A DNA stretch of 64,000 bases from Setophaga petechia (taxonomy: Eukaryota; Chordata; Aves; Passeriformes; Parulidae): positions 124,001 to 188,000 of the forward strand of contig JANCRA010000061.1 of NCBI GenBank assembly GCA_024362935.1. Reading direction: 5' to 3'. Below, one piece after another: positions 1-64,000 of the stretch. Within the stretch, counting starts at the first letter, position 1. Every line of letters begins with the position of its first letter. The position numbers and the translations under genes are program-made. The notes beneath the pieces were generated by a model. The model was not told the origin of the DNA and searched no databases. It saw nothing but the letters and a program-made list of their open reading frames with translations.

Positions 1-362
1 TGACAAACCATTTCACACAATCAAGGAACCCCTGGGAAGTTACTCCCTGGAGCAGTTAAACAGTGCATGGAAAAGAAAGAGAATGGAGTAAGACACGAGG
101 AGCAGCAACATTACAAAGTGTTAGTCATTGACAGCCATTCCAGCAAAACCACAATGCCCCAAAAGTTTTGAAGTTTTCTTTCTTTTTGCCACATGGACCT
201 GCAGCTTGAGACCTCTGGGTGAAGTTGATGGAAAAACTTAACAGGGAGCATTTCCTAACTTGCTCATCAATATCTAATTTAAAGAGTGGAGGAGCAAGCG
301 ACAATTAGGAACAAAAGAAAAGTGTGGTGGAAATAATGCTGGCACAAACTCCACAATCTCAC

Positions 363-616
363 CTGTTGAAGGATCTTGGCAAGGGTGCCCTTGTCCTTTT
401 GCATGACTCCATCTCTCTGCAGGCGGGCAAGTAACTCTGGCTTCTTGTACGTCCTCAGAGCAAGTAAATGAATCACCCTGTCCCTGTAGGGTCGCCGATA
501 AACAGCACTGCAAGGATTCTGTTCCCTCTCTGCAGGCTTCATGAGCTTTGTTCTCTTTTCCTCAGGGGCAGGACATGAAGTGTGTGGTTTTCCCCTTCTC
601 ACATCTGCTTGTTTTC
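363..616 (-). pseudogene. ELL2: ELL2-like exon (copy 0), probably broken acceptor
   Basis: One exon of an ELL2-like RNA polymerase II elongation factor. Read on the minus strand it is open and contains RPYRDRVIHLLAL followed by a Tyr-Lys-Lys-Pro-Glu-Leu stretch and a KDK...LQQ end, which is the conserved ELL segment just before the WPGYSE exon. Its length, 254 nt, equals the same exon in copy I (11056-11309) and in the right-hand gene (60021-60274). The donor is a normal GTGAGA (354-362). The 3' splice site reads GG at 617-618 where the sister copies have AG, so normal splicing is probably lost. The next exon would lie outside the window. Family membership is firm; calling it a pseudogene rests on that single base and is an inference. 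Confidence 0.75.
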
Positions 617-728
617 CCAAAGGAAAGGAAAACAGAAAAAGAAGTGTCAAATGGGGAGGTTGGCAGAAGGCAAGAAAGTTGATTTAAAATGCTGCTGGAT
701 ATTCTTGGGGACAGAGCTGATTTTGAAT

Positions 729-3700
729 ATCCCTTCCAACTCAGCATATTCTCTGATTCTGTGACAATGCCCAGTCCCTACTGTATGGATCATGTTGCAA
801 AGGCACCCTGTACCCTCTCAGCAACCAGACCTGTCTCACCTGATTTCTCTGAGCCAGCCCAAAGCAGATGTGCCACCAAGTTCCACAACTGACTCACTAC
901 TGCCAGTCCTCACACCCCAGGTATTCAATCTTAAATATTCCCTTAGAATCAATGTAGACCACCACCAGAAATCACACAAATCACCCCTCACATGTGAAAC
1001 AGAAGGTCCTCAATGAGAAATTCAGAAGTTGAGTTTTGTCTCTCCAAAAGCCACCATGATACTGCCTTAAAATGCTCTGCACTAGGCTAAGGCAGAGCAG
1101 GAGCTGCACTTGCAGGGGCAGGGATGTCCCTGCAGGCAGGGGACTGCAGCCACAGCCAGGTCAGAGCCTGTTTTGCTCAGGGCAGCTGGCTGTGCCTGGC
1201 TCAGCTCACTGCTGCAGGCAGCACCAGTGAGTGCCTGGAAGGGGAATGTGCACCTGGTGTCTGCCTGGAGCCAGGCTCCTTGGGGAAACAGCCCTCAGAA
1301 CACATTAATACAAATGGCACCACCTGAGCACATTGTGCTTTGAGGGGAATGTTGGAATCTGCGGGAAAGATGACATCACGCTCTCCCTTTCAATTTCCTT
1401 GAAATGAGCCCAATGCAGAATTTTGTCAAACCTATAATGACCAAGGCAAATAATTAAATCAAGCATGCTTTTCCATATTGATCTTATGAAATTCTCTACG
1501 CCACTTCCTCAAGGCCATTTTCTTTGCATTTCCAATTAAATTGAATGGATAATGGCAGAGCCTAGGTACTCCAGAAGCAAAATCTTAGGGACCAAGACTG
1601 TGAATTAAAATGCATAAGGTGGTCCAAAGCTTGACCACAATACTCCAAATTCCAATGCATCAAACGGGATGGGAAAGCTTTCTCAGGGGAAAACAAACCA
1701 GTGACTCAATGCTATGACAAGAGACTTCAAGTCTGACCCGAGGGCAAACCACCCCCAGGTTGAGATCTCTGAAGATCCCAAGAGATCCCCTGTCCCAAGA
1801 TTATACTGCAAAAATGAATTCCCAACTTGAAAATCTTACAGACATTGAGCAAAATAAGAAATCCAACCATACCTCCAAGTGGGTTACACAATTTGACATC
1901 CTGCGCACTTCCAGTGTGCAACGCCTCACTGGTATTTGGCTAAAATGGGAAAGAAATTTTCTGTAAAATCTTCAGCCTGCTCTCCATTACTGCTGATTAA
2001 CTAGGTCCTCCATTTTCAACAAGAGCTGGATTTGCAAAGGTTTGCTGTCACATCACTAAAAAGAGCTGCTTTGACACAGCTCTCCCTCGAAAAGCAGCCA
2101 GCTACAAAAGTGCTCTGAAAGAGTGACCCTCACTTGGCCTCTAATGCAGCCAAGCCTTGGAGTAGCAAGTCATCCTTTCCCAATTGCTGGAATTTATAGG
2201 CATAGACTTCCCTTGAAATCAAGTGCCTGAGTACAACTGGCCTGGCTGGCTTGACTCAGCTAACAATCCTGGTGAGAGTGGTTCACAAAAAGATCTCGGA
2301 CTCAGGGCAGTACCCAACACTGGGTTATATCTGGCACTAAGGAAGCACATCACAGAGAAGAATTTCATCTGCACAATCTGAATTTCAACTCTCAACACGC
2401 ATGAAAACCATTTCTCTTTTCCTCAGCTCTAGAAATATTATTTCAATAGATGTGAAATGGAAACAGTTTGTCAGGTGTAACAGAATTGTGGTTGCTTGGC
2501 TGAACTCATCATTTAGTATGGAGTATGTTGCATTCCGTTGGAACTCAAAAAATCGCTAAAATGTTTATCAGCCTAAGTACATTTTTTAACAGAAACAACT
2601 ATTGCCATCCAACCGCTTCATTCTGGAGGCAGAATTGGCTGAGATAAAATCTAAAAGGCTATGATAAATTGACTGAAAAATGTGGACTAATTACCATGAG
2701 AAGTAAGACATCAATTCCAAATACGAGTTAGAATATTACTTAAGGGAACTGTAATTTAGAACCAATGATGATTAATTTCTTTCTTTGGTAAAAATGTATC
2801 AAGAAGTGGAAAGGCTTTGAAAATGGTGTACATGGCTGGAGTTCTCCACTATGCATCACAGCCAGAACTCCAGTAATACATCCTGCTAACAGTAGAAAAT
2901 ACGGTTAGAGAGTTTTTCTTTATGCAGACCAGATCCGTGAACGGAGTACAAACTTGGAACCATGAGAAATCCATGAATTTTGGCCACAAGCCATGCCCAG
3001 AGCTTGAATTTCCTGAGTGTCAAAGTACAGAGAACATGTGAATTTCACTGGCACCTCTTCAGTGTCATCCCTAAGAGCCACTTCCATCAGAGAACCTCCC
3101 ATTTTCACTGGCACCTCCTCAGTATCATCCCCCTGTGAGTGGCTTCCCCACTGGCAGCTGCCTCAAAGGGGCCCTTGGAGCACCAGTGGGGCCCCAGCCC
3201 TGCCCAACAGGGCCCGCGGGCTCAGCAGCGCCTGACACCAACACCATGGCCAAGCCCCCACCCGCTGCCAACCCGCAGAGCCCCACACCTGCCCCTCACC
3301 TGCTGCTCCTGGCATCTCTGGCTCACCCTGACGGGCATGGCAGTGCTGCTGGGGGCCCCGCGGGACGCAGTGCGGATTGGGGCCCTGCGGAACTCACTGG
3401 ATCCTGCCCAGGCCCGCAGCTCCGCCATCCCGCTCTGCCTCGGCTGCTCCCGCTCCCACACAGACACTGATCCTGCTGAAATATCTGCAAAATGCAAAAT
3501 ATTTCTTAGGAAAATATGTATCTGGATGTTTGGCCTTTGTGGTTTTTAAGGTTCATCAATAAGAAGGGAGATGATTCCCATGACACAAGAAGTAGCCAAC
3601 AAGCTGGAAGTGATGACCAGGCCTTGGAAAGGCAAGTGACTTCTTGGCTGAATTGCCTTGTTGAGGTGTAGGGCTTGACAGGCTGCAGTGACCTCAGACA

Positions 3701-4826
3701 CAGGGCAGGTCAGCAAGGCTTGGGAAGAAGGATGCACCTCAGATTGTGGACAAAATGAATGCAGAATTTATGGGCACAAGGACATTTGGCAGAACCCCCA
3801 AGAAAAGGAATAAACTGATAAGGCCAATGCAGTAACTGTGCTGAATCAGCTCCCGCAGGGTAAGAGGCCATTCCAGCAGGGGAAGACCATGGCCACCCAC
3901 TCAAGAAACCTCTCATTAAGAAGAAGGGAGACACTGAGCATGCAGACTAATGAGCATGAGAAATGAGAGGATCATCACCCAACACCAGAGAGAATACTCC
4001 TTATGGAGAGAACTAGGGAACTTGCAGGCAATGAACACTAATTCCTTTCTTTGCTCAAGTATAAAAATAATAAGACACTCTACGTTCTTTTTGTGCTGGC
4101 TTTGTGAATTTGCCCCTGAGCCCCCCCTTTTCTGCATAGAACTGTGAATAATTACCTCCACTCAGTGGGTGGATTGGGCTCTTGAACAAGGGGTGCTGGA
4201 ACCAGCCAAGTTGGAACAACACTCGCTGTGGTTTTGACACCTCCACTCTCGCTGCAGCCACCAAAGGCTCTGAGTGCTCCTGCCCTGTGCTGGTGACAAT
4301 GGCCACGTGTCCTTGGAAACGGGGAGTTGCATGTTCCAGGCTGGCCGGGATGTCACTGAGGAGTGGCACGTGACACAGTGGGGGCAGAGGGATTTCACAA
4401 TGGGCACAGGTAGGGAATGCCCTGCCCTGTCCCATCACTGACTCTGCTCATTTCCAAGAGCAGAACGAGGCACCCCACCAACCCCAGTAGCCGCAGCTGT
4501 GCAAAGCAGGGCTAATGAAGTGTTTCTGCACAAAAGTGCTGCACTTGGCTCTCTCTGAGCAAAGGAGCAGCTCAACACCTGTAACCAGGGCAGCAAGGTG
4601 CAGCCCTGCCAGCTCTGGGCCATCCTGTCATGGCCCCGTCAAGTCTGTGAGGCTTCCAGCATGTACACGGTCACTCAAATATCATCTCTTTGACACAACC
4701 CCCAACTTTTCCTCATCCCGTCCTCCTCAAAAGAAAGCAAACCAGCAGCATGCTCAGGTCCCACATGCTCTGCAGGAGGAGGTGACATGGAAAGGCCAGG
4801 GAGGACCATGAACACAATTACAGGCT
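729..4826. repeat. Inverted-repeat unit A, left copy
   Basis: This stretch matches 54608-58794 in reverse complement over its whole length with modest divergence and small indels (coordinate sums stay between about 59423 and 59523). Matching landmarks are 1110-1343 with 58174-58407, 3135-3470 with 55959-56294, and 4055-4438 with 54985-55371. Several frames stay open in both copies, but none resembles a protein I know, and the conservation is what a recent duplication gives without selection. In both arms the unit lies upstream of ELL2-like exons, so it is probably the 5' flank of the duplicated gene unit. No exon is called inside it. Confidence 0.85.
3040..3135. repeat. Short tandem repeat in unit A
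   Basis: Two imperfect copies of a unit of roughly 60-70 bp containing TTTCACTGGCACCTC and CAGTATCATCC or CAGTGTCATCC. The inverted copy on the right (about 56300-56450) has at least three copies, so copy number has changed since the duplication. Confidence 0.6.
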
Positions 4827-5559
4827 GACAGTTGTGCTGACTGCAGGTGGCCATTGTAATTACTGACATATCTGGAGAAATATTTTATACTCGGCTTATG
4901 ATTGATTGATTTTCATTTTCCCCATACCCAAGCTTACTCATGGTCTCAGTCAGCTGGCAGCAAAGAAGCCATTAGAGGGAGAGGGAATAAAAGCATGTTA
5001 TTGAAAATAGGTTTAATATTACCATCGAAAGCCCATTTCCCATGTCACAAAAGCTTGTCTTTGTCTTCAAGACCATGTCCATATCTGCCCATGTCTGCTT
5101 TCCTGGCTGCCACAGTCAAAGTTGACAGTGTAGTTTGGAGACAGAAAGGAAGGAAACAATTTTTCAAAGACCAGAGCAGATATCTGCAAAAGAGCTGTGT
5201 CCCTTTTTGGGAATGATTGGATTGTGATGGTTCTAGATCCCCAGGAATGGACTGGAAAAGCCTTTGTATGAACCTTGAAACAAATCTCATGAGGTTTCAC
5301 CCTCCGCATAATCCAACAGACTTTCCATTGCTTAAATAGACAGTGATGACAACCGCACTTCTGGAGTTACCAGATTTGACTGAAATCCTTTGCACTGTTC
5401 ACATATGAGCACCTTTGTCTTGCACCGTAAATCCATATTTATCTCAACGACTGGGAATGCAGGAAAGAACCCTGTGGAAAAGAACATATTTCTTAAAAGA
5501 ACATCTCAACATTGTCTCCAAGGGATGACCAGTGCACCTGAAAGCAGAAGACACCAGAA
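4827..5559. other. Unassigned sequence, left arm only
   Basis: This is the start of a block of about 6 kb that has no counterpart at the equivalent place in the right arm. I see no exon, LTR end or repeat I can name. Confidence 0.4.
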
Positions 5560-7060
5560 TCCTGATTGATAGAATAGGCGTGAAAGCAAATGGGAAAAAA
5601 ATGTCAGTTTATGTGCTGCACGTGTTTATGTCTGGTGTAGAGCAAAAAGGAGCTCACTGGTTTTCCTAAAGTGACAGGGGGTACTCCTGGAACAAAAGAC
5701 ATGGTGCTAAGGACAGCTACTGCCTTGAACCCTGCTGTGCTCCTCAATCCTTCTGCAAGGAATCAGCATCTCCAAACAAATCAAGACAGCTTTGGGAGCA
5801 TCCGGTTCCCTGCTGAAGTAGCAATAATGCACTGCAAAGCTCACCAGTTCATTCAAGGCCAGGAGACTGAGGAGCAGACCAAACTGCTGGAGAGGAGGCA
5901 GAACAAAGCATCTTGTTGGCAATTCTTTCCAAAGCTGTGAACCTTTCCAAATCAGACACAGAACACCATGATGAAAACAACCATTCTTCAAATACCTTCA
6001 ATGTCTGATTTAGTCCTGAAGGGTGGTGGGTAGCAACAAATCAACAAGTTAGAGTGCCTCAAGGAATAATGACTCAAACTGGAGAAGGCAAACATAAAGA
6101 AACCCACTGGGGTATTGAAGGTACAGTAGACAATTTGGAAAGGCAGCTACTTAGTGTTAGGCTGACAGGGATTGTGACAACTGAAATGAAAAATCTGCTT
6201 ACAGAGCAATGCACAGTTTTCCAAAAGACTGCCCTTAGGGATCCCAAGAACAGGAAGCAGTGCCAGATGTTAATGACAAGGACATTTTTCTGAGTTGACC
6301 AGAAGTAAATATAACTACCTTTTTGGTTTAGGGGACACGTGTTCTGCATGGCCAGAGGCTTTTCCTTGTCACTCCAACAATGCCAGAGAAATACCTCTAG
6401 TTAAAAATAAAAAATACTAGTAAGATAAAGGATTCCTTTTGGAATGCCAGCAGATAAAGATTCTCATTTCATAGCTGAAACTGTACAAAGTTTGTCCAAA
6501 ACACCCCAGAGAAATGAAACCTACTCCACCCGTGGAGGTCTTATCCCAGAAGGAAGACTGAGAGAAAAAATCAGAGTCTACAAAGAAAAATGAGCAAAAT
6601 TTTCCAAGAAACCTCACTAAAGCGGGCAATAGGGCTTCCCCTGCCTCTCCTGAGGGTCAGAATTCCAGTAGCTTTTAAAGGAAAAGTCATCCCACATGAA
6701 ATGCTCTATGGAAGACAATACCAAATTGCAATTCCAGAGAAAGTAATGTGATAGGAAATTATATTAAGTCCATTTTTGTCGTCTTTGTCAAAAGTGCTCT
6801 CATCTCTGAAGAAATTCCGGGTATGATCACCTCTGATGACTTTGGATTCTCAGGTACATCCTCATCAGCCTGGTGACTGTGTCCATGTCAGAAAGCACAG
6901 CAACAAGGCACTTCAAGAAAAGTGGAAAGGACCATTTCAAGTGTTCCTAAGCACTCCTGCAGCAATAAAAGGGGATCGGGACCAGTGTGTTCATACATGG
7001 TTTCCCAAGGGAAGCCAACCCCAACAGAAAAAGAACTAGAGGGGAAAATAAAGTCAGCTG
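5560..7060 (+). mobile_element. Degraded gammaretrovirus-like pol remnant
   Basis: Three separated open pieces on the plus strand read like consecutive parts of a class I (gammaretrovirus-like) pol. About 5671-5940 has an LNPA motif and then PAEVAIMHCKAHQ, as at the end of RNase H. About 6054-6293 has a His-x3-His pair (KHKETHWG) followed by a Cys, as in the integrase zinc-binding domain. About 6836-7039 has VHPHQPGD and LQEKWKGPFQV, as in the gammaretroviral integrase C-terminus. The pieces are separated by stops and frame changes, and no flanking LTRs were found, so this is an old inactive fragment. Confidence 0.7.
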
Positions 7061-8450
7061 AGGATATGAAGATGAGACTTGTAAAAGCATAAAAACATAA
7101 CTTTTTTATGATATGCAGAATTAGTTAGAAGAAATTCCATAAAAGGAAAGATGGGTCATGAAGGGGTGACTATTAAAAATCACCACTCTCAGCCCACCCT
7201 CACCAGCAGCACTCCTGCTCACTCTGTCAACCAGCAGCAGCCACCAGGCCAAGGGGAGGCTCCCCAGCACAATTCACCCCATGCCCCCCACGGCAGCGTT
7301 CCTGGGGCTGCTGCACTGCAGAGATGTAGGAGCAACTCCTGACCCAGGCAAAAATGGACCCAAAATACAGGGTTCAGAGGTGACATTTTGTTGAACTTCA
7401 CTTGGAGGAGAACAGAAGGGCAACGACGGCACAGCTGTTCAATCACAAAACACCTCAAGAACTCTCAGGTGTGGGGGCTCAACATCATTGCATGGAAACA
7501 ATTCAGGAATTTGTAGAATCCTCTCCAAAGAAGACAAAGGCATTCACAGCCCTACTGAGTGTTCCCAAATGTTATCCTCTTTTAGTCAATTTCATATCCT
7601 TCCCCAAAAGAAGGTTATGGCTTTCCTGGCAACACTTCTGCTGTGTCAGCTGAATGAATACATGGCAGGAAACTCAGGAAAAGGACTAGACATTGAAGTC
7701 TCCATAGGTCTGTGCAGGAATCTACATCTATGTCTCTCTAGATAGGCTGGTTGAGACAGACTAGTTTTAAAAGTGCTAAGAAATGGACAGCATTTCCATA
7801 GGGACATTTGAAGCCAGTTTTCTTTAAAAGCCATTGAAGTACCATACCTCCAACACTTCTCCACATGTTTTACAGAACTCTTAGAAAAATCTGAATATTC
7901 CTTGGCTCCCTGACAAGATGAGGCCATGGTCTCCAAGCACTCCTGAGAGCTGCTTCAGCTGACACCTTAGAGCACCCCATGTGCACTCCTCTGTAACCCT
8001 CCAGAACAAGGTCATCTGGGGAGGGAGCTGTACAAACCTCTATGCCTTCCACAACTTAAGGCAAAAATCTTAAATTAAAAAGAAAGGTCACAAAACAGGC
8101 CCATTCTAATCATAAAGAATTTCCACTTTCTGCAATCTTTTCTTTAAATGCACACAACTTCATAGTAGAGGTGGTGGGCTTCCACCCTCTACTGAGAAAA
8201 CTCATTCAATAGACCAACCTGTGTCTTGAAGAGAAGAATTGACCAGAAGAAAGACACTCCAAATGTAATATAAGTGACAATAAGAGAAGGAGTTAACAAT
8301 CATGCAATTTGTTTATTACTAAAGTTCAATACTAATTTCTATAATCCTAGAAGAACTAATCCTACGTTTTTAACAAATAATCTTCTGCTCATTCCTAACG
8401 TGAAGAACATTAAAACAACTAATCTTTTTTTAAAATAAAAAAGCCGGAGT
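7061..8450. other. Unassigned, 3' flank of ELL2-like copy I
   Basis: No gene recognised. Short open frames here are not supported by any family. A minus-strand AATAAA (plus-strand tttatt at 8312-8317) lies about 140 bp past the ELL2-like terminal exon and could be its poly(A) signal. Confidence 0.35.
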
Positions 8451-11309
8451 TCATAGATGTTCCCTTGCAGATGCAGACGACTGGTGCCAGGACTCCACTT
8501 GCTGCTGGCCAAATTCAGACACTCATTGCTGCATGTGGAACAGCTTTTTGTGGAGGTACTGGCACCTGCTCTTCATCTCAGAGTAGCTGGGACTACCCTA
8601 TGAAGGAGAAATCAAAAGACAATTAGGGCATGCCAACATTTCCGCAGAGTTTAGAATTTCATGACCTTTACTTTAAAAGAGCCTTGAGGCACACTCAGAG
8701 GTTACCAAGCCTGGCCAGGTTGTTTTATTCATGGAAAACTGTAATAATACTCCCAGACTGACTTTTGAGCTATTTTTCTCTGTGAGCCACCATCCTTCTG
8801 GAAACTTTGCAAACTGAGGCTGTTGTAATACAGACCTAAAAACAAACTCTACACAAGTCTGAAACTACAACAACAAGAACTCAAAGCACATCAGCTCCTA
8901 AGGAGGCCAAAACGCATTAATGCTAAAAGCCACTGATGGGAGTCAAACCTTCTTCAATCCTTTTTCCCACAAATCCGCACAAGCGTGGTTTATCAAGCTC
9001 ATGACACAAATCCAAGATGAGGTGCCAATGAGAATAATAGATGCCACTTCCCAAAACTCTCACACCAATGCTGCTGCTCCTCTGGGCCTGAAGACCTGGT
9101 TCTTTTTGGATGACAAAATTTCCTTCCACATGGCAATAAACAATTCAAACCATCCTGAGATTAATATTTATAAGCAGTAATTGGTTAACACGTTGAAATT
9201 CAGTACCAGGACTGAAAACAACTTGGCCCAAGGATGCATCCCAGGCCAGATGCACATGACTGGTATGCAGGATAAGTTTGAAACGAAAACAAGGCACAGC
9301 ACACGGCCACAAGCACAGCAAAGCTCAGGGCCAAGCATGGAGCAGAACAGGATAGCCATGCTGTGCCCAGGCACAGGGAGGGAGGAGAGAAATTAAGGCA
9401 GAGCAGAGAGCGAGGGAATATCACAATTCTGTAGATCCTGTGTTTTGCCCAGCCACGTGGATAGTGCACAGCTGGGGTCAACAATGAGAGGGACAGAGAG
9501 ACAGAGGGAGAAGAGAGCGAGAGGGCCCCATCTGCCCTAGCCTCATGCAGCCTCCAAAGCACAGGAGATTTTTCATGCAGTTCTGTCACACATGCAGAGC
9601 CAGCCCTTGGAGCCCTTCTCCAGGGAATGAGTTGAGGCTGGGGACTCAGCTCAAGTCTCCAGGCAGAGCAGAAAGTTGGCTCAGGACAATGCTGCTCCAC
9701 CCCTGCAGGATCCTCTCTTCTTGTCACAACCTTCCTATCACAGCACTCAGAATGTCTGAGGCAAAACATGCTTAGGCCTGCTCCTGCACACTCCCATCCC
9801 AGCTTTTACACCACCAGCAAGTCTGCTAAAATATCATGCACACTACAGAATGTTAAAAATGCACAAAATACCTGAGCAGGTCTTGCTGGAGCATCTCTCT
9901 CAGAAGGCCCTGGAGATGTCGCTTGGCTGCTGCTAGTGAGGGTCTGAGATGGAGTTGATTTCCTGTATGGATTATTCAATATTTCATGTTACAAGGCCTA
10001 AATATCAACTGTCATAATTCTTTCCCTGCAAGGAAAACAGAGTCCTTCAGTGTCAGGACTCAAGGAAACAGCATGAAGCTGAGTTGAGGGAGCTTTAGGC
10101 GGAATATCAGGAAAACATGCATGGCCCAGAGGGTGCTGGAGCACTGCAACAGGCTCCCCAGGCCAGTGCTCACTGCACCAAGAGCTCAAGAAGAGTTTGA
10201 ACAACACTCTTGGGCACAGGGTGTGCTTCTTGTGGTGTCCTGTGTGGGGCCAGCAGTTGGACTCCATGACCCTGAAGAGCCTCTGCTGGGGCAGAATATC
10301 CTAAGAATCCAGGCTTCATTTCCCAGGGCTTTCTTCTAAAAAGGCTCTTTTCCTTCCCCAAAAGTCTGAACTTACCTAGAAAGAATCAGCCTCAAATTCT
10401 CTCTATCCATTTTACTGTAGCCAGGCCAATCAGTCTGAAGGGTTTGAAAGAGATGTTCCTTCAGACTGAAAGAATTATCCTTTGCATTCCACTTGGCTAC
10501 CTACAGGCAGACATTCAGGAAAACAAATGTTCATTACCCATATATGCAAACTACAGAAATCTAAATGAGCTACTTCAGTTGGGATGGCAGAACATGGCTC
10601 TCAATATATTCTGAATGTCTTCAGAGTGAAAAAGCCCTGCAGTGACTGCCCTGGGCAAACCCAGCAACGAACATCTCAGGTTCAGGGAACGAGTTCTTAA
10701 AAGTCACTGTGGGATCAACGGAATCTGCATCCACTTTGAATTTGAGTCCTTTGACTAGGTTCCAAAATGCTTTTTCCTGGCTAAAGAAGAAAGAGTCGCA
10801 ATTGATAGAATAATTCTTGCATAATTCAGCAACCACCTATATTGATGGGGAATTTATAAAAATGACAGAAGGAGCTACTGCATCTTTCCATAGGTGTCTT
10901 GTCTTATGAAAGGCTATGAGAAAGAAAGAGCAGTGGAACTTAACTTGAAGGAGAATTGGAAAAGCCTCTAATTTGAAGAGGTGAGGAAGTAGTAAAATTA
11001 TGAACAGCAGAAGAGCATGATGGAAGAATTGCTGGCACAGGCTCCACGATCTCACCTGCTGAAGGATCTTTCCAAGGGAATCCTTGTCCTTTGGCCTGAC
11101 CCCATCTCTCTGCAGCCGAGCAAGCAGCTCTGGCTCCTTGTAATCCCTCAGGGCAAGTAAATGAATCACCCTGTCCCTGTAGGGTCGGCCGTAAACAGCA
11201 GCGCAGCCGCTCCAGTCGATGTCTGCAAGTCTCACAGGCATCATCCTCTTCTTCCCAGGCACAGGCCCGGAATTGTTTTCCTGGGCTCCTCTGACCTCTG
11301 CTTTGTCTC
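8451..11309 (-). pseudogene. ELL2: ELL2-like elongation factor, copy I (partial, premature stop)
   Basis: ELL-family proteins are subunits of super and little elongation complexes that stimulate RNA polymerase II. Four exons are visible on the minus strand. 11056-11309 carries GRPYRDRVIHLLAL. 10376-10500 carries VAKWNAKDNSFSLKEHLF and DWPGYSK. 9872-9962 is Ser/Pro-rich, ending ARPAQ. 8451-8597 is the C-terminal occludin/ELL homology exon, with SPSYSEMKSRCQYLHKKL. The first three have exactly the lengths (254, 125, 91 nt) and splice phases of the right-hand copy. In the terminal exon a TGA at 8523-8525 cuts the homology, although the frame beyond it still reads FGQQQVESW. The basic exon (KKQRI type) and the first part of the occludin-like domain were not found between 9872 and 8597, so this copy is internally deleted as well as truncated. 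Upstream exon(s) are also missing. Confidence 0.8.
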
Positions 11310-11544
11310 CTAAAGTCAGGGCAAACCAGAAACAAACAGTTCAAACTGGAGGTCTGGAGAAGGCAAAGAAGTTGATTCAAAAGGATGCACCAAGGCTCTT
11401 GAACCTCTACTTGTTTGCCATTTACAGATCTAAAAGACTCCAAATAGTAAAGCATTAAAAAGAAACAGTCGTTAAAAGCTGGTAAAGGAGTGACACTGGA
11501 TGGGAGATTTTTGTGAAAAATTCTTTTGACGCATGTTGCTTTTA

Positions 11545-11870
11545 TATGATTTCCCCAGTTTGTAAGCTCAAGCATTGAGCTGTGTCAAGGATGACATGGA
11601 CAGTGGGATTAGGTGCATCCTCAGCAAATTTGCCAACACCAGAGGCCTGGGATGCCATCCAGAGGGACCAAAACGCGCTTGGGAACTGGGGCCCTGGGAA
11701 CCTCATCAGATTCAACCAGGGCAAGTGCCAAGTCCTGCATCTTTGGTTTTGTGACATGCCCTGGCACCAAGACAGGCTTGGAGATGAAGGTGGGGAGGAC
11801 TTGGAGGTGCTGGTGGATGAGAGGCTGCATATGACTAAAAAATCAGACAGATATCCAGTAAAAAAATGAA
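11545..11870 (+). mobile_element. CR1 LINE fragment (ORF2 C-terminal part)
   Basis: Plus-strand reading resembles the C-terminal part of CR1 ORF2: DDMDSGI, then AIQRD-like, NLIRFNQGKCQVLHL and LEVLVDERLHM, with frame breaks between. A CR1 piece covering the same ORF2 segment, in the opposite orientation, lies at about 59395-59770. In both arms it sits just outside the ELL2-like exon, so it was probably carried along in the duplication. Confidence 0.7.
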
Positions 11871-12050
11871 ATGGAAGTATATCTTGAAGTTGTTCCTCAG
11901 TTTAATACCCTTTGCACTTGGATTGTGTGACTCCTTTTCTGCCTGGGTCCTGTGCTCTCTGCTCATCTCTTTGGCTTTCATCATGGGCAAGCATTTTATA
12001 AAAACCCAAAGTAAGAGATTTTTTCATCCTGTCTAATTCTCTTATCTCAC

Positions 12051-13989
12051 CTTTGGACTTAGGAGTCTTCTCCTGCACCCTGTCAGACACTGGAAATCCA
12101 GAATGTGTTCGAATTCTATATTTTTGTTCTACTTCAGGGTTGAAGGTTGGAAGGGAGCTGACACTAGGAGGCAGGTTCAAAGATGAGCAGGATGTGGATG
12201 GCAGGTCCAAGGAAGAAGGAGAGTTGCTTCCAGCTGCTGGCTGGACATCACTGGGCTCTTGGTCAATCCTCTGCTTTTTGCTCATCACAGAATTCAGAAA
12301 GTCAGAAGCCAGAGGCCGTTTCTGCAAAGATGATCCCAATTAGTTTTGCTCCCATTCTGAAAAAGCAGCATTTCTGAACTGGCAATGGCTGGAAAAACAC
12401 CATTCTTACCTAAAAAGGCCTGCCATACAAGGAGCTGCTGCAGCTAAAATTGTTCTCTTTTCCATTCCTACTTTCTTACCTGAGGATTCAGCAAGTCCTT
12501 CTCCTGCTCTGTGGCTCACAGGCTTTGGGAGAAAGACACTCCCTTCAGCACCTCTGTCAAAGGCTTCCCCAAAATCGGGGAGCTCAGGTTGGTTTTATCT
12601 TGTTCCCTGTTTCTGCTTAGACACACCAGGAGCACACTCAGCTCTTGCTGTCACACACCCACACCATTCCCTAAAGCTGCCCCAAGAAGCCGCCGCTGCG
12701 GTGCCGATCACAGCGTGTGCAGAGCAGAGATGATAACAACAGAGAGAAGCCCCAGGCTGGCTGCAGGTCTCATTCCTGCAGTTCTCCAGAGGAAACCCTG
12801 GATCACAACCTCTTCCCTACCAAGCACACACTGCTCCCATCCATGCACATCAGCAGCTCAGAGCAGAAGTGCCAGGCATGGCTCTGTGCCAGCCTGCTGA
12901 CAGAAATCCTCTGGGCAAGGAGGCAGGACATAAGAGGATGCTGGGGCTTGCAGCGTTTCCTACCCTGGCTGGGAAAAGAGCTAGGGGAAAAGCAGAACTG
13001 CGTCCTCCCTCCTCTGTTTAAAGAGAATTCTTTAAGGTATGGAAAATAAACCTTTTAGGAAGTGTTCTTCAAGATTCTTTCAAAAGATTTGCCTTGCTGT
13101 CTTGTATTGGTAAGAAAACAGGCCATGTCTTGATTTTAAGCGTGACAAGTCCAAAGCATTCCCTGATGATTCAGAGTCCCCCTCTTCACACTTGGACCAA
13201 AAATGGGAGCCTAAATGCTGCTTAGGAGAGAAAAACAAGTTTCCTACAAATGCCTCATTCCAGGAATTTGTCCTTATTCTAGACTTCCCCAAGATATCTT
13301 TTCAAACAGTTGCACTGGCATGTCCACGCATATTTTAAGTACTAGAGCTGCCATATCATCAAGTACCCTGCACAGCCAGGAACCAAAAATATGTCCACAT
13401 CTTGTCCTTAGCAGAATTTCCTGTGCACCACGAGAAACAAATAATGTGTGCAAGCCTGTTGCAGGCTTTGACACTGCAACCATCTTGAAAAGTATCCAGG
13501 AATCCCATTAGAAGTGCATGCTCCAGGTTCATATGATATAAAGACAACACTACTGCGTCCTATCACAGCTTGGAACATCAAGAGCAAGTGGGATAAAACA
13601 TCAGACATGGTAGAGAATGTTTAAAGAATTCACCAAATACCTGAGCAGTTCTGGGTGGAGTATCCCTTTCAGAAGGTCCCAGAGATGGTGACGGGCTGGC
13701 GCTGGTGGCATTCTGAGATCCAGCTGGTTTCCTGTAAGCGTGGTCCAACATGTCAGGTTACAAAGGCAAAAATATCAACAGTCATGGCTCTGTCCTCATA
13801 GGGAAAGGAGACCTTCATTTCCCAGAGGGTTTTCTGAAATGTTTTTTGTCCTAACTGAACTTACTGAGAAAGGGTCACCTCCAATGTCTGTCTTTCCCTT
13901 TCACTGTAGCCAGGCCAACCTTCCTGAATGTCTTTAAAGAAATGTTCCTTCAGGCTGAAAGAATTCTCATTTACATCCACGTTGGCTAC
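12051..13989 (-). CDS. ELL2: ELL2-like elongation factor, copy II (partial, exons open)
   Basis: Three consecutive minus-strand exons are open and phase-consistent. 13865-13989 has VANVDVNENSFSLKEH and EGWPGYSERERQTL. 13641-13731 is Ser/Pro-rich, with LGPSERDTPPRTAQ. 12051-12321 begins KRPLASDFLNSVMSKKQRI, the basic ELL segment, and continues Ser-rich to TPKSK. All have AG acceptors and GT donors. The upstream exon with RPxRDRV is missing: the homologous sequence stops at 14449, where an alpharetrovirus-like fragment begins. Downstream the copy runs into the CR1 fragment and copy I, so the C-terminal occludin-like domain is absent unless it splices into copy I. Compared with the right-hand gene the shared exons differ by only a few codons. 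Whether it is transcribed is unknown. Confidence 0.75.
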
Positions 13990-14449
13990 CTAAGGACAGA
14001 CATTTCAAACATACATGCTCATTACACCTGAAGGCAGACTACAGATGAAAAACTGGTACTGCAAAGCTAAAGCAAAGCTGAAAAGAAAATCATGCAGCAG
14101 TTTTCCAGGACTTTTGTTCAGTGTGAACAAGAAAGCAGCTGACATGGAAGAGGCAACAAGATTAAACAGGTGTGGTCCATTTGGGCTTAAGAAATTTGGA
14201 TGTAAGTAAATGCCAAACTGCTGCAAGCATGAAAGAAATGGACACTATGTAAACCTCTCCCTGCACCAGGGATCCAGGTTTTTTGGTCTTTTACACAGCT
14301 TGGAGAGTCAAAGTACACTATGCCAGAACACCCAGTCTTCACCATCTGAAATACATGGAGAGGCCAGGTTTTCCTTTCTCTTTGCTTTTGAGTAAGACCT
14401 GAAGAACATCATCTCCATGGGCAAATCCATATTTTTCCACCCTCAGGAG
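12744..14449. repeat. Inverted-repeat unit C, left copy
   Basis: Matches 61637-64000 in reverse complement (coordinate sum about 76094, rising to 76744 beyond the solo LTR found only on the right). It covers ELL2-like exons 13865-13989 and 13641-13731 and the introns around them. The homology stops abruptly at 14449, at the junction with the alpharetrovirus-like fragment. Confidence 0.85.
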
Positions 14450-15478
14450 CACACTTTCACAACAATAAAATTACTGTGTTTGAGTATAGCAAGGCTTAAT
14501 GCAAGGAAAAAGGATGCTTTAAGCAAGTAATAAGCAAGTATACTATAGTAATGCTATGAAACACAGGGTAGTTAATAAACAACACGGCTACAAAGGTTTC
14601 TTTACAGTTGTACCGAGAGGGGGAATTGTGGGAATCCTTCAAATCAGAGGGTTTTGGGAAAGCTGCAAAAGGCAGACCTCAGAGACAGCAGAACTGCAAT
14701 TCGAGCTAAGCAGCAACCATAAGACTTGTCAGCCAAAAACTTATATAAGAAGTAGAAAAATAAGGACAAATAGAACAATGGTTTGTGTATATTACTGTAG
14801 AATCCGGGATGTTTGTATGTCTGAGATGTAACACACAACAGAACTGCCTTTGGTCATCACCAAACAGTTTCGTTTATTGCCTCCGGCTCCCTTTATAGCC
14901 CATTCAAAACTCCCAGGTTGAGACATCTCATTGCTCTATCTCTGTGCTCCCAGACTCTGAACCAATACAATGCCTGCATCTTAGGAGAGCTCCCTTTGCC
15001 TGGGAGCTTCTGTCAGTCAGTCCAGAGACCGCTCCGTGCAGCTGAGCTGGGCTGCTTTTTCTAACTTGATTAACACTGATGCACCAGTGTATTAACGCTT
15101 GCCTAGAATGACTCCCTAAGCTACAGAAAAGTATCTCTAGCAAGATAATAGGAACTTCTAAGCTTAATAATGAAGCTCTGTACATTGTGTTTTAAGGCTT
15201 ACAAGCAGCTATAGTATTTGAAATAAGCAAGCATTGTTTTAACAAATGGTACGTGTGCTTGTAGTGTTTGGATAGAACTACTGTCAATATGTTTTTGCTT
15301 TGTGTGATTGGTCAAAAGACTTTTAAAGTAAGTTGTACCATTAAGTCCATTGCCTGCTGCCAGGGACGTGAGCTGCCGGCATCTTCCCATTGTCATAATC
15401 ATGGAATGAGACTGATCCTGGAAAACCAACAGCTCGAGGCGCGTTCCTCACAGTCACGACCCGTTCGTGATTCGTACA
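14450..15478 (+). mobile_element. Alpharetrovirus-like 3' end with LTR, left part
   Basis: Collinear with 47250-47985: a short 3' untranslated piece, a purine run (GAGAGGGGGAA), then an LTR starting TGTGGGAATCC at 14627. The LTR is U3-rich, with a CCAAT-type ATTGGTC element near 15309. The copy is interrupted twice: by about 296 bp at 14791-15086, and by the complete young ERV at 15479-23512. The LTR resumes at 23513 (TAGAGCCCCGGGCAGCAATA). No upstream retroviral genes are left, so this is a truncated remnant. Confidence 0.75.
14791..15086 (-). mobile_element. Short LTR-like insertion inside the older LTR
   Basis: The paralogous LTR at 47590 lacks this segment. It is bounded by direct repeats GTGTAT (14785-14790 and 15087-15092). 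On the minus strand it starts TGGTGCATC and contains CTATAAAGG followed by AATAAA, the order of a promoter and poly(A) signal in a small solo LTR. The exact distal end is unclear: a CTACA end would leave five extra bases. Confidence 0.6.
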
Positions 15479-15982
15479 TGTTGCAGTGTTACGCAACTCT
15501 CTCTCCTGCCCCCTCCCCCTTTTTCCTCCCACCTAGCTGCCTATCAATCAAATCTACCTGAGACATCCCCTGTCATCTGATTGGCTTTTACCTGTCCTTC
15601 CCCACCCCTAATCCGAGGCTTGAAAAAGACAGAGACCATGTGGCTTCGCGCTCGGTTGCCCCTCGGTTTTCCACTAGAGAGGTTCTCCCCAGGGGGATCC
15701 TAGAACCACCACAGGGACCCCTTATGTATCTATTAAACCTGGACTAAACTTACAACAGAGCCTGCTTCTTCTCTTCACTGACGCTGTAAGCTTCCCTGCC
15801 AAAGGTAACTGAGTTCCTTTCCTGCTTGGACTCCCCAAGAGCTCGTGTGCTGCATTCCATAACTAGCCATAGGCTCCTCTGTGGGAAATAACTACAGCTG
15901 TAGCCTTCGGCCCGGGAGCGAGAGCCAGGGGAGCCAGCAGGACACACCCGGATACCACCAAAAGGGATTTATAAAAACTATA
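15479..15982 (+). repeat. 5' LTR of the young ERV
   Basis: Starts TGTTGCAGTG and ends AAACTATA, so the termini are TG...TA instead of the usual TG...CA. It contains a CCAAT-like GATTGGC (15577-15583). Candidate poly(A) signals are variant (TATTAAA near 15730). Identical by eye to 23009-23512. Confidence 0.93.
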
Positions 15983-15984
15983 TC

Positions 15985-16002
15985 TGGCGCCCATACGTGT
16001 TG
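15985..16002 (+). promoter_or_regulatory. Primer binding site, lysine-tRNA-like
   Basis: TGGCGCCCATACGTGTTG begins two bases after the LTR end. TGGCGCCC is the complement of a lysine tRNA 3' end. The following ATACGTG fits the Lys(1,2)-type site if one T is extra. Lysine primers are typical of betaretrovirus-related elements. Confidence 0.7.
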
Positions 16003-16286
16003 CTGCTCGAATCTGCAGCCCCAAAACGCATCCCAGGAACCTCGGGGAAGCTTTACAGCAGCTCTGCTTCGGCTGGAAAGGGCCCTGATCTCACGGCCCT
16101 CCAGAGAGACTTGGGATTTAACCCGCAAAAAGCCTCGACGACAGCACTGCGCTTCTGGAAAATACAGTTCCTTTCTAGGATCTAATTTTTCCAGGGGAAA
16201 ATAGGGTAGCTTTCTACTGCCCAAGAAAGTCCTATTTCAGTGAAGACACAAGCCTGCCTGACCAACATTGCAACAGCTTCGATTCC

Positions 16287-16772
16287 GTGAGTATTCCTTC
16301 TCCTTTCGGGGGTAGAATCTCAAAATTCGTCTCTGCTGTGAGACAAATTCCTTTTTGCTCTTTGCATTTTAGGCTGCGCAGCCCCTGCGAAAAGAAAGGT
16401 GTTTTCTCTGTAAGCTTAATCTTGTAGCGTGTGTTATAACTGTTTTTAAAATTCGCGCGGCTCAGCGTGGCCGGCCCCAGTTTCGGCTCTCCACGTGGCC
16501 GGGGGGAGGGGTGAATTCCTTGTCTCTGTCTCCACGTGCTGCCGGGGGGCTGCTTCAGCTTTGTCTCTCCACGTGGTCCTGGGGGGAGGGGGGATCTCCC
16601 TTGCCCCGTCTCTCCTGGTGACCAGGGCGGGTCCCGATTCTCGGCTACTGCCGCTGCAGTTTTAAAAGTGCTTCATACAGTTACATTGTTAAAGCTTTCG
16701 TCTGTTTTCGCCTTTTAATCGTAGGTTTTTTTCTCTTTTGAGATCAGTAGCTGATTTTTGCTTTGTTTTCAG
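16287..16772 (+). other. Possible leader intron upstream of gag
   Basis: A consensus donor GTGAGT at 16287-16292 and a strong acceptor TTTTGCTTTGTTTTCAG ending at 16772 bracket the GC-rich leader and end 37 nt before the gag ATG. Between them, at 16485-16625, three related segments each contain TCTCCACGTG followed by a G-rich run. Splicing here is predicted from motifs only. Confidence 0.4.
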
Positions 16773-16809
16773 TCGGCAGGACTTGGTTCTGTGCGATTTA
16801 CATCTAAAT

Positions 16810-18813
16810 ATGGGCTCAAAATTAAGCACAGAACAAAAAGGAGTGTATTATCATAATATTTCAATTTTAGCTAATGCAAATGTGAAATTCTCTAAAGGAA
16901 AATTGAAAAAGTTTATAAGGTGGCTTTTTCTGCACTTCCCACAAACTTCTCCTGAAGAAGTCCAAAATCTTTTATTCTGGGATAAAGTTGGAAATAAATT
17001 GATATCTTTAGGACAGTCTGGAGATACATCATCAGCTAAATTTGTATTCTGGAGCTTACAAATTCGGACTGCTTTACTTAAACAAAAGGAATTGGAGAAA
17101 AAGCCAAACTCTAAGCCGTGTACCTCTGCTCTCCCTGTGTCCCCCTCTTCTTCTCCCAAACCCCCTACCCCAAAACTTGGTATTTTAAGGGAAGCAAATC
17201 CTCCTAATGATCTGGGAAGTCGACTCCCAGAGCAAATTAAAATACCTGAAATCCCTGTTCCACAAAGCCCTGGCCAGGCCTTGTGGAAAACTCCCCAAAA
17301 CCCTGCTTCCCCTGCTCTGAAACCCAGGGCACATGTTGTATTCTCAGAGAGCAGTGATCTCCAAAATAGCTCCCAGTACCCAGGAGCTACCCAAGATGGA
17401 GGAGACCACGTGGAATCTTCCAAAACCTGTATACCTTCTTCCCAAGAACCCCTTGAACAGCCAAGGGACCCTCCCCCTCCCTTTCCTGCTGTACCCTCAG
17501 CCCCGCCCCTCTACTCCTCCCAGGGGGCGTCTGCCGAAGTGACGTCACCTGGTGTCCCCACCCCCCGTTCCCACAGTATCCCCGCCCCTTTTTCCCACGG
17601 TGTCCCCGCCCCCTGCCAGACCCGTGTCCCCGCCCCTTTTTTCCACGGTAACCCCGCCCCCTGCCTTTCCCCTGACCCCGCCCCCTGCTCCCATTGCGTC
17701 GCCGCTCCCTGCCCGGGTTCCCACGGTGCGGGCACACCCACTGCCTGTCCCCAAACCTGCTCTTATCCCAATGCTTCCAATTCAAGGGATACAGAGCAAG
17801 ACCCTGCATACCCTATCCAGAGTACCATTTACTCATTTGCCCCTGTTACATATCAGCCTGCAGCGCAAGGGGGAGCACCCCAAAATGCTAATTGGAACTC
17901 CTTTGGTCGTCAATTAATTAAAGAGATCTGTAAATCCCACAAAGAGTATGGCCCATACAGTCCATACTTCCGTGGTCTTTTAAATTCTGAATTAAGCAGA
18001 AATGTAGTGGTCCCGCATGACTTAAAACAGCTTTTCTCATGCCTTATGACCTCTACAGAATTTAAATTATGGGAAATATCATGGAAACAACTGTTAAAAG
18101 AAGCTCTCCCAAGCTTGCAGGCTGATCCAAACACAGCAAAAGATGCTAATGGTATACCAATTACCATTGAACATCTCTCCGGTGAAGGGCAGTGGTCCAC
18201 CGCCTCAATTCAAGCAACTGCTATACCTGAAGCAGTACTCGAAAGGGTAAAAGAAGCAGCTGAAAAGGCCTTCTTTTCCCTTCAACCTGAAGGGCCCTTC
18301 GAGCCTTACAGTAATATCAAACAGTTAGCATCAGAGCCTTTTCTGAAATTCGTAGAAAGGTTAACTAGAGCTATTGAAATCCAAGTTAAAAAAGAGAATG
18401 CAAGGGAAGAGGTTTTAGAAGAAATGGCATTTGCAAATGCAAATGAACAGTGTCGAGCAGCAATATTAAGCCTCCCTCTAGAACCTCCCCCTACACTAAA
18501 AGATATGCTTCTAGTTTGTAACAGGAAAGTGCCTCTGATGAGTGTTACTGAAGACACCAGATCAAAGCCGCAGCAAAGACCACCTCAGCGTGTCGCCGTT
18601 GCCACCGCTGTGCCCACTCCCCCAGCACAGCAACACCCTGGGCAGCAGCGACGACCAGCTGCAGTTGTACCCACTAAGCCATGCCCGCTTTGCAGTAACC
18701 TTGGGCACTGGAGTAGCCAGTGCCCCCTGAAAAAGCAATTTGACGAATTTAGAAATAACATGGGAGGGAAATTACAAACACTCCCAGAAAGTCAACAACA
18801 ACAAAAAAACTGA
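16810..18813 (+). CDS. gag: ERV Gag polyprotein (667 aa, intact)
   Basis: Structural polyprotein that assembles the particle. The ATG at 16810 is chosen because it gives MGSKLS, a myristoylation signal (Gly2); the frame stays open upstream but has no better ATG. Residues 1 to about 110 are matrix-like. A long proline-rich linker holds overlapping late-domain motifs, PSAP (229-232) and PPLY (232-235), followed by a run of PAP-containing repeats (about residues 245-300). The capsid follows, with a major homology region around 503-523 (SEPFLKFVERL). One CCHC zinc knuckle is at about 625-638 (CPLCSNLGHWSSQC); many betaretroviral Gags have two. The frame ends at TGA 18811-18813, immediately after a slippery A AAA AAC. 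No stops or frameshifts. Confidence 0.92.
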   Translation: MGSKLSTEQKGVYYHNISILANANVKFSKGKLKKFIRWLFLHFPQTSPEEVQNLLFWDKVGNKLISLGQSGDTSSAKFVFWSLQIRTALLKQKELEKKPNSKPCTSALPVSPSSSPKPPTPKLGILREANPPNDLGSRLPEQIKIPEIPVPQSPGQALWKTPQNPASPALKPRAHVVFSESSDLQNSSQYPGATQDGGDHVESSKTCIPSSQEPLEQPRDPPPPFPAVPSAPPLYSSQGASAEVTSPGVPTPRSHSIPAPFSHGVPAPCQTRVPAPFFHGNPAPCLSPDPAPCSHCVAAPCPGSHGAGTPTACPQTCSYPNASNSRDTEQDPAYPIQSTIYSFAPVTYQPAAQGGAPQNANWNSFGRQLIKEICKSHKEYGPYSPYFRGLLNSELSRNVVVPHDLKQLFSCLMTSTEFKLWEISWKQLLKEALPSLQADPNTAKDANGIPITIEHLSGEGQWSTASIQATAIPEAVLERVKEAAEKAFFSLQPEGPFEPYSNIKQLASEPFLKFVERLTRAIEIQVKKENAREEVLEEMAFANANEQCRAAILSLPLEPPPTLKDMLLVCNRKVPLMSVTEDTRSKPQQRPPQRVAVATAVPTPPAQQHPGQQRRPAAVVPTKPCPLCSNLGHWSSQCPLKKQFDEFRNNMGGKLQTLPESQQQQKN

Positions 18814-21800
18814 AATGTAAGCGCCAGCCTGCTCAGCGCGCAGACACAAAAAGAGCAGGCCAAGGGAATGTAAAAACCAAATCTAACCAAGCGCGCGGTA
18901 ATGTTACTGTTTCTAAAAGTGAAGCAGATGCTTCAAAGATCACATCTGCTCATCCAGTGTTAAATGTTAAACAAAATAGCCTTTGTTATAATTCAGGTGA
19001 TCCAGTGTTAACCACATATTCTGTCAATGAGCCTTACAGGTTGCAGCTGACAGAATCACTCCAGCTGAAAGATACTGACTGGCATTTTGTCTCTGTCAAT
19101 CCGGAACAGAACGGTACTTGGCATCGAATTCACTGTAAGTACATCATCGTTGGGGACACCAAACACACACCACATGAGATTGAAATTGCTCCAGGAATGA
19201 CAACGTCAGATCCTGAGCAATTCGTTCTCGGGCTGCATTGTATTCACCCACCTTTGTTTCTTCCCAAAGGTCAAATTGTTGCACAAGCTATCCCTGTGCC
19301 ATTTTTACCTGAAACCACCAAAAAACAAGGGCCCACAGTCGCCCGAGTCCAAGCTATTGGAACTCACAAACCTAAATTATGGTGCAATGTCAGTGGAGGT
19401 GATGAGTCCAAACGCATTGAGATGCTTGTAGACACAGGTGCAGACTGCACAGTGATCCCAGTACGGGACTGGCCAGCACATTGGCCTTTACAAGACATTA
19501 CTGGTCATATTCAAGGTGTGGGAGGCATCCAATTGGCAAAACAATCCAGAAATATTGTCCAAATTGAAGGACCAAACGGACAAATGGCAAATATCCGTCC
19601 ATTTGTGTTAGATTATTCAGAACCTTTGTTAGGGAGAGATTTGATGGCTCAGTGGGGTGTCACAATTAATATTCCAGACTCCCCACAGGATTTTTGTACA
19701 GCGGCCATTGAACAACAGCGCCTCACCCAAAAACTGAAGTGGAAAACAGACAACCCAGTTCAGGTGAGACAATGGCCGCTCAGTAAACAAAAAATAAAGG
19801 CGCTTGAGGAGCTAGTGGAAGAGCAATTGAAAAAGGGCCACATTGTGGAGACCATGTCCCCGTGGAATTCTCCAGTGTTTGTCATTCAAAAGGCTGACAA
19901 AAAGAGATGGCGGCTCCTCCACGACCTCCGACAAATTAATAATGTTATTGAAGATATGGGCTCTCCCCAACCTGGTATGCCATCCCCAACAATGCTTCCC
20001 CAGGACTGGAAATTAGCTGTTATTGATATTAAAGATTGTTTTTTCCATATCCCCCTGCACCCTGACGATGCACCGCGTTTCGCATTCTCGGTCCCAACCA
20101 TCAACATGGAAGCCCCTATGAAAAGGTACCATTGGACAGTTCTTCCTCAGGGTCTGAAAGTCTCCCCAGCTATCTGCCAGTGGTATGTCTCTTCCCTGCT
20201 TTCCCCAGTCCGTGCAGCTGCAGAAAAGGCCATCATCTATCATTATATGGATGATATCCTTGTGTGTGCCCCCAATGATGATCTACTCACACATGTCCTT
20301 GACCTAACAATCGATGCATTGATTGTTGCAGGATTCGAGCTCCAGGAAAAGAAAATTCAAAAGATGCCACCTTGGAAATATTTGGGCCTAGAAATTGGAA
20401 ACAGGACAATTGTTCCTCAAAAACTAGAAATCAATCCAAACATCAAGACCCTTGCGGATGTCCACAAGCTGTGTGGGTCCTTGAATTGGGTAAGACCATG
20501 GCTTGGTCTAACTAATGAAGACATTGCCCCTCTTTTCAATTTATTGAAAGGGGGAGAGGACCCAGGTGCTCCTAGGTCCATTACCCCAGAAGCACGGAAA
20601 GCTCTAGAAAAGGTTCAAATTGCAATGTCCACAAGACAGGCTCACCGATGCCGGCCTGACCTGCCATTCAAACTTATCATCTTAGGTAAGTTGCCACATC
20701 TCCATGGAATCATTTTCCAGTGGGAGGAAAAACATACACCTAAGGCAAAGGGCACACCTAAAAAGAGCCAAGACAAGAGGGACCCTCTCTTGATCATAGA
20801 ATGGGTTTTCCTCAGTCACAAACGGCCCAAGAGAATGACAAAGCCTCAGGAGCTGGTAGCAGAACTGATCCGGAAAGCAAGGACCCGGATCAGGGAGCTA
20901 GCAGGATGTGACTTTAAGTGCATTCACATTCCAACTGAATTAAAATCAGGTCAAAATTCTATGCAAATATTAGAACAATTGCTTCGAGAAAATGAAGTAT
21001 TGCAGTTTGCTCTGGATTCCTACTCAGGACAAATTTCTGTCCACCGGCCTGCCCACAAAATGTTTGAACAGGAGGTTCAATTTATTCTGAAATTGAGAAG
21101 CGCTCTGAGTAAGAGACCTTTAAAAAAAGCTCTAACTGTCTTTACAGATGCATCAGGGAGGTCCCACAAGTCTGTTATGACTTGGAAGGATCCTCAAACC
21201 CAGCAGTGGGAGACAGACATTGCTGAGGTGGAAGGTTCACCTCAGGTTGCTGAATTAGCTGCTGTTGTTAGGGCTTTTGAAAGATTCTCAGAACCATTTA
21301 ATCTTATTACAGATTCTGCATATGTGGCAGGAGTAGTATCCAGAGCAGACCAAGCAACACTGCAGGAAGTGTCTAACATCACACTGTTTGAATTGCTCTC
21401 AAAACTTGTAAAGTTAGTCACTCGCCGGGAGCAACTATTTTATGTGATGCACGTCAGGTCACACACCGACTTGCCAGGGTTCATCGCTGAGGGTAACAGA
21501 AGGGCAGATGCTCTTGCTGCACCTGCAGTGATGGCCACTCTTCCTAATGTCTTTGAACAGGCAAAAATCAGCCACCAGCTCTTCCACCAAAATGCACCTG
21601 GCCTAGTTCGTTTGTTTAACATCACTCGAGAACAGGCCAAGGCGATTGTGGACACATGCCCAAATTGCCAACAACATGCACTCCCTGCACTGACTGCAGG
21701 AGCAAACCCTAGGGGGTTAAACAGTTGTGAACTGTGGCAAACAGATGTCACACATGTACAATCGTTTGGACGGCAGAAATATGTTCATGTTAGTGTAGAT

Positions 21801-22475
21801 ACCTTTTCTGGAGCGGTCTATGCTTCTGCCCACACAGGAGAGTCATCTAATGATGCCATTAAGCACCTTTTACAGGCTTTTTCTTTCATGGGCATCCCCA
21901 AGGAGCTGAAAACTGATAATGGCCCTGCCTATAAATCCAAGGAATTCGGGAGCTTCCTGCAGCAATGGGGAGTAGAGCATAAAACCGGCATCCCCTACTC
22001 CCCTACAGGTCAAGCCATCGTGGAAAGGACTCACTGCACTATTAAGAGAGTCCTGGAACAACAACAACAGGTTCTGAAAGTAGAACCCCTCCACATCCGG
22101 TTGTCCAGGGCATTATTCACGATAAATTTTCTGAATTGTTCCTTTGACAGCCTGAACCCGCCTATCCTGCGCCACTTTGGGGGGAGCAGTCACTTGAAGC
22201 TAAAAGAAAAGCCTCCAGTTTTAGTAAAAGACCCTGAGACTTGGAAAACGGTGGGACCTTACAACTTAGTCACTTGGGGATGTGGATACGCCTGTGTGTC
22301 CACCCCCTCTGGGTTAAAATGGGTTCCCTCCAAGTGGGTAAAGCCCTATGTTCCCAAAGTCTCAGAGAAATCTACAGAAGTGCCCCAGGTTGCTAACGCT
22401 GCCTGGAGAAGAAAACGCCACACGCGTTCTCTGGAGGAAATTCCATTAAAGCCTCCTATCTGGAACAGCTTGTAA
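18759..22475 (+). CDS. pol: ERV dUTPase-like/protease/reverse transcriptase/RNase H/integrase (Pro-Pol, intact)
   Basis: Open without interruption from 18759 (entered by -1 frameshift at about 18804-18810) to TAA 22473-22475. In order: a degenerate dUTPase-like segment (FLPKGQIVAQAIPV, about 19257-19298) lies before the protease. The aspartic protease has LVDTGAD with catalytic Asp at 19431, and GRDLM near its end. The reverse transcriptase has YMDD at 20244-20255. RNase H has TDAS (Asp 21147), ELAAV and TDSAY. The integrase has a His/His/CPNC zinc domain and the D,D(35)E triad: Asp 21744, Asp 21915, Glu 22023. Its C-terminus reads GPYNLVTWG and WVPSKWVKP, as in betaretroviral integrases. Protease and pol share one frame, so a single frameshift suffices, unlike classic betaretroviruses with two. 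All catalytic residues that I can place are present. Confidence 0.93.
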   Translation, partial: HGREITNTPRKSTTTKKLKCKRQPAQRADTKRAGQGNVKTKSNQARGNVTVSKSEADASKITSAHPVLNVKQNSLCYNSGDPVLTTYSVNEPYRLQLTESLQLKDTDWHFVSVNPEQNGTWHRIHCKYIIVGDTKHTPHEIEIAPGMTTSDPEQFVLGLHCIHPPLFLPKGQIVAQAIPVPFLPETTKKQGPTVARVQAIGTHKPKLWCNVSGGDESKRIEMLVDTGADCTVIPVRDWPAHWPLQDITGHIQGVGGIQLAKQSRNIVQIEGPNGQMANIRPFVLDYSEPLLGRDLMAQWGVTINIPDSPQDFCTAAIEQQRLTQKLKWKTDNPVQVRQWPLSKQKIKALEELVEEQLKKGHIVETMSPWNSPVFVIQKADKKRWRLLHDLRQINNVIEDMGSPQPGMPSPTMLPQDWKLAVIDIKDCFFHIPLHPDDAPRFAFSVPTINMEAPMKRYHWTVLPQGLKVSPAICQWYVSSLLSPVRAAAEKAIIYHYMDDILVCAPNDDLLTHVLDLTIDALIVAGFELQEKKIQKMPPWKYLGLEIGNRTIVPQKLEINPNIKTLADVHKLCGSLNWVRPWLGLTNEDIAPLFNLLKGGEDPGAPRSITPEARKALEKVQIAMSTRQAHRCRPDLPFKLIILGKLPHLHGIIFQWEEKHTPKAKGTPKKSQDKRDPLLIIEWVFLSHKRPKRMTKPQELVAELIRKARTRIRELAGCDFKCIHIPTELKSGQNSMQILEQLLRENEVLQFALDSYSGQISVHRPAHKMFEQEVQFILKLRSALSKRPLKKALTVFTDASGRSHKSVMTWKDPQTQQWETDIAEVEGSPQVAELAAVVRAFERFSEPFNLITDSAYVAGVVSRADQATLQEVSNITLFELLSKLVKLVTRREQLFYVMHVRSHTDLPGFIAEGNRRADALAAPAVMATLPNVFEQAKISHQLFHQNAPGLVRLFNITREQAKAIVDTCPNCQQHALPALTAGANPRGLNSCELWQTDVTHVQSFGRQKYVHVSVDTFSGAVYASAHTGESSNDAIKHLLQAFSFMGIPKELKTDNGPAYKSKEFGSFLQQWGVEHKTGIPYSPTGQAIVERTHCTIKRVLEQQQQVLKVEPLHIRLSRALFTINFLNCSFDSLNPPILRHFGGSSHLKLKEKPPVLVKDPETWKTVGPYNLVTWGCGYACVSTPSGLKWVPSKWVKPYVPKVSEKSTEVPQVANAAWRRKRHTRSLEEIPLKPPIWNSL
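18804..18860 (+). promoter_or_regulatory. -1 ribosomal frameshift signal
   Basis: The heptamer A AAA AAC at 18804-18810 ends just before the gag stop and is in the gag frame, the classic -1 slippery site. An 8-bp stem follows, GCCTGCTC (18827-18834) with GAGCAGGC (18853-18860). The loop GCGCGC (18836-18841) could pair with GCGCGC at 18891-18896 as a pseudoknot. The pol frame is exactly -1 relative to gag and is open across the site. The 16-nt spacer is longer than usual. Confidence 0.85.
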
Positions 22476-22476
22476 T

Positions 22477-22991
22477 ATGTTTAAGTTTTTTTGCACCAGT
22501 TTAGATCCCACGGTTCGTGTGTAGTCTCGAGACGCCATAAGACCGAGCCTGCTCCTCATCCTACTCGTGATCACCCCACCAGCAATCTCCTGCATAGTCC
22601 CTCAGCTCAAAGCACGTATAGACTACCTTGGCAAAAAACCTCAGACATCAAGAGAGAAACTGACAACTGGCTGAGTGGACTGTTCAAAGGCTGGGGACTC
22701 TCGGGCTAGTTGGGATCTATTCTGAAAACTGTAATTTCAGGATTGTTTATATTAATTATCATTGTTGTAGTTGTTAGCATTGTTTTTGGACTAATCAAGC
22801 GCATGGTTCTCAAGTTAATTTCAAGCTCATCTCCCCCTCCTGAAGTTTACCATTTAGAAACCCTTAGTACTCCATTAAATAACATAAAACCCTCAGTGGA
22901 AAACACTGAACCTCCTACAGAGGAGGAACTAATTTACCAACCCTGGTTTGGCGAGCACTCTACACCACAAGCCCCGTTTTCTTCTTTTTAA
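22477..22991 (+). pseudogene. env: ERV env remnant (membrane-spanning end only)
   Basis: Only about 515 nt separate the pol stop from the polypurine tract, far too short for env. Frame 22491-22991 reads a short Ser/Pro-rich stretch, then DNWLSGLFKGWG, which resembles the membrane-proximal end of a retroviral transmembrane subunit. A TAG follows at 22707-22709, and after it comes a strongly hydrophobic segment (about 20 residues) with a cytoplasmic tail ending PFSSF. The surface subunit and fusion domain are deleted, so no functional envelope can be made. Confidence 0.75.
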
Positions 22992-22993
22992 AC

Positions 22994-23008
22994 AAAACTA
23001 GGGGGAGA
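22994..23008 (+). promoter_or_regulatory. Polypurine tract
   Basis: AAAACTAGGGGGAGA immediately precedes the 3' LTR, as expected for the plus-strand primer. Confidence 0.85.
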
Positions 23009-23512
23009 TGTTGCAGTGTTACGCAACTCTCTCTCCTGCCCCCTCCCCCTTTTTCCTCCCACCTAGCTGCCTATCAATCAAATCTACCTGAGACATCCCC
23101 TGTCATCTGATTGGCTTTTACCTGTCCTTCCCCACCCCTAATCCGAGGCTTGAAAAAGACAGAGACCATGTGGCTTCGCGCTCGGTTGCCCCTCGGTTTT
23201 CCACTAGAGAGGTTCTCCCCAGGGGGATCCTAGAACCACCACAGGGACCCCTTATGTATCTATTAAACCTGGACTAAACTTACAACAGAGCCTGCTTCTT
23301 CTCTTCACTGACGCTGTAAGCTTCCCTGCCAAAGGTAACTGAGTTCCTTTCCTGCTTGGACTCCCCAAGAGCTCGTGTGCTGCATTCCATAACTAGCCAT
23401 AGGCTCCTCTGTGGGAAATAACTACAGCTGTAGCCTTCGGCCCGGGAGCGAGAGCCAGGGGAGCCAGCAGGACACACCCGGATACCACCAAAAGGGATTT
23501 ATAAAAACTATA
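23009..23512 (+). repeat. 3' LTR of the young ERV
   Basis: Identical by eye to 15479-15982 over all 504 bases. It ends TATA and is followed directly by the target duplicate CGTACA. Confidence 0.93.
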
Positions 23513-23640
23513 CGTACATAGAGCCCCGGGCAGCAATACTCAGCTGAGGACCAGAAGCGACCAGAATAGCGCAGGCACTCCAGCTTCACTGCAAGGCATC
23601 CGGCAGCCTTGAAGGTACAAAGCTAGCACAGATCGCAGCT
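23513..23640 (+). mobile_element. Alpharetrovirus-like LTR, right part after the insertion
   Basis: CGTACATAGAGCCCCGGGCAGCAATA matches 47973-47998 (with CCCCCGGCC there) and so continues the LTR broken at 15478. Beyond CAGCAATA the two copies differ, so the true end of this LTR is not fixed. Confidence 0.6.
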
Positions 23641-23950
23641 CGTCGCTCCTCGTGTCCGCAGAGAGGCCAGAAGAGCTCCCACATGCCACAGCCCCGCCCC
23701 CGACCCTGCTCCGGGCGCAGCCGGGGCCGCTCCGCCTGCGCGGGGCCGCTGCCGGGGCGCTGTCGCGGCTCCTCCCGCGGGGCGGAGCTGACGCGGCCCC
23801 GGCGGCCCCGGCCCGGCCCCGCTGCGCTCCGAGCGCGGCCCCGGAGCGGCCCGGCCGAGGCGGCGAGGGACGGGCGGCGAGGGGCCGGAGTGATGGGGCA
23901 CTCCGGGAATAGGCGGACATCCCGGCAGAGGGCAGAGAGACCCGGCAGAG
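23641..23950. promoter_or_regulatory. CpG island
   Basis: Very GC- and CpG-rich, with GCCCCGCCCC and GGGGCGGAG boxes typical of vertebrate housekeeping promoters. Open frames on both strands here follow from composition. No first exon is recognised. It may be a stranded gene promoter or part of an older element's leader. Confidence 0.5.
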
Positions 23951-24616
23951 GGAAAAATTTTGGGAATCTATGATCAAGTCCTTTTCTAAGGGATATGGAA
24001 GGGACTAACCTTGGGTAAGCAATATGTCCGCTAGAGACAGCTAAGCCATTAGTAGTGAGAGGAAGAACAGCCCTGCAACACAAGTGTGAGCTGTGGCTGA
24101 TACTGAGTAGAAGCAGAACTTAGGCTGGATCAATTAGAAGGTCCTGAAGAGAGAAGGGTCTAATCCTTTGGTGCGGTATTGTATGGACTTTGGGATCACT
24201 ACTCCATTCCAAATGGCTTTCCCTTCAGTCACAAGAGGCTTCCATCTCTTCCAAAAATTGCCTGCTGAAACTCTTCTGCTCCCTTCCAAATCAGTTTGCT
24301 ACTCCAGCATAACCCTTGAAGCACGGACAGACGACTCTTCAACTAAATATAGTAGAAAAGAAGGGTATTTATTGCAGCGCTGGACACATGTGAAGAAGTT
24401 TTCAAAGAGACGTGCAAGGAGTTGCAGACTCCTGCTTTCTAGTTCTACAGAAAAGGTTTTACATTAGGTTTCTAAAGATGAAGAATACATAATTATTACC
24501 TGCCCGCTTCGTATTTTTATCAGCTGAATATCTATTACAGCTGCACAATTGTATTCCCTTAACTGGGTTGGTGGTATTTTGAAATGAGAGAGTGGTTGTA
24601 TGGGAGTAAGAAAGCT

Positions 24617-24704
24617 GTCTTCCTCATGGTGAACTCTTCTCCCATGGCCACTTGGCAAGACCTGCTGGTCATGGGAGAAAAGTTCACCATGAGGAAGACG
24701 GCTT
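24617..24704. repeat. Inverted repeat forming a long hairpin
   Basis: CTTCCTCATGGTGAACT (24620-24636) is matched by AGTTCACCATGAGGAAG (24683-24699). The neighbouring TTCTCCCATGGCCA and TGGTCATGGGAGAA also pair, leaving a loop of about 15-20 bases. Surrounding DNA (23951-25130) shows no gene. Confidence 0.75.
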
Positions 24705-25139
24705 GGTCAGGGTCCAAACCTCTCCTAACCGTTCAATTATTCTAAAGGCAAGGTATTTCTATGGTCTCTGCTCCTTCACAATTGATTCCTCTATTCCTGT
24801 CACTCCTAGCTTTAGGTTCCTAATGTATTTGGTACTCTTCAACTAAGGTATGTGATTTCTGCTAGCTATATTACTACCTTAGCTTCTTACCTCATTTTAA
24901 AATCTTCTTTAAATCTTCTTTAAAATATGCCATCTTCTCCTATCCCAGTTCTATTCCCAGCTGGCCCCTCAACTCATCTGCAGTTTTCAATTATCCTAAT
25001 GACATTTTCGGCTAACCCCTGTAAGAGTCTGTCCGAAATAGCCTTCATTTTTTCTTGCCTCACGATTATCATGGAAGACCACCGAAAAGTTGAAACTGTT
25101 AAGCCAGTGGGGAGGGGAAAGTCACGTGATTGTCAGCTT

Positions 25140-25870
25140 GTTTCTACAGGTGTTATTTGCATAACATGCCGTGCTGAACACGAAGAGGGCGTCTTGCCCC
25201 TTCTGAACAATGGACTCTCTCTCTACCTCCTGGCCTGCCTGGCTTGAGCTTTGGATGGTCTCCCACAGAAGACCCCTCTCGCCTGCCCTCAACCATCGTG
25301 ACAGACAAGCAGAAAAAGTTTCTTCATCAAGAAATCAAGACAAGAAACTCCCCGTGCAAGAAAACCCCCATTGCACCTTCCTCCAGAGACTGGAACTGAA
25401 CTGCCCCCCTTGCTTGGAGTTGTGCAGTGGAGGGGGAAAGGTTGCCCAGAACAAATGCACCTGTGAGCATTGGGCCATGAAAACAATGGTCTTTGCCTGT
25501 TGCTTGGTTTGGACTCTGTGTACCCCCCTATTTGGTTTTTTCCCCCTCCCTAGAGACCTTTTGTTTCGGCTTCCCTTCCCCCAACAAAAAACAGTATAAT
25601 TGGAGCCCCGGTTAGCCGTGCTCTTTGAGATCTCCCCGGATATGGACTGGCGAACCTTCAACAGCTGGACCCTCGAAGGACAAGAGCAACACCACGCTTT
25701 GGTAGCTATACCCATTCCCCCTTTTTCCTCCCTTTTTCCTCCCTTCTCTTCCCTGATTCCCTCACCAACGCACCACAGTTGTAGTTCTATTAATAAACAA
25801 AACCTGTTGATTTTATTGCTGTAAATCCCCTGTGTCTTGGCTGTTTATTTTGCGCCTAAAAATCACCGCA
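25140..25870 (+). mobile_element. Probable solo LTR
   Basis: It carries a TATA-like AGTATAATTGG near 25593, pyrimidine-rich downstream sequence and AATAAA at about 25792, followed by TGTTTATTTTGCGCC. This is the order of U3, R and U5 in an LTR. Boundaries and target duplication were not resolved. Confidence 0.4.
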
Positions 25871-27204
25871 TCATCTGTCCACTGGGACGGATCGCGACAA
25901 CCCCTTGACTCACCTCAGGCATATCTCCGATTCCCTTTCCCCCAGCAGCCCAGAGCTGCATTGCACAGCGCTTGCTGTGTGCCAGAGAGCACAAAGCAGG
26001 CTGGCCTGGTGGGCCTGAATATTCCTGCCAAACACTCTGCATCTCACACCTTTGCTCTGGCTCAGTGCAGACTTGCAGCATTGCAGGCGCTTCCTCCCAG
26101 AGCTGCATGAGGCGCTGGCTCCTGCAGATGTGCCCTGCCAAGCTGTCCCTGCCCCACGCTGGCCTGGCTTCCCCTGGCACGAGTGCCAGGCCTGAAGGAG
26201 GCTGCCCTGTGCTCCAGCCTGCCCAGCAGCCCGGCTCCCTGCCCTGGTGCCCGCAGTGCTGCACACACTGCCGACCTTCGCCAGGAGTTGCAGGGCAGCC
26301 GGCAGAAGAGGAGGAATCCTCAGCCAGCCCAGCGGCCCTCGGCTGCCCTTGGCCTCTCTCTGCTCCTGGGCACACTGCAGACGGCCAATGCCTCCAGGCT
26401 GGGCTGTGCCCAGCACGGCTCCGCTTCCCCTCGGGAGCAGCCAGCTGCCACCTGGGCTCTGAGAGCGGAGGATTCACCCGCCGCCAGGAACAGGCACCCA
26501 GGGCCCGGCTGCTGCCTCTTGCAGCTCCAAGGGCCTCCTTCCAGCCTGCCTCTGCTGGGGCTCAGCCTGCTCCAGCCTCTACCGGGGCTCTGCCGGGGTT
26601 CCAGCCCGGCCAAGGCTGGGCCCGCTCTCACCTCACAGGCGCTGACAGCTCTGCACCACAGGAGACCTTCCCGAGCACCCTCTCTGATTTTTCTGCTTTC
26701 TCACTTGAGCAATGCTCTCCTTCTGCCAAAGCGATTGCACTTAGGGACACAAATCCAAGTGGCAGGAGCCCAAAAGCTCTCCAGTCACAGCTCAATGCCT
26801 GAATCTGCATAGGATGTCTTAGCTGCCCCACTCCTCCACTGGTTTTTCCTGAAAATGCCATTGCCCTTTCTGCCTCAACTAGAAATACCACAGCTGTGCC
26901 ATAAGCAGCCAGTGGGTCATATTCCAAAGGCAGTGTGGTCTGGAGAGGATGAATAGCCTTCCTCACTTTCAAACCGTACAAAAGAAGCCATAAATGTGAC
27001 TTAGCACCAATAAAAAACAACTGGTAATTCAGAAGGAAATGTTGACTTTTCTGAAGGGGTTAGAGAAGGAGGAAAATCTTCCACATGAGTTGATGTTTCA
27101 GAAACTTTATTTCATTAAAACCCTAATCTATAATCCTATGCTACAAAAGTCTTCAACAACCCTACTCTACAATCCTACTCTAAATTGTTATGTTCTCATC
27201 TCCT
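25871..27204. other. GC-rich unassigned sequence
   Basis: Long open frames occur on both strands between about 25860 and 27020, as expected from the GC-rich composition. None has a recognisable domain, and no splice-phase-consistent exon chain was found. The last exon of the kinase gene was sought here without success. Confidence 0.4.
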
Positions 27205-27350
27205 AGTGTTAGGGTAAGGGTTAGGTTTAGGCTTAGGCTTAGGGCAAGGGTTAGGTTTAGGGTTGGGGTTAGGGATAGGGTAAGGATTAGGGTTAGGGTT
27301 TGGGTTTGGCTTGGCATTTAAGGTTAGGGTTAGGGTTGAGGGTTAGGATT
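27205..27350 (+). repeat. Interstitial telomere-like repeat
   Basis: About 145 bp of TTAGGG repeats with variants (TTAGGT, TTAGGC, TAAGGG, TTTGGG) on the plus strand. It is degenerate, so old, and lies well inside the window. Confidence 0.9.
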
Positions 27351-27434
27351 CTTCTTCTTCTTGACTGAGTTGATGAGTGGTGCCAGGATGAATGCTGGCT
27401 TGGCTGAAGTTACAAATGGATGCTGTCCACCGGG

Positions 27435-27458
27435 AAAAAAAAAAAAAAAAAAAAAAAA
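27435..27458 (+). repeat. Poly(A) tract
   Basis: About 24 uninterrupted A residues. The region 27460-28230 beyond it shows no gene that I recognise. Confidence 0.9.
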
Positions 27459-28239
27459 CAAAATTAAAGAACAGTGAACCATTACTTTCCAAGCTCTGTG
27501 ATTCAGAGACTCAATCAGGATACCTCTAGTTCCTAGAAAGACCCAGAAAAAGGAGCAATGGGACCATCTGCTCCCCAGTCATCCCCAATGTACAGGACCT
27601 TGCCATCCCAGGCAAATGTGGCCCAGAATTCCACCCATCTGTTTATTGCATTGCCTTCATCTTGCTGGGATTTTTGCCCTGCCTGTGCTCTAGAAATGGT
27701 TATTTCTGTCCCTGGCGTTTCTTCCTTTCAGAAAACTTCAATGGCTCACATCGGTCCCTGCCTTTGTAAGACAGGCACTGTGCTGATTTCCACAGGGAGA
27801 CACAGCAGTGTCTACCTTTCCATGCCCTGCCCCTCGTGTGCTAAGTGACACCTTCCTTCCCAGCAGGGCCAGCCCAGTGGCACTGGGTCCTGCAGTTCCC
27901 TCTCTGCCACACAACCTGGCAGTAACCCTGGCGCAGTTCTCGTCTGCTTGAGCGTGCCAGGCAGCAGATGGGGCTGGGACAAGTCCCTCCCAGCTGTCCC
28001 TGTTTGCGTGGCAGAAAGCTCTAAGGGTGGGCTGGGGGCTCAAACCAGGGCCCTTAGAGGCTCACAGTGAGCCCCCCCACAGCCCCTCCTGCCCACAGCC
28101 AAATCTCTGACCCCTAGGCCGGGATTGGCTTCCTTGGGTTCCCCCACCACCATTTCATGTCTCTGTACCCTGCATTGCTCTACTTCAATTCTTTTGCCAT
28201 TAGATAAAACTGAACACCCCACCAAATTACAAAAGAGGG

Positions 28240-28690
28240 TGACAGAAACAGTCAGAGCACAGAGCACCTCTCCTCTGAGGAAATGCGGAGAGAGGTGGAA
28301 TTATTCAGCTTTGTGAAGAACAGGCCCCAGGGAGACTTTATTGCCACTTTCCAAGACTTCAGAGTGGCTTTGAAGAAAGCGGGGGACAGCTTTTTTAACA
28401 GAGCCAGTTCCAATAGGATGTGGGTGAATATTTTTAAACACAAAGGAGATCTAATCAGAGTAGGTCTAAGGAAGAACTTGCTTACTCGGAGCAGTGTGTG
28501 ACCCTGGCACAGGTTGGCCCAAGAGCTTGTAGGTGCCCCATCCCTGCAACCATTCCAGGTGAGATGGCAAAGTGCTCTGAGCAACGTGATCTCTTCAAAG
28601 ATGTCCCTGCTCATTGCAGGACACTTGGACCAGAGGACATTTACAGGACCCTGCCAGCCCAGCCCAGTCTAGGATTCCTCACTGTTCTCA
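28240..28690 (+). mobile_element. CR1 LINE 3' fragment (degenerate)
   Basis: Plus-strand sequence follows the CR1 3' region: GAGGTGGAATTATTCAGC, CTGGCACAGGTTGGCCCAAG, GTGCCCCATCCCTGCAACC. It lies just past the last kinase exon found on the other strand. Confidence 0.6.
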
Positions 28691-28757
28691 TTTGAAGAGC
28701 AGCAAGAGTGGAGGTGAGGAGGAAGGGGGCTCAGCTGATGCCTTGGACTTGAGGAGC

Positions 28758-31700
28758 TCATCCCTCAGAGCCTGTTTCACCTGCAGCCCCTTCCCATTTT
28801 ACCTGCAGGAGCTCCTTGGCAGACCAGCGCTGCTCCTCGTCTCTCTGCAGGCAGCAGCTCAGGAAGTGACGCAGGCAAGGCGAGAATCGGTGGGGCTGCC
28901 GCAGCTGTGGGGTTCCTACTGTGGCTATCAGGTGTGTAGCCTGGAGAAAAAGGAGACACCAGGCTCCACCTGCTGCTTTCACATCTCTAAGTGCTCTCCC
29001 ATATCCCTTTGTTTAACCTTTGTTCTTCAGTGGCACTTTCTGCCCTGGCAGAGACCCAGAGATGATTTTCCTTTACCAACCAAAAACCCAAACCCTGATA
29101 CAGCCATAGCTTTTCCACCATCACGCAGATCTTGCCTTGGCAGCTATTTCATTGACTGACCTAGTTAGTGGGAACTACATCAGCAAAAGCACATTTGCTT
29201 CTCTGAGGATTCAAACCAGCTTGAGAGGCTTTTTGGAAGAGGGACTTTGCTATACGAACTAATTTCAAGGGTTACTACATGAAAGGCATCTCTGCAGTGC
29301 TTGTTGGTCCCTTAAGCACAGCTGCCATAGAACAAAACTCATCAAGCTTTTTGTCGTGTTCTTGAAAAGAATGGGAATTGGAAGATAAGAATGGAAATGC
29401 ATCAGTTAATCCCCAAGTAAGCAAACAAACATTTACAATCTCATCTTCAAAACAGACACATTAAGATGCCTGCACAAATGTGCTGGGATGAAAATGCCTG
29501 CTTGGGCACACAGGAGCCACCTGCAGCTCTGTCTCTCAGCAGTCTGAAAATTTCAGCTTCCCATTTTGCAGCAAAAGAAAAATTGTCATGGTCAGAAGAA
29601 GGACACGTTCCATCCCTATGGTCACCCTTTGCTCATTTGGCTACTCAAGTCAATGCATTAACGGTGGGCCCATCCCTGAAAGTGCCAAGAAACAAACAGG
29701 AGGTTTTAGCAGGCTCTCCACATCACCAGGCTCTGTCTTGGTGACACGGAGAATGTGCCTTGGACTAGGAGAGAAACATGGTCAGTGAGTGTTTCAGCAG
29801 CACTGCACAAGAAGCAGAAGAGACTCGGTGGCCTTTAAACCCTCATGCCCAGGTTTCAGGCATGTTTCATGCCAGTGAGAAGAAACTGCACGGTGGGTTA
29901 GGTTCCTCTCTAAAGAGCACAGTTTTAGAAACTTTGCTGGGTTTGGCTTTCCTTCCTTTGTTTCTGGAAAGATAACAGCAGTTCTAAGGTGTTTGTTTCC
30001 TGTTACTGGGGCCATCTGCACAGACAAAAGAACTGGAACCACTTATAACCCCAAGGAAGGTGTTGCCTGAGAAAAGAGTTTGCCTGGAGTTTGTTTGCAT
30101 GTGGTAAGGCCTGAGTTCCCCCACTGATGCAACCAAAACTACAGCAGGTGGTGATGTGTTGCAAGGACATTTTTAGGAGGGGACCTTGGCGGAAGTAGTT
30201 CCAGCAGATGGCAATGGAATTTTGTCCAATGGCATGCAGGACGTGGGACAGATGAGAAAGACAGTGTGATCAGTGCGTATTTGCTTCTTACCGTGCCAGG
30301 ACTTTGGTTCCAGTAAGGAGGTTCTTGTTCCATCATTTCAATCCCCACAATTCCAAAAGACCATATGTCCACTTTGGGGCCATATGGTTGACCTGTCACC
30401 ACTTGAGGCGCCATCCACCAAGGAGTCCCGGGTAGTGTGCATCGTCTGCTCTGCTCAGGGGTGAGCTGAGCAGAGAGGCCAAAATCAGCTGAGGAGAAAG
30501 CAAAATACTGGCTTTATTTGAATTCTGTGCAATTAGGAAAGCAAGCAAAAGAATTCTCCAGGAGAAGTTTGCAAATGTGCTGTTGAATCTCCTGGCATTG
30601 GTGACTTTTAAAATCCTCCATTTTTTACACTGTCTCCAGCAGTGGCTTTTGTTCTTTGGAAGCTTTAGACTTGTAGCTGCCTCCCTCTGGAAGGGACACA
30701 CACAGAGCAAGGCCACTCTTGACTGCTTGTTCCTTGTCATTCCTCTGTGCATATTGCAACTGTGCCCACGGATCACAGTGGGTGTCCCTGCACTGCCACC
30801 AGCACCATTTTTGGGGAGCTGGCTGTCACTCAAAGCAGCCCCACACCCACATCCCTGGAATGCTGCACCTGACCAAGAATATACTGACCCAGCTTGACAG
30901 AGCCGTCGGTTCTGAGAAGGATGTTGTCGCTCTTCACATCTCGATGGATCACATGGTTTGAGTGAAGAAAATAAAGCCCTTGCAGGCACTGAGAGAGAAA
31001 ACAGAGGAGGGCAAAAATGAGTGATGTGATTTCCTCCCACAAGAAAGGAAAGAAAGAATCTAAAAGATTCCTTCTCCAGGGAAATAGGGAGTAATGGCAG
31101 AAGACAGGGCCACTGAGAGGAAGAGTTGCTGCTCCAACACTTGCAGAGCAGGACCTTTCTGAGGAAAGGCAACGTCAGCTTTTGAAAGAGCAGCCGCACC
31201 TGCTCTTGTAGACTGTGCCCTGCAAACCAGCCAGGATGACTCCTGCTGCAGAGGATGTGCTCAGAAGCAAAGAGCATTTTGGCTGTACTCCTATCCTTTT
31301 CAGCTGAGGACTGAGAGAAATGAGTCTCTCTCTTTTTTCTTTGCTGTTTGTTTCAAATCCTGCCACCAGCACCTTTGTTTTCACAGGCAAGGAATGCAGT
31401 GAAGACAGACTCCAGGCAAACATTTAGAGAGGCAAGGTGGAGAACAGCAAATATAAATACATAAGGCAGAGCGAGAATACAACAGCAGGAGATAAGAGTG
31501 CTGGCACTGAGTACAGGGAGTGCAGGGGCACTGGCAGGCCTTTCACTTGAGATGCTTTTACTTGCCCATAGCACACCAGCAACACGGAAACAAAGCTTGG
31601 CACATGAAACTTCTCCTGAACTGAGCCCCTGTTTGGCAGACAAGACCAAGCCCTTGGAAAAACAGATGGGATTGCTGACCTCCCGACTGATGGCTGCTGT

Positions 31701-34700
31701 CTCATCTTCAGACAGGCAGGTCTTGCTGGTGACATCGCTCAGGGCGCCTCCATCCATGTACTCCATAACCAGCAAGAATTCCTCGCCCAGAAAGTAGCTG
31801 AAAGAAGGAAACAAGGGCATGGCTAGGTTGATTTTTTGCTTCCAGGTTTCTTATTTCCAGATGCCTTTGTGACAAGGGCAGAGTCAAAAGAATAGGGATT
31901 CCCTCTTGGCTGTGCATTGTTTGCAACCTATGCAGTCTCAAAGAGAAAGGCACAGCTGTGAAAAAGGAGATGTCTTAGATTGCCAGCAAGCAAAAAGTGC
32001 AGTTTAGAAACAGCCCAGATCAAAAACCTGTCAGGCATGGTGTTTCTGGAAAGAAGCACCTAGTTTTCCTGGCATGCACAGCAATGGCAAAGAGGGGCAA
32101 CAATCCAAGGGAAATCCACTTTAGGATGGTTCATCAGCGCTTAAGAAACTTGAAAAAATTAATCCCGAAAAAATGTGCAGGCAGTGAACTTCGAGGCTAT
32201 TGACTTAGGAAGATACCGCTGATCCAGGTTTTGAATAATTTTGGAATAATTTTCAAACTAGGTGTGCCAGGGAAGACTCACGCAGACAAGATGCACTCTC
32301 TTCTCATCCATTGGAGATGAGTAGAGAAATATGAATAAATAAAAATTAACAGCTCTACTTTCTGCCACTGACCAAAGTGGGTTTTTAACCTCTCATGATT
32401 TCTGTATGTAAACACACATCCATGGAATAAGACCATGATCTCTCACCTGTCTAAATAATTCACAACATTGGGACTCCTATACCTCTTCATGATCATGATT
32501 TCATTAAGGGTTAGTTCCTTCCTCCTCAGTCCTTGAAGATTTATTTTCTTTATGGCCACCTAAAATGACATTGAAAATCAGTGACTTGAGAAGTTGGTGG
32601 CACGAGACCACAATGCAATGGAGTGAGTGATTTTGCAATGCCACAGCTGAGCTGTGCCAAACTGTCTTGTGATTCAGCACTGCAGTAATTAGGAACTGAC
32701 ATTCCACCAGCCCATTTCTCTGCTCCCTTGGGAGCCAGTTACAGGACACGTGGGGCCACTGACATTTTGCTTTGTCCACTTGGTAACAGCGGTGTCTCAG
32801 CTATCACCCACAAAGCTCTGACCACAATCTCTGCTGCTTTGTTTGGGAATCAGAAGAAGTAATCCATGCCTTAATACTCTGTGGATACATCTTAGGCTAT
32901 GGGCAGGGCTTAGGGCTTTTAGGGACGCCTTGCAGATCTCTCCCTACGTGCAGTTCCCAAGTGCAGCACTGCAGGTGGCTAAGGAACTACCAGTAACTTT
33001 CAGATGGATTTGCTGGCAGCCAGAAATGAGAATTCAAGACTCTGAAGCTGTAGCCCCAGAGAGCAGTGAGGTGCTCGAAGGCACCACCTTTGTTTTAGCA
33101 ATGGAGAGCGAGTGAGCGCGTCCTTGTCTGAAAGGAACCGCTGCCCTCCGTGCCTTCCTTCCAGCAGCTGAGGAGGACAAAGTCCCAAATGTATTTTGCA
33201 GGCTGGCACCAGTCTGTGCTTCTCGTGCCTTTTCAGCACAGCTCTGCCCAAAGCTCCAGCCACAGCTCACACCAGAGGGGAAAGCCCCTCAAGAGCAGCA
33301 GAGTTTGCAGGGCCTGTTGACATTTACCTCTCCTCCTGTGGCAGTGTCGAGTGCTCTGATCACGTGTCCAAAACTCCTAGAAGCAAAAGAGAAGCAGAGA
33401 AAGGAGAAGGCATGTAGATCTTGCAGTGAAAGCCAGCCCACACAGGAGATGTGTGCTGTAAATGCCTAAAACCTGCGGGATGCAGGAGGGCTCTGCCAGA
33501 AGGCAGATGATGCATTTTCCTCTCAAGTGCGTGGGCACTGGGCCTTTTCCTGAAGTGCTGGGGTTCAACTTCTAAAGGGAATTTAGTCTTTCCTCTTGGG
33601 TTTCACTTTCTAAACGGTGTGGTTCCTGTCCTGACCACAGATTGTTTCCTTCTGCAAACTAGGGGAAAGAATTGTTCCTGGGAACTGTTTCTCACAGTAT
33701 TGATAGGGTGTAGATTGCTCTTTCAGGCAAGCAACTTTCTTCTTTTCTCATTAGTGTGCCAGTATGATTTTGAGACATACAAAAATGCTGAAGAAATTAA
33801 CACAGAGCTGTCCCACACTTGAGAGACAAGGAGACCTTCCAGGTCCTGTTCCTTGATGTAGGCAAGACCTCGGCAGCAAGGAGTATCTCTAACAATGCCT
33901 TCTGAGCCCACTCACAAATTCTGAGCAGCATTGAGAGATGAAACAGTCTATCCTTACTGTGTGAACATGTTTGTAGCAGGCCTGACTTCACACTGGATAG
34001 ACATTCCAGCAGAAAAACACCTGGCCTGTGGTTTTGTAGAGGTAACTGCTGTTGGACTCACCCACTGCCAATATATACCAGATCCGTGTATTTCATCACA
34101 GGATTTTCAGTGGAGTTCACCATTCTCTCTGAGGGAAACAAAATGCAAGATGCTGACTTGAAAGCAGAGATCCCAGCTTGCAGGAGATACAAAAGGCAGC
34201 CCCACTGTCTGGGGCTCTGAGCCCTTTGTGCTCAGCTGGGTAACAACAACCACAACAGCAACAGGACAGGCAGCCCTGCAGTGCAGATGGCTGGCACAGA
34301 GACTGATTTTGTACAGTCCTTTGAAGAGTTCTCTTGACAGGAAATAAAGCACAGAGAGATGGATTTCCAGGAGGGGAGGACATCTCGCCCACCTTTCAGC
34401 AGTTTGCCAAAAGAATGCCTTTCCATTTGTAAACCAGAGCAGCTGATGCTAGAGCCAATCCCAACAGGGCTTTAAGCATCAGGGCCCTGACCTGTTTATG
34501 AGCAGGCTGAGCTCAAAGATGCCCCTCTCCCAGCTAAGGAGGGCTCCAGCCTCTGCAGTCCCTCCAGCCCTCAGGGACAGGGCAGCTAGCACAACAAGGC
34601 TGGCAAAGCCCAAGCATGAGCACTGACAAGCAGTGGGAAGATGCCACAGCCAGCCTGAGCCCCGTACAAGCTGTTGCCCCCATTCAGGACACAACAGGAT

Positions 34701-37700
34701 GGGCTTTGAGATCAGCCACACCGAGGTGCAGATCAGTGCCCTTTTTGTCCCAACAGGTGATGGTAGACACAGAATCCACTGGGCTCTGGTCTCAGCCCCA
34801 GCAGGTCTTCTCTGAGAGCACAGCACTGGCAGCTGTTATGGGCAAGAAGCAGATTCATTGGCTTGTGCTGCAGAATCACAAAGGACTTGATGTGTTTTCC
34901 TAGAGACTGATCTGAGCAGGGCTTGGGCCAATGGGTAGGATTGTAACAGTCATGGGAAAGAGTGGAAATTGGGTATGGAAAAGTGCCATGGATCTGAGGA
35001 ATATACCATGGCTGAGCTGGAGGCTCTCTCCTGAGAAATGCCTGCAGTACACTTTTATCTGATCACACCACTTGGATATGTCTCTTGGACACATCTTGAT
35101 AAGCATAGAACTAGAAGATTAAGTAAAGGCTGTTATAAAGTATCGCTTTTTTCTTTGGGGGCACATGGAAAGCATCTCTTGATCTCTATTTGTCCTGTAA
35201 CCTGATGTTCTTTCAAAGCAGGTATTATTGACAAACGATAACACGCTCTATTGACAAAAAGATAACATTCTCATGAAAATAAACTACAGATGTAGTAGTG
35301 GTAAAAGGAACAGTCATAAAAATGATATCCGTAAGACATGGGGCGGAAGGGCTCTTTCAGGATGGAGGAAAACCAACTCCACCAAAAAAGCCCCACAAAC
35401 CATCAACCTAAAAATCCCAAAACACAATAAAAACCCGACAGAAACAAAAAAACAAAAGGCCTCCACAAAAAAAAAAGAACACAAAAACCACCCCCCCCCT
35501 CAAAAAAAAAAAAAAAAAAAAGAAAAATACCCATCCAAAGCCAGTCCATTTCTGTCAAGTTTTTTTTCTCTGATGACTGGTTGGAGGTCAGGAGTCTAAA
35601 GAGAATTTAGGAAGCTAAGAATTCTGTTCACTGTGGCCAATACACACAGGACTTGCCTAGATCATTTGCTAGGTCACAGCCTTCTGCTGATCCAAGAACA
35701 ATCCCTGCTTCAGCCTTTAGCAGAGCGGGAAGCTCAGGCAAAGCCAAACAAGTCCAAGGTGCCCTCAGAGGCAGCAGGAACGCCCAGAGCGCTCTCTCGC
35801 TGCCTCGGAGCACAGCACTTCCTCTGGGGAGTCCTGAATGGCCTGTGACACCAAACTCAGGAGAAGCATTTGGTACAGCTCTGCTGACACCCACACACAA
35901 CACACTGTCCCTCAGACAAGAAACACACCAGACGTACCCAGCATCTCCAGGTACTTCTCCTCAGTCTGCTGTTCCAGGGAGATGAAGGAACTGCCCAAGC
36001 TGGATATCCCAGGTTTGACATGGTGTCCTTGAGGTGATGCTGCTGCGGCAGCAGGTTCAGAGCCCATGATGTGCTGGACCTGGAGCATTTCTGGTGGGCA
36101 CTGTTCCTGTGCCTCATGGCAAACCTGGGGATCTTCCTTGCCAGAAATTTGCTGAAAGTCTTCGCAGGCTGCCCGGTGAGATGTCAACACTCGCACCTCA
36201 AATCACACAGAACAAAGCAGTCAGACACTACAGCTTGTCCCTGTCAGCCAGGAGTCATCGACTGTGAGGAAAGGCAAAGAACAGATTGACAAGGGATACA
36301 GACAGCGTGTTCCAATCCTCCATCTGGGTCACCACTTTCCACTGCAAAAACACCTCAAGAAACAAGGAGAGCAGGAACAGGCCAGCAGGAATCAGTTTGG
36401 ATGACTGCTGGCCAGAAGGCCAAAGGACAAGTTTCACTGTGCAGGGCAGCAGTTGAGATGCAGCACACCAGGAAATGTCCTTCAGAGTGACTATGATACA
36501 CACGAGAGCAGGATGGCACTCAGAGGCATGGCCCCACTCTCTGCTGCTGTGCACTGGCAAGGCAAGAAGGGCAGAAACCACCAGTTTGGTGACTGCAGTG
36601 ACTGCATCCCTCTTTCACTCACTTGCTTTTGCAGAGACTGACAGAAGCGATTAAGTTTCTCCCCGAAGATTTTCATTTTTTCCTCCAGCCTCTTCTGCCT
36701 TGCCTTGAACATACTGTGAGCTATCTGAAGCTCTGCATCCAGCTGTTCCTTCATGTTCTCTAAAAGACAAAAGAGAGGAGGTTTCATGACTGGAGTGGCT
36801 GCCACACTTTCACTCACCTGGTTTTGTTGATCACTCCTCTGCTGATCGAGATTCTCCTCTTGAATTCTTCTCATGTCATCCTTGTTCCTCCTCTTCACTG
36901 CCATGAGGGCACTCTGAGCTTCGGGCAGCTCTGCTTGTGGCTCTGCCTTGATCTTCTGTACACACAAATGCAGAGCAAGTGACTGGGAGCTGCCATCAAG
37001 CTCAGCTTCTTTCCTCTTGCAGCCTCAAAATCACATTTATTCAGCCACTTCTTTCTGCTTCCCTCTCCACATCTCCTTCCAATGTAACCCTCCTGTCCCA
37101 GGACTGTTCTCTGTAGATTCCAAGGTTCTGTGCTTGCAGTGTCTGTGGGACTCCTGGCCTCCTCAGTCCCAAGAGCTCTGGTTTGTGCCCCTCTTCCTGC
37201 CCTTCCCTCTGTCACCTGGCCAGTCAGGCTTACCTGGCCATTCTCCTGTGGCTCTTCCACCTGCTGCCTGAGCTGCTCTTCCTGCTCTCGGGCTGGGAAC
37301 AGCTCTCCCTGAGTCTGCCATGGCATCTCTGCTGCAGCAATCTGCTGCTGCTCTCTTTCTAGAAGCACCTGCACAGAAAGCAAGAGAAGATTGGTTTCAA
37401 CTTCCCATAGGAGCTTTGTGGGCCAAGACTCAAAGACTGCTGGGCTCACACGTTCCCAAAGCACTGTGCTGCTGCTCTGCTGGGTCATTCTGTGTTCAAG
37501 GGGAGGCACAGATTCCAAAGTGACCCTGGCCCTACAGTCAGGGGCCATCTGGGACTGAAGCTCCAAGAGCCCCTCAGGCAGCTGACAGGGAAGGTGTGGC
37601 ATTTCTCAAGGCTCTGCTGAGGGCCTCCCTCTGCTTCTGCCATGTCCTGTTTGTCTTTCAGTAGTGACTGACACCCCACCCTGTCCCACAGCTCCATCCT

Positions 37701-38375
37701 GGCTCTGCAGGTGGCTTCCTGGGTGAGCTCACTCTTTGTGAGGGACACTTCTGCAGTTCAAGTTCATTTCAGGCCTGCACCAGCATTCCTGCCCTTCTGA
37801 CATTCACACTCTTGTTAGAAAACCTGGTCATTCAGGAGATGAGGATGTGTGCAAAGAGCCTCAGATGAAGGTTACACAGCCTCTATGGCCACCTCAGTAC
37901 ATGGAGGAGGACCAAAGTGTTTCTTCTGCCTCTTTTGTCAACAGAGTAATCTGACCAGCAGAAACAGAGACTCTCCTAAGGTCCCATTAACGAATGCACT
38001 TACACAGCCCTGGGGATGCCAGTGAAGGAAACCATGTGTCATGTAATGCATGGCATGTGTGACCAGAGTCACCAAACTCCACCTAAACATGGAATTGTTC
38101 CACCTCCCTAGGACAGGCAGAAACTTAAGGAATTAACTGGAGACTTTAGGGCACAAGAGGCTGGAGGAGGAAAGCAACTCTGAGGGGGAAAAACCACCAT
38201 ATCTGGAGGGGGAAACGTCTCTGCCTACTCAGAAGTGGTCGAGGGAATGTATCTCTAATCCTCTCATAAGAGGGATGCTTTAGGTGAGCTTTGCACCTCC
38301 AACTGCCTTGGACCAGAGCCAGGAAGATTCAATTATGTAAATATTACATAGATCGATAGATACATTGGACAGATT

Positions 38376-38424
<49 letters not shown>

Positions 38425-41349
38425 GAAGAAGGACAGAGAGATAGATCTCACTACTATGATCTCCCTTTACTGTCCTCTCTGTTGCTGCACACATCAACAC
38501 TTGTTAGCCCTTGCCCTGATCAGCAGCAACGCTGAGATTATATTCCTGTTGCTCAATAAACCACAATTTTGGGGTATCTGAAGCATGCACATCCTTATGG
38601 AAAAAGGAATCAGACCCCGAGCATTGCACTGAGAAATGCACTCTTTGAGATCAAAGTCATTTTTAAGGGCAAACTGCATTACATACTGCTCCTGGCAGGA
38701 CTCCAACATCCAGCATCCTCAGTCAGCAACAGCAAAGCTCTGGCTGCTCCAAAACTTGCAGCTCTGCCTTGCACTAAAGACAGTACCACACACAATTGAC
38801 ACTTACAGCTTGAGAATATCCAGGCTCTGGTGTGAGCACTGATGGAGGCTGGCGCTCATCCACCTCACTTTGCTCCTCTCTGGCTTCTTCTCCAGGAGCA
38901 GCAGGAGCCAGGGGAGAGACGGCTCTTGGTTCAGGCATCTGTGAGAAGAGAGGAGAATGAAGAACAGGCCATTTCCTATCAAGAAGAACATATTTCTTTT
39001 CACATCTACCACTACACATTCTATGGAAAAATCATAACATTTCATAGTGACAGAGTGGTTCTAAGTCACAGCCACCAAATGAAAATTGGCCAATTCAACA
39101 GCACTCTAGATGGATGTGAAGTTGATTTGCCTCCTTGACTGCTATCAGCAAGCAAGGCTGTCTCGGCAAAACAGAGCTTTTTGTGCTTGAAAGCACTGAA
39201 ATGGTAAACTAGGAAAGCAACAGCAACACCTTTGCTACTGCTGCTGAAGACATAGTAAACAAAAACTGGATCACAATCCCATCCAGGGCTGGAAAAGTGC
39301 AGGAAACGTTGAGCAGAAGCATCTTAGCTTGCTGGAAAAAGAGGAAAATGAACAGGCCTTCTCCTCCTAGGAAAACAACGAGCCAACAAACCACAAGATA
39401 AAAGCGTCACCCACTCCAGTGTCAAAAGTCCTTGTATGCAGTGAGGGCATACTTGGCAGGGAAAGAGCCCTGATGCTGAGTGCTGTCATGTAGGGATCGA
39501 TGGATGGAAGTTTGCCTGAAGGTCCCTCCAGAGCCTCCCATTATCCAGGTCAAAGCTCCCTCAGCACCTCCTCACTGACCTTGTGCTGCACCCCCTGGCC
39601 CAGCTCCCCTGTCCTTCTGTGCACACGCTGCAGCCCCTCCATGACTTTCTGCTTGCCAGGGGCCCACAAGTGCACACAGCGCTCCAGCCGTGGCCGCAGC
39701 GCTGCCCAGCACAGGGCCACGCTCACTGCCCTGCTCCTGCTGCCCCACTGTTGCTGACACAGGCCACCATGCCCTTGGCCTTCTTGGCCACCTGGCCACA
39801 CGCTGCCTCATCTTCAGCTGCTCAAGGCCGCCAGCCCTGTGGCCTTTTGGCCCACACAGCTCCCCAGCCACAAAGTTGCTCTTTTGTCTTAAATTGCAGC
39901 CTCCACCATTTCAAGAGGTCCTTCCTTTTCCACAACCACATCTTATATGTAGATATTATAAGATTTTATAGGAATAGAATTCTAAGGTAATCTTAATTTA
40001 AATGGTGTAATACAACTCTACAGGAATTTGCTCTTAGTTAAATACTCCACCCTATGTGCTCTAGGAAACAACGTTGTCTTTGAAAAACTGGATTTGTAGT
40101 TCTTCAAAGCTCTGAGATGGAAATTAAAAAATTACCTCTTTTTCCTTTGATTTTTTTTTGTTGCTGTCATGAAAAAAGATTTTCTGCCAACCTTCCTAAC
40201 TGGCCCTCTATATTCTACTGCCACTGGCCAAGCTCACATCTTCCTCTACAATGCTTAAACACCAGGACCATGAAATGTTCCTTTCTCACTCACCTCAGGA
40301 TCAGCACCGCTGAACACACGCCTCAGGTGACCTGTAGTGGGCAGGGGGAAATGAGCCAGATGCTGTGAGAAAACCGCCTGGGCTGCTGAATCCCACAGAA
40401 CAAGTCAACCCAAACCGAGATGATTTCCCGTTTCACAACATCTCTCCAGGAGACACATTTCACTCACACAGCCAGCAAGAGATCAGGTCAATAATCTTTC
40501 TTTTGCCTACACTTTGGCCTGTTTTGCCAGTAAATGACTAAAACATGACCAAGAAAATGCAGGTTTTTTTTTTTTTTTCAACACTCAAGGCTCCTGTTCT
40601 ACCAAAGACCTAAAACAGCTTCTATAATTCTCTTTTTCAGGTACTTTTTTTTAAAATCAGTTGCATGCAGCAATTCTCATTAACTTGCTGGAAATGCTTG
40701 CCCAGAAAAGCTTCCCCAAAATCCTCCTGAGCTGTGGCAGTTCTTTGTGAAACGGTACAGCAGCAGCTCCAAGGTTCAGGAGCAGACACTCACTTCTTTG
40801 GAGTTTGCATTTCATTGCAAAGGGAAGATCACTATTTTAGCCCTCAGCAGAGGATCAAGTTAGACAGTCAGATCCTTTCTAGAGAAACAGTAGAAAGAAT
40901 GAAACTCTCCCTGAATTCTGGAAACAACTGCAGAGTTTTTAGAAGGCCTTCCAAGAAGGTCTGCCAGTCTACATTTTCAAAGGTGTCTTGCTTGTCCCAG
41001 AAAACTGAGGAAAGGACAGATTCTGCTGCCACAAACTCTCCCGTGGAGGGAACAGAAGCCCTGCAGGTTCCCTTGCAAATACTGCCCCTGTGGCTACAGA
41101 CACCCCCTATTGAGCTGAATGTCTTGACAGGAGCTTTACCAAAACAGTGGCAACCTAATGCTCTTTCTGTTTCAAAATCAGACACTCAGCCACTAAAAAA
41201 GAGCAGGGAGAAATACAAAAGCCTTGTTAGGTTACACCTTAACCTAAGCAGAAGGGAAACCTCTACTTACGTGTGAAGTGTGTAACGTAATAGATGGAAT
41301 AAGCAACGCCATATGCAGCAAAAGCTGCAGTGGCCAAATGGTGAAACAT
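28758..41349 (-). CDS. PAK3L: PAK3-like kinase fused to membrane/coiled-coil N-terminus (15 exons)
   Basis: Exons (minus strand): 41271-41349, 40294-40331, 38807-38938, 37450-37581, 37234-37368, 36818-36955, 36623-36757, 35938-36196, 34062-34128, 33328-33376, 32447-32559, 31680-31797, 30889-30988, 30292-30488, 28803-28940. Every junction has AG/GT and the phases agree throughout, giving 1830 nt or 610 codons. Residues about 5-26 are hydrophobic ([14 protein letters not shown] start). Residues about 128-263 are Glu/Gln/Lys-rich coiled coil. The kinase starts at about 363: GSGSFGHV loop, Lys392, alpha-C Glu408, HRD Asp482, DFG 500-502, activation-loop Thr516. The APE motif reads APQ (527). The PAK GTPase-binding (CRIB) region is absent. 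The usual last exon was not found; reading past the weak donor GTAAAA ends at a stop at 28758-28760. The kinase part is certain; that all exons form one gene is inferred from phase and order. Confidence 0.75.
28803..34128 (-). other. Kinase-domain exons of the PAK3-like gene
   Basis: Seven exons encode the catalytic domain. 34062-34128 ends [11 protein letters not shown]. 33328-33376 is [15 protein letters not shown]. 32447-32559 is [10 protein letters not shown]...NVVNYLD. 31680-31797 is [19 protein letters not shown]. 30889-30988 is [17 protein letters not shown]. 30292-30488 has [19 protein letters not shown] and [11 protein letters not shown]. 28803-28940 has [10 protein letters not shown] and SAKELLQ. 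These match PAK1-3 group subdomains I to XI in order. Donors at 31680 and 30889 are GTCAGC and GTCAGT, weaker than consensus. Confidence 0.9.
35450..35527. repeat. A-rich low-complexity tract
   Basis: Runs of A interrupted by a C8-9 run, in the large intron between the coiled-coil and kinase exons. The rest of that intron (34129-35937) shows no other feature. Confidence 0.8.
38374..38424 (+). repeat. (GATA)n microsatellite
   Basis: About 12 perfect GATA units with imperfect ones on each side, within an intron of the kinase gene. Confidence 0.95.
39540..39870 (-). mobile_element. CR1-like fragment
   Basis: Plus-strand text such as GCAGCCCCTCCATGACTTTCT and GCGCTCCAGCCGTGGCC resembles antisense CR1 ORF2/3' sequence. 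It is diverged, so the call is tentative. Confidence 0.4.
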
Positions 41350-41489
41350 TGTCACTTTTGAAAGTTAGGTAAATAATAGAAGAAACAAGGCTCTTGTCAG
41401 TCGGCAGCTGCCCACTGACAAAGGCGCCAAGCAGGGAAGTTCTGCTCTGAGCAAGGCCTAAGTCTGCTCTGGCACTCAGGCCTTCCGTG

Positions 41490-41560
41490 CACCAAGGCAA
41501 CCTTCTGATGTCACTATGACGACGTGGCAACCATGCCTGACATCACAAAGCAAATGCACT
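41490..41560 (-). promoter_or_regulatory. Candidate proximal promoter of the kinase gene
   Basis: About 150-200 bp upstream of the first ATG (41347-41349), minus-strand sequence has GGTTGCCACGTCGTCATAGTGACATCAGAAGGTTGCC-type order: two GTTGCC half-sites (RFX X-box-like) around CGTCA and TGACATCA (CRE-like). This motif combination is often seen in testis-expressed promoters; function here is inferred. Confidence 0.4.
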
Positions 41561-41824
41561 CTGTTGCTCTGTGAGTTTATGCAAAGCAATAACCAACCTT
41601 CCCTAGAGCAAACACAAAATAGCCAAGGAAGTTCTCCTCTGTCATAAAGCAGCACAAATTCTCCTCATGGGCCAAACCCCGGGTTTCAGGGGATCCAGGA
41701 GGAACTCCAAGAGTGCCCCAAGCACCTACGGCCTGTACCTCAGCTGAGCACTCAGATGGGACACAAGCAAAGGAAACCAGAGCAAGAAAATGGCGCACAG
41801 CAGTGCAGATGTGAGAAATGACTC

Positions 41825-42160
41825 TCGCTTTTACCATTTTAAAGGTTTATTAAACCTTAACAAAGGAATGAATAAAGAAAAACTGTAGCATTGAGAGTCT
41901 CCATGACTAGCTGCCATGTACTCATCTACAAGAAGGATGCTCTGCCTTTTATACCCTTAGCTCCTCCAAAACTTTTGTCAGTCAACTCTTTCTCTGCTGT
42001 CCATTGCTGGAGATTACTTTCTTGCATCTTGACTGGAGGTCAGGTGTTGCTACAGCCTGCCTGCTGGTCACAAGCCAGCTCTCCCCAAATGCCCTGACTA
42101 CCAAGGCTATTACAAGGGGGAGGGGAAAGTAGACTATGGGGGAGGATATATTACAATGTC
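41825..42160 (-). mobile_element. Solo LTR facing the kinase gene
   Basis: Minus-strand LTR with GGGTATAAAAGGC (41944-41955) and TTTAATAAACC near 41850. It shares CTGACCTCCA.TCAAG, GACTGACA and GTTAAGGTTT.ATAAACC with the plus-strand LTR at 52630-53030, so both belong to one family. Its direction of transcription runs into the first exon of the kinase gene about 480 bp away. Confidence 0.7.
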
Positions 42161-43839
42161 ATCACTACACATTTGAACATCCGCATAACATCTATTTCTT
42201 AATTGTCAGAGTCAACCATTACATTACTGATCTAGAACACACAGAACCAGGAGAGAAAGCACTGTTGGCATCACAGCTGAAATCCTCCCTAACAAATCTC
42301 CCCACATATTTGCACATTTATTGGACGTGCCCAGGCCTCTGGTGCATGTACATCTCTGCCTTTATTCCCCTTTGGCAGCAGTCGAACTGGCAGCACCTGC
42401 CCGCCTGCAGCAGCTGCTCCAGGCTGGGAACGCCACCGGCGGTGCTGATTTCCAGAGGCTTCTGTGTGCCAGGAGAAGCCAAGGCAGGAGCGGGTTGAAC
42501 GGTGCTGGCGCTGCTGCTGCTGCTGCTCTGTGCCAGAGAGCCCCGGCTGGGCAGGGCACAGTGCCCACTGCGCTGCAGGCTCTTTCTCCTGCCACAGCTG
42601 GGCACACCTGGGAACAAGGCATGACAACTTGTGGGCAAACCAAGGGGTTTCTGGGACTGCACTGCTCTGCACACACCCAGGACACCTGCAGCACAGAATT
42701 TTAATCCTCAAACAGGGGAACCAGAGGGAAACAGCTGGAAAAGATTTCATTTGAACCTTTCTTACTGGTTCAATGGAAGTCTTCAAAATGAACATTACCA
42801 AGCAGGGCCCAATCCCTGCTGCCAGCTCAGGGTTAGAAAGGAGGCAATACTTGATTCAGTGCTGGGTGTGGTGGGGAATCACTTCCCTAATACGTGCACA
42901 CCCAGCAATCTCACTTACTAGTTTGTATCCATGGATCTAAGACATATTCAATACTTTGCTGAAACTCACAGGTAAATATTCCCCCAAATGGTTTGATTTT
43001 CTGATTGATACTTATTGACTTATTGACACTTAAATCACTTCTCAAAATCTACTGACATGAGAATATGAGTGTCCTGCAGGTCCCTGCTGGTCATGGTCAC
43101 AGGTTCGGGAGGAGACCCATGCACACAATAACCCAGGGCAAAACTGGGCTTGCAAAGCAAATTTATTCTATTAGTTGCAGTAGCAAAAAAGACATACCCA
43201 CCCCTGGATTCCTAAAAATCTGCTGAGCAGTGGAAGGAGATGGAGCGTGGTGCTCGGCAGCAGGGGCAGGTAGGCAGTGCACTTTCAGGACATCCCCTGG
43301 ATCAAAACGCTGTGCATCTCATCCTTCTCACCCTTATGGCTCAGAACCAGGCCTTGTATCTCCTGTTCAGGGGTGGAATTTCCCAGTTACGGCATCAGCT
43401 CACACATGGCTGGCATTTGAGATGAGGGCAATGAATCAAGGATTTAAAAGAACTGGAAGAGTTAAAATTTTAGCAAGATTTAGTTAGGGGGAAAGAGTAG
43501 AGCAAGAAGAGTAGAAATAATAAGGGACAGTTAATTCTCAGCAGACAAGGTAGTTAAGGCTAGGGTAATATATCACTTGCCTGTCTTTACTATGTTTAAA
43601 GAAGCAGGATGAGATGGATGGATGGATTTCTTTGTGACAAACAAGAGGACTGTAGCCTGCACCTGGGCCCCAAAACTTCAGCTGTAGCCAAGGGGTATGA
43701 AAGCCTGCCAACAGCTCATAAGTAAAGAGGTCAAACTGAGGAAGATGTCTTGGCCTTCATCAGAAGGAGACCATTCCCCACTTTCAAACCCACCAACCCA
43801 TTTGAAGTGAAAGACTGCAGAAACGTGAAGGAACTTTGG
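42161..43839. other. Unassigned intergenic sequence
   Basis: It contains a short CTG run near 42517 and GC-rich sequence with open frames on both strands (42320-42700). No exon or element is recognised. Confidence 0.35.
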
Positions 43840-44084
43840 ACTCAATTATAACACATTTTAATACAAAGGGAGGTCGGTGGGGTTACCTAATGAATATGTA
43901 TTAGGTTTTTTGGGAACTATATGACTATGTAAGACATTTTTAGATAAGCAGAGAGCCAGTGATTCTTCACAAAAGTGTTTAGGAGATGACTCCTCGTGTG
44001 CCTGGTGCTGTAATAAACATACCACCTTCTAACTTTAACTGTGGCGAGCTCTATTCCACACTTCATTGGTGACCGTGGCAGGAA
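43840..44084 (+). mobile_element. LTR 3' part with primer-site-like sequence
   Basis: AATAAA at 44012-44017 is followed by an LTR-like end CACTTCA (44059-44065) and then TTGGTGACCGTGG. TGGTGACC matches the start of a tryptophan-tRNA primer site, as used by alpharetroviruses; the rest diverges. It may be the 5' end of the element whose integrase and env remains lie at 45060-47230, but its LTR does not resemble the one at 47428. Confidence 0.4.
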
Positions 44085-45059
44085 CGCTTCTCTGCTCCAG
44101 CAAGAACAACCAGGCTGTGGACGTCTCTGGGCACTGCCAGGACATTCCTTTCCTGGAGGCACCTCCGCTCTCGGCTGTTCCTTGTGGGGGACAGACAAGA
44201 CTGCTGGGACTGTGGAGAAAGGGAATGTTGAACTCTGTATAAAGTAACCCCTAAGGCATACGCAGGGGAAGGGCTGTTCACAAGTCACACAGAGATGTCC
44301 TGCGCACAACGTACGCCTGTACAGTTTGATTTGGGTCTGGCTGCCGGCAGAAAGGATTTGCTGTGTCAATAAGGACCTGCTAGCAATTCTGGGGTGAACT
44401 GAGCAAATCCTGTTTTATTGCTGCTATTTCTCCTGTGTGTTGTAATTGTGGTTGTGTTTTCAGTGGGTGATGTTTGAGGAAGATGATGGGGGTGGATGCT
44501 GATGTGGTGGATGGTGTGTGTTGTGTTGAGAAAAGTGAGCACTCTGTCCCCTCATAAAGAGATACTCCTTTCCTGGTGAGCTTGTGTGTGTGGACTTTCT
44601 AATCGCAGGGGTGGTATTCCCTGGGACACCTGGTGCTTGGGTATATAGGGGGGTTGAGTGTTTTTTCTCCCACATTGCAGTCATTTGGGACTGTATGATT
44701 GTGTTTGGGGAGATTTTAGGATTTTGTTTGCAAAAGGTGCAGGAATTTATGCATAAAACTACAGTGTGGTGATTTCTGTATGTTGAACTATGATAGTTCC
44801 TTTCTACTGCCCCCCTCCCCCAGGGTTTAAAATCTACCACCACGAGGTGGGCGCTCTCTTTCCTCTCCTGGACATTCTCTTTCCTGTCCTGGATGCTCCC
44901 TTTCTCTCCTGGAGTTGTTCTCCATTAAAGCTGTGGGACTTTGGTCCTGAGAAGAAAGAGAGCCTCTCGTCTTTTGCTTTTGTCCTTGTCAGTGTCACTG
45001 GGGTCCAGAGCTCGCCAGACTGATCCCCCAAGAGGTGAAAACCCACAAACGGCCCCACA

Positions 45060-45540
45060 TACACAGCTCAAAAATTGGCCACATTTCTGATGGACTGGGG
45101 TGTTTGCCACACTTTTGGAATTCCATATTCCCACACAGCTCAGGCACTTGTTGAAAACCCACTAGGCACTCTCTTAAACCCATTCTAGATCAACAAAAGG
45201 AAGAGTGGCCCAAGCAACACCTCTGATAAGGTTGAGCAAAGCTTTAGATGTCTTTATATTTTGAAGAGCTCATTTGCAGGACCTAATCCTCCAACTTTTG
45301 GACACTTTTCAAATAGCGCACTGGCAAAACTGAAAGAAAATCCTTCAGTTTTGTTTAGAAACCTTGAGTTAGGACAAATTGAAGGACCATTTCCACTAAT
45401 CACTTGGAGCAAAGGGTGTCCTTGTGTTTGCACAGGTGCCGGACCTAAGTGGGTCCCCACGAAGGAGGCGAAACCGTCTCCTACACAAGAGCGCACCGAC
45501 AATTCCACCAGCAGGGAAATGAGCACGCAGACATGAGCCG
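45060..45540 (+). pseudogene. pol: Alpharetrovirus-like integrase C-terminus remnant
   Basis: Broken frames at 45060-45260 (RLSKALDVFIF-like) lead into 45261-45536, which reads PPTFGHFSNSALAKLKENP, then IEGPFPLITWSKGCPCV and GPKWVPTKEAKP. This is the layout of an integrase catalytic-domain end and C-terminal domain. Upstream gag and most of pol are missing. Stops and frame changes make it non-functional. Confidence 0.65.
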
Positions 45541-45834
45541 CACGGAGAAACTACGGATCATGCCAGACGATCCCTGTTCAACCTGGGAAAGCTACAAATC
45601 TTGAGTTTGATGTTGATTTTTGGACTGTGAAAATGGTTTGTATCATAGAGCTCTTTCAGCAAAAGCATGGTGTCCATTGTGTTCAAAAGAATTCTAAGAT
45701 ATCCAAATTTGTAAAAATTGAAGGTTGGAGGGACAGTTTAGTGCCCTATAGTTGGCCAGTGTCTGAACAAGTGCTAAAAGATTTGCTTGAGAACTGAAAT
45801 AGATGGGGAAGCTTTTGCCAAAAAGCAGCTGAAC

Positions 45835-46130
45835 AGGAACATGGAGTTTGATCAGATGATATACTGGTACTTGTTGGTTTTGCTTGCTTGCTTTTGCAGT
45901 GCATATATGCCTGGGGATCAACCAAAAATGAATGTTTGCCTTGCTTTAGCCAAGTCAGCAGGTTCAGACACCATGTGTTTGACTAGTTTGATCCCAGACA
46001 AATCCTTTGTGACCTGTTTGGTCACTGTGCCAGTGCCAGCCAAGAGGTGGCCAATACCCAACCATGACAAATATTGGTGTGAGGCTGCCAATGAGACCAG
46101 TCCATAACCAGCTGGCATCATTGGACCCCT
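45835..46130 (+). pseudogene. env: Alpharetrovirus-like Env surface subunit remnant
   Basis: 45838-46107 holds a hydrophobic signal-like stretch (YWYLLVLLACFCSAYM) and then MNVCLALAKSAGSDTMCLTS and TCLVTVP, resembling the N-terminus of an alpharetroviral surface glycoprotein. A stop at 46105-46107 ends it, and the sequence to 46560 is degraded. Confidence 0.6.
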
Positions 46131-46561
46131 GATCTTCTTAAAGCACCTTCTGAACCTCAAGAATTGGAATTGTTGCTTTATTTCTAATAGAATTTTGTGC
46201 TGAGTTTCAGTACCAGGGAGATCCACAGTTAAGTGTTACTCCGCATCATCCTGAGGACAGATACTCAAGTTTGTGGTGCAATTGTACTACCCAGTGTCCC
46301 CTAAGCGTGAAAATGCTGACAAGTAGATGACCTAGATGAGTCCCCACGACAAGGAGCAACAGAATATTGGCTCCTTTGTGGAGACAGAGCCTGGCAGGGC
46401 ATTCCCTCAAAAATTAAAGATGGCCCATGTAGCATCAGACAACTGACTGTGATAGCAGCTATTGTTGAAAAAGCCATCAAGAGAAAACACAGAGAAAAAA
46501 GATTTGCCCCTCATTATGATGAAAATTGTAATAGCAATTTCAGACTCCAGGGCCCTGCAAA

Positions 46562-47230
46562 ATGAGTTACATCCACTTTATTTCTACATCAACTTTATTT
46601 CTACATCAACTTGCCTTGAGGGATGCATTGAAACCATTATACCGATTGGGGTGTTGGCTGAAGAAAGAAGACAGTGCTACTTCCATTGCAATTAGGGACA
46701 TGATGACTGATGTTGGTGTAGTCAGACATGCAACCTTAAAGAACAGAGCAGCAATTGATTTTCTTTTACTGGCACATGGACATGGTTGTGAGGAATTTGA
46801 AGCATTGTGTTCCATGAACCTGTCTGATCACTCTGAAATCATCCATAAAAGCATACAAAAGCTGAAAGATTTGACAGCTCCAATTAAAGAAGATGGTGGG
46901 TCATGGTCAGATGATTTGTTCCAAGGATGGAGCTTTGCATCTTGGCTAAGGGAACTTTGTAAAATAGGTCTCTATGTACTGGGTGTTTTGGTAGTGATAC
47001 TAGTAGTAATACCTTGCATACTTCAGTGTGTACGACAAATGATGGACAAAACTCTCAAAGAAGTTTTTATCACACGAGAGAGAGAGGTAGGAAATGGATT
47101 CACAGAGAGTTCTCAAAATCTCACACAAATGGTGGATGAAGGTATAGACATGGAGGATGGTTTTGAATTAAGACCTTGGAACAGACAAGACTTTTTTGGA
47201 ACAATGACTAGTAATTGCTATCAGACATGA
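46562..47230 (+). pseudogene. env: Alpharetrovirus-like Env transmembrane subunit, frame still open
   Basis: 222 codons without a stop. It contains LKNRAAIDFLLLAHGHGC, an immunosuppressive-like/heptad segment followed by a Cys-x6-Cys loop in which Ser replaces the second Cys of the CX6CC motif. NLSDHSE follows, then a membrane-proximal WSFASWL, a long hydrophobic anchor (GLYVLGVLVVILVVIPCIL) and a tail of about 65 residues. The start is not a natural Env start, because the surface subunit upstream is broken. Family assignment is good; the protein as a whole is not functional as an envelope. Confidence 0.75.
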
Positions 47231-47427
47231 CTTATGCCCTTTGAACTGACTGGACTTTCACAGCATTAAAATTGCTGTGTTGGAATATAGTAAGGCTTAA
47301 TGCGAGCAAAAAGGATGCTTTAAGCAAGTAATAAGCAGGTATACTATAGTAAAGCTATGAAATGCAAGGTAGTCAATAAGCAACACGGTTACAAAGGTTT
47401 CTTTTTAGTTGTACCAAGAGAGGGAAT

Positions 47428-47998
47428 TGTGGGAATCCTTCAAATCAGAGAGTTTTGGGAAAGCTGCCAAAGGCAGACCTCAGAGACAGCAGAACTGCAA
47501 TTCGAGCTAAGCAGCAGCCATAAGATTTGTCAGCAGAAATCTTCTATAAGAAGTAGAAAAATAAGGACAAATAGAACAATGGTCTGTGTATTAATGCTTG
47601 GCTAGAATAACTCCCTAAGCTTCAAAAAAGTATCTCTAGCAAGAAAATAGGAACTTCTAAGCTTAATAATGGAGCTCTGTGCATTGTGTTTTAAGGCTTA
47701 CAAGCAGGTATTGTATTCAAAACAAGGAAGCGCTCTTTTAACAAAAGGTACGTGTGCTTCTAGTGGTTGGATAGAACTACTGTCAATATGCCTCTGCTTT
47801 GTGTGATTGGTCAAAAAACTTTTCAAGTAAGTTGAACCATTAAGTTCTTTGTCTGCTGCCAGGGACATAAGCTGCTGGCATCTTCCCATTGTCATAACCA
47901 TGGAATGAGACTGATGCTGGAAAACAAACAGCTCGAGCTGCGTTCCTCAGCAGTCCCGACCCATTCATGATTCGTACATAGACCCCCGGCCAGCAATA
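47428..47998 (+). mobile_element. Alpharetrovirus-like LTR (truncated), uninterrupted homologue
   Basis: Begins TGTGGGAATCC after a purine run and is collinear with 14627-15478 plus 23513-23533, but lacks both later insertions. It keeps CGTACATAGA intact at 47973-47982, so it shows the empty target site of the young ERV. It stops at CAGCAATA, where AT-rich DNA begins. Confidence 0.75.
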
Positions 47999-48062
47999 GA
48001 ATATAGAATATTCTATTGAATATAGAATAGAAAATAGAATACAGAATATAGAATATCTATGA
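47996..48062. repeat. AT-rich GAATATA-type repeat
   Basis: Irregular repeats of AGAATAT with near-palindromic parts directly after the LTR break point. Confidence 0.75.
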
Positions 48063-50384
48063 TAAATGATTGGGTATTATTTCATTCATTTTGATATATT
48101 TTTATTTAATATAGATTTATATCTTTTCATTTCATCTAGATTTGTTTACTTCCTCCAGCTTGGGAGAGTGAAGATTTACAACACTGCAAAACCATCTGCC
48201 CACACAGCAGTCAGCCCCGGGTGCGTGCATGCACACCCACCCGCTGTGCTTGCGCTTCTCAGCATCTCAGGGCTGCTGTCTGCACAGAATTGGGATGAAT
48301 TTAACTGGACAGAGCCATGAGTGGGGTGTTCAGCTTGCCATGAACATTCATGTGGCAACAAACAACACAGAGCTCTCCAATCATATTATCACATGTGATT
48401 TCATTCTTGATGGGCACTGAGGAACACTCAAAAGCACCAAAGACACAGAAAAGAGGTGGAAAACATTGGCATCATGCTACTGCTGGTGTCATCATGGAGG
48501 AAAATCTATTGGGTTTCTCAAGGTGGTAGCTTTCCAAAAACTAGGAAAACTGCTCAGCACCGGTTGCCCAATTCTGAATGGTTTGCTTGACTTGGCAAAA
48601 CTGGGGTGTTAACAATGGACTCCATCCTTAGTTCAAATCACCTGCCCTCACCTGCAGACAAAAGCAGCACCACCAGCAGCAGAAGCTACATCAGTCAATT
48701 TTCCTGAAAAAGCTGTGTTAAATTTGGGAGAGGAAAGGAAAACACGTCAGACACTGTGGATTAATGAGAAGATTCTGAGGAACAGTTCCAAAGCAGAGGG
48801 CAGCAGCTTCTCTCTGGGCCACTCCTTGTGCTCCAAGGCAGCCGGGCTGCCCTGGCTGCCCAGGACCCTGCGCTCCACGGGCTCTGCAGAGCTGCACAGC
48901 GGGGAGGCAGCTTGGGGCACCTCAGCCCCTGGGCAGGAGTGGCTTCTTGCTCTGGAGGGCTGCCTGTGGGCAAAAGCAGGGTGCTGGCCTTCTGCTCTTG
49001 GCCCTAGCCTGGCCTTGCACGGCTAATCCTGTTCCCTGTCTCAAATGTGCTAAAGAAAGACTTGTTTGTTTCCAGCTCTGCACAGGTGTGATTTGCACCA
49101 CAAAATACCAAAGGACTAAGGCCTGAACAACAGACCCTGATTGAAGCCTCAACAACAGCACCTGAGCCAAAGCTGCCCTCTAGATGACCTTTCCAACCCA
49201 ATGTTTTAGGCATCTGCTCCTTAACCAAGTATTACTATCTAAAGGATTGTTGCTTGCATTCACTGGTGAAACACGTCTTCACCTTTCTGCATGAGGAAAA
49301 CGGACAAGGCCACACCTGGCCTTGGTTCCTCCTTGAGCCCTGGGCAGGCTCGCGGAGAAAACCAAGAGGAGAATGAAACCAGCTGTCCCCCCAGCAGAAG
49401 CTCTGGCACATTGCTCGTCCAGCGCTATCAGAGCCGGGCTACTCTCACAGCGCACTCGGAAGCCTCGTGGCCGGCAAAGGTGGAGGCACTGCAGGATTTC
49501 CCGGTTCCTGGCTGTGGCTCTGCAGAGCTTGGCTGGGACAGCTTCCCCCAGCTGATGTGCAGCTCTGGATGAAGGGGAAAGCACTGGGGTAACTGGTGAT
49601 GTATCTTCCTTAATCACCAGAGACACCCTTTTGTAATAATGCTGAGGTGCATTGCTTAGCTTATCCTTTCCTGACTCTTTTTTGCACTTTTGCATGACAG
49701 TAAATTACACTGTTCCTTCAGCTGGTGTCTGTGTCTGCATCTCTGACCCTCCCCACCATCAAAACAAACACACAGCCAGTTTAGCATGAGACCTGCCTCT
49801 CTGCCAGCCCATCTCTTGGCAAACACCCCTGATGGCCATCTCCACAAATGAAATTCCCACTTTGCAACTTCCTTTTCTGCAGGCAGGTGAGAAAAGGAGC
49901 CATTCCCAGCTCTGGACACCTCCAGAAACCAGCTGCTTTCAGCAGTCACAATCCGGAAATATCAATCTCATTCCTTGACCTGCCCACAGGGAGCTCCCTC
50001 TAAGAGGCCTTTTGTCCAAGGATACCCACAGTAGAGCTTGAGAAGGAGCGGTTTGAAACACAACTGCTTCCAAGTTGAAACATGCCTTTATCAAATGAGC
50101 ACACACCAACCTGTCCCAAAGGGAAAGCAGGCAGGAAAGAGAAGATCCTCTCCCACAACAGCAAACTGTGTTTCCTTCTGTCCCAGCTGGAGAGTGGAGG
50201 CCATGGGCTGCACCTGACTTTGGGAAGGAGCCCTGGGAATTGGCCTGATCTGGGAGGGCAGCAAAAGGAATTCCCCAAGAAGTAGGAAAAGATTCTCTGG
50301 AAGCAATAGCTGATTGTGGAGAGTTTTGCTGAAACATGGCTTATGGGAAAGGCACATGAGAATATACAGCTAGGAAAGCAACAG
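48063..50384. other. Unassigned sequence
   Basis: No gene recognised. Short GC-rich blocks (48780-49020, 49300-49560) have open frames on both strands without family resemblance. Confidence 0.35.
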
Positions 50385-50645
50385 CTGCCTTGTGCAAGGA
50401 CACAGCCTCCTTGATAAGGAGCTGTTCAAGAAAATATGTGATAACAGGAGGTAAAAAAGAAGCCGCAAACATCCTGAGAAAGGTGGGACTGACTTGTTAT
50501 AGCTGACCAATAGTGAGCTCTATTTTTGCAATATGTATGAGCCTTATTACTGTGATTATAAAAGTGTGCCTGTTAATCAATAAATCTGAGACCTGTTGAT
50601 CATCATCGGATGAGCAATGTCTCCTGTCTACCTCGTCAGAATTGT
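50385..50645 (+). mobile_element. Probable small solo LTR
   Basis: GATTATAAAAGTG near 50557, AATAAA at 50579-50584 and a short downstream end (CTACCTCGTCAG) follow the usual LTR order. No clear target duplication. Confidence 0.45.
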
Positions 50646-52629
50646 TTGCAGCCAGACCAGTTAGAGACTGTTTCTTAACAAGTTTGTTTCAAGTGCCACA
50701 GAACAAAGTTCTGACTTACAACAGAATGTGAAACAATACAAAGATTTTGGGCAAAACCCCCATCTCCCATACCTCAGCCTCAATGTAGAACCTTGTCCAT
50801 GGGGATATTTTAATGTGACACAGGGGAAAGTGCTACAAAATGCCAATAGTTAAATGAGCATTGCATCTGAGGCATATGTTGATCCAGCAAGGTCACGCCA
50901 CACTAATGCTCTGTAAGGGATGCCTGTGGTTCACCAGCAGATCACCATTTATCCAGTTCCCAAAAAACTCTACAGATCTTGTCAAAGTACACACTACAAA
51001 TCTCTTGTTTAGGAGCATCTCCTGAAGGACATCTCAAATTTGTTTTTCACGGGATCCATTTGTAAGCCAGCACTATATTATACCGGGTTGTTAGGAGATG
51101 GCATTGGCACAGACTCACATCAACTATTTAAGTATGGGACTTAGAACAGCAAACAATGCAGCTCCGTGTCAGAGATTGCACTTAAGCATTTTCACACCAC
51201 CTTTCACAAGAACAATTTAATCCTGATGGCAGTGACTCAGGTCTGCCTCAAATATAAAGACAAGATCACTGCAAAAAACAGCAACCCCAAACTGGAAACA
51301 GTACAAATTAGAAGTAAGCAATAGATATCCTTGATGCACCAACTTCCAGACACTGAAAATCTTGTTAATAATAGACTGCCTATACACCTAGAATATTTCT
51401 TAATGCTATAATTATTGAATATTTATATGCAGAATTGACTGACTATATCACTAAAGACATTTTTTCACTACAACAAAAACTCCACTTCCGTTATTATGGA
51501 ATCCTTCCTATTTTAAAGTACCACAGTGGGCACTCTCCTATTCAAAACTCTATGCTAGCTATTCGTAAACCATTGGAAAGTAAAGCTCCAAACAAAACAA
51601 AATTAAACCCCAAAGCATAGAATTATTAACCCTAACAACATTTTGGAAAGCCACTACTGTTTGCAAACAAAAGATGCTCAACCTCTCAGTTGAGTATTTT
51701 CTTCTAGCACGTTACTCAAAATGTTTCATATCCAGCAACTACTCTGATTCTCTCCAACAGTGAGCCAAGAGTCACCTCAGAGGCTGAATCAGTGAGGTGG
51801 GGATTTGCTTTATTCAGCGCCGGCTACATGGGGGATTGCTCCTTCTAACATATACATTCAGCACTTTACACAGCACAATTTATGGTTCGATTTCATGCAT
51901 ATTCGTTACATTCCTTGGGATAGGCGTGGTTATACAAATTATTTCTCCAAAGTCATTAATACCAATTGCATAGTTGGTGAGCAAGCATGGTAAACTCTGG
52001 TGGTTGCACTGAGGAAGGCTGCAAGTCTTCCTCAGGGGTCACTGCAATGAAGGCCAGCAGTCTTCCTCACTTTGCACTTTTCACCTTTCTTTCTGAGGAA
52101 CAGGCAGTCCTTCATCAGCCGTTTCTGCAGCAGTTTCAACAGGTTCTGTTCCTCTCATCTTAACAAGGTGTATTCTGTTTCTCTTACCTTGACAAGGCTG
52201 AGGCGCATCCTCCTTCTTAGGCTTGTCCTTAATACTTGCTGACTCTTCATAGTTAACTAACTCATGTTTACATGAGCTAACTATTGATCACCTCCCTTCA
52301 ACTCCAGCAGCAAATAAACCCACAAGTCCATCAGAGATGAATTAAAATACAATAAAACCTCCACTGAAAATGTAGCTTTGTTTTCTAGGAACTGCATAGA
52401 AAAATGGCTCTAAGTTTTCTCCACTTAAAAGCCTGGGTAAATCCAGGCTCATAATCATGACACCCAAGAATTTACTGCCAGGGTGAACGCATGAAGCTCC
52501 TGTTACAGATGGATAATGAGATGATTTGCTCTCGCAATTAAATGATAACTATTGTGTGAATATTAAGAAAAGCTTTAGTGATGTGTAGTTATGTTATTGT
52601 AATTTAGATGTCCTCTGTTTTCCCCCTGT
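50646..52629. other. Unassigned, with a possible minus-strand LTR
   Basis: Around 51800-51830 the minus strand reads GCCGGCGCTGAATAAAGC, which may be an LTR poly(A) region. Nothing else is identified. Confidence 0.3.
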
Positions 52630-53030
52630 ACTGTTGCCATGAGACAGCCAGGGCTGTCTAGGACAGGTAGAAAGAAGGTGTGCACACGCGTCCCTTACAT
52701 GGGGCAGCTGGGAATGGAAAAGCTTGTTGCTTAGGGGGTGGGCATGGCAACAGCTGACCTCCAATCAAGTTACAAGAAAGCAGTTTCCACCAATGAATGG
52801 CAAAGAAGAGCTGACTGACAGACTTTGTGAGGGGCCAGGGCTGGCTGATGTAACCCCCGGCGGGGTATAAAAGACTGAGCATCGATCTTGAAGATGAACT
52901 GGCCACGTGGTGTGCATGAGGGGTGGTTCCCAGCGCTGTAGCTTTTTCCTTATGTCATCCTTTGTTTTATTTTTGTTAAGGTTTCATAAACCTTTTAAAA
53001 TTTTCCAAGTGAGCAGTGGTTTTTAACATC
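52630..53030 (+). mobile_element. Solo LTR, same family as 41825-42160
   Basis: It carries GGGGTATAAAAGACTGAGC near 52865 and GTTAAGGTTTCATAAACC near 52976, and it ends TTTTTAACA. It shares several blocks in the same order with the minus-strand LTR near the kinase gene. Confidence 0.65.
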
Positions 53031-53559
53031 CCCAACAAGACTTCAAGACTAAGGGACAAAGCTTCCCCCTTCAGCTCTCCACAGCAGCTCTAGGGAGTCT
53101 CTCTCCATTGCAAGATCTCCTTGGTCAGTCTGCAGTGACAAGAGTTGGCTGCAGGAGACATTTGCATTGGAACTCTCCCCAGATGGGGGCAAGAAAAAAG
53201 AAGAGGTGATTCTGAGGAAAGAAAAAGGCAACGCCATTTGGGAAGACACCAGCGTGAGTTCACTACAACTCTAGGCCAAAAGTCCCTTGAAGAAAGCAAT
53301 ATCCATCCATGGGGCAGCAGTTTAACTTGATCACAATGCTGACAAAATTGCTGCCCATTCCTGCTGCCGTAGCTGATTCCAAATCACAAGAAATGTGCCA
53401 ACTCTGCCAAAGACAGGCAGACATGCTGAGATAAAACCAGCTAGTCTGCTGAAAAGGAGTCCAAATGAATCTTTTCTAACCCCCCCTTTTCATCATTTCC
53501 CCAGCCAAAACAGAGCAATGTCCTTCCTCTCTGTCACCGATGGTGAGCCAGGCACGGGA

Positions 53560-53884
53560 TGCAGCGTGGGGACAGAGCCTGACACTGCTCGCAGTGCCCT
53601 CGCCAGGAGCTTCCACTGCCCTGTCGTGCCATAACGGGCCCTGCCCTTCGCTTGAGCCCGGCCAGCCCCGGAGCCGGCCCGCCCGCGCTGTGCCCGCAGC
53701 CCCGGCTCTGCCGCGCTCGTCCCCGCCAAGTCCGGGCCGCGCCGGAGCGCAGCGCCCCCCTCAGACCGAGCGCCGCCGGTGCAGCCGCGGCCGTGTCGCT
53801 GCGGGCGTTGTGGCCACGGTCGGTGATCGGCGCCATGGCGGAGCTGCCGCTGCCCGCCGGGCTCAGCGCCGGCACCTTCCCCGC
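53560..53884 (+). pseudogene. CpG-island first exon, truncated by an LTR
   Basis: A CpG-rich block ends in GGCGCCATGGCGGAGCTGCC, giving MAELPLPAGLSAGTFP before an LTR begins at 53885. The Kozak context and CpG island look like a real gene 5' end. I do not recognise the protein. After the ERV piece the sequence is unit A, so the rest of the gene is not here. Confidence 0.45.
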
Positions 53885-54120
53885 TGTTATGTTTGCCCAA
53901 TTATCCCTTCCTAAAAAAACCCAAACAATATTTGAGACAGCAGCAATTTTAATTGAATAGTTTAGAAAATATATCAATAAGGGGTAATTTGGTTCAAATA
54001 ATAGCGCATAGGCAAAAGATAACCGCGGGGTACCCAGTGCAGGGTTCTGGGACCCTTGCCACCTCAGGTACAAGCTTGCCAAGTAAAAATTACCTGCTTG
54101 TATGCCATGGGTTAATAACA
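53885..54120 (-). mobile_element. LTR, minus strand, inserted in the CpG-island exon
   Basis: On the minus strand it runs TGTTATTAACCC to CAAACATAACA (TG...CA), preceded by the purine tract AATAGGAGGAGA. An ATTAAA may serve as poly(A) signal. Confidence 0.65.
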
Positions 54121-54607
54121 TCTCCTCCTATTTTCAGTTTGTCATATTTCTATCTCCGCCCTCATTACCACCTTTACCACGCGTGCGCCACCACTCAGTT
54201 TGGTGGTTGCACAAGTCTTTGGGGGTCATCTGATGAAGATTTCGTAGTCTTCCTCTGTGTCCTTTAATTCACCTTTGGGTTACGCATGCGCACCAAACCA
54301 GTACAATGTAAGCCAAGACTAACATATCACTACATCTACATATCAAGGCAATAAATCCCTTATAGTTAGCATTATCTGGGGTCCAACCAAGTGTTGCTTC
54401 CTTTCTGCTCATTTTAGCAACTGTATCTTCAGCTTCTTTCCTCCTGTCCTTGTAAACATCTGCCGGGAGCGGTGGGGTGGAGCCCCTCCTCTCCCTCTCT
54501 TCTTTGGCATGACAACTTTTAACTATTTTTATTATTCCCAAATATTAATTACTATACCAATATTGATTGCTGTTTCAATTTTATCAGCACAAATCATGCC
54601 TATTTAC
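54121..54607 (-). mobile_element. Internal 3' fragment of the same ERV
   Basis: Minus-strand frame 54269-54541 (90 codons) has a charged stretch and then a hydrophobic segment (MLVLAYIVLVWCACV), possibly the end of an envelope. The element is cut at 54607, where unit A starts, so the 5' portion is missing. Confidence 0.5.
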
Positions 54608-57600
54608 CACAGCCCGTAATTGTGTTCATGGTGTCCTCCCTGGCCTTTCCATGTCACCTCCTCCTGCAGAGCACCTGGGCATGCTGCTGGCTTGTTTCTT
54701 TTGAGGAGACTGGGATGAGGAAAGGTGGGAGGGTTGTGTCAAAGAGATGATATTTGAGTGATCGTGTACGTGCTGGAAGCCTCACAGACTGACGGGGCCA
54801 TGACAGGATGGCCCAGAGCTGGCAGGGCTGCACCTTGCTGCCCTGGTTACAGCTGCTCCTTTGCTCAGAGAGAGCCAAGTGCAGCACTTTTGTGCAGAAA
54901 CACTTCATTAGCCCTGCTTTGCACAGCTGCAGCTACTGAGGTTGGTGGGGTGCCCATTTCTGCACTTGGAAATGAGCAGAGTCAGTGATGGGACAGGGCA
55001 GGGCATTCCCTACCTGTGCCCATTGTGAAATCCCTCTGCCCCCACTGTGTCACGTGCCACTCCTCAGTGACATCCGGGCCAGCCTGGAACATGCAACTCC
55101 CCGTTTCCAAGGACACATGGCCATTGTCACCAGCACAGGGCAGGAGCGCTCAGAGCCTTTGGTAGCTACAGCGAGAGTGGAAGTGTCAGAGCCACAGGGA
55201 GTGTTGTTCCAACTTGGCTGGTTCCAGCAAGAGCCGTTGTTCAAGAGCCCAATCCACCCACTGAGTGGAGGTAATTTTTCACAGTTCTGTGCAGAAAAGG
55301 GGGGCTCAGGGGCAAATTCACAAAGCCAGCAACACGAGAACCCCAGAGTGTTTGAGTATTTACACATTTGAGCAAAGAAAGGAATTAGTGTTCATTGCCT
55401 GCAAGTTCCCTAGTTCTCTCCATAAGGAGTATTCTGTCTGCTGTTGGCTAATGATCCTCTCACTTCTCATGCTCAATAGTTTGCGTGCTCAGTGTCTCCC
55501 TTCTTCTTAATGAGAGGTTTCTTGAGTGGGTGGCCATGGTCTGCCCCTGCTGGAATGGCCTTTTACCCTGCGGGAGCTGATTCAGCACAGTTGCTGCATC
55601 GGCTTTATCTCTTTGCTCCTTTTCTTGGGGATTCTGCCAAATCTTGTCCTTGTGCCCATAAATTCTGCATTCTTTGTGTCCACCATCAGAGGTACATCCC
55701 CCTTCCCAAGCCTTGCTAACCTGCCCTGTGTCTGAGGTCACTGAAGCCTGTCAAGCCCTGCACCTCAACAAGGCAATGCAGCCAAGAAGTCACCTGCCTT
55801 TCCCAGGCCTGGCCATCACTTCCAGCTTGTTGGCTACTTTTGGTTTCGTGGGAATCATCCCCCTTCTTATTGATGAGACTTGAAAGCCATAATAGCCAAA
55901 CATGAAGAGACACATTTTCCTAAGAAATATTTTACATTTTGCAGATATTCCAGCAGGATCAGTGTCTGTGTGGGAGCGGGAGCAGCCGAGGCAGAGCGGG
56001 ATGGCGGAGCTGCGGGCCTGGGCAGGATCCAGTGAGTTCCGCAGGGCCCCAATCCGCACTGCGTCCCGCGGGTCCCCCAGCAGCACTGCCATGCCCGTCA
56101 GGGTGAGCCAGAGGTGCCAGGAGCAGCAGGTGAGGGGCAGGTGTGGGGCTCTGCGGGTTGGCAGCGGGTGGGGGCTTGGCCATGGTGTTGGTGGCAGGCG
56201 CTGCTGAGCCCGCGGGACCTGTTGGGCAGGGCTGGGGCCCCACTGGTGCTCCAAGGGCCCCTTTGAGGCAGCTGCCCGGGGGGAAGCCACTCACAGGGGG
56301 ATGATACTGAGCAGGTGCCAGTGAAAATGGGAGGTTCTCTGATGGAAGTGGCTCTTAGGGATGACACTGAAGAGATGCCAGTGGAAGTGGGAGGTTGCTC
56401 TTACACATGCTCAGGGATAACACAGAGGAGGTGCCAGTGGGAGTCACATGTTCTCTGTGCTTTGACACTCAGGAAATTCATGCTCTGTACATGGCTCCTT
56501 GCCAAAATGCATGGATTTCTCATGGTTCTATGTTTGTACTGCACTCATCGAACATGTCAGGATAAAGAAAACTTTCTAAAATATTTTTAGTATTAGGAGT
56601 AACCATTACTTTATTCCCAACTGGGATGCATAGTGGAGAACTACAGCAATTTTAAAGCTTTTCTAGTTATTGAAACACCTTTAGGAAACAAAGAAATAAA
56701 TCTTCACTGGTTCTAAATTAAAGAATTCCTTCCATGGAGTAATATTCTTTCTTCTAATGGGTAGTGATATCTCCCTTCTTACGGTAATTAGTCCACAATT
56801 TTCATTCCATTTATCATAGCTTTTTTGATTTATCTCAGCCATTTTTGCCTTCAGAATGAAGCAGTTGGATGGCAGTAGTTGTTCTTGTTAAAAAATATGC
56901 TTATGCCAATAGACATTTTAGTGATTTTTGTGTTCCAATGGAATGTGTCAGATACTACACTAAATGATGAGTTCAGCCAGGCACCTCAATTTTGTAACCT
57001 CTGACTAACTTAGGATAAACTATTTCCTATAACTTAGGAGAAACTATTTTCCATCGATGGAAATAATTGCATCTAGAGCTGAGGAAAAGAGAAAGGGTTT
57101 TGGTGCCTGTTACAGTTGAAATTCATCTTTTGCAGTTGAAGTTGTTTTTGGAGCTGACTCCAGCATGTGCTTCCACAGTGGCAAATAAATCCCAGTGTCA
57201 GGTGCTGCCCCGACTTTGAGATCTTTTTGTGAGCCTCTCTGGATTTTTAGCTTAGCACTGACAAGTTCAAATGTACATGGGCACTTGATTTCAAGGGAAG
57301 CCTGTGCCTATAAATTCCAGCAGCTGGGAAAGAATGACTTGCTACTCCAAGGCTTGGCTGCATTGGAGGCTGAGTGAGGGTGGCTCTCTCAGGGCACTTT
57401 TGTAGCCGGCTGCTTTCCGAGGGAGAACTGTGTCAAAGCAGCTCTTTTTAGTGATGCGACAGCAAACCTTTGCAAATTCAGCTCTTGTTTAAAATGGAGG
57501 GCCTAGTTAATCATCAGTAATGGAGAGCAGGCTGAAGATTTTACAGAAAATTTCTTTCTCCTTTTAGCCATATGCCAGTGAGGCGTCACAGAAGGGAAGT

Positions 57601-58794
57601 GCGCAGGTTGTCAAATTGTATAACCCACTTGGAGGTATGGTTGGATTTTATATTTTGTTCAATGTCTGTAAGTTTTTAAACTCAGTAATTCATTTTTGGT
57701 GCATATTCATTGGATAGGGGATCTCTTGCATTCAGAGCTCTCAGCTGGGGGTGGCTTGTTCTCAGGTCAGCCTTGCAGTCTGTTGTCACAGCATTTAGCC
57801 ACTGGTTTGTTTTCCTCTGAGAAAGTCCGCCAGTCCTTCCTTGTTCCCATACTACTTGATGGGTGGGAATTTGGAGCATGGAGGTCAAGGTTTGGACCAC
57901 CTTATGCATTTTAATTCACAGACTTGGTTGCTAAGGTTTTGGTTTTGTAACACCTAGGCACTGTCATTATCTATTAAATTTAATTGGGAAATTGAAAGAA
58001 AATGACCTTGAGGAAATTGGATAATTTCATAAGGTCAATATGGAAAACCATGCTTGATTTAATTTTTTGTCTTGGCCATTAATAAGTTTGCCAAAATTCT
58101 GCATTGAGTTCCCTTCCAGGAAATTGAAAGGAAGACATTGATGTCATCTTGCCCATGAATTCCAACATTCCCCTCAAAGCACAATGTGCTTACGTGGTGC
58201 CATTTGTATTATTGTGTTCTGAGTGCTGTTTCCCCAAGGAGCCTGGCTCCAGGCAGACACCAGGTGCACATTCCCCTTCCAGGCACTCACTGGTGCTGCC
58301 TGCAGCAGTGAGCTGAGCCAGGCACAGCCAGCTGCCCTGAGCAAAACAGGCTCTGACCTGGCTGTGGCTGCAGTCCCCTGCCTGCAGGGACATCCCTGCC
58401 CCTGCAAGTGCAGCTCCTGCTCTGCCTTAGCCTAGTGCAGAGCATTTTAAGGCAGCATCATGGTGGCTTTTGGAGAGATAAAACTCAACTTCTGAATTTC
58501 TTATTGGGGACCTTCTGTTTCACATGTGAATTGATGATTTTTGTGATTCTTGGTGGTGGTCTACATAGATTCTAAGGGAATATTTAAGATTGAATACCTG
58601 GGGTGTGAGGACTGGCAGCAGTGAGTCAGTTGTGGAACTTGGTGGCACATCTGCTTTGGGCTGGTACAGAGAAGCTCAGGTGAGACAGGTCTGGTTGCTG
58701 GTAGGGTACAGGGTGCCTTTGCAACATGCTCCATAAAGGACCAGTTAGGGACTGGGATTGTTCACAGAATCAGAGAATATGTGAGTTCAAAGGG
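54608..58794. repeat. Inverted-repeat unit A, right copy
   Basis: Reverse-complement match of 729-4826. It has one more copy of the short tandem repeat (about 56300-56450). Both ends are sharp: the left abuts an ERV fragment, the right enters CR1. Confidence 0.85.
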
Positions 58795-59010
58795 ATCCAC
58801 AAGGATATGCAAGTTCAGCTGTGTTCTCAAGAGTCCCACCAGGTGCCTGTGGACCTTGTCCAAATGCTTCCTGGGCTCTACTGGACTTGGTGCCATGAGC
58901 CCACTAAGTTGTGGGGAGCCTTTCCCTATGCCTGACCACCCTCTGGGTGTAGAACTCTCACCTAATTTTCATCTTCATGTTTGGTCATGGTTTCAGATAA
59001 TTTTTGTTAG
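58760..59010 (-). mobile_element. CR1 3' end
   Basis: Antisense CR1 text: CAGAATCAGAGAATATG, GGGATCCACAAGGAT, CCACCCTCTGGGTGTAGAAC. Confidence 0.65.
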
Positions 59011-59186
59011 AAGTCATTCAGGGGTATGATTTTAGGAGGTGTTTTGCTTGAATCCGGTGGGAAGTTTCTGTATCTACATTGGATTGAACTTCTCAAAACA
59101 GTAGTAGTGCCTACGCTCTAGAACTGGCACGTTTACAGTGTTCTGTGTAATTGAAGTGTGTGATGTTTGTGCCATTAGGTTTGCAG

Positions 59187-62100
59187 GCAAATATCAGAGA
59201 GGCATGGTCCAAGGAACAGCAAGAGGAGAAAGGCATGAAAAGTTGGACCTACATTGACAGATTGAAGGAGCGTGTAAAGAAAGGTCAGTCTCTGTGTGTG
59301 GGATGGAAGAGACAAAGCTCCTGGATTTCTCCCCAGTACTCATGAAGTCTCCATCAGCCAGCAAGCACGAGTTCCTGGTTTCAGAACAGTGCCTGATGTG
59401 TCAAATCCCCTCCCTCACCTGCTGGCCGCGCTTCCCCTGATGCAGCCCAGGACACGGTTGCCTTTCTGGGCTGCCAGCACACGTTGCCAGCTCATGCCCA
59501 GCCTCTCATCCAGCAGCACTTCCAAGTCCTCCCCACCTTCATCCCCCAGAGTGCCTGGGTGCCATGGCGTGTCCCAGTCCCAAAGATGCAGCACTTTGCA
59601 TTTGCCCTGGTTGAATCTGATGAGGATTCCAGGGACCTACTCGCCAAGGTTCTCCCTGTCCTTCTGGATGGCATCCCCGGCCTCTGGTGTTGGTAAATTT
59701 GGCAAGGCTGCATTTAATCCCACTGTCCATGTCATTCTTGGCATAGCTCAATGCTTGGGCTTACAAACCGGGGAAATCATATCAAAGCACCTTGCATAAA
59801 AGTAATTTTTTCATAAATATCACCCCTCCAATATCACTCCTTTACCAGGTATTTTTAATGACCTTTTTTTCCTTATGCTTTACTGTTTGGATTCTTACTG
59901 ATCCATAAATGCTGAACAAATAGATTTTCAAGAATCTCGGTACATCCTTTTGAATCAACTTTCTTGCCTTCTCCCAACCCCCCATTTGACAATTCTTTTT
60001 CTGGTTTTCCTTTACTCAAGTGAAAATTCCCGAGCTCAGGAGAGCCCCACACTGTTCTCCAGATCTTGTGCCTGAGAGGAAGAGAACGATGCCCACGAAC
60101 CCTGCCAAATTCTTCCAGAGGCCTTTCAGGACTGTTTCTCAACGTCCCATCAGAGACAGGGTGATTCATTTACTGGCTCTGAAGAATTACAAGAAGGCAG
60201 AGCTGCTTTCCCACTTAGAGAGAGAGGGAATTGTGGAAAAGGACAAGGAATCCCTTGGAAAGATCCTTCAGGAGGTGAGATCCTGGAGTTGCTGCTGGCA
60301 ATGCTAACTCTGAGCTGTCTTGCTTCAGGTTTTCAATCAGAAACCAATGAGAGGTTTAGGAAATGCTCCTTGTTTACAATTTTCCATCAGCTTTACCCAG
60401 TTCCCCTAATGGCAAGGCATTGTTGTTGTTGTTCTAGAGTGGCTGGCAATGATAAATTCTTTGTCATGTTGTTGTTTCTCATGCCTTTTTTAAATCCTCT
60501 GTCTTCCCCTTGCACTGTTTAACTGCTTCATGGAGTAACTTCACAGGGTGAAACTCTCAACTGGGTGAAAGACTTAGCTCAGGTCTTTAAACAATCCCGG
60601 GACAGGTTTCAGAGGAGAGAATTTTGGTAGCTGCATAGGGCAGCATTTCACTTGAATGGAGTTGATGGCCTCTCAATGGTACCTGGCTTCTGCTGGGATC
60701 TGTGGGGATTGCCTTCCAGGGAAGGGTGTTGCAGGCAAATCCCCCATGACAGAGGTGGTGGCCCAGCTTTGAGCACAGGGGTTCTTTGCTGTTGTGTGGA
60801 TCGAGCCTTCAACTTCCTTGGCACCTATTATTATTCAGTGACTTTTCCTGTTGGCCTTTTATTTCCACTGGTATTTCTTGATCACTTTATGTCTTGATTT
60901 CTTTATCATTCATACAAGTGACATTGATTGCAGGATGCAGTGGCTGTTTCCTTCCTTTTTAAATACTCCCCATCCAGGTAGGCTGCTGCTGAATTATGCA
61001 AGCATTAAGTAGTACCTCAAGCAGCAATATTTCCTTTTTAGCTCTGAAAGAAGTGATTCTAGGATTTCAAAGCTCAGCTCCTTAGAGGGTAAGAGGTGAA
61101 AAAAAATTTTCCTTTTCCCTTTCTTCTTGTCAATGTTTCAGGAGATTTTGAAGGAGTAGTTTCTTGTTTGCAGTGTGAACTGCCTCAAGGTACTGGTTTG
61201 CATTCTGAAAGGCCTGTGTGAACAGCACTTCATCCTGAAACCTGTTATTCACCTTTTTCTGAACTTCATAGGGAGGCGGTGTTGGTTTTGGCTATAGATG
61301 AAAAACCATTTGGGTGAACTTGCTGAGCTCTTCTACTCACAGCCTTCCTTCCCTTCCAACAGAGCCCCTTAGTTCAGGTTTTAAGAAGTGATTTCCTGAT
61401 TCTGGGTATGTTGGTTCCTTTTAAGCTGTTGAAATGTAGCTCTAGGTAGATTATCTCATACAAGTGTTCCATAGGAAGCTGTCGTTTCCTCTGAGAGGCA
61501 CTTGAGAAAGAAAAGCAGTTCTGTTTGCAGAGACAAATGCCAGCATCCTTCATGGGATGGTGAAAACATGCCCTGTTAGAGGCCCAGGCTGTGCTCTGCC
61601 ATGGCAATGCAGCTGGGTGAAACAGGAGGGCAGCCGGTGTCCTCCTGAGGGTGGAAAAATATGGATTTGCCCATGGAGATGATGTTCTTCAGGTCTTACT
61701 CAAAACAGAAGCAAACAGAATGGAAAACCTAGCCCTCCATGTATTTCAAATGGTGAAGACTGGGTGTTCTGGCATAGTGTACTTTGACTCTCCAAGCTGT
61801 GTAAAAGACCAAAAAACCTGGATCCCTGGTGCAGGGAGAGGTTTACATAGTGTCCATTTCCTCCATGCTTGCAGCAGTTTGGCATTTACTTACATCCAAA
61901 TTTCCTCAGCCCAAATGGACCACACCTGTTTAATCTTGTTGCCTCTTCCATGTCAGCTGCTTTCTTGTTCACACTGAACAAAAGTCCTGGAAAAGTGCTG
62001 CATGATTTTCTTTTCAGCTTTGCTTTAGCTTTGCAGTACCAGTTTTAATCCATAGTCTGCCTTCAGGTGTAATGAGCATGTATGTTTGAAATGTCTGTCC

Positions 62101-62453
62101 TTAGGTAGCCAACGTGGATGCAAATGAGAATTCTTTCAGCCTGAAGGAACATTTCTTTAAAGACATCCAGGAAGGTTGGCCTGGCTACAGTGAAAGGGAA
62201 AGACAGACATTGGAGGTGACCCTTTCTCAGTAAGTTCAGTTAGGACAAAAAACATTTCAGAAAACGCTCTGGGAAATGAAGGTCTGCTTTCCCTATGAGG
62301 AAAGAGCCATGACTGTTGATATTTTTGCCTTTGTAACCTGAAATGTTGGACCACGCTTACAGGAAACCAGCTGGATCTCAGAATGCCACCAGCACCAGCC
62401 CGTCACCATCTCTGGGACCTTCTGAAAGAGATACTCCACCCAGAACTGCTCAG
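59187..62453 (+). CDS. ELL2: ELL2-like elongation factor, right copy (continues past the window)
   Basis: Four open, phase-consistent exons on the plus strand. 59187-59283 has ANIREAWSKEQQEEKGMKSW, like the segment after the ELL N-terminal domain. 60021-60274 has VPERKRTMPTNPAKF and QRPIRDRVIHLLALKNYKKA. 62105-62229 has VANVDANENSFSLKEH and EGWPGYSERERQTL. 62363-62453 is Ser/Pro-rich, ending TPPRTAQ. Donors and acceptors are canonical, and junction phases are 1, 0, 2, 0. The wording is closer to ELL2 than to ELL. First exon(s) upstream of 59187 were not found, and later exons should lie beyond 64000. ELL proteins increase elongation by RNA polymerase II in the nucleus. This is the least damaged copy in the window. 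Confidence 0.82.
59395..59770 (-). mobile_element. CR1 ORF2 fragment in ELL2-like intron
   Basis: Minus strand reads ADDT-less but recognisable CR1 ORF2: NDMDSGI, HPEGQGE, IRFNQGKC-like, LLDERLGMSWQRVLAAQKGN and GCIRG. It covers the same ORF2 segment as the left fragment at 11545-11870. Confidence 0.65.
60275..62104. other. Intron of the right ELL2-like gene
   Basis: No other gene. 60275-61636 has no counterpart on the left, because the left copy is cut at 14449; from 61637 it matches unit C. Confidence 0.6.
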
Positions 62454-64000
62454 GTATTTGGTGAATTCTTTAAACATTCTCTACCATGTCTGATGTTTTA
62501 TCCCACTTGCTCTTGATGTTCCAAGCTGTGATAAGAAGCAGTAGTGTTGTCTTTATGTCATATGAACCTGGAGCATGCACTTCTAATGGGATTCCTGGAT
62601 ACTTTTCAAGATGGTTGCAGTGTCAAAGCCTGCAACAAGTTTGCACGCATTATTTGTTTCTCATGGTGCAGAGGAAACTCTGCTAAGGACAAGACGTGGA
62701 CATGTTTTTGTTTCCTGGCTGTGTCTTCTTGATGATATGGCAGCTCTAGTACTTAAAACATGCGCGGACATGCCAGTGCAACTGTTTGAAAAGATATCTT
62801 AGGGAAGTCTAGAATGAAGACAAATTCCTGGAATGAGGCATTTGTAGGAAACTTGTTTTCTCCCCTAAGCAGCACTTAGACCCCCAGTTTTGATCCATGT
62901 GTGAGGACGGGACTCTGAATCATCGGGGAATACTTTGGACTTGTCACGCTTAAAATGAAGACATGGCCTGTTTTCTTACCAGTACAAGAGGACAAGGCAA
63001 ACCTTTTGAAAGAATCTTGAAGAACACTTCCTGAAAGGTTTATTTCCCATACCTTAAAGAATTCTCTTTAAACAGAGGAGGGAGGACGCAGTTCTGCTTT
63101 TCCCCTAGCTCTTTTTCCAGCCAGGGAAGGAACGCTGCAAGCCCCTGTCAGGATCATTAGTTTGTCAGAGTGACCCCGAGAAAAGTTCTAAAGTCTCTTT
63201 TCCCAGCCCAGCGCTTAAAGAAGGAGTCAGAGCTCTTCATCTCTCGGTCTCAAGGTCGTTTATTAATTCTTATCTAAAAAATTTTTTTTCTGCCCAGCAG
63301 AGATCTGCTCAGCAGGGCAGCCACAGGCACTCTGCCCACCCACGGGGCGGTCGTGTCCTTTTATAAGAAAAACTATGTATATTATATTTACTTTTTATTC
63401 CCAATACCTTTTACCCTTATTGACAAGTGTACTTTCACCATAAACCAATCCCCAAGTGCCAGCATCACCACGGAAGATGGAAGACAAGAAGAAGAAAGAA
63501 GAAGCATGAGGCACGCCCCGATTCCTCCATCTTGTCTCCATAACCCCCCTGTACAGGGATATAACCCCCCTGTACAGTAATCCTAAAATGCATAATTCAC
63601 CCTGTGATAATTTCACTAATATTCTACTTAAACTCTTGTGGCTTGCTGATCTTCATAGAAGGTTGGTAATTTGCTCCATGGGCCATAATCAAACTCAAAG
63701 AGGCATCTTGGGCTCTGTGCCAGGGTCTCCGAGGCCCCTGGCAAGGGTCTTGGCTGCTCAGGACAGCCAGAGGGATGTCCTGAGTCCAAACAAGCCCCAG
63801 CATCCTCTTATGTCCTGCCTCCTTGCCCACAGGATTTCTGTCAGCAGGCTGGCACAGAGCCATGTCTGGCACTTCTGCTCTGAGCTGCTGATGTGCATGG
63901 ATGGGAGCAGTGTGTGCTTGGTAGGGAAGAGGTTGTGATCCAGGGTTTCCTCTGGAGAACTGCAGGAATGAGACCTGCAGCCAGCCTGGGGCATCTCTCT
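61637..64000. repeat. Inverted-repeat unit C, right copy
   Basis: Reverse-complement match of 12744-14449, interrupted by the solo LTR at 63146-63792. It continues past the window end. Confidence 0.85.
63146..63792 (-). mobile_element. Solo LTR with 6-bp target duplication
   Basis: Starts TGTCAGGATC, ends TCCAAACA, and is flanked by AGCCCC at 63140-63145 and 63793-63798. The left copy of unit C has a single uninterrupted AGCCCC there (about 12948), so the insertion is later than the duplication. On the minus strand a TATAAAAGG precedes AATAAA by about 110 bp. Confidence 0.9.

Follow-up and report, generated by a model that had tools for sequence, protein, structure and literature searches.

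The minus strand of the 64,000-nt stretch of Setophaga petechia DNA analysed here (the window) carries, at 27330-41349, what is probably one copy of the known songbird PAK3L family. Its front exons, which have so far turned up in oscines alone, are predicted to be spliced to a linker of PAK origin that leads into a complete kinase domain. Because the CRIB domain is absent, the product is likely to be independent of Rac and Cdc42. PAK is the textbook example of a kinase that its own N-terminus keeps inactive until Rac or Cdc42 releases it. Songbirds have tens to hundreds of PAK-derived copies lacking this GTPase switch, according to the accessible text of PMC13060935 and the counts given below. 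With the replacement exons named, and with the lineages that have them and the parts under selection identified, the function of PAK3L becomes testable.

Gene model and kinase domain

Fifteen exons join without a stop codon, and all internal borders are AG/GT. Exon 1 (41271-41349) contains the start codon and a moderately hydrophobic, conserved segment followed by Arg and His residues (MFHHLATAAFAAYGVAYSIYYVTHFTR, then HLRR). Exon 2 (40294-40331) encodes RHLRRVFSGADPE. Exon 3 (38807-38938) is a Pro/Glu-rich unit of 44 residues, present once here and running from phase 0 to phase 0, as does the Gln/Glu-rich exon 4 (37234-37368). Exons 5 and 6 (36818-36955 and 36623-36757; together 36623-36955) lie on either side of a 60-nt in-frame segment, 36758-36817, and the best heptad pattern is found in exon 6. 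Exon 7 (35938-36196) is a composite of 259 nt, its 5' part belonging to the songbird-only front and its 3' part to the PAK-derived linker. The kinase starts in exon 8 (34062-34128; ERMVNSTENPVMKYTDLVYIGSG) and continues through the glycine loop in exon 9 (33328-33376), the VAIK lysine and alpha-C glutamate in exon 10 (32447-32559), the hinge region in exon 11 (31680-31797) and the HRD catalytic loop in exon 12 (30889-30988). Exon 13 (30292-30488) carries DFG, the activation-loop Thr472 and the APE motif as APQ, and exon 14 (28803-28940) encodes the C-lobe. The true C-terminus lies in exon 15 (27330-27422), where HPFVTSAKPAFILAPLINSVKKKK matches the PAK C-terminus and the protein ends in HPFVTSAKPAFILAPLINSVKKKKNPNPQP before the stop codon.

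The initial annotation had also described fifteen minus-strand exons, which were said to end at 28758 and to amount to exactly 610 codons. The exons from 41271-41349 down to 28803-28940 do join without a stop and with AG/GT borders, but the end of the gene was misplaced. Exon 14 closes at CAG/GTAAAA, with a GT donor after exon 14 and an AG before exon 15 in 11 of the 11 genome copies compared below, so that 28758-28802 is intron read-through and an end at 28758 is ruled out; the PAK homology is carried on by 27330-27422, which aligns with the C-terminus of PAK2 and PAK3. The predicted protein has 596 residues when 36758-36817 is spliced out and 616 when it is retained, instead of 610. This segment has GTGAGT at its start and TTTTAGAG at its end, and is in frame and of constant length in 11/11 copies. 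In one alignment 11 of the 17 relatives include it as coding sequence, the aligned proteins without read-through being P0046, P0050, P0064, P0071, P0080 and P0112. The pooled dN/dS of the segment between copies is 3.63, so its codons give no indication of constraint; from its sequence it may be either a short intron or coding.

At the 3' end of the gene, a degenerate TTAGGG-like array (27204-27347) overlaps the stop codon of exon 15 and contributes the final codons together with this stop. The array is present in 9 of the 11 copies; it is absent from the other two, c1064 and c2249, which end in KKRK. An AATAAA on the minus strand (27106-27111) follows about 220 nt past the stop codon. At the other end, minus-strand sequences at 42399-42606, 48771-48932 and 49477-49566 match the annotated first exons of relatives P0037 and P0028 and are possible alternative first exons of the kinase gene.

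The Pfam search identified Pkinase at residues 319-570 (596-residue numbering; E 4.5e-70) as the sole strong domain, which bears out the earlier call of a PAK-type kinase. The earlier report of a missing CRIB also holds, as CRIB/PBD (PF00786) was not detected in the predicted protein by Pfam even at E<=1, and we infer from the sequence that the activity of the protein is GTPase-independent. Similarity to PAK spans residue 278 into exon 15, and the nearest solved structures are PAK2 (9lbg, E 9.3e-109), PAK3 (6fd3, 1.7e-108) and PAK1 (4zji, 4.8e-108). The predicted protein thus resembles the group I PAKs (PAK1-3) in its kinase domain (E about 1e-108 to PAK2 and PAK3), activation-loop Thr, linker start and C-terminus; it differs from them in having no CRIB/PBD, an unrelated front and Gln483 in place of the APE glutamate. 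A tree of 98 kinase rows sets the PAK1-3 group apart from the other 95 with support of 1.0; the node of the 95 non-PAK1-3 rows has a value of 0.433 after rerooting. The window copy shares 168 sites with PAK1, 168 with PAK2 and 169 with PAK3, which hardly favours PAK3, and sequence alone does not single out the parent; the assignment to PAK3 comes from earlier publications cited in the accessible text of PMC13060935.

It is quite unlikely, in our judgement, that the protein serves mainly as a scaffold or decoy, a kinase fold that binds PAK substrates or partners and for which catalysis is dispensable. The six catalytic positions examined (K, E, HRD Asp, Asn, DFG Asp and DFG Gly) are all as in PAK1-3 in the window copy, which also retains Thr472 as in PAK1-3, and the six are intact in 75 of 97 relatives (those with all six positions aligned, among 120 listed of 163). 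At least one of them is missing in the remaining 22/97, however, and the substitutions found elsewhere in the domain would suit such a role: HRD Arg is replaced by Gln in 25/105 relatives and the T-loop Thr by Ser in 75/105. Ser is usual at this position, and the Thr is also kept by only 7 of the 75 with all six catalytic residues. The altered APE glutamate of the window copy points the same way; the same change to Gln was seen in 1/106 relatives.

The join between front and kinase

As the initial annotation had it, exon 7 is entered in phase 0 and left in phase 1. The junction of 35938-36196 with 34062-34128 had been taken as the key point of fusion, and its precise fit to the kinase frame as unlikely for unrelated genes. 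This candidate is ruled out, since PAK-derived sequence already begins upstream, within exon 7: the PAK similarity reaches back into this exon (QTEEKYLEML compared with TDEEILEKL), and the linker part starts at about residue 264 (MGSEPAAAA...TEEKYLEML). The junction is an intron within the PAK-derived part, and the fit of the frame is therefore expected.

In relatives the linker opens like IYTGSV.EPAAAA. When the linker start of a swallow protein, P0071 (KRIYTRSVMQPAAAVA), was compared with passerine PAK2 (KSIYTRSVIDPIPAPA), the score was reached by 0 of 300 shuffles. Among 14 such segments, which were chosen by a motif, 5 were at or below 11/300 (P0071 with 0 and four more with 2 to 11), and the other 9 were weak, with 19 to 192 of 300 shuffles reaching the score; the window copy gave 36/300. 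An IYT-type start occurs in 47 of 182 relatives with differing left neighbours (EAQ, QWEE, KELQ, QNQ, EKR, PPK), and therefore looks like a splice site. Ten relatives and the window copy have direct QHIMGSEPAAAA-like text instead, which is best read as the trace of a putative deletion through which the PAK linker exon became continuous with the last exon of the front.

Residues 1-310, used as a query, matched 163 proteins. The 120 listed are all songbird-named, often as 'PAK 3-like', in agreement with the link to a songbird PAK3-like expansion drawn earlier. Exons 4-6 and four or more of kinase exons 8-14 (seven in all) were matched in 103 of the 120, and all 15 exons in 39. At the sequence level, the gene and its unusual join are therefore genuine. 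The join had been presented as a singular fusion; its recurrence in these 103 relatives and in all 11 genome copies indicates that it is a family trait and not a local accident. None of the Pfam entries of the 120 listed relatives includes PF00786, which appears, in the same Pfam column read by eye, for 118/120 PAK2-type protein rows (PAK2 wherever the name specifies which PAK).

The proposal that two adjacent genes, one coiled-coil and one kinase, have been joined on paper only is very improbable. It would account for the annotated front-only proteins (for example P0016, P0034 and P0125), for the 14 of 120 listed relatives in which kinase exons 11-13 are missing and for the other first exons with which some relatives begin. 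We rejected it because the single exon 35938-36196 holds front sequence and PAK-derived linker in 11/11 copies, because the exon 7/8 intron (34129-35937) contains no AATAAA or ATTAAA, of which there are five elsewhere in the 14-kb gene, and because both halves stand in one annotated protein in the 103 relatives just mentioned. Database PAK genes that use other upstream exons had been named in advance as evidence against the fusion. This turned out to be half the case: many annotated oscine PAK3-like proteins have the same upstream exons as the window gene, but some relatives depart from it in the first exon, and exons 1-3 were not located in six of the genome copies (below).

A profile built from 11 front halves, with which 7994 candidates sharing most words and 0.55-1.75 times the query in length were scored, found 84 proteins at E<=0.01, some of them without a kinase. 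Of these 79 are named and 5 unnamed, and all the named ones belong to what we take to be oscine genera, from crows to sparrows; the profile found no donor gene for the front exons in other animals. Front-bearing proteins go by various database names (involucrin-like, Smc-like, caldesmon-like, PAK 3-like).

Copies in the genome and selection

The DNA of exon 7 matches at least 40 places in the 1.22-Gb assembly (40 scored of 140 candidates, a lower bound that refers to exon 7 only). These are distributed over contigs C61 (27; the contig of which the window is positions 124001-188000), C43 (6), C135 (5), C52 (1) and C140 (1), the 27 on C61 being clustered in 3.45 Mb of contig. Ten copies were read over the whole gene and compared with the window copy (n=11). 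Exons 4-15 are collinear in 11/11 copies. Exons 1-3 are present in 5/11, with exon 1 of copy c627 cut by the end of the sequence taken for that copy; in the other 6/11 the roughly 5.6 kb upstream of exon 4 yielded no exons 1-3. Over the sequence covered, seven of the 11 copies have no internal stops or frameshifts, and these occur in c1704, c2101, c1064 and c2249. One acceptor of copy c845 reads AA.

Omega was computed on a tree of the intron sequences that lie between exon 7 and exon 13. Purifying selection acts on the kinase exons, in which 39 synonymous and 59 nonsynonymous changes give an omega of 0.45 (P 1.2e-4), or 0.42 (P 3.7e-4) without c1064 and c2249. For the front exons 1-7 no codon constraint was detected among the 11 copies, omega being indistinguishable from neutrality: 0.77 (P 0.20) for exons 4-6 with 18 synonymous and 58 nonsynonymous changes, 0.69 (P 0.21) for exon 7 with 10 and 24, and 1.29 for exons 1-3 with 2 and 8 (10 changes). 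Pooled pairwise dN/dS without c2249 gave the same picture: 0.41 for the kinase, 0.39 for the linker part of exon 7, 0.79 for exons 4-6 and 1.16 for exons 1-3. Unlike the codon tests, indels show constraint on front exons 4-7. The introns of the 11 copies have 63 distinct gap runs over 5107 columns; at this rate 7.0 frameshifting indels are expected in the 727 nt of exons 4-7 and none was found, and in exons 8-14 there are two, both in c2249, compared with 7.5 expected.

These results bear on the view, which we hold to be unlikely, that amplification of a repeat unit produced the copies as a by-product, their frames being young and mostly unexpressed remnants and the front decaying junk. Divergence from the window copy in the introns compared is only 0.8-4.7%, four of the 11 copies are interrupted, and purifying selection on the front exons is not significant, all of which would be expected of such remnants. 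The omega of the kinase exons and the lack of frameshifts in exons 4-7 argue against it. So does the comparison with 17 chosen oscine relatives, to which the window copy is still 58-79% identical in exons 4-6 (69-81% in the kinase), and at least seven PAK3L genes are reported to be expressed, particularly in testis, in the accessible text of PMC13060935, which cites Kong 2010.

The front exons and their possible role

The front half had been described as unrelated to PAK, and we concur: its profile matched no Pfam family beyond chance and no convincing relative in the PDB (best E 0.25). The initial annotation further ascribed to it a membrane-anchored start and a coiled coil. The 19-residue Kyte-Doolittle maximum of exon 1 is 1.18 in the window copy, and ranges from 0.81 to 1.63 in the 41 of 120 listed relatives (of 163) that have this segment (50 pattern matches, from which 9 unrelated ones were removed by eye). 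The usual cut-off for a membrane helix is 1.6, and a secure anchor is not borne out, exon 1 also not having been found in six of the 11 copies. In signal-anchored outer-membrane proteins of the TOM20 type, basic residues follow a short N-terminal segment of moderate hydrophobicity. Exon 1 of the window gene may resemble them, but its hydrophobicity is marginal and it was not found in those same six copies.

A modest heptad periodicity is seen in exon 6 and at the start of exon 7 only; there, 33 of 500 shuffles reached the score of the window copy. The same region gave 1/300 in relative P0013, 69/300 in P0046 and 84/300 in P0050. A coiled coil would fit this region only; a stretch in exon 5 shows no periodicity, all 500 of 500 shuffles reaching its score.

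Exon 3 is repeated in some relatives. By a pattern count, 8 of the 120 listed have about 4-9 units, and the phases match. In genome copy c627 (L009-L010) the exon 3 region is tandemly duplicated so that exon 3 occurs twice, apparently a recent step in the repeat growth seen among relatives.

If the gene is a PAK3L copy as we propose, a PAK gene (PAK3 according to published work) would have lost its 5' regulatory exons, and the ancestral PAK linker exon starting IYTRSV would have become spliced to new front exons. In the lineage of the window copy a deletion may then have merged the last front exon with the IYTRSV linker exon. The predicted helix of exons 6-7 could lead to self-association, in which copies would phosphorylate each other's activation loop, self-association taking the place of CRIB as the trigger of this phosphorylation. 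Hydrophobic exon 1, in those copies having one, might loosely tether the kinase to a membrane. The membrane step would be the weakest part of this mechanism, and the self-association step the next weakest. A more far-reaching version is possible but doubtful: early oscines would have swapped the PAK GTPase switch for an orphan, songbird-only module that tethers and self-associates the kinase, with a Pro/Glu exon that grows and shrinks in the manner of a repeat, and so acquired a large, fast-evolving army of GTPase-independent kinases, probably of the germline.

The PAK3L family and its loss of PAK regulatory exons are already known. The accessible text of PMC13060935, which cites Kong et al. 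2010 for PAK3L, counts 200 PAK3L copies on chromosome Z of the zebra finch. It adds that they are without the exons for the N-terminal regulatory domain and that their function has still to be worked out. The window gene is like these, as far as that text describes them, in combining a PAK-type kinase with the loss of PAK's N-terminal regulatory exons, and in its many clustered copies. Whereas the published account, in its accessible parts, tells what is missing, described here are the replacement exons, their restriction (among named proteins) to oscines, and exon 3 as a unit that can be repeated. No description of replacement front exons was found in the literature searched on PAK3L or songbird PAK3, and the front module appears to be undescribed in the searchable literature. 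In the blue tit, according to the part of PMC10172847 consulted, PAK1 is multicopy on the germline-restricted chromosome and on other chromosomes. The accessible portion of the canary genome paper (PMC4373106) reports that a PAK3 expansion was not found, yet the canary has at least two annotated members of the family, P0081 with a kinase and P0132 with the front only, which bears on how widely the family is spread.

Several repeated elements lie around the gene in the window. An endogenous retrovirus occupies 15478-23512, with long gag- and pol-like frames between two flanking repeats of 505 nt; the repeats are identical at 505/505 positions, and the insertion is therefore likely very recent. 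A second retrovirus-like remnant, at 45189-47230, has plus-strand open frames that are env-like by eye. Pieces of an ELL-type RNA polymerase II elongation factor (PF10390, E from 3e-23 to 1.8e-20) are repeated at three places, 279-683, 10837-11340 (-) and 59990-60307 (+). Two imperfect inverted repeats, 729-4827 with 54610-58796 (86%) and 12943-14454 with 61637-63145 (95%), flank the kinase gene like the arms of a palindrome.
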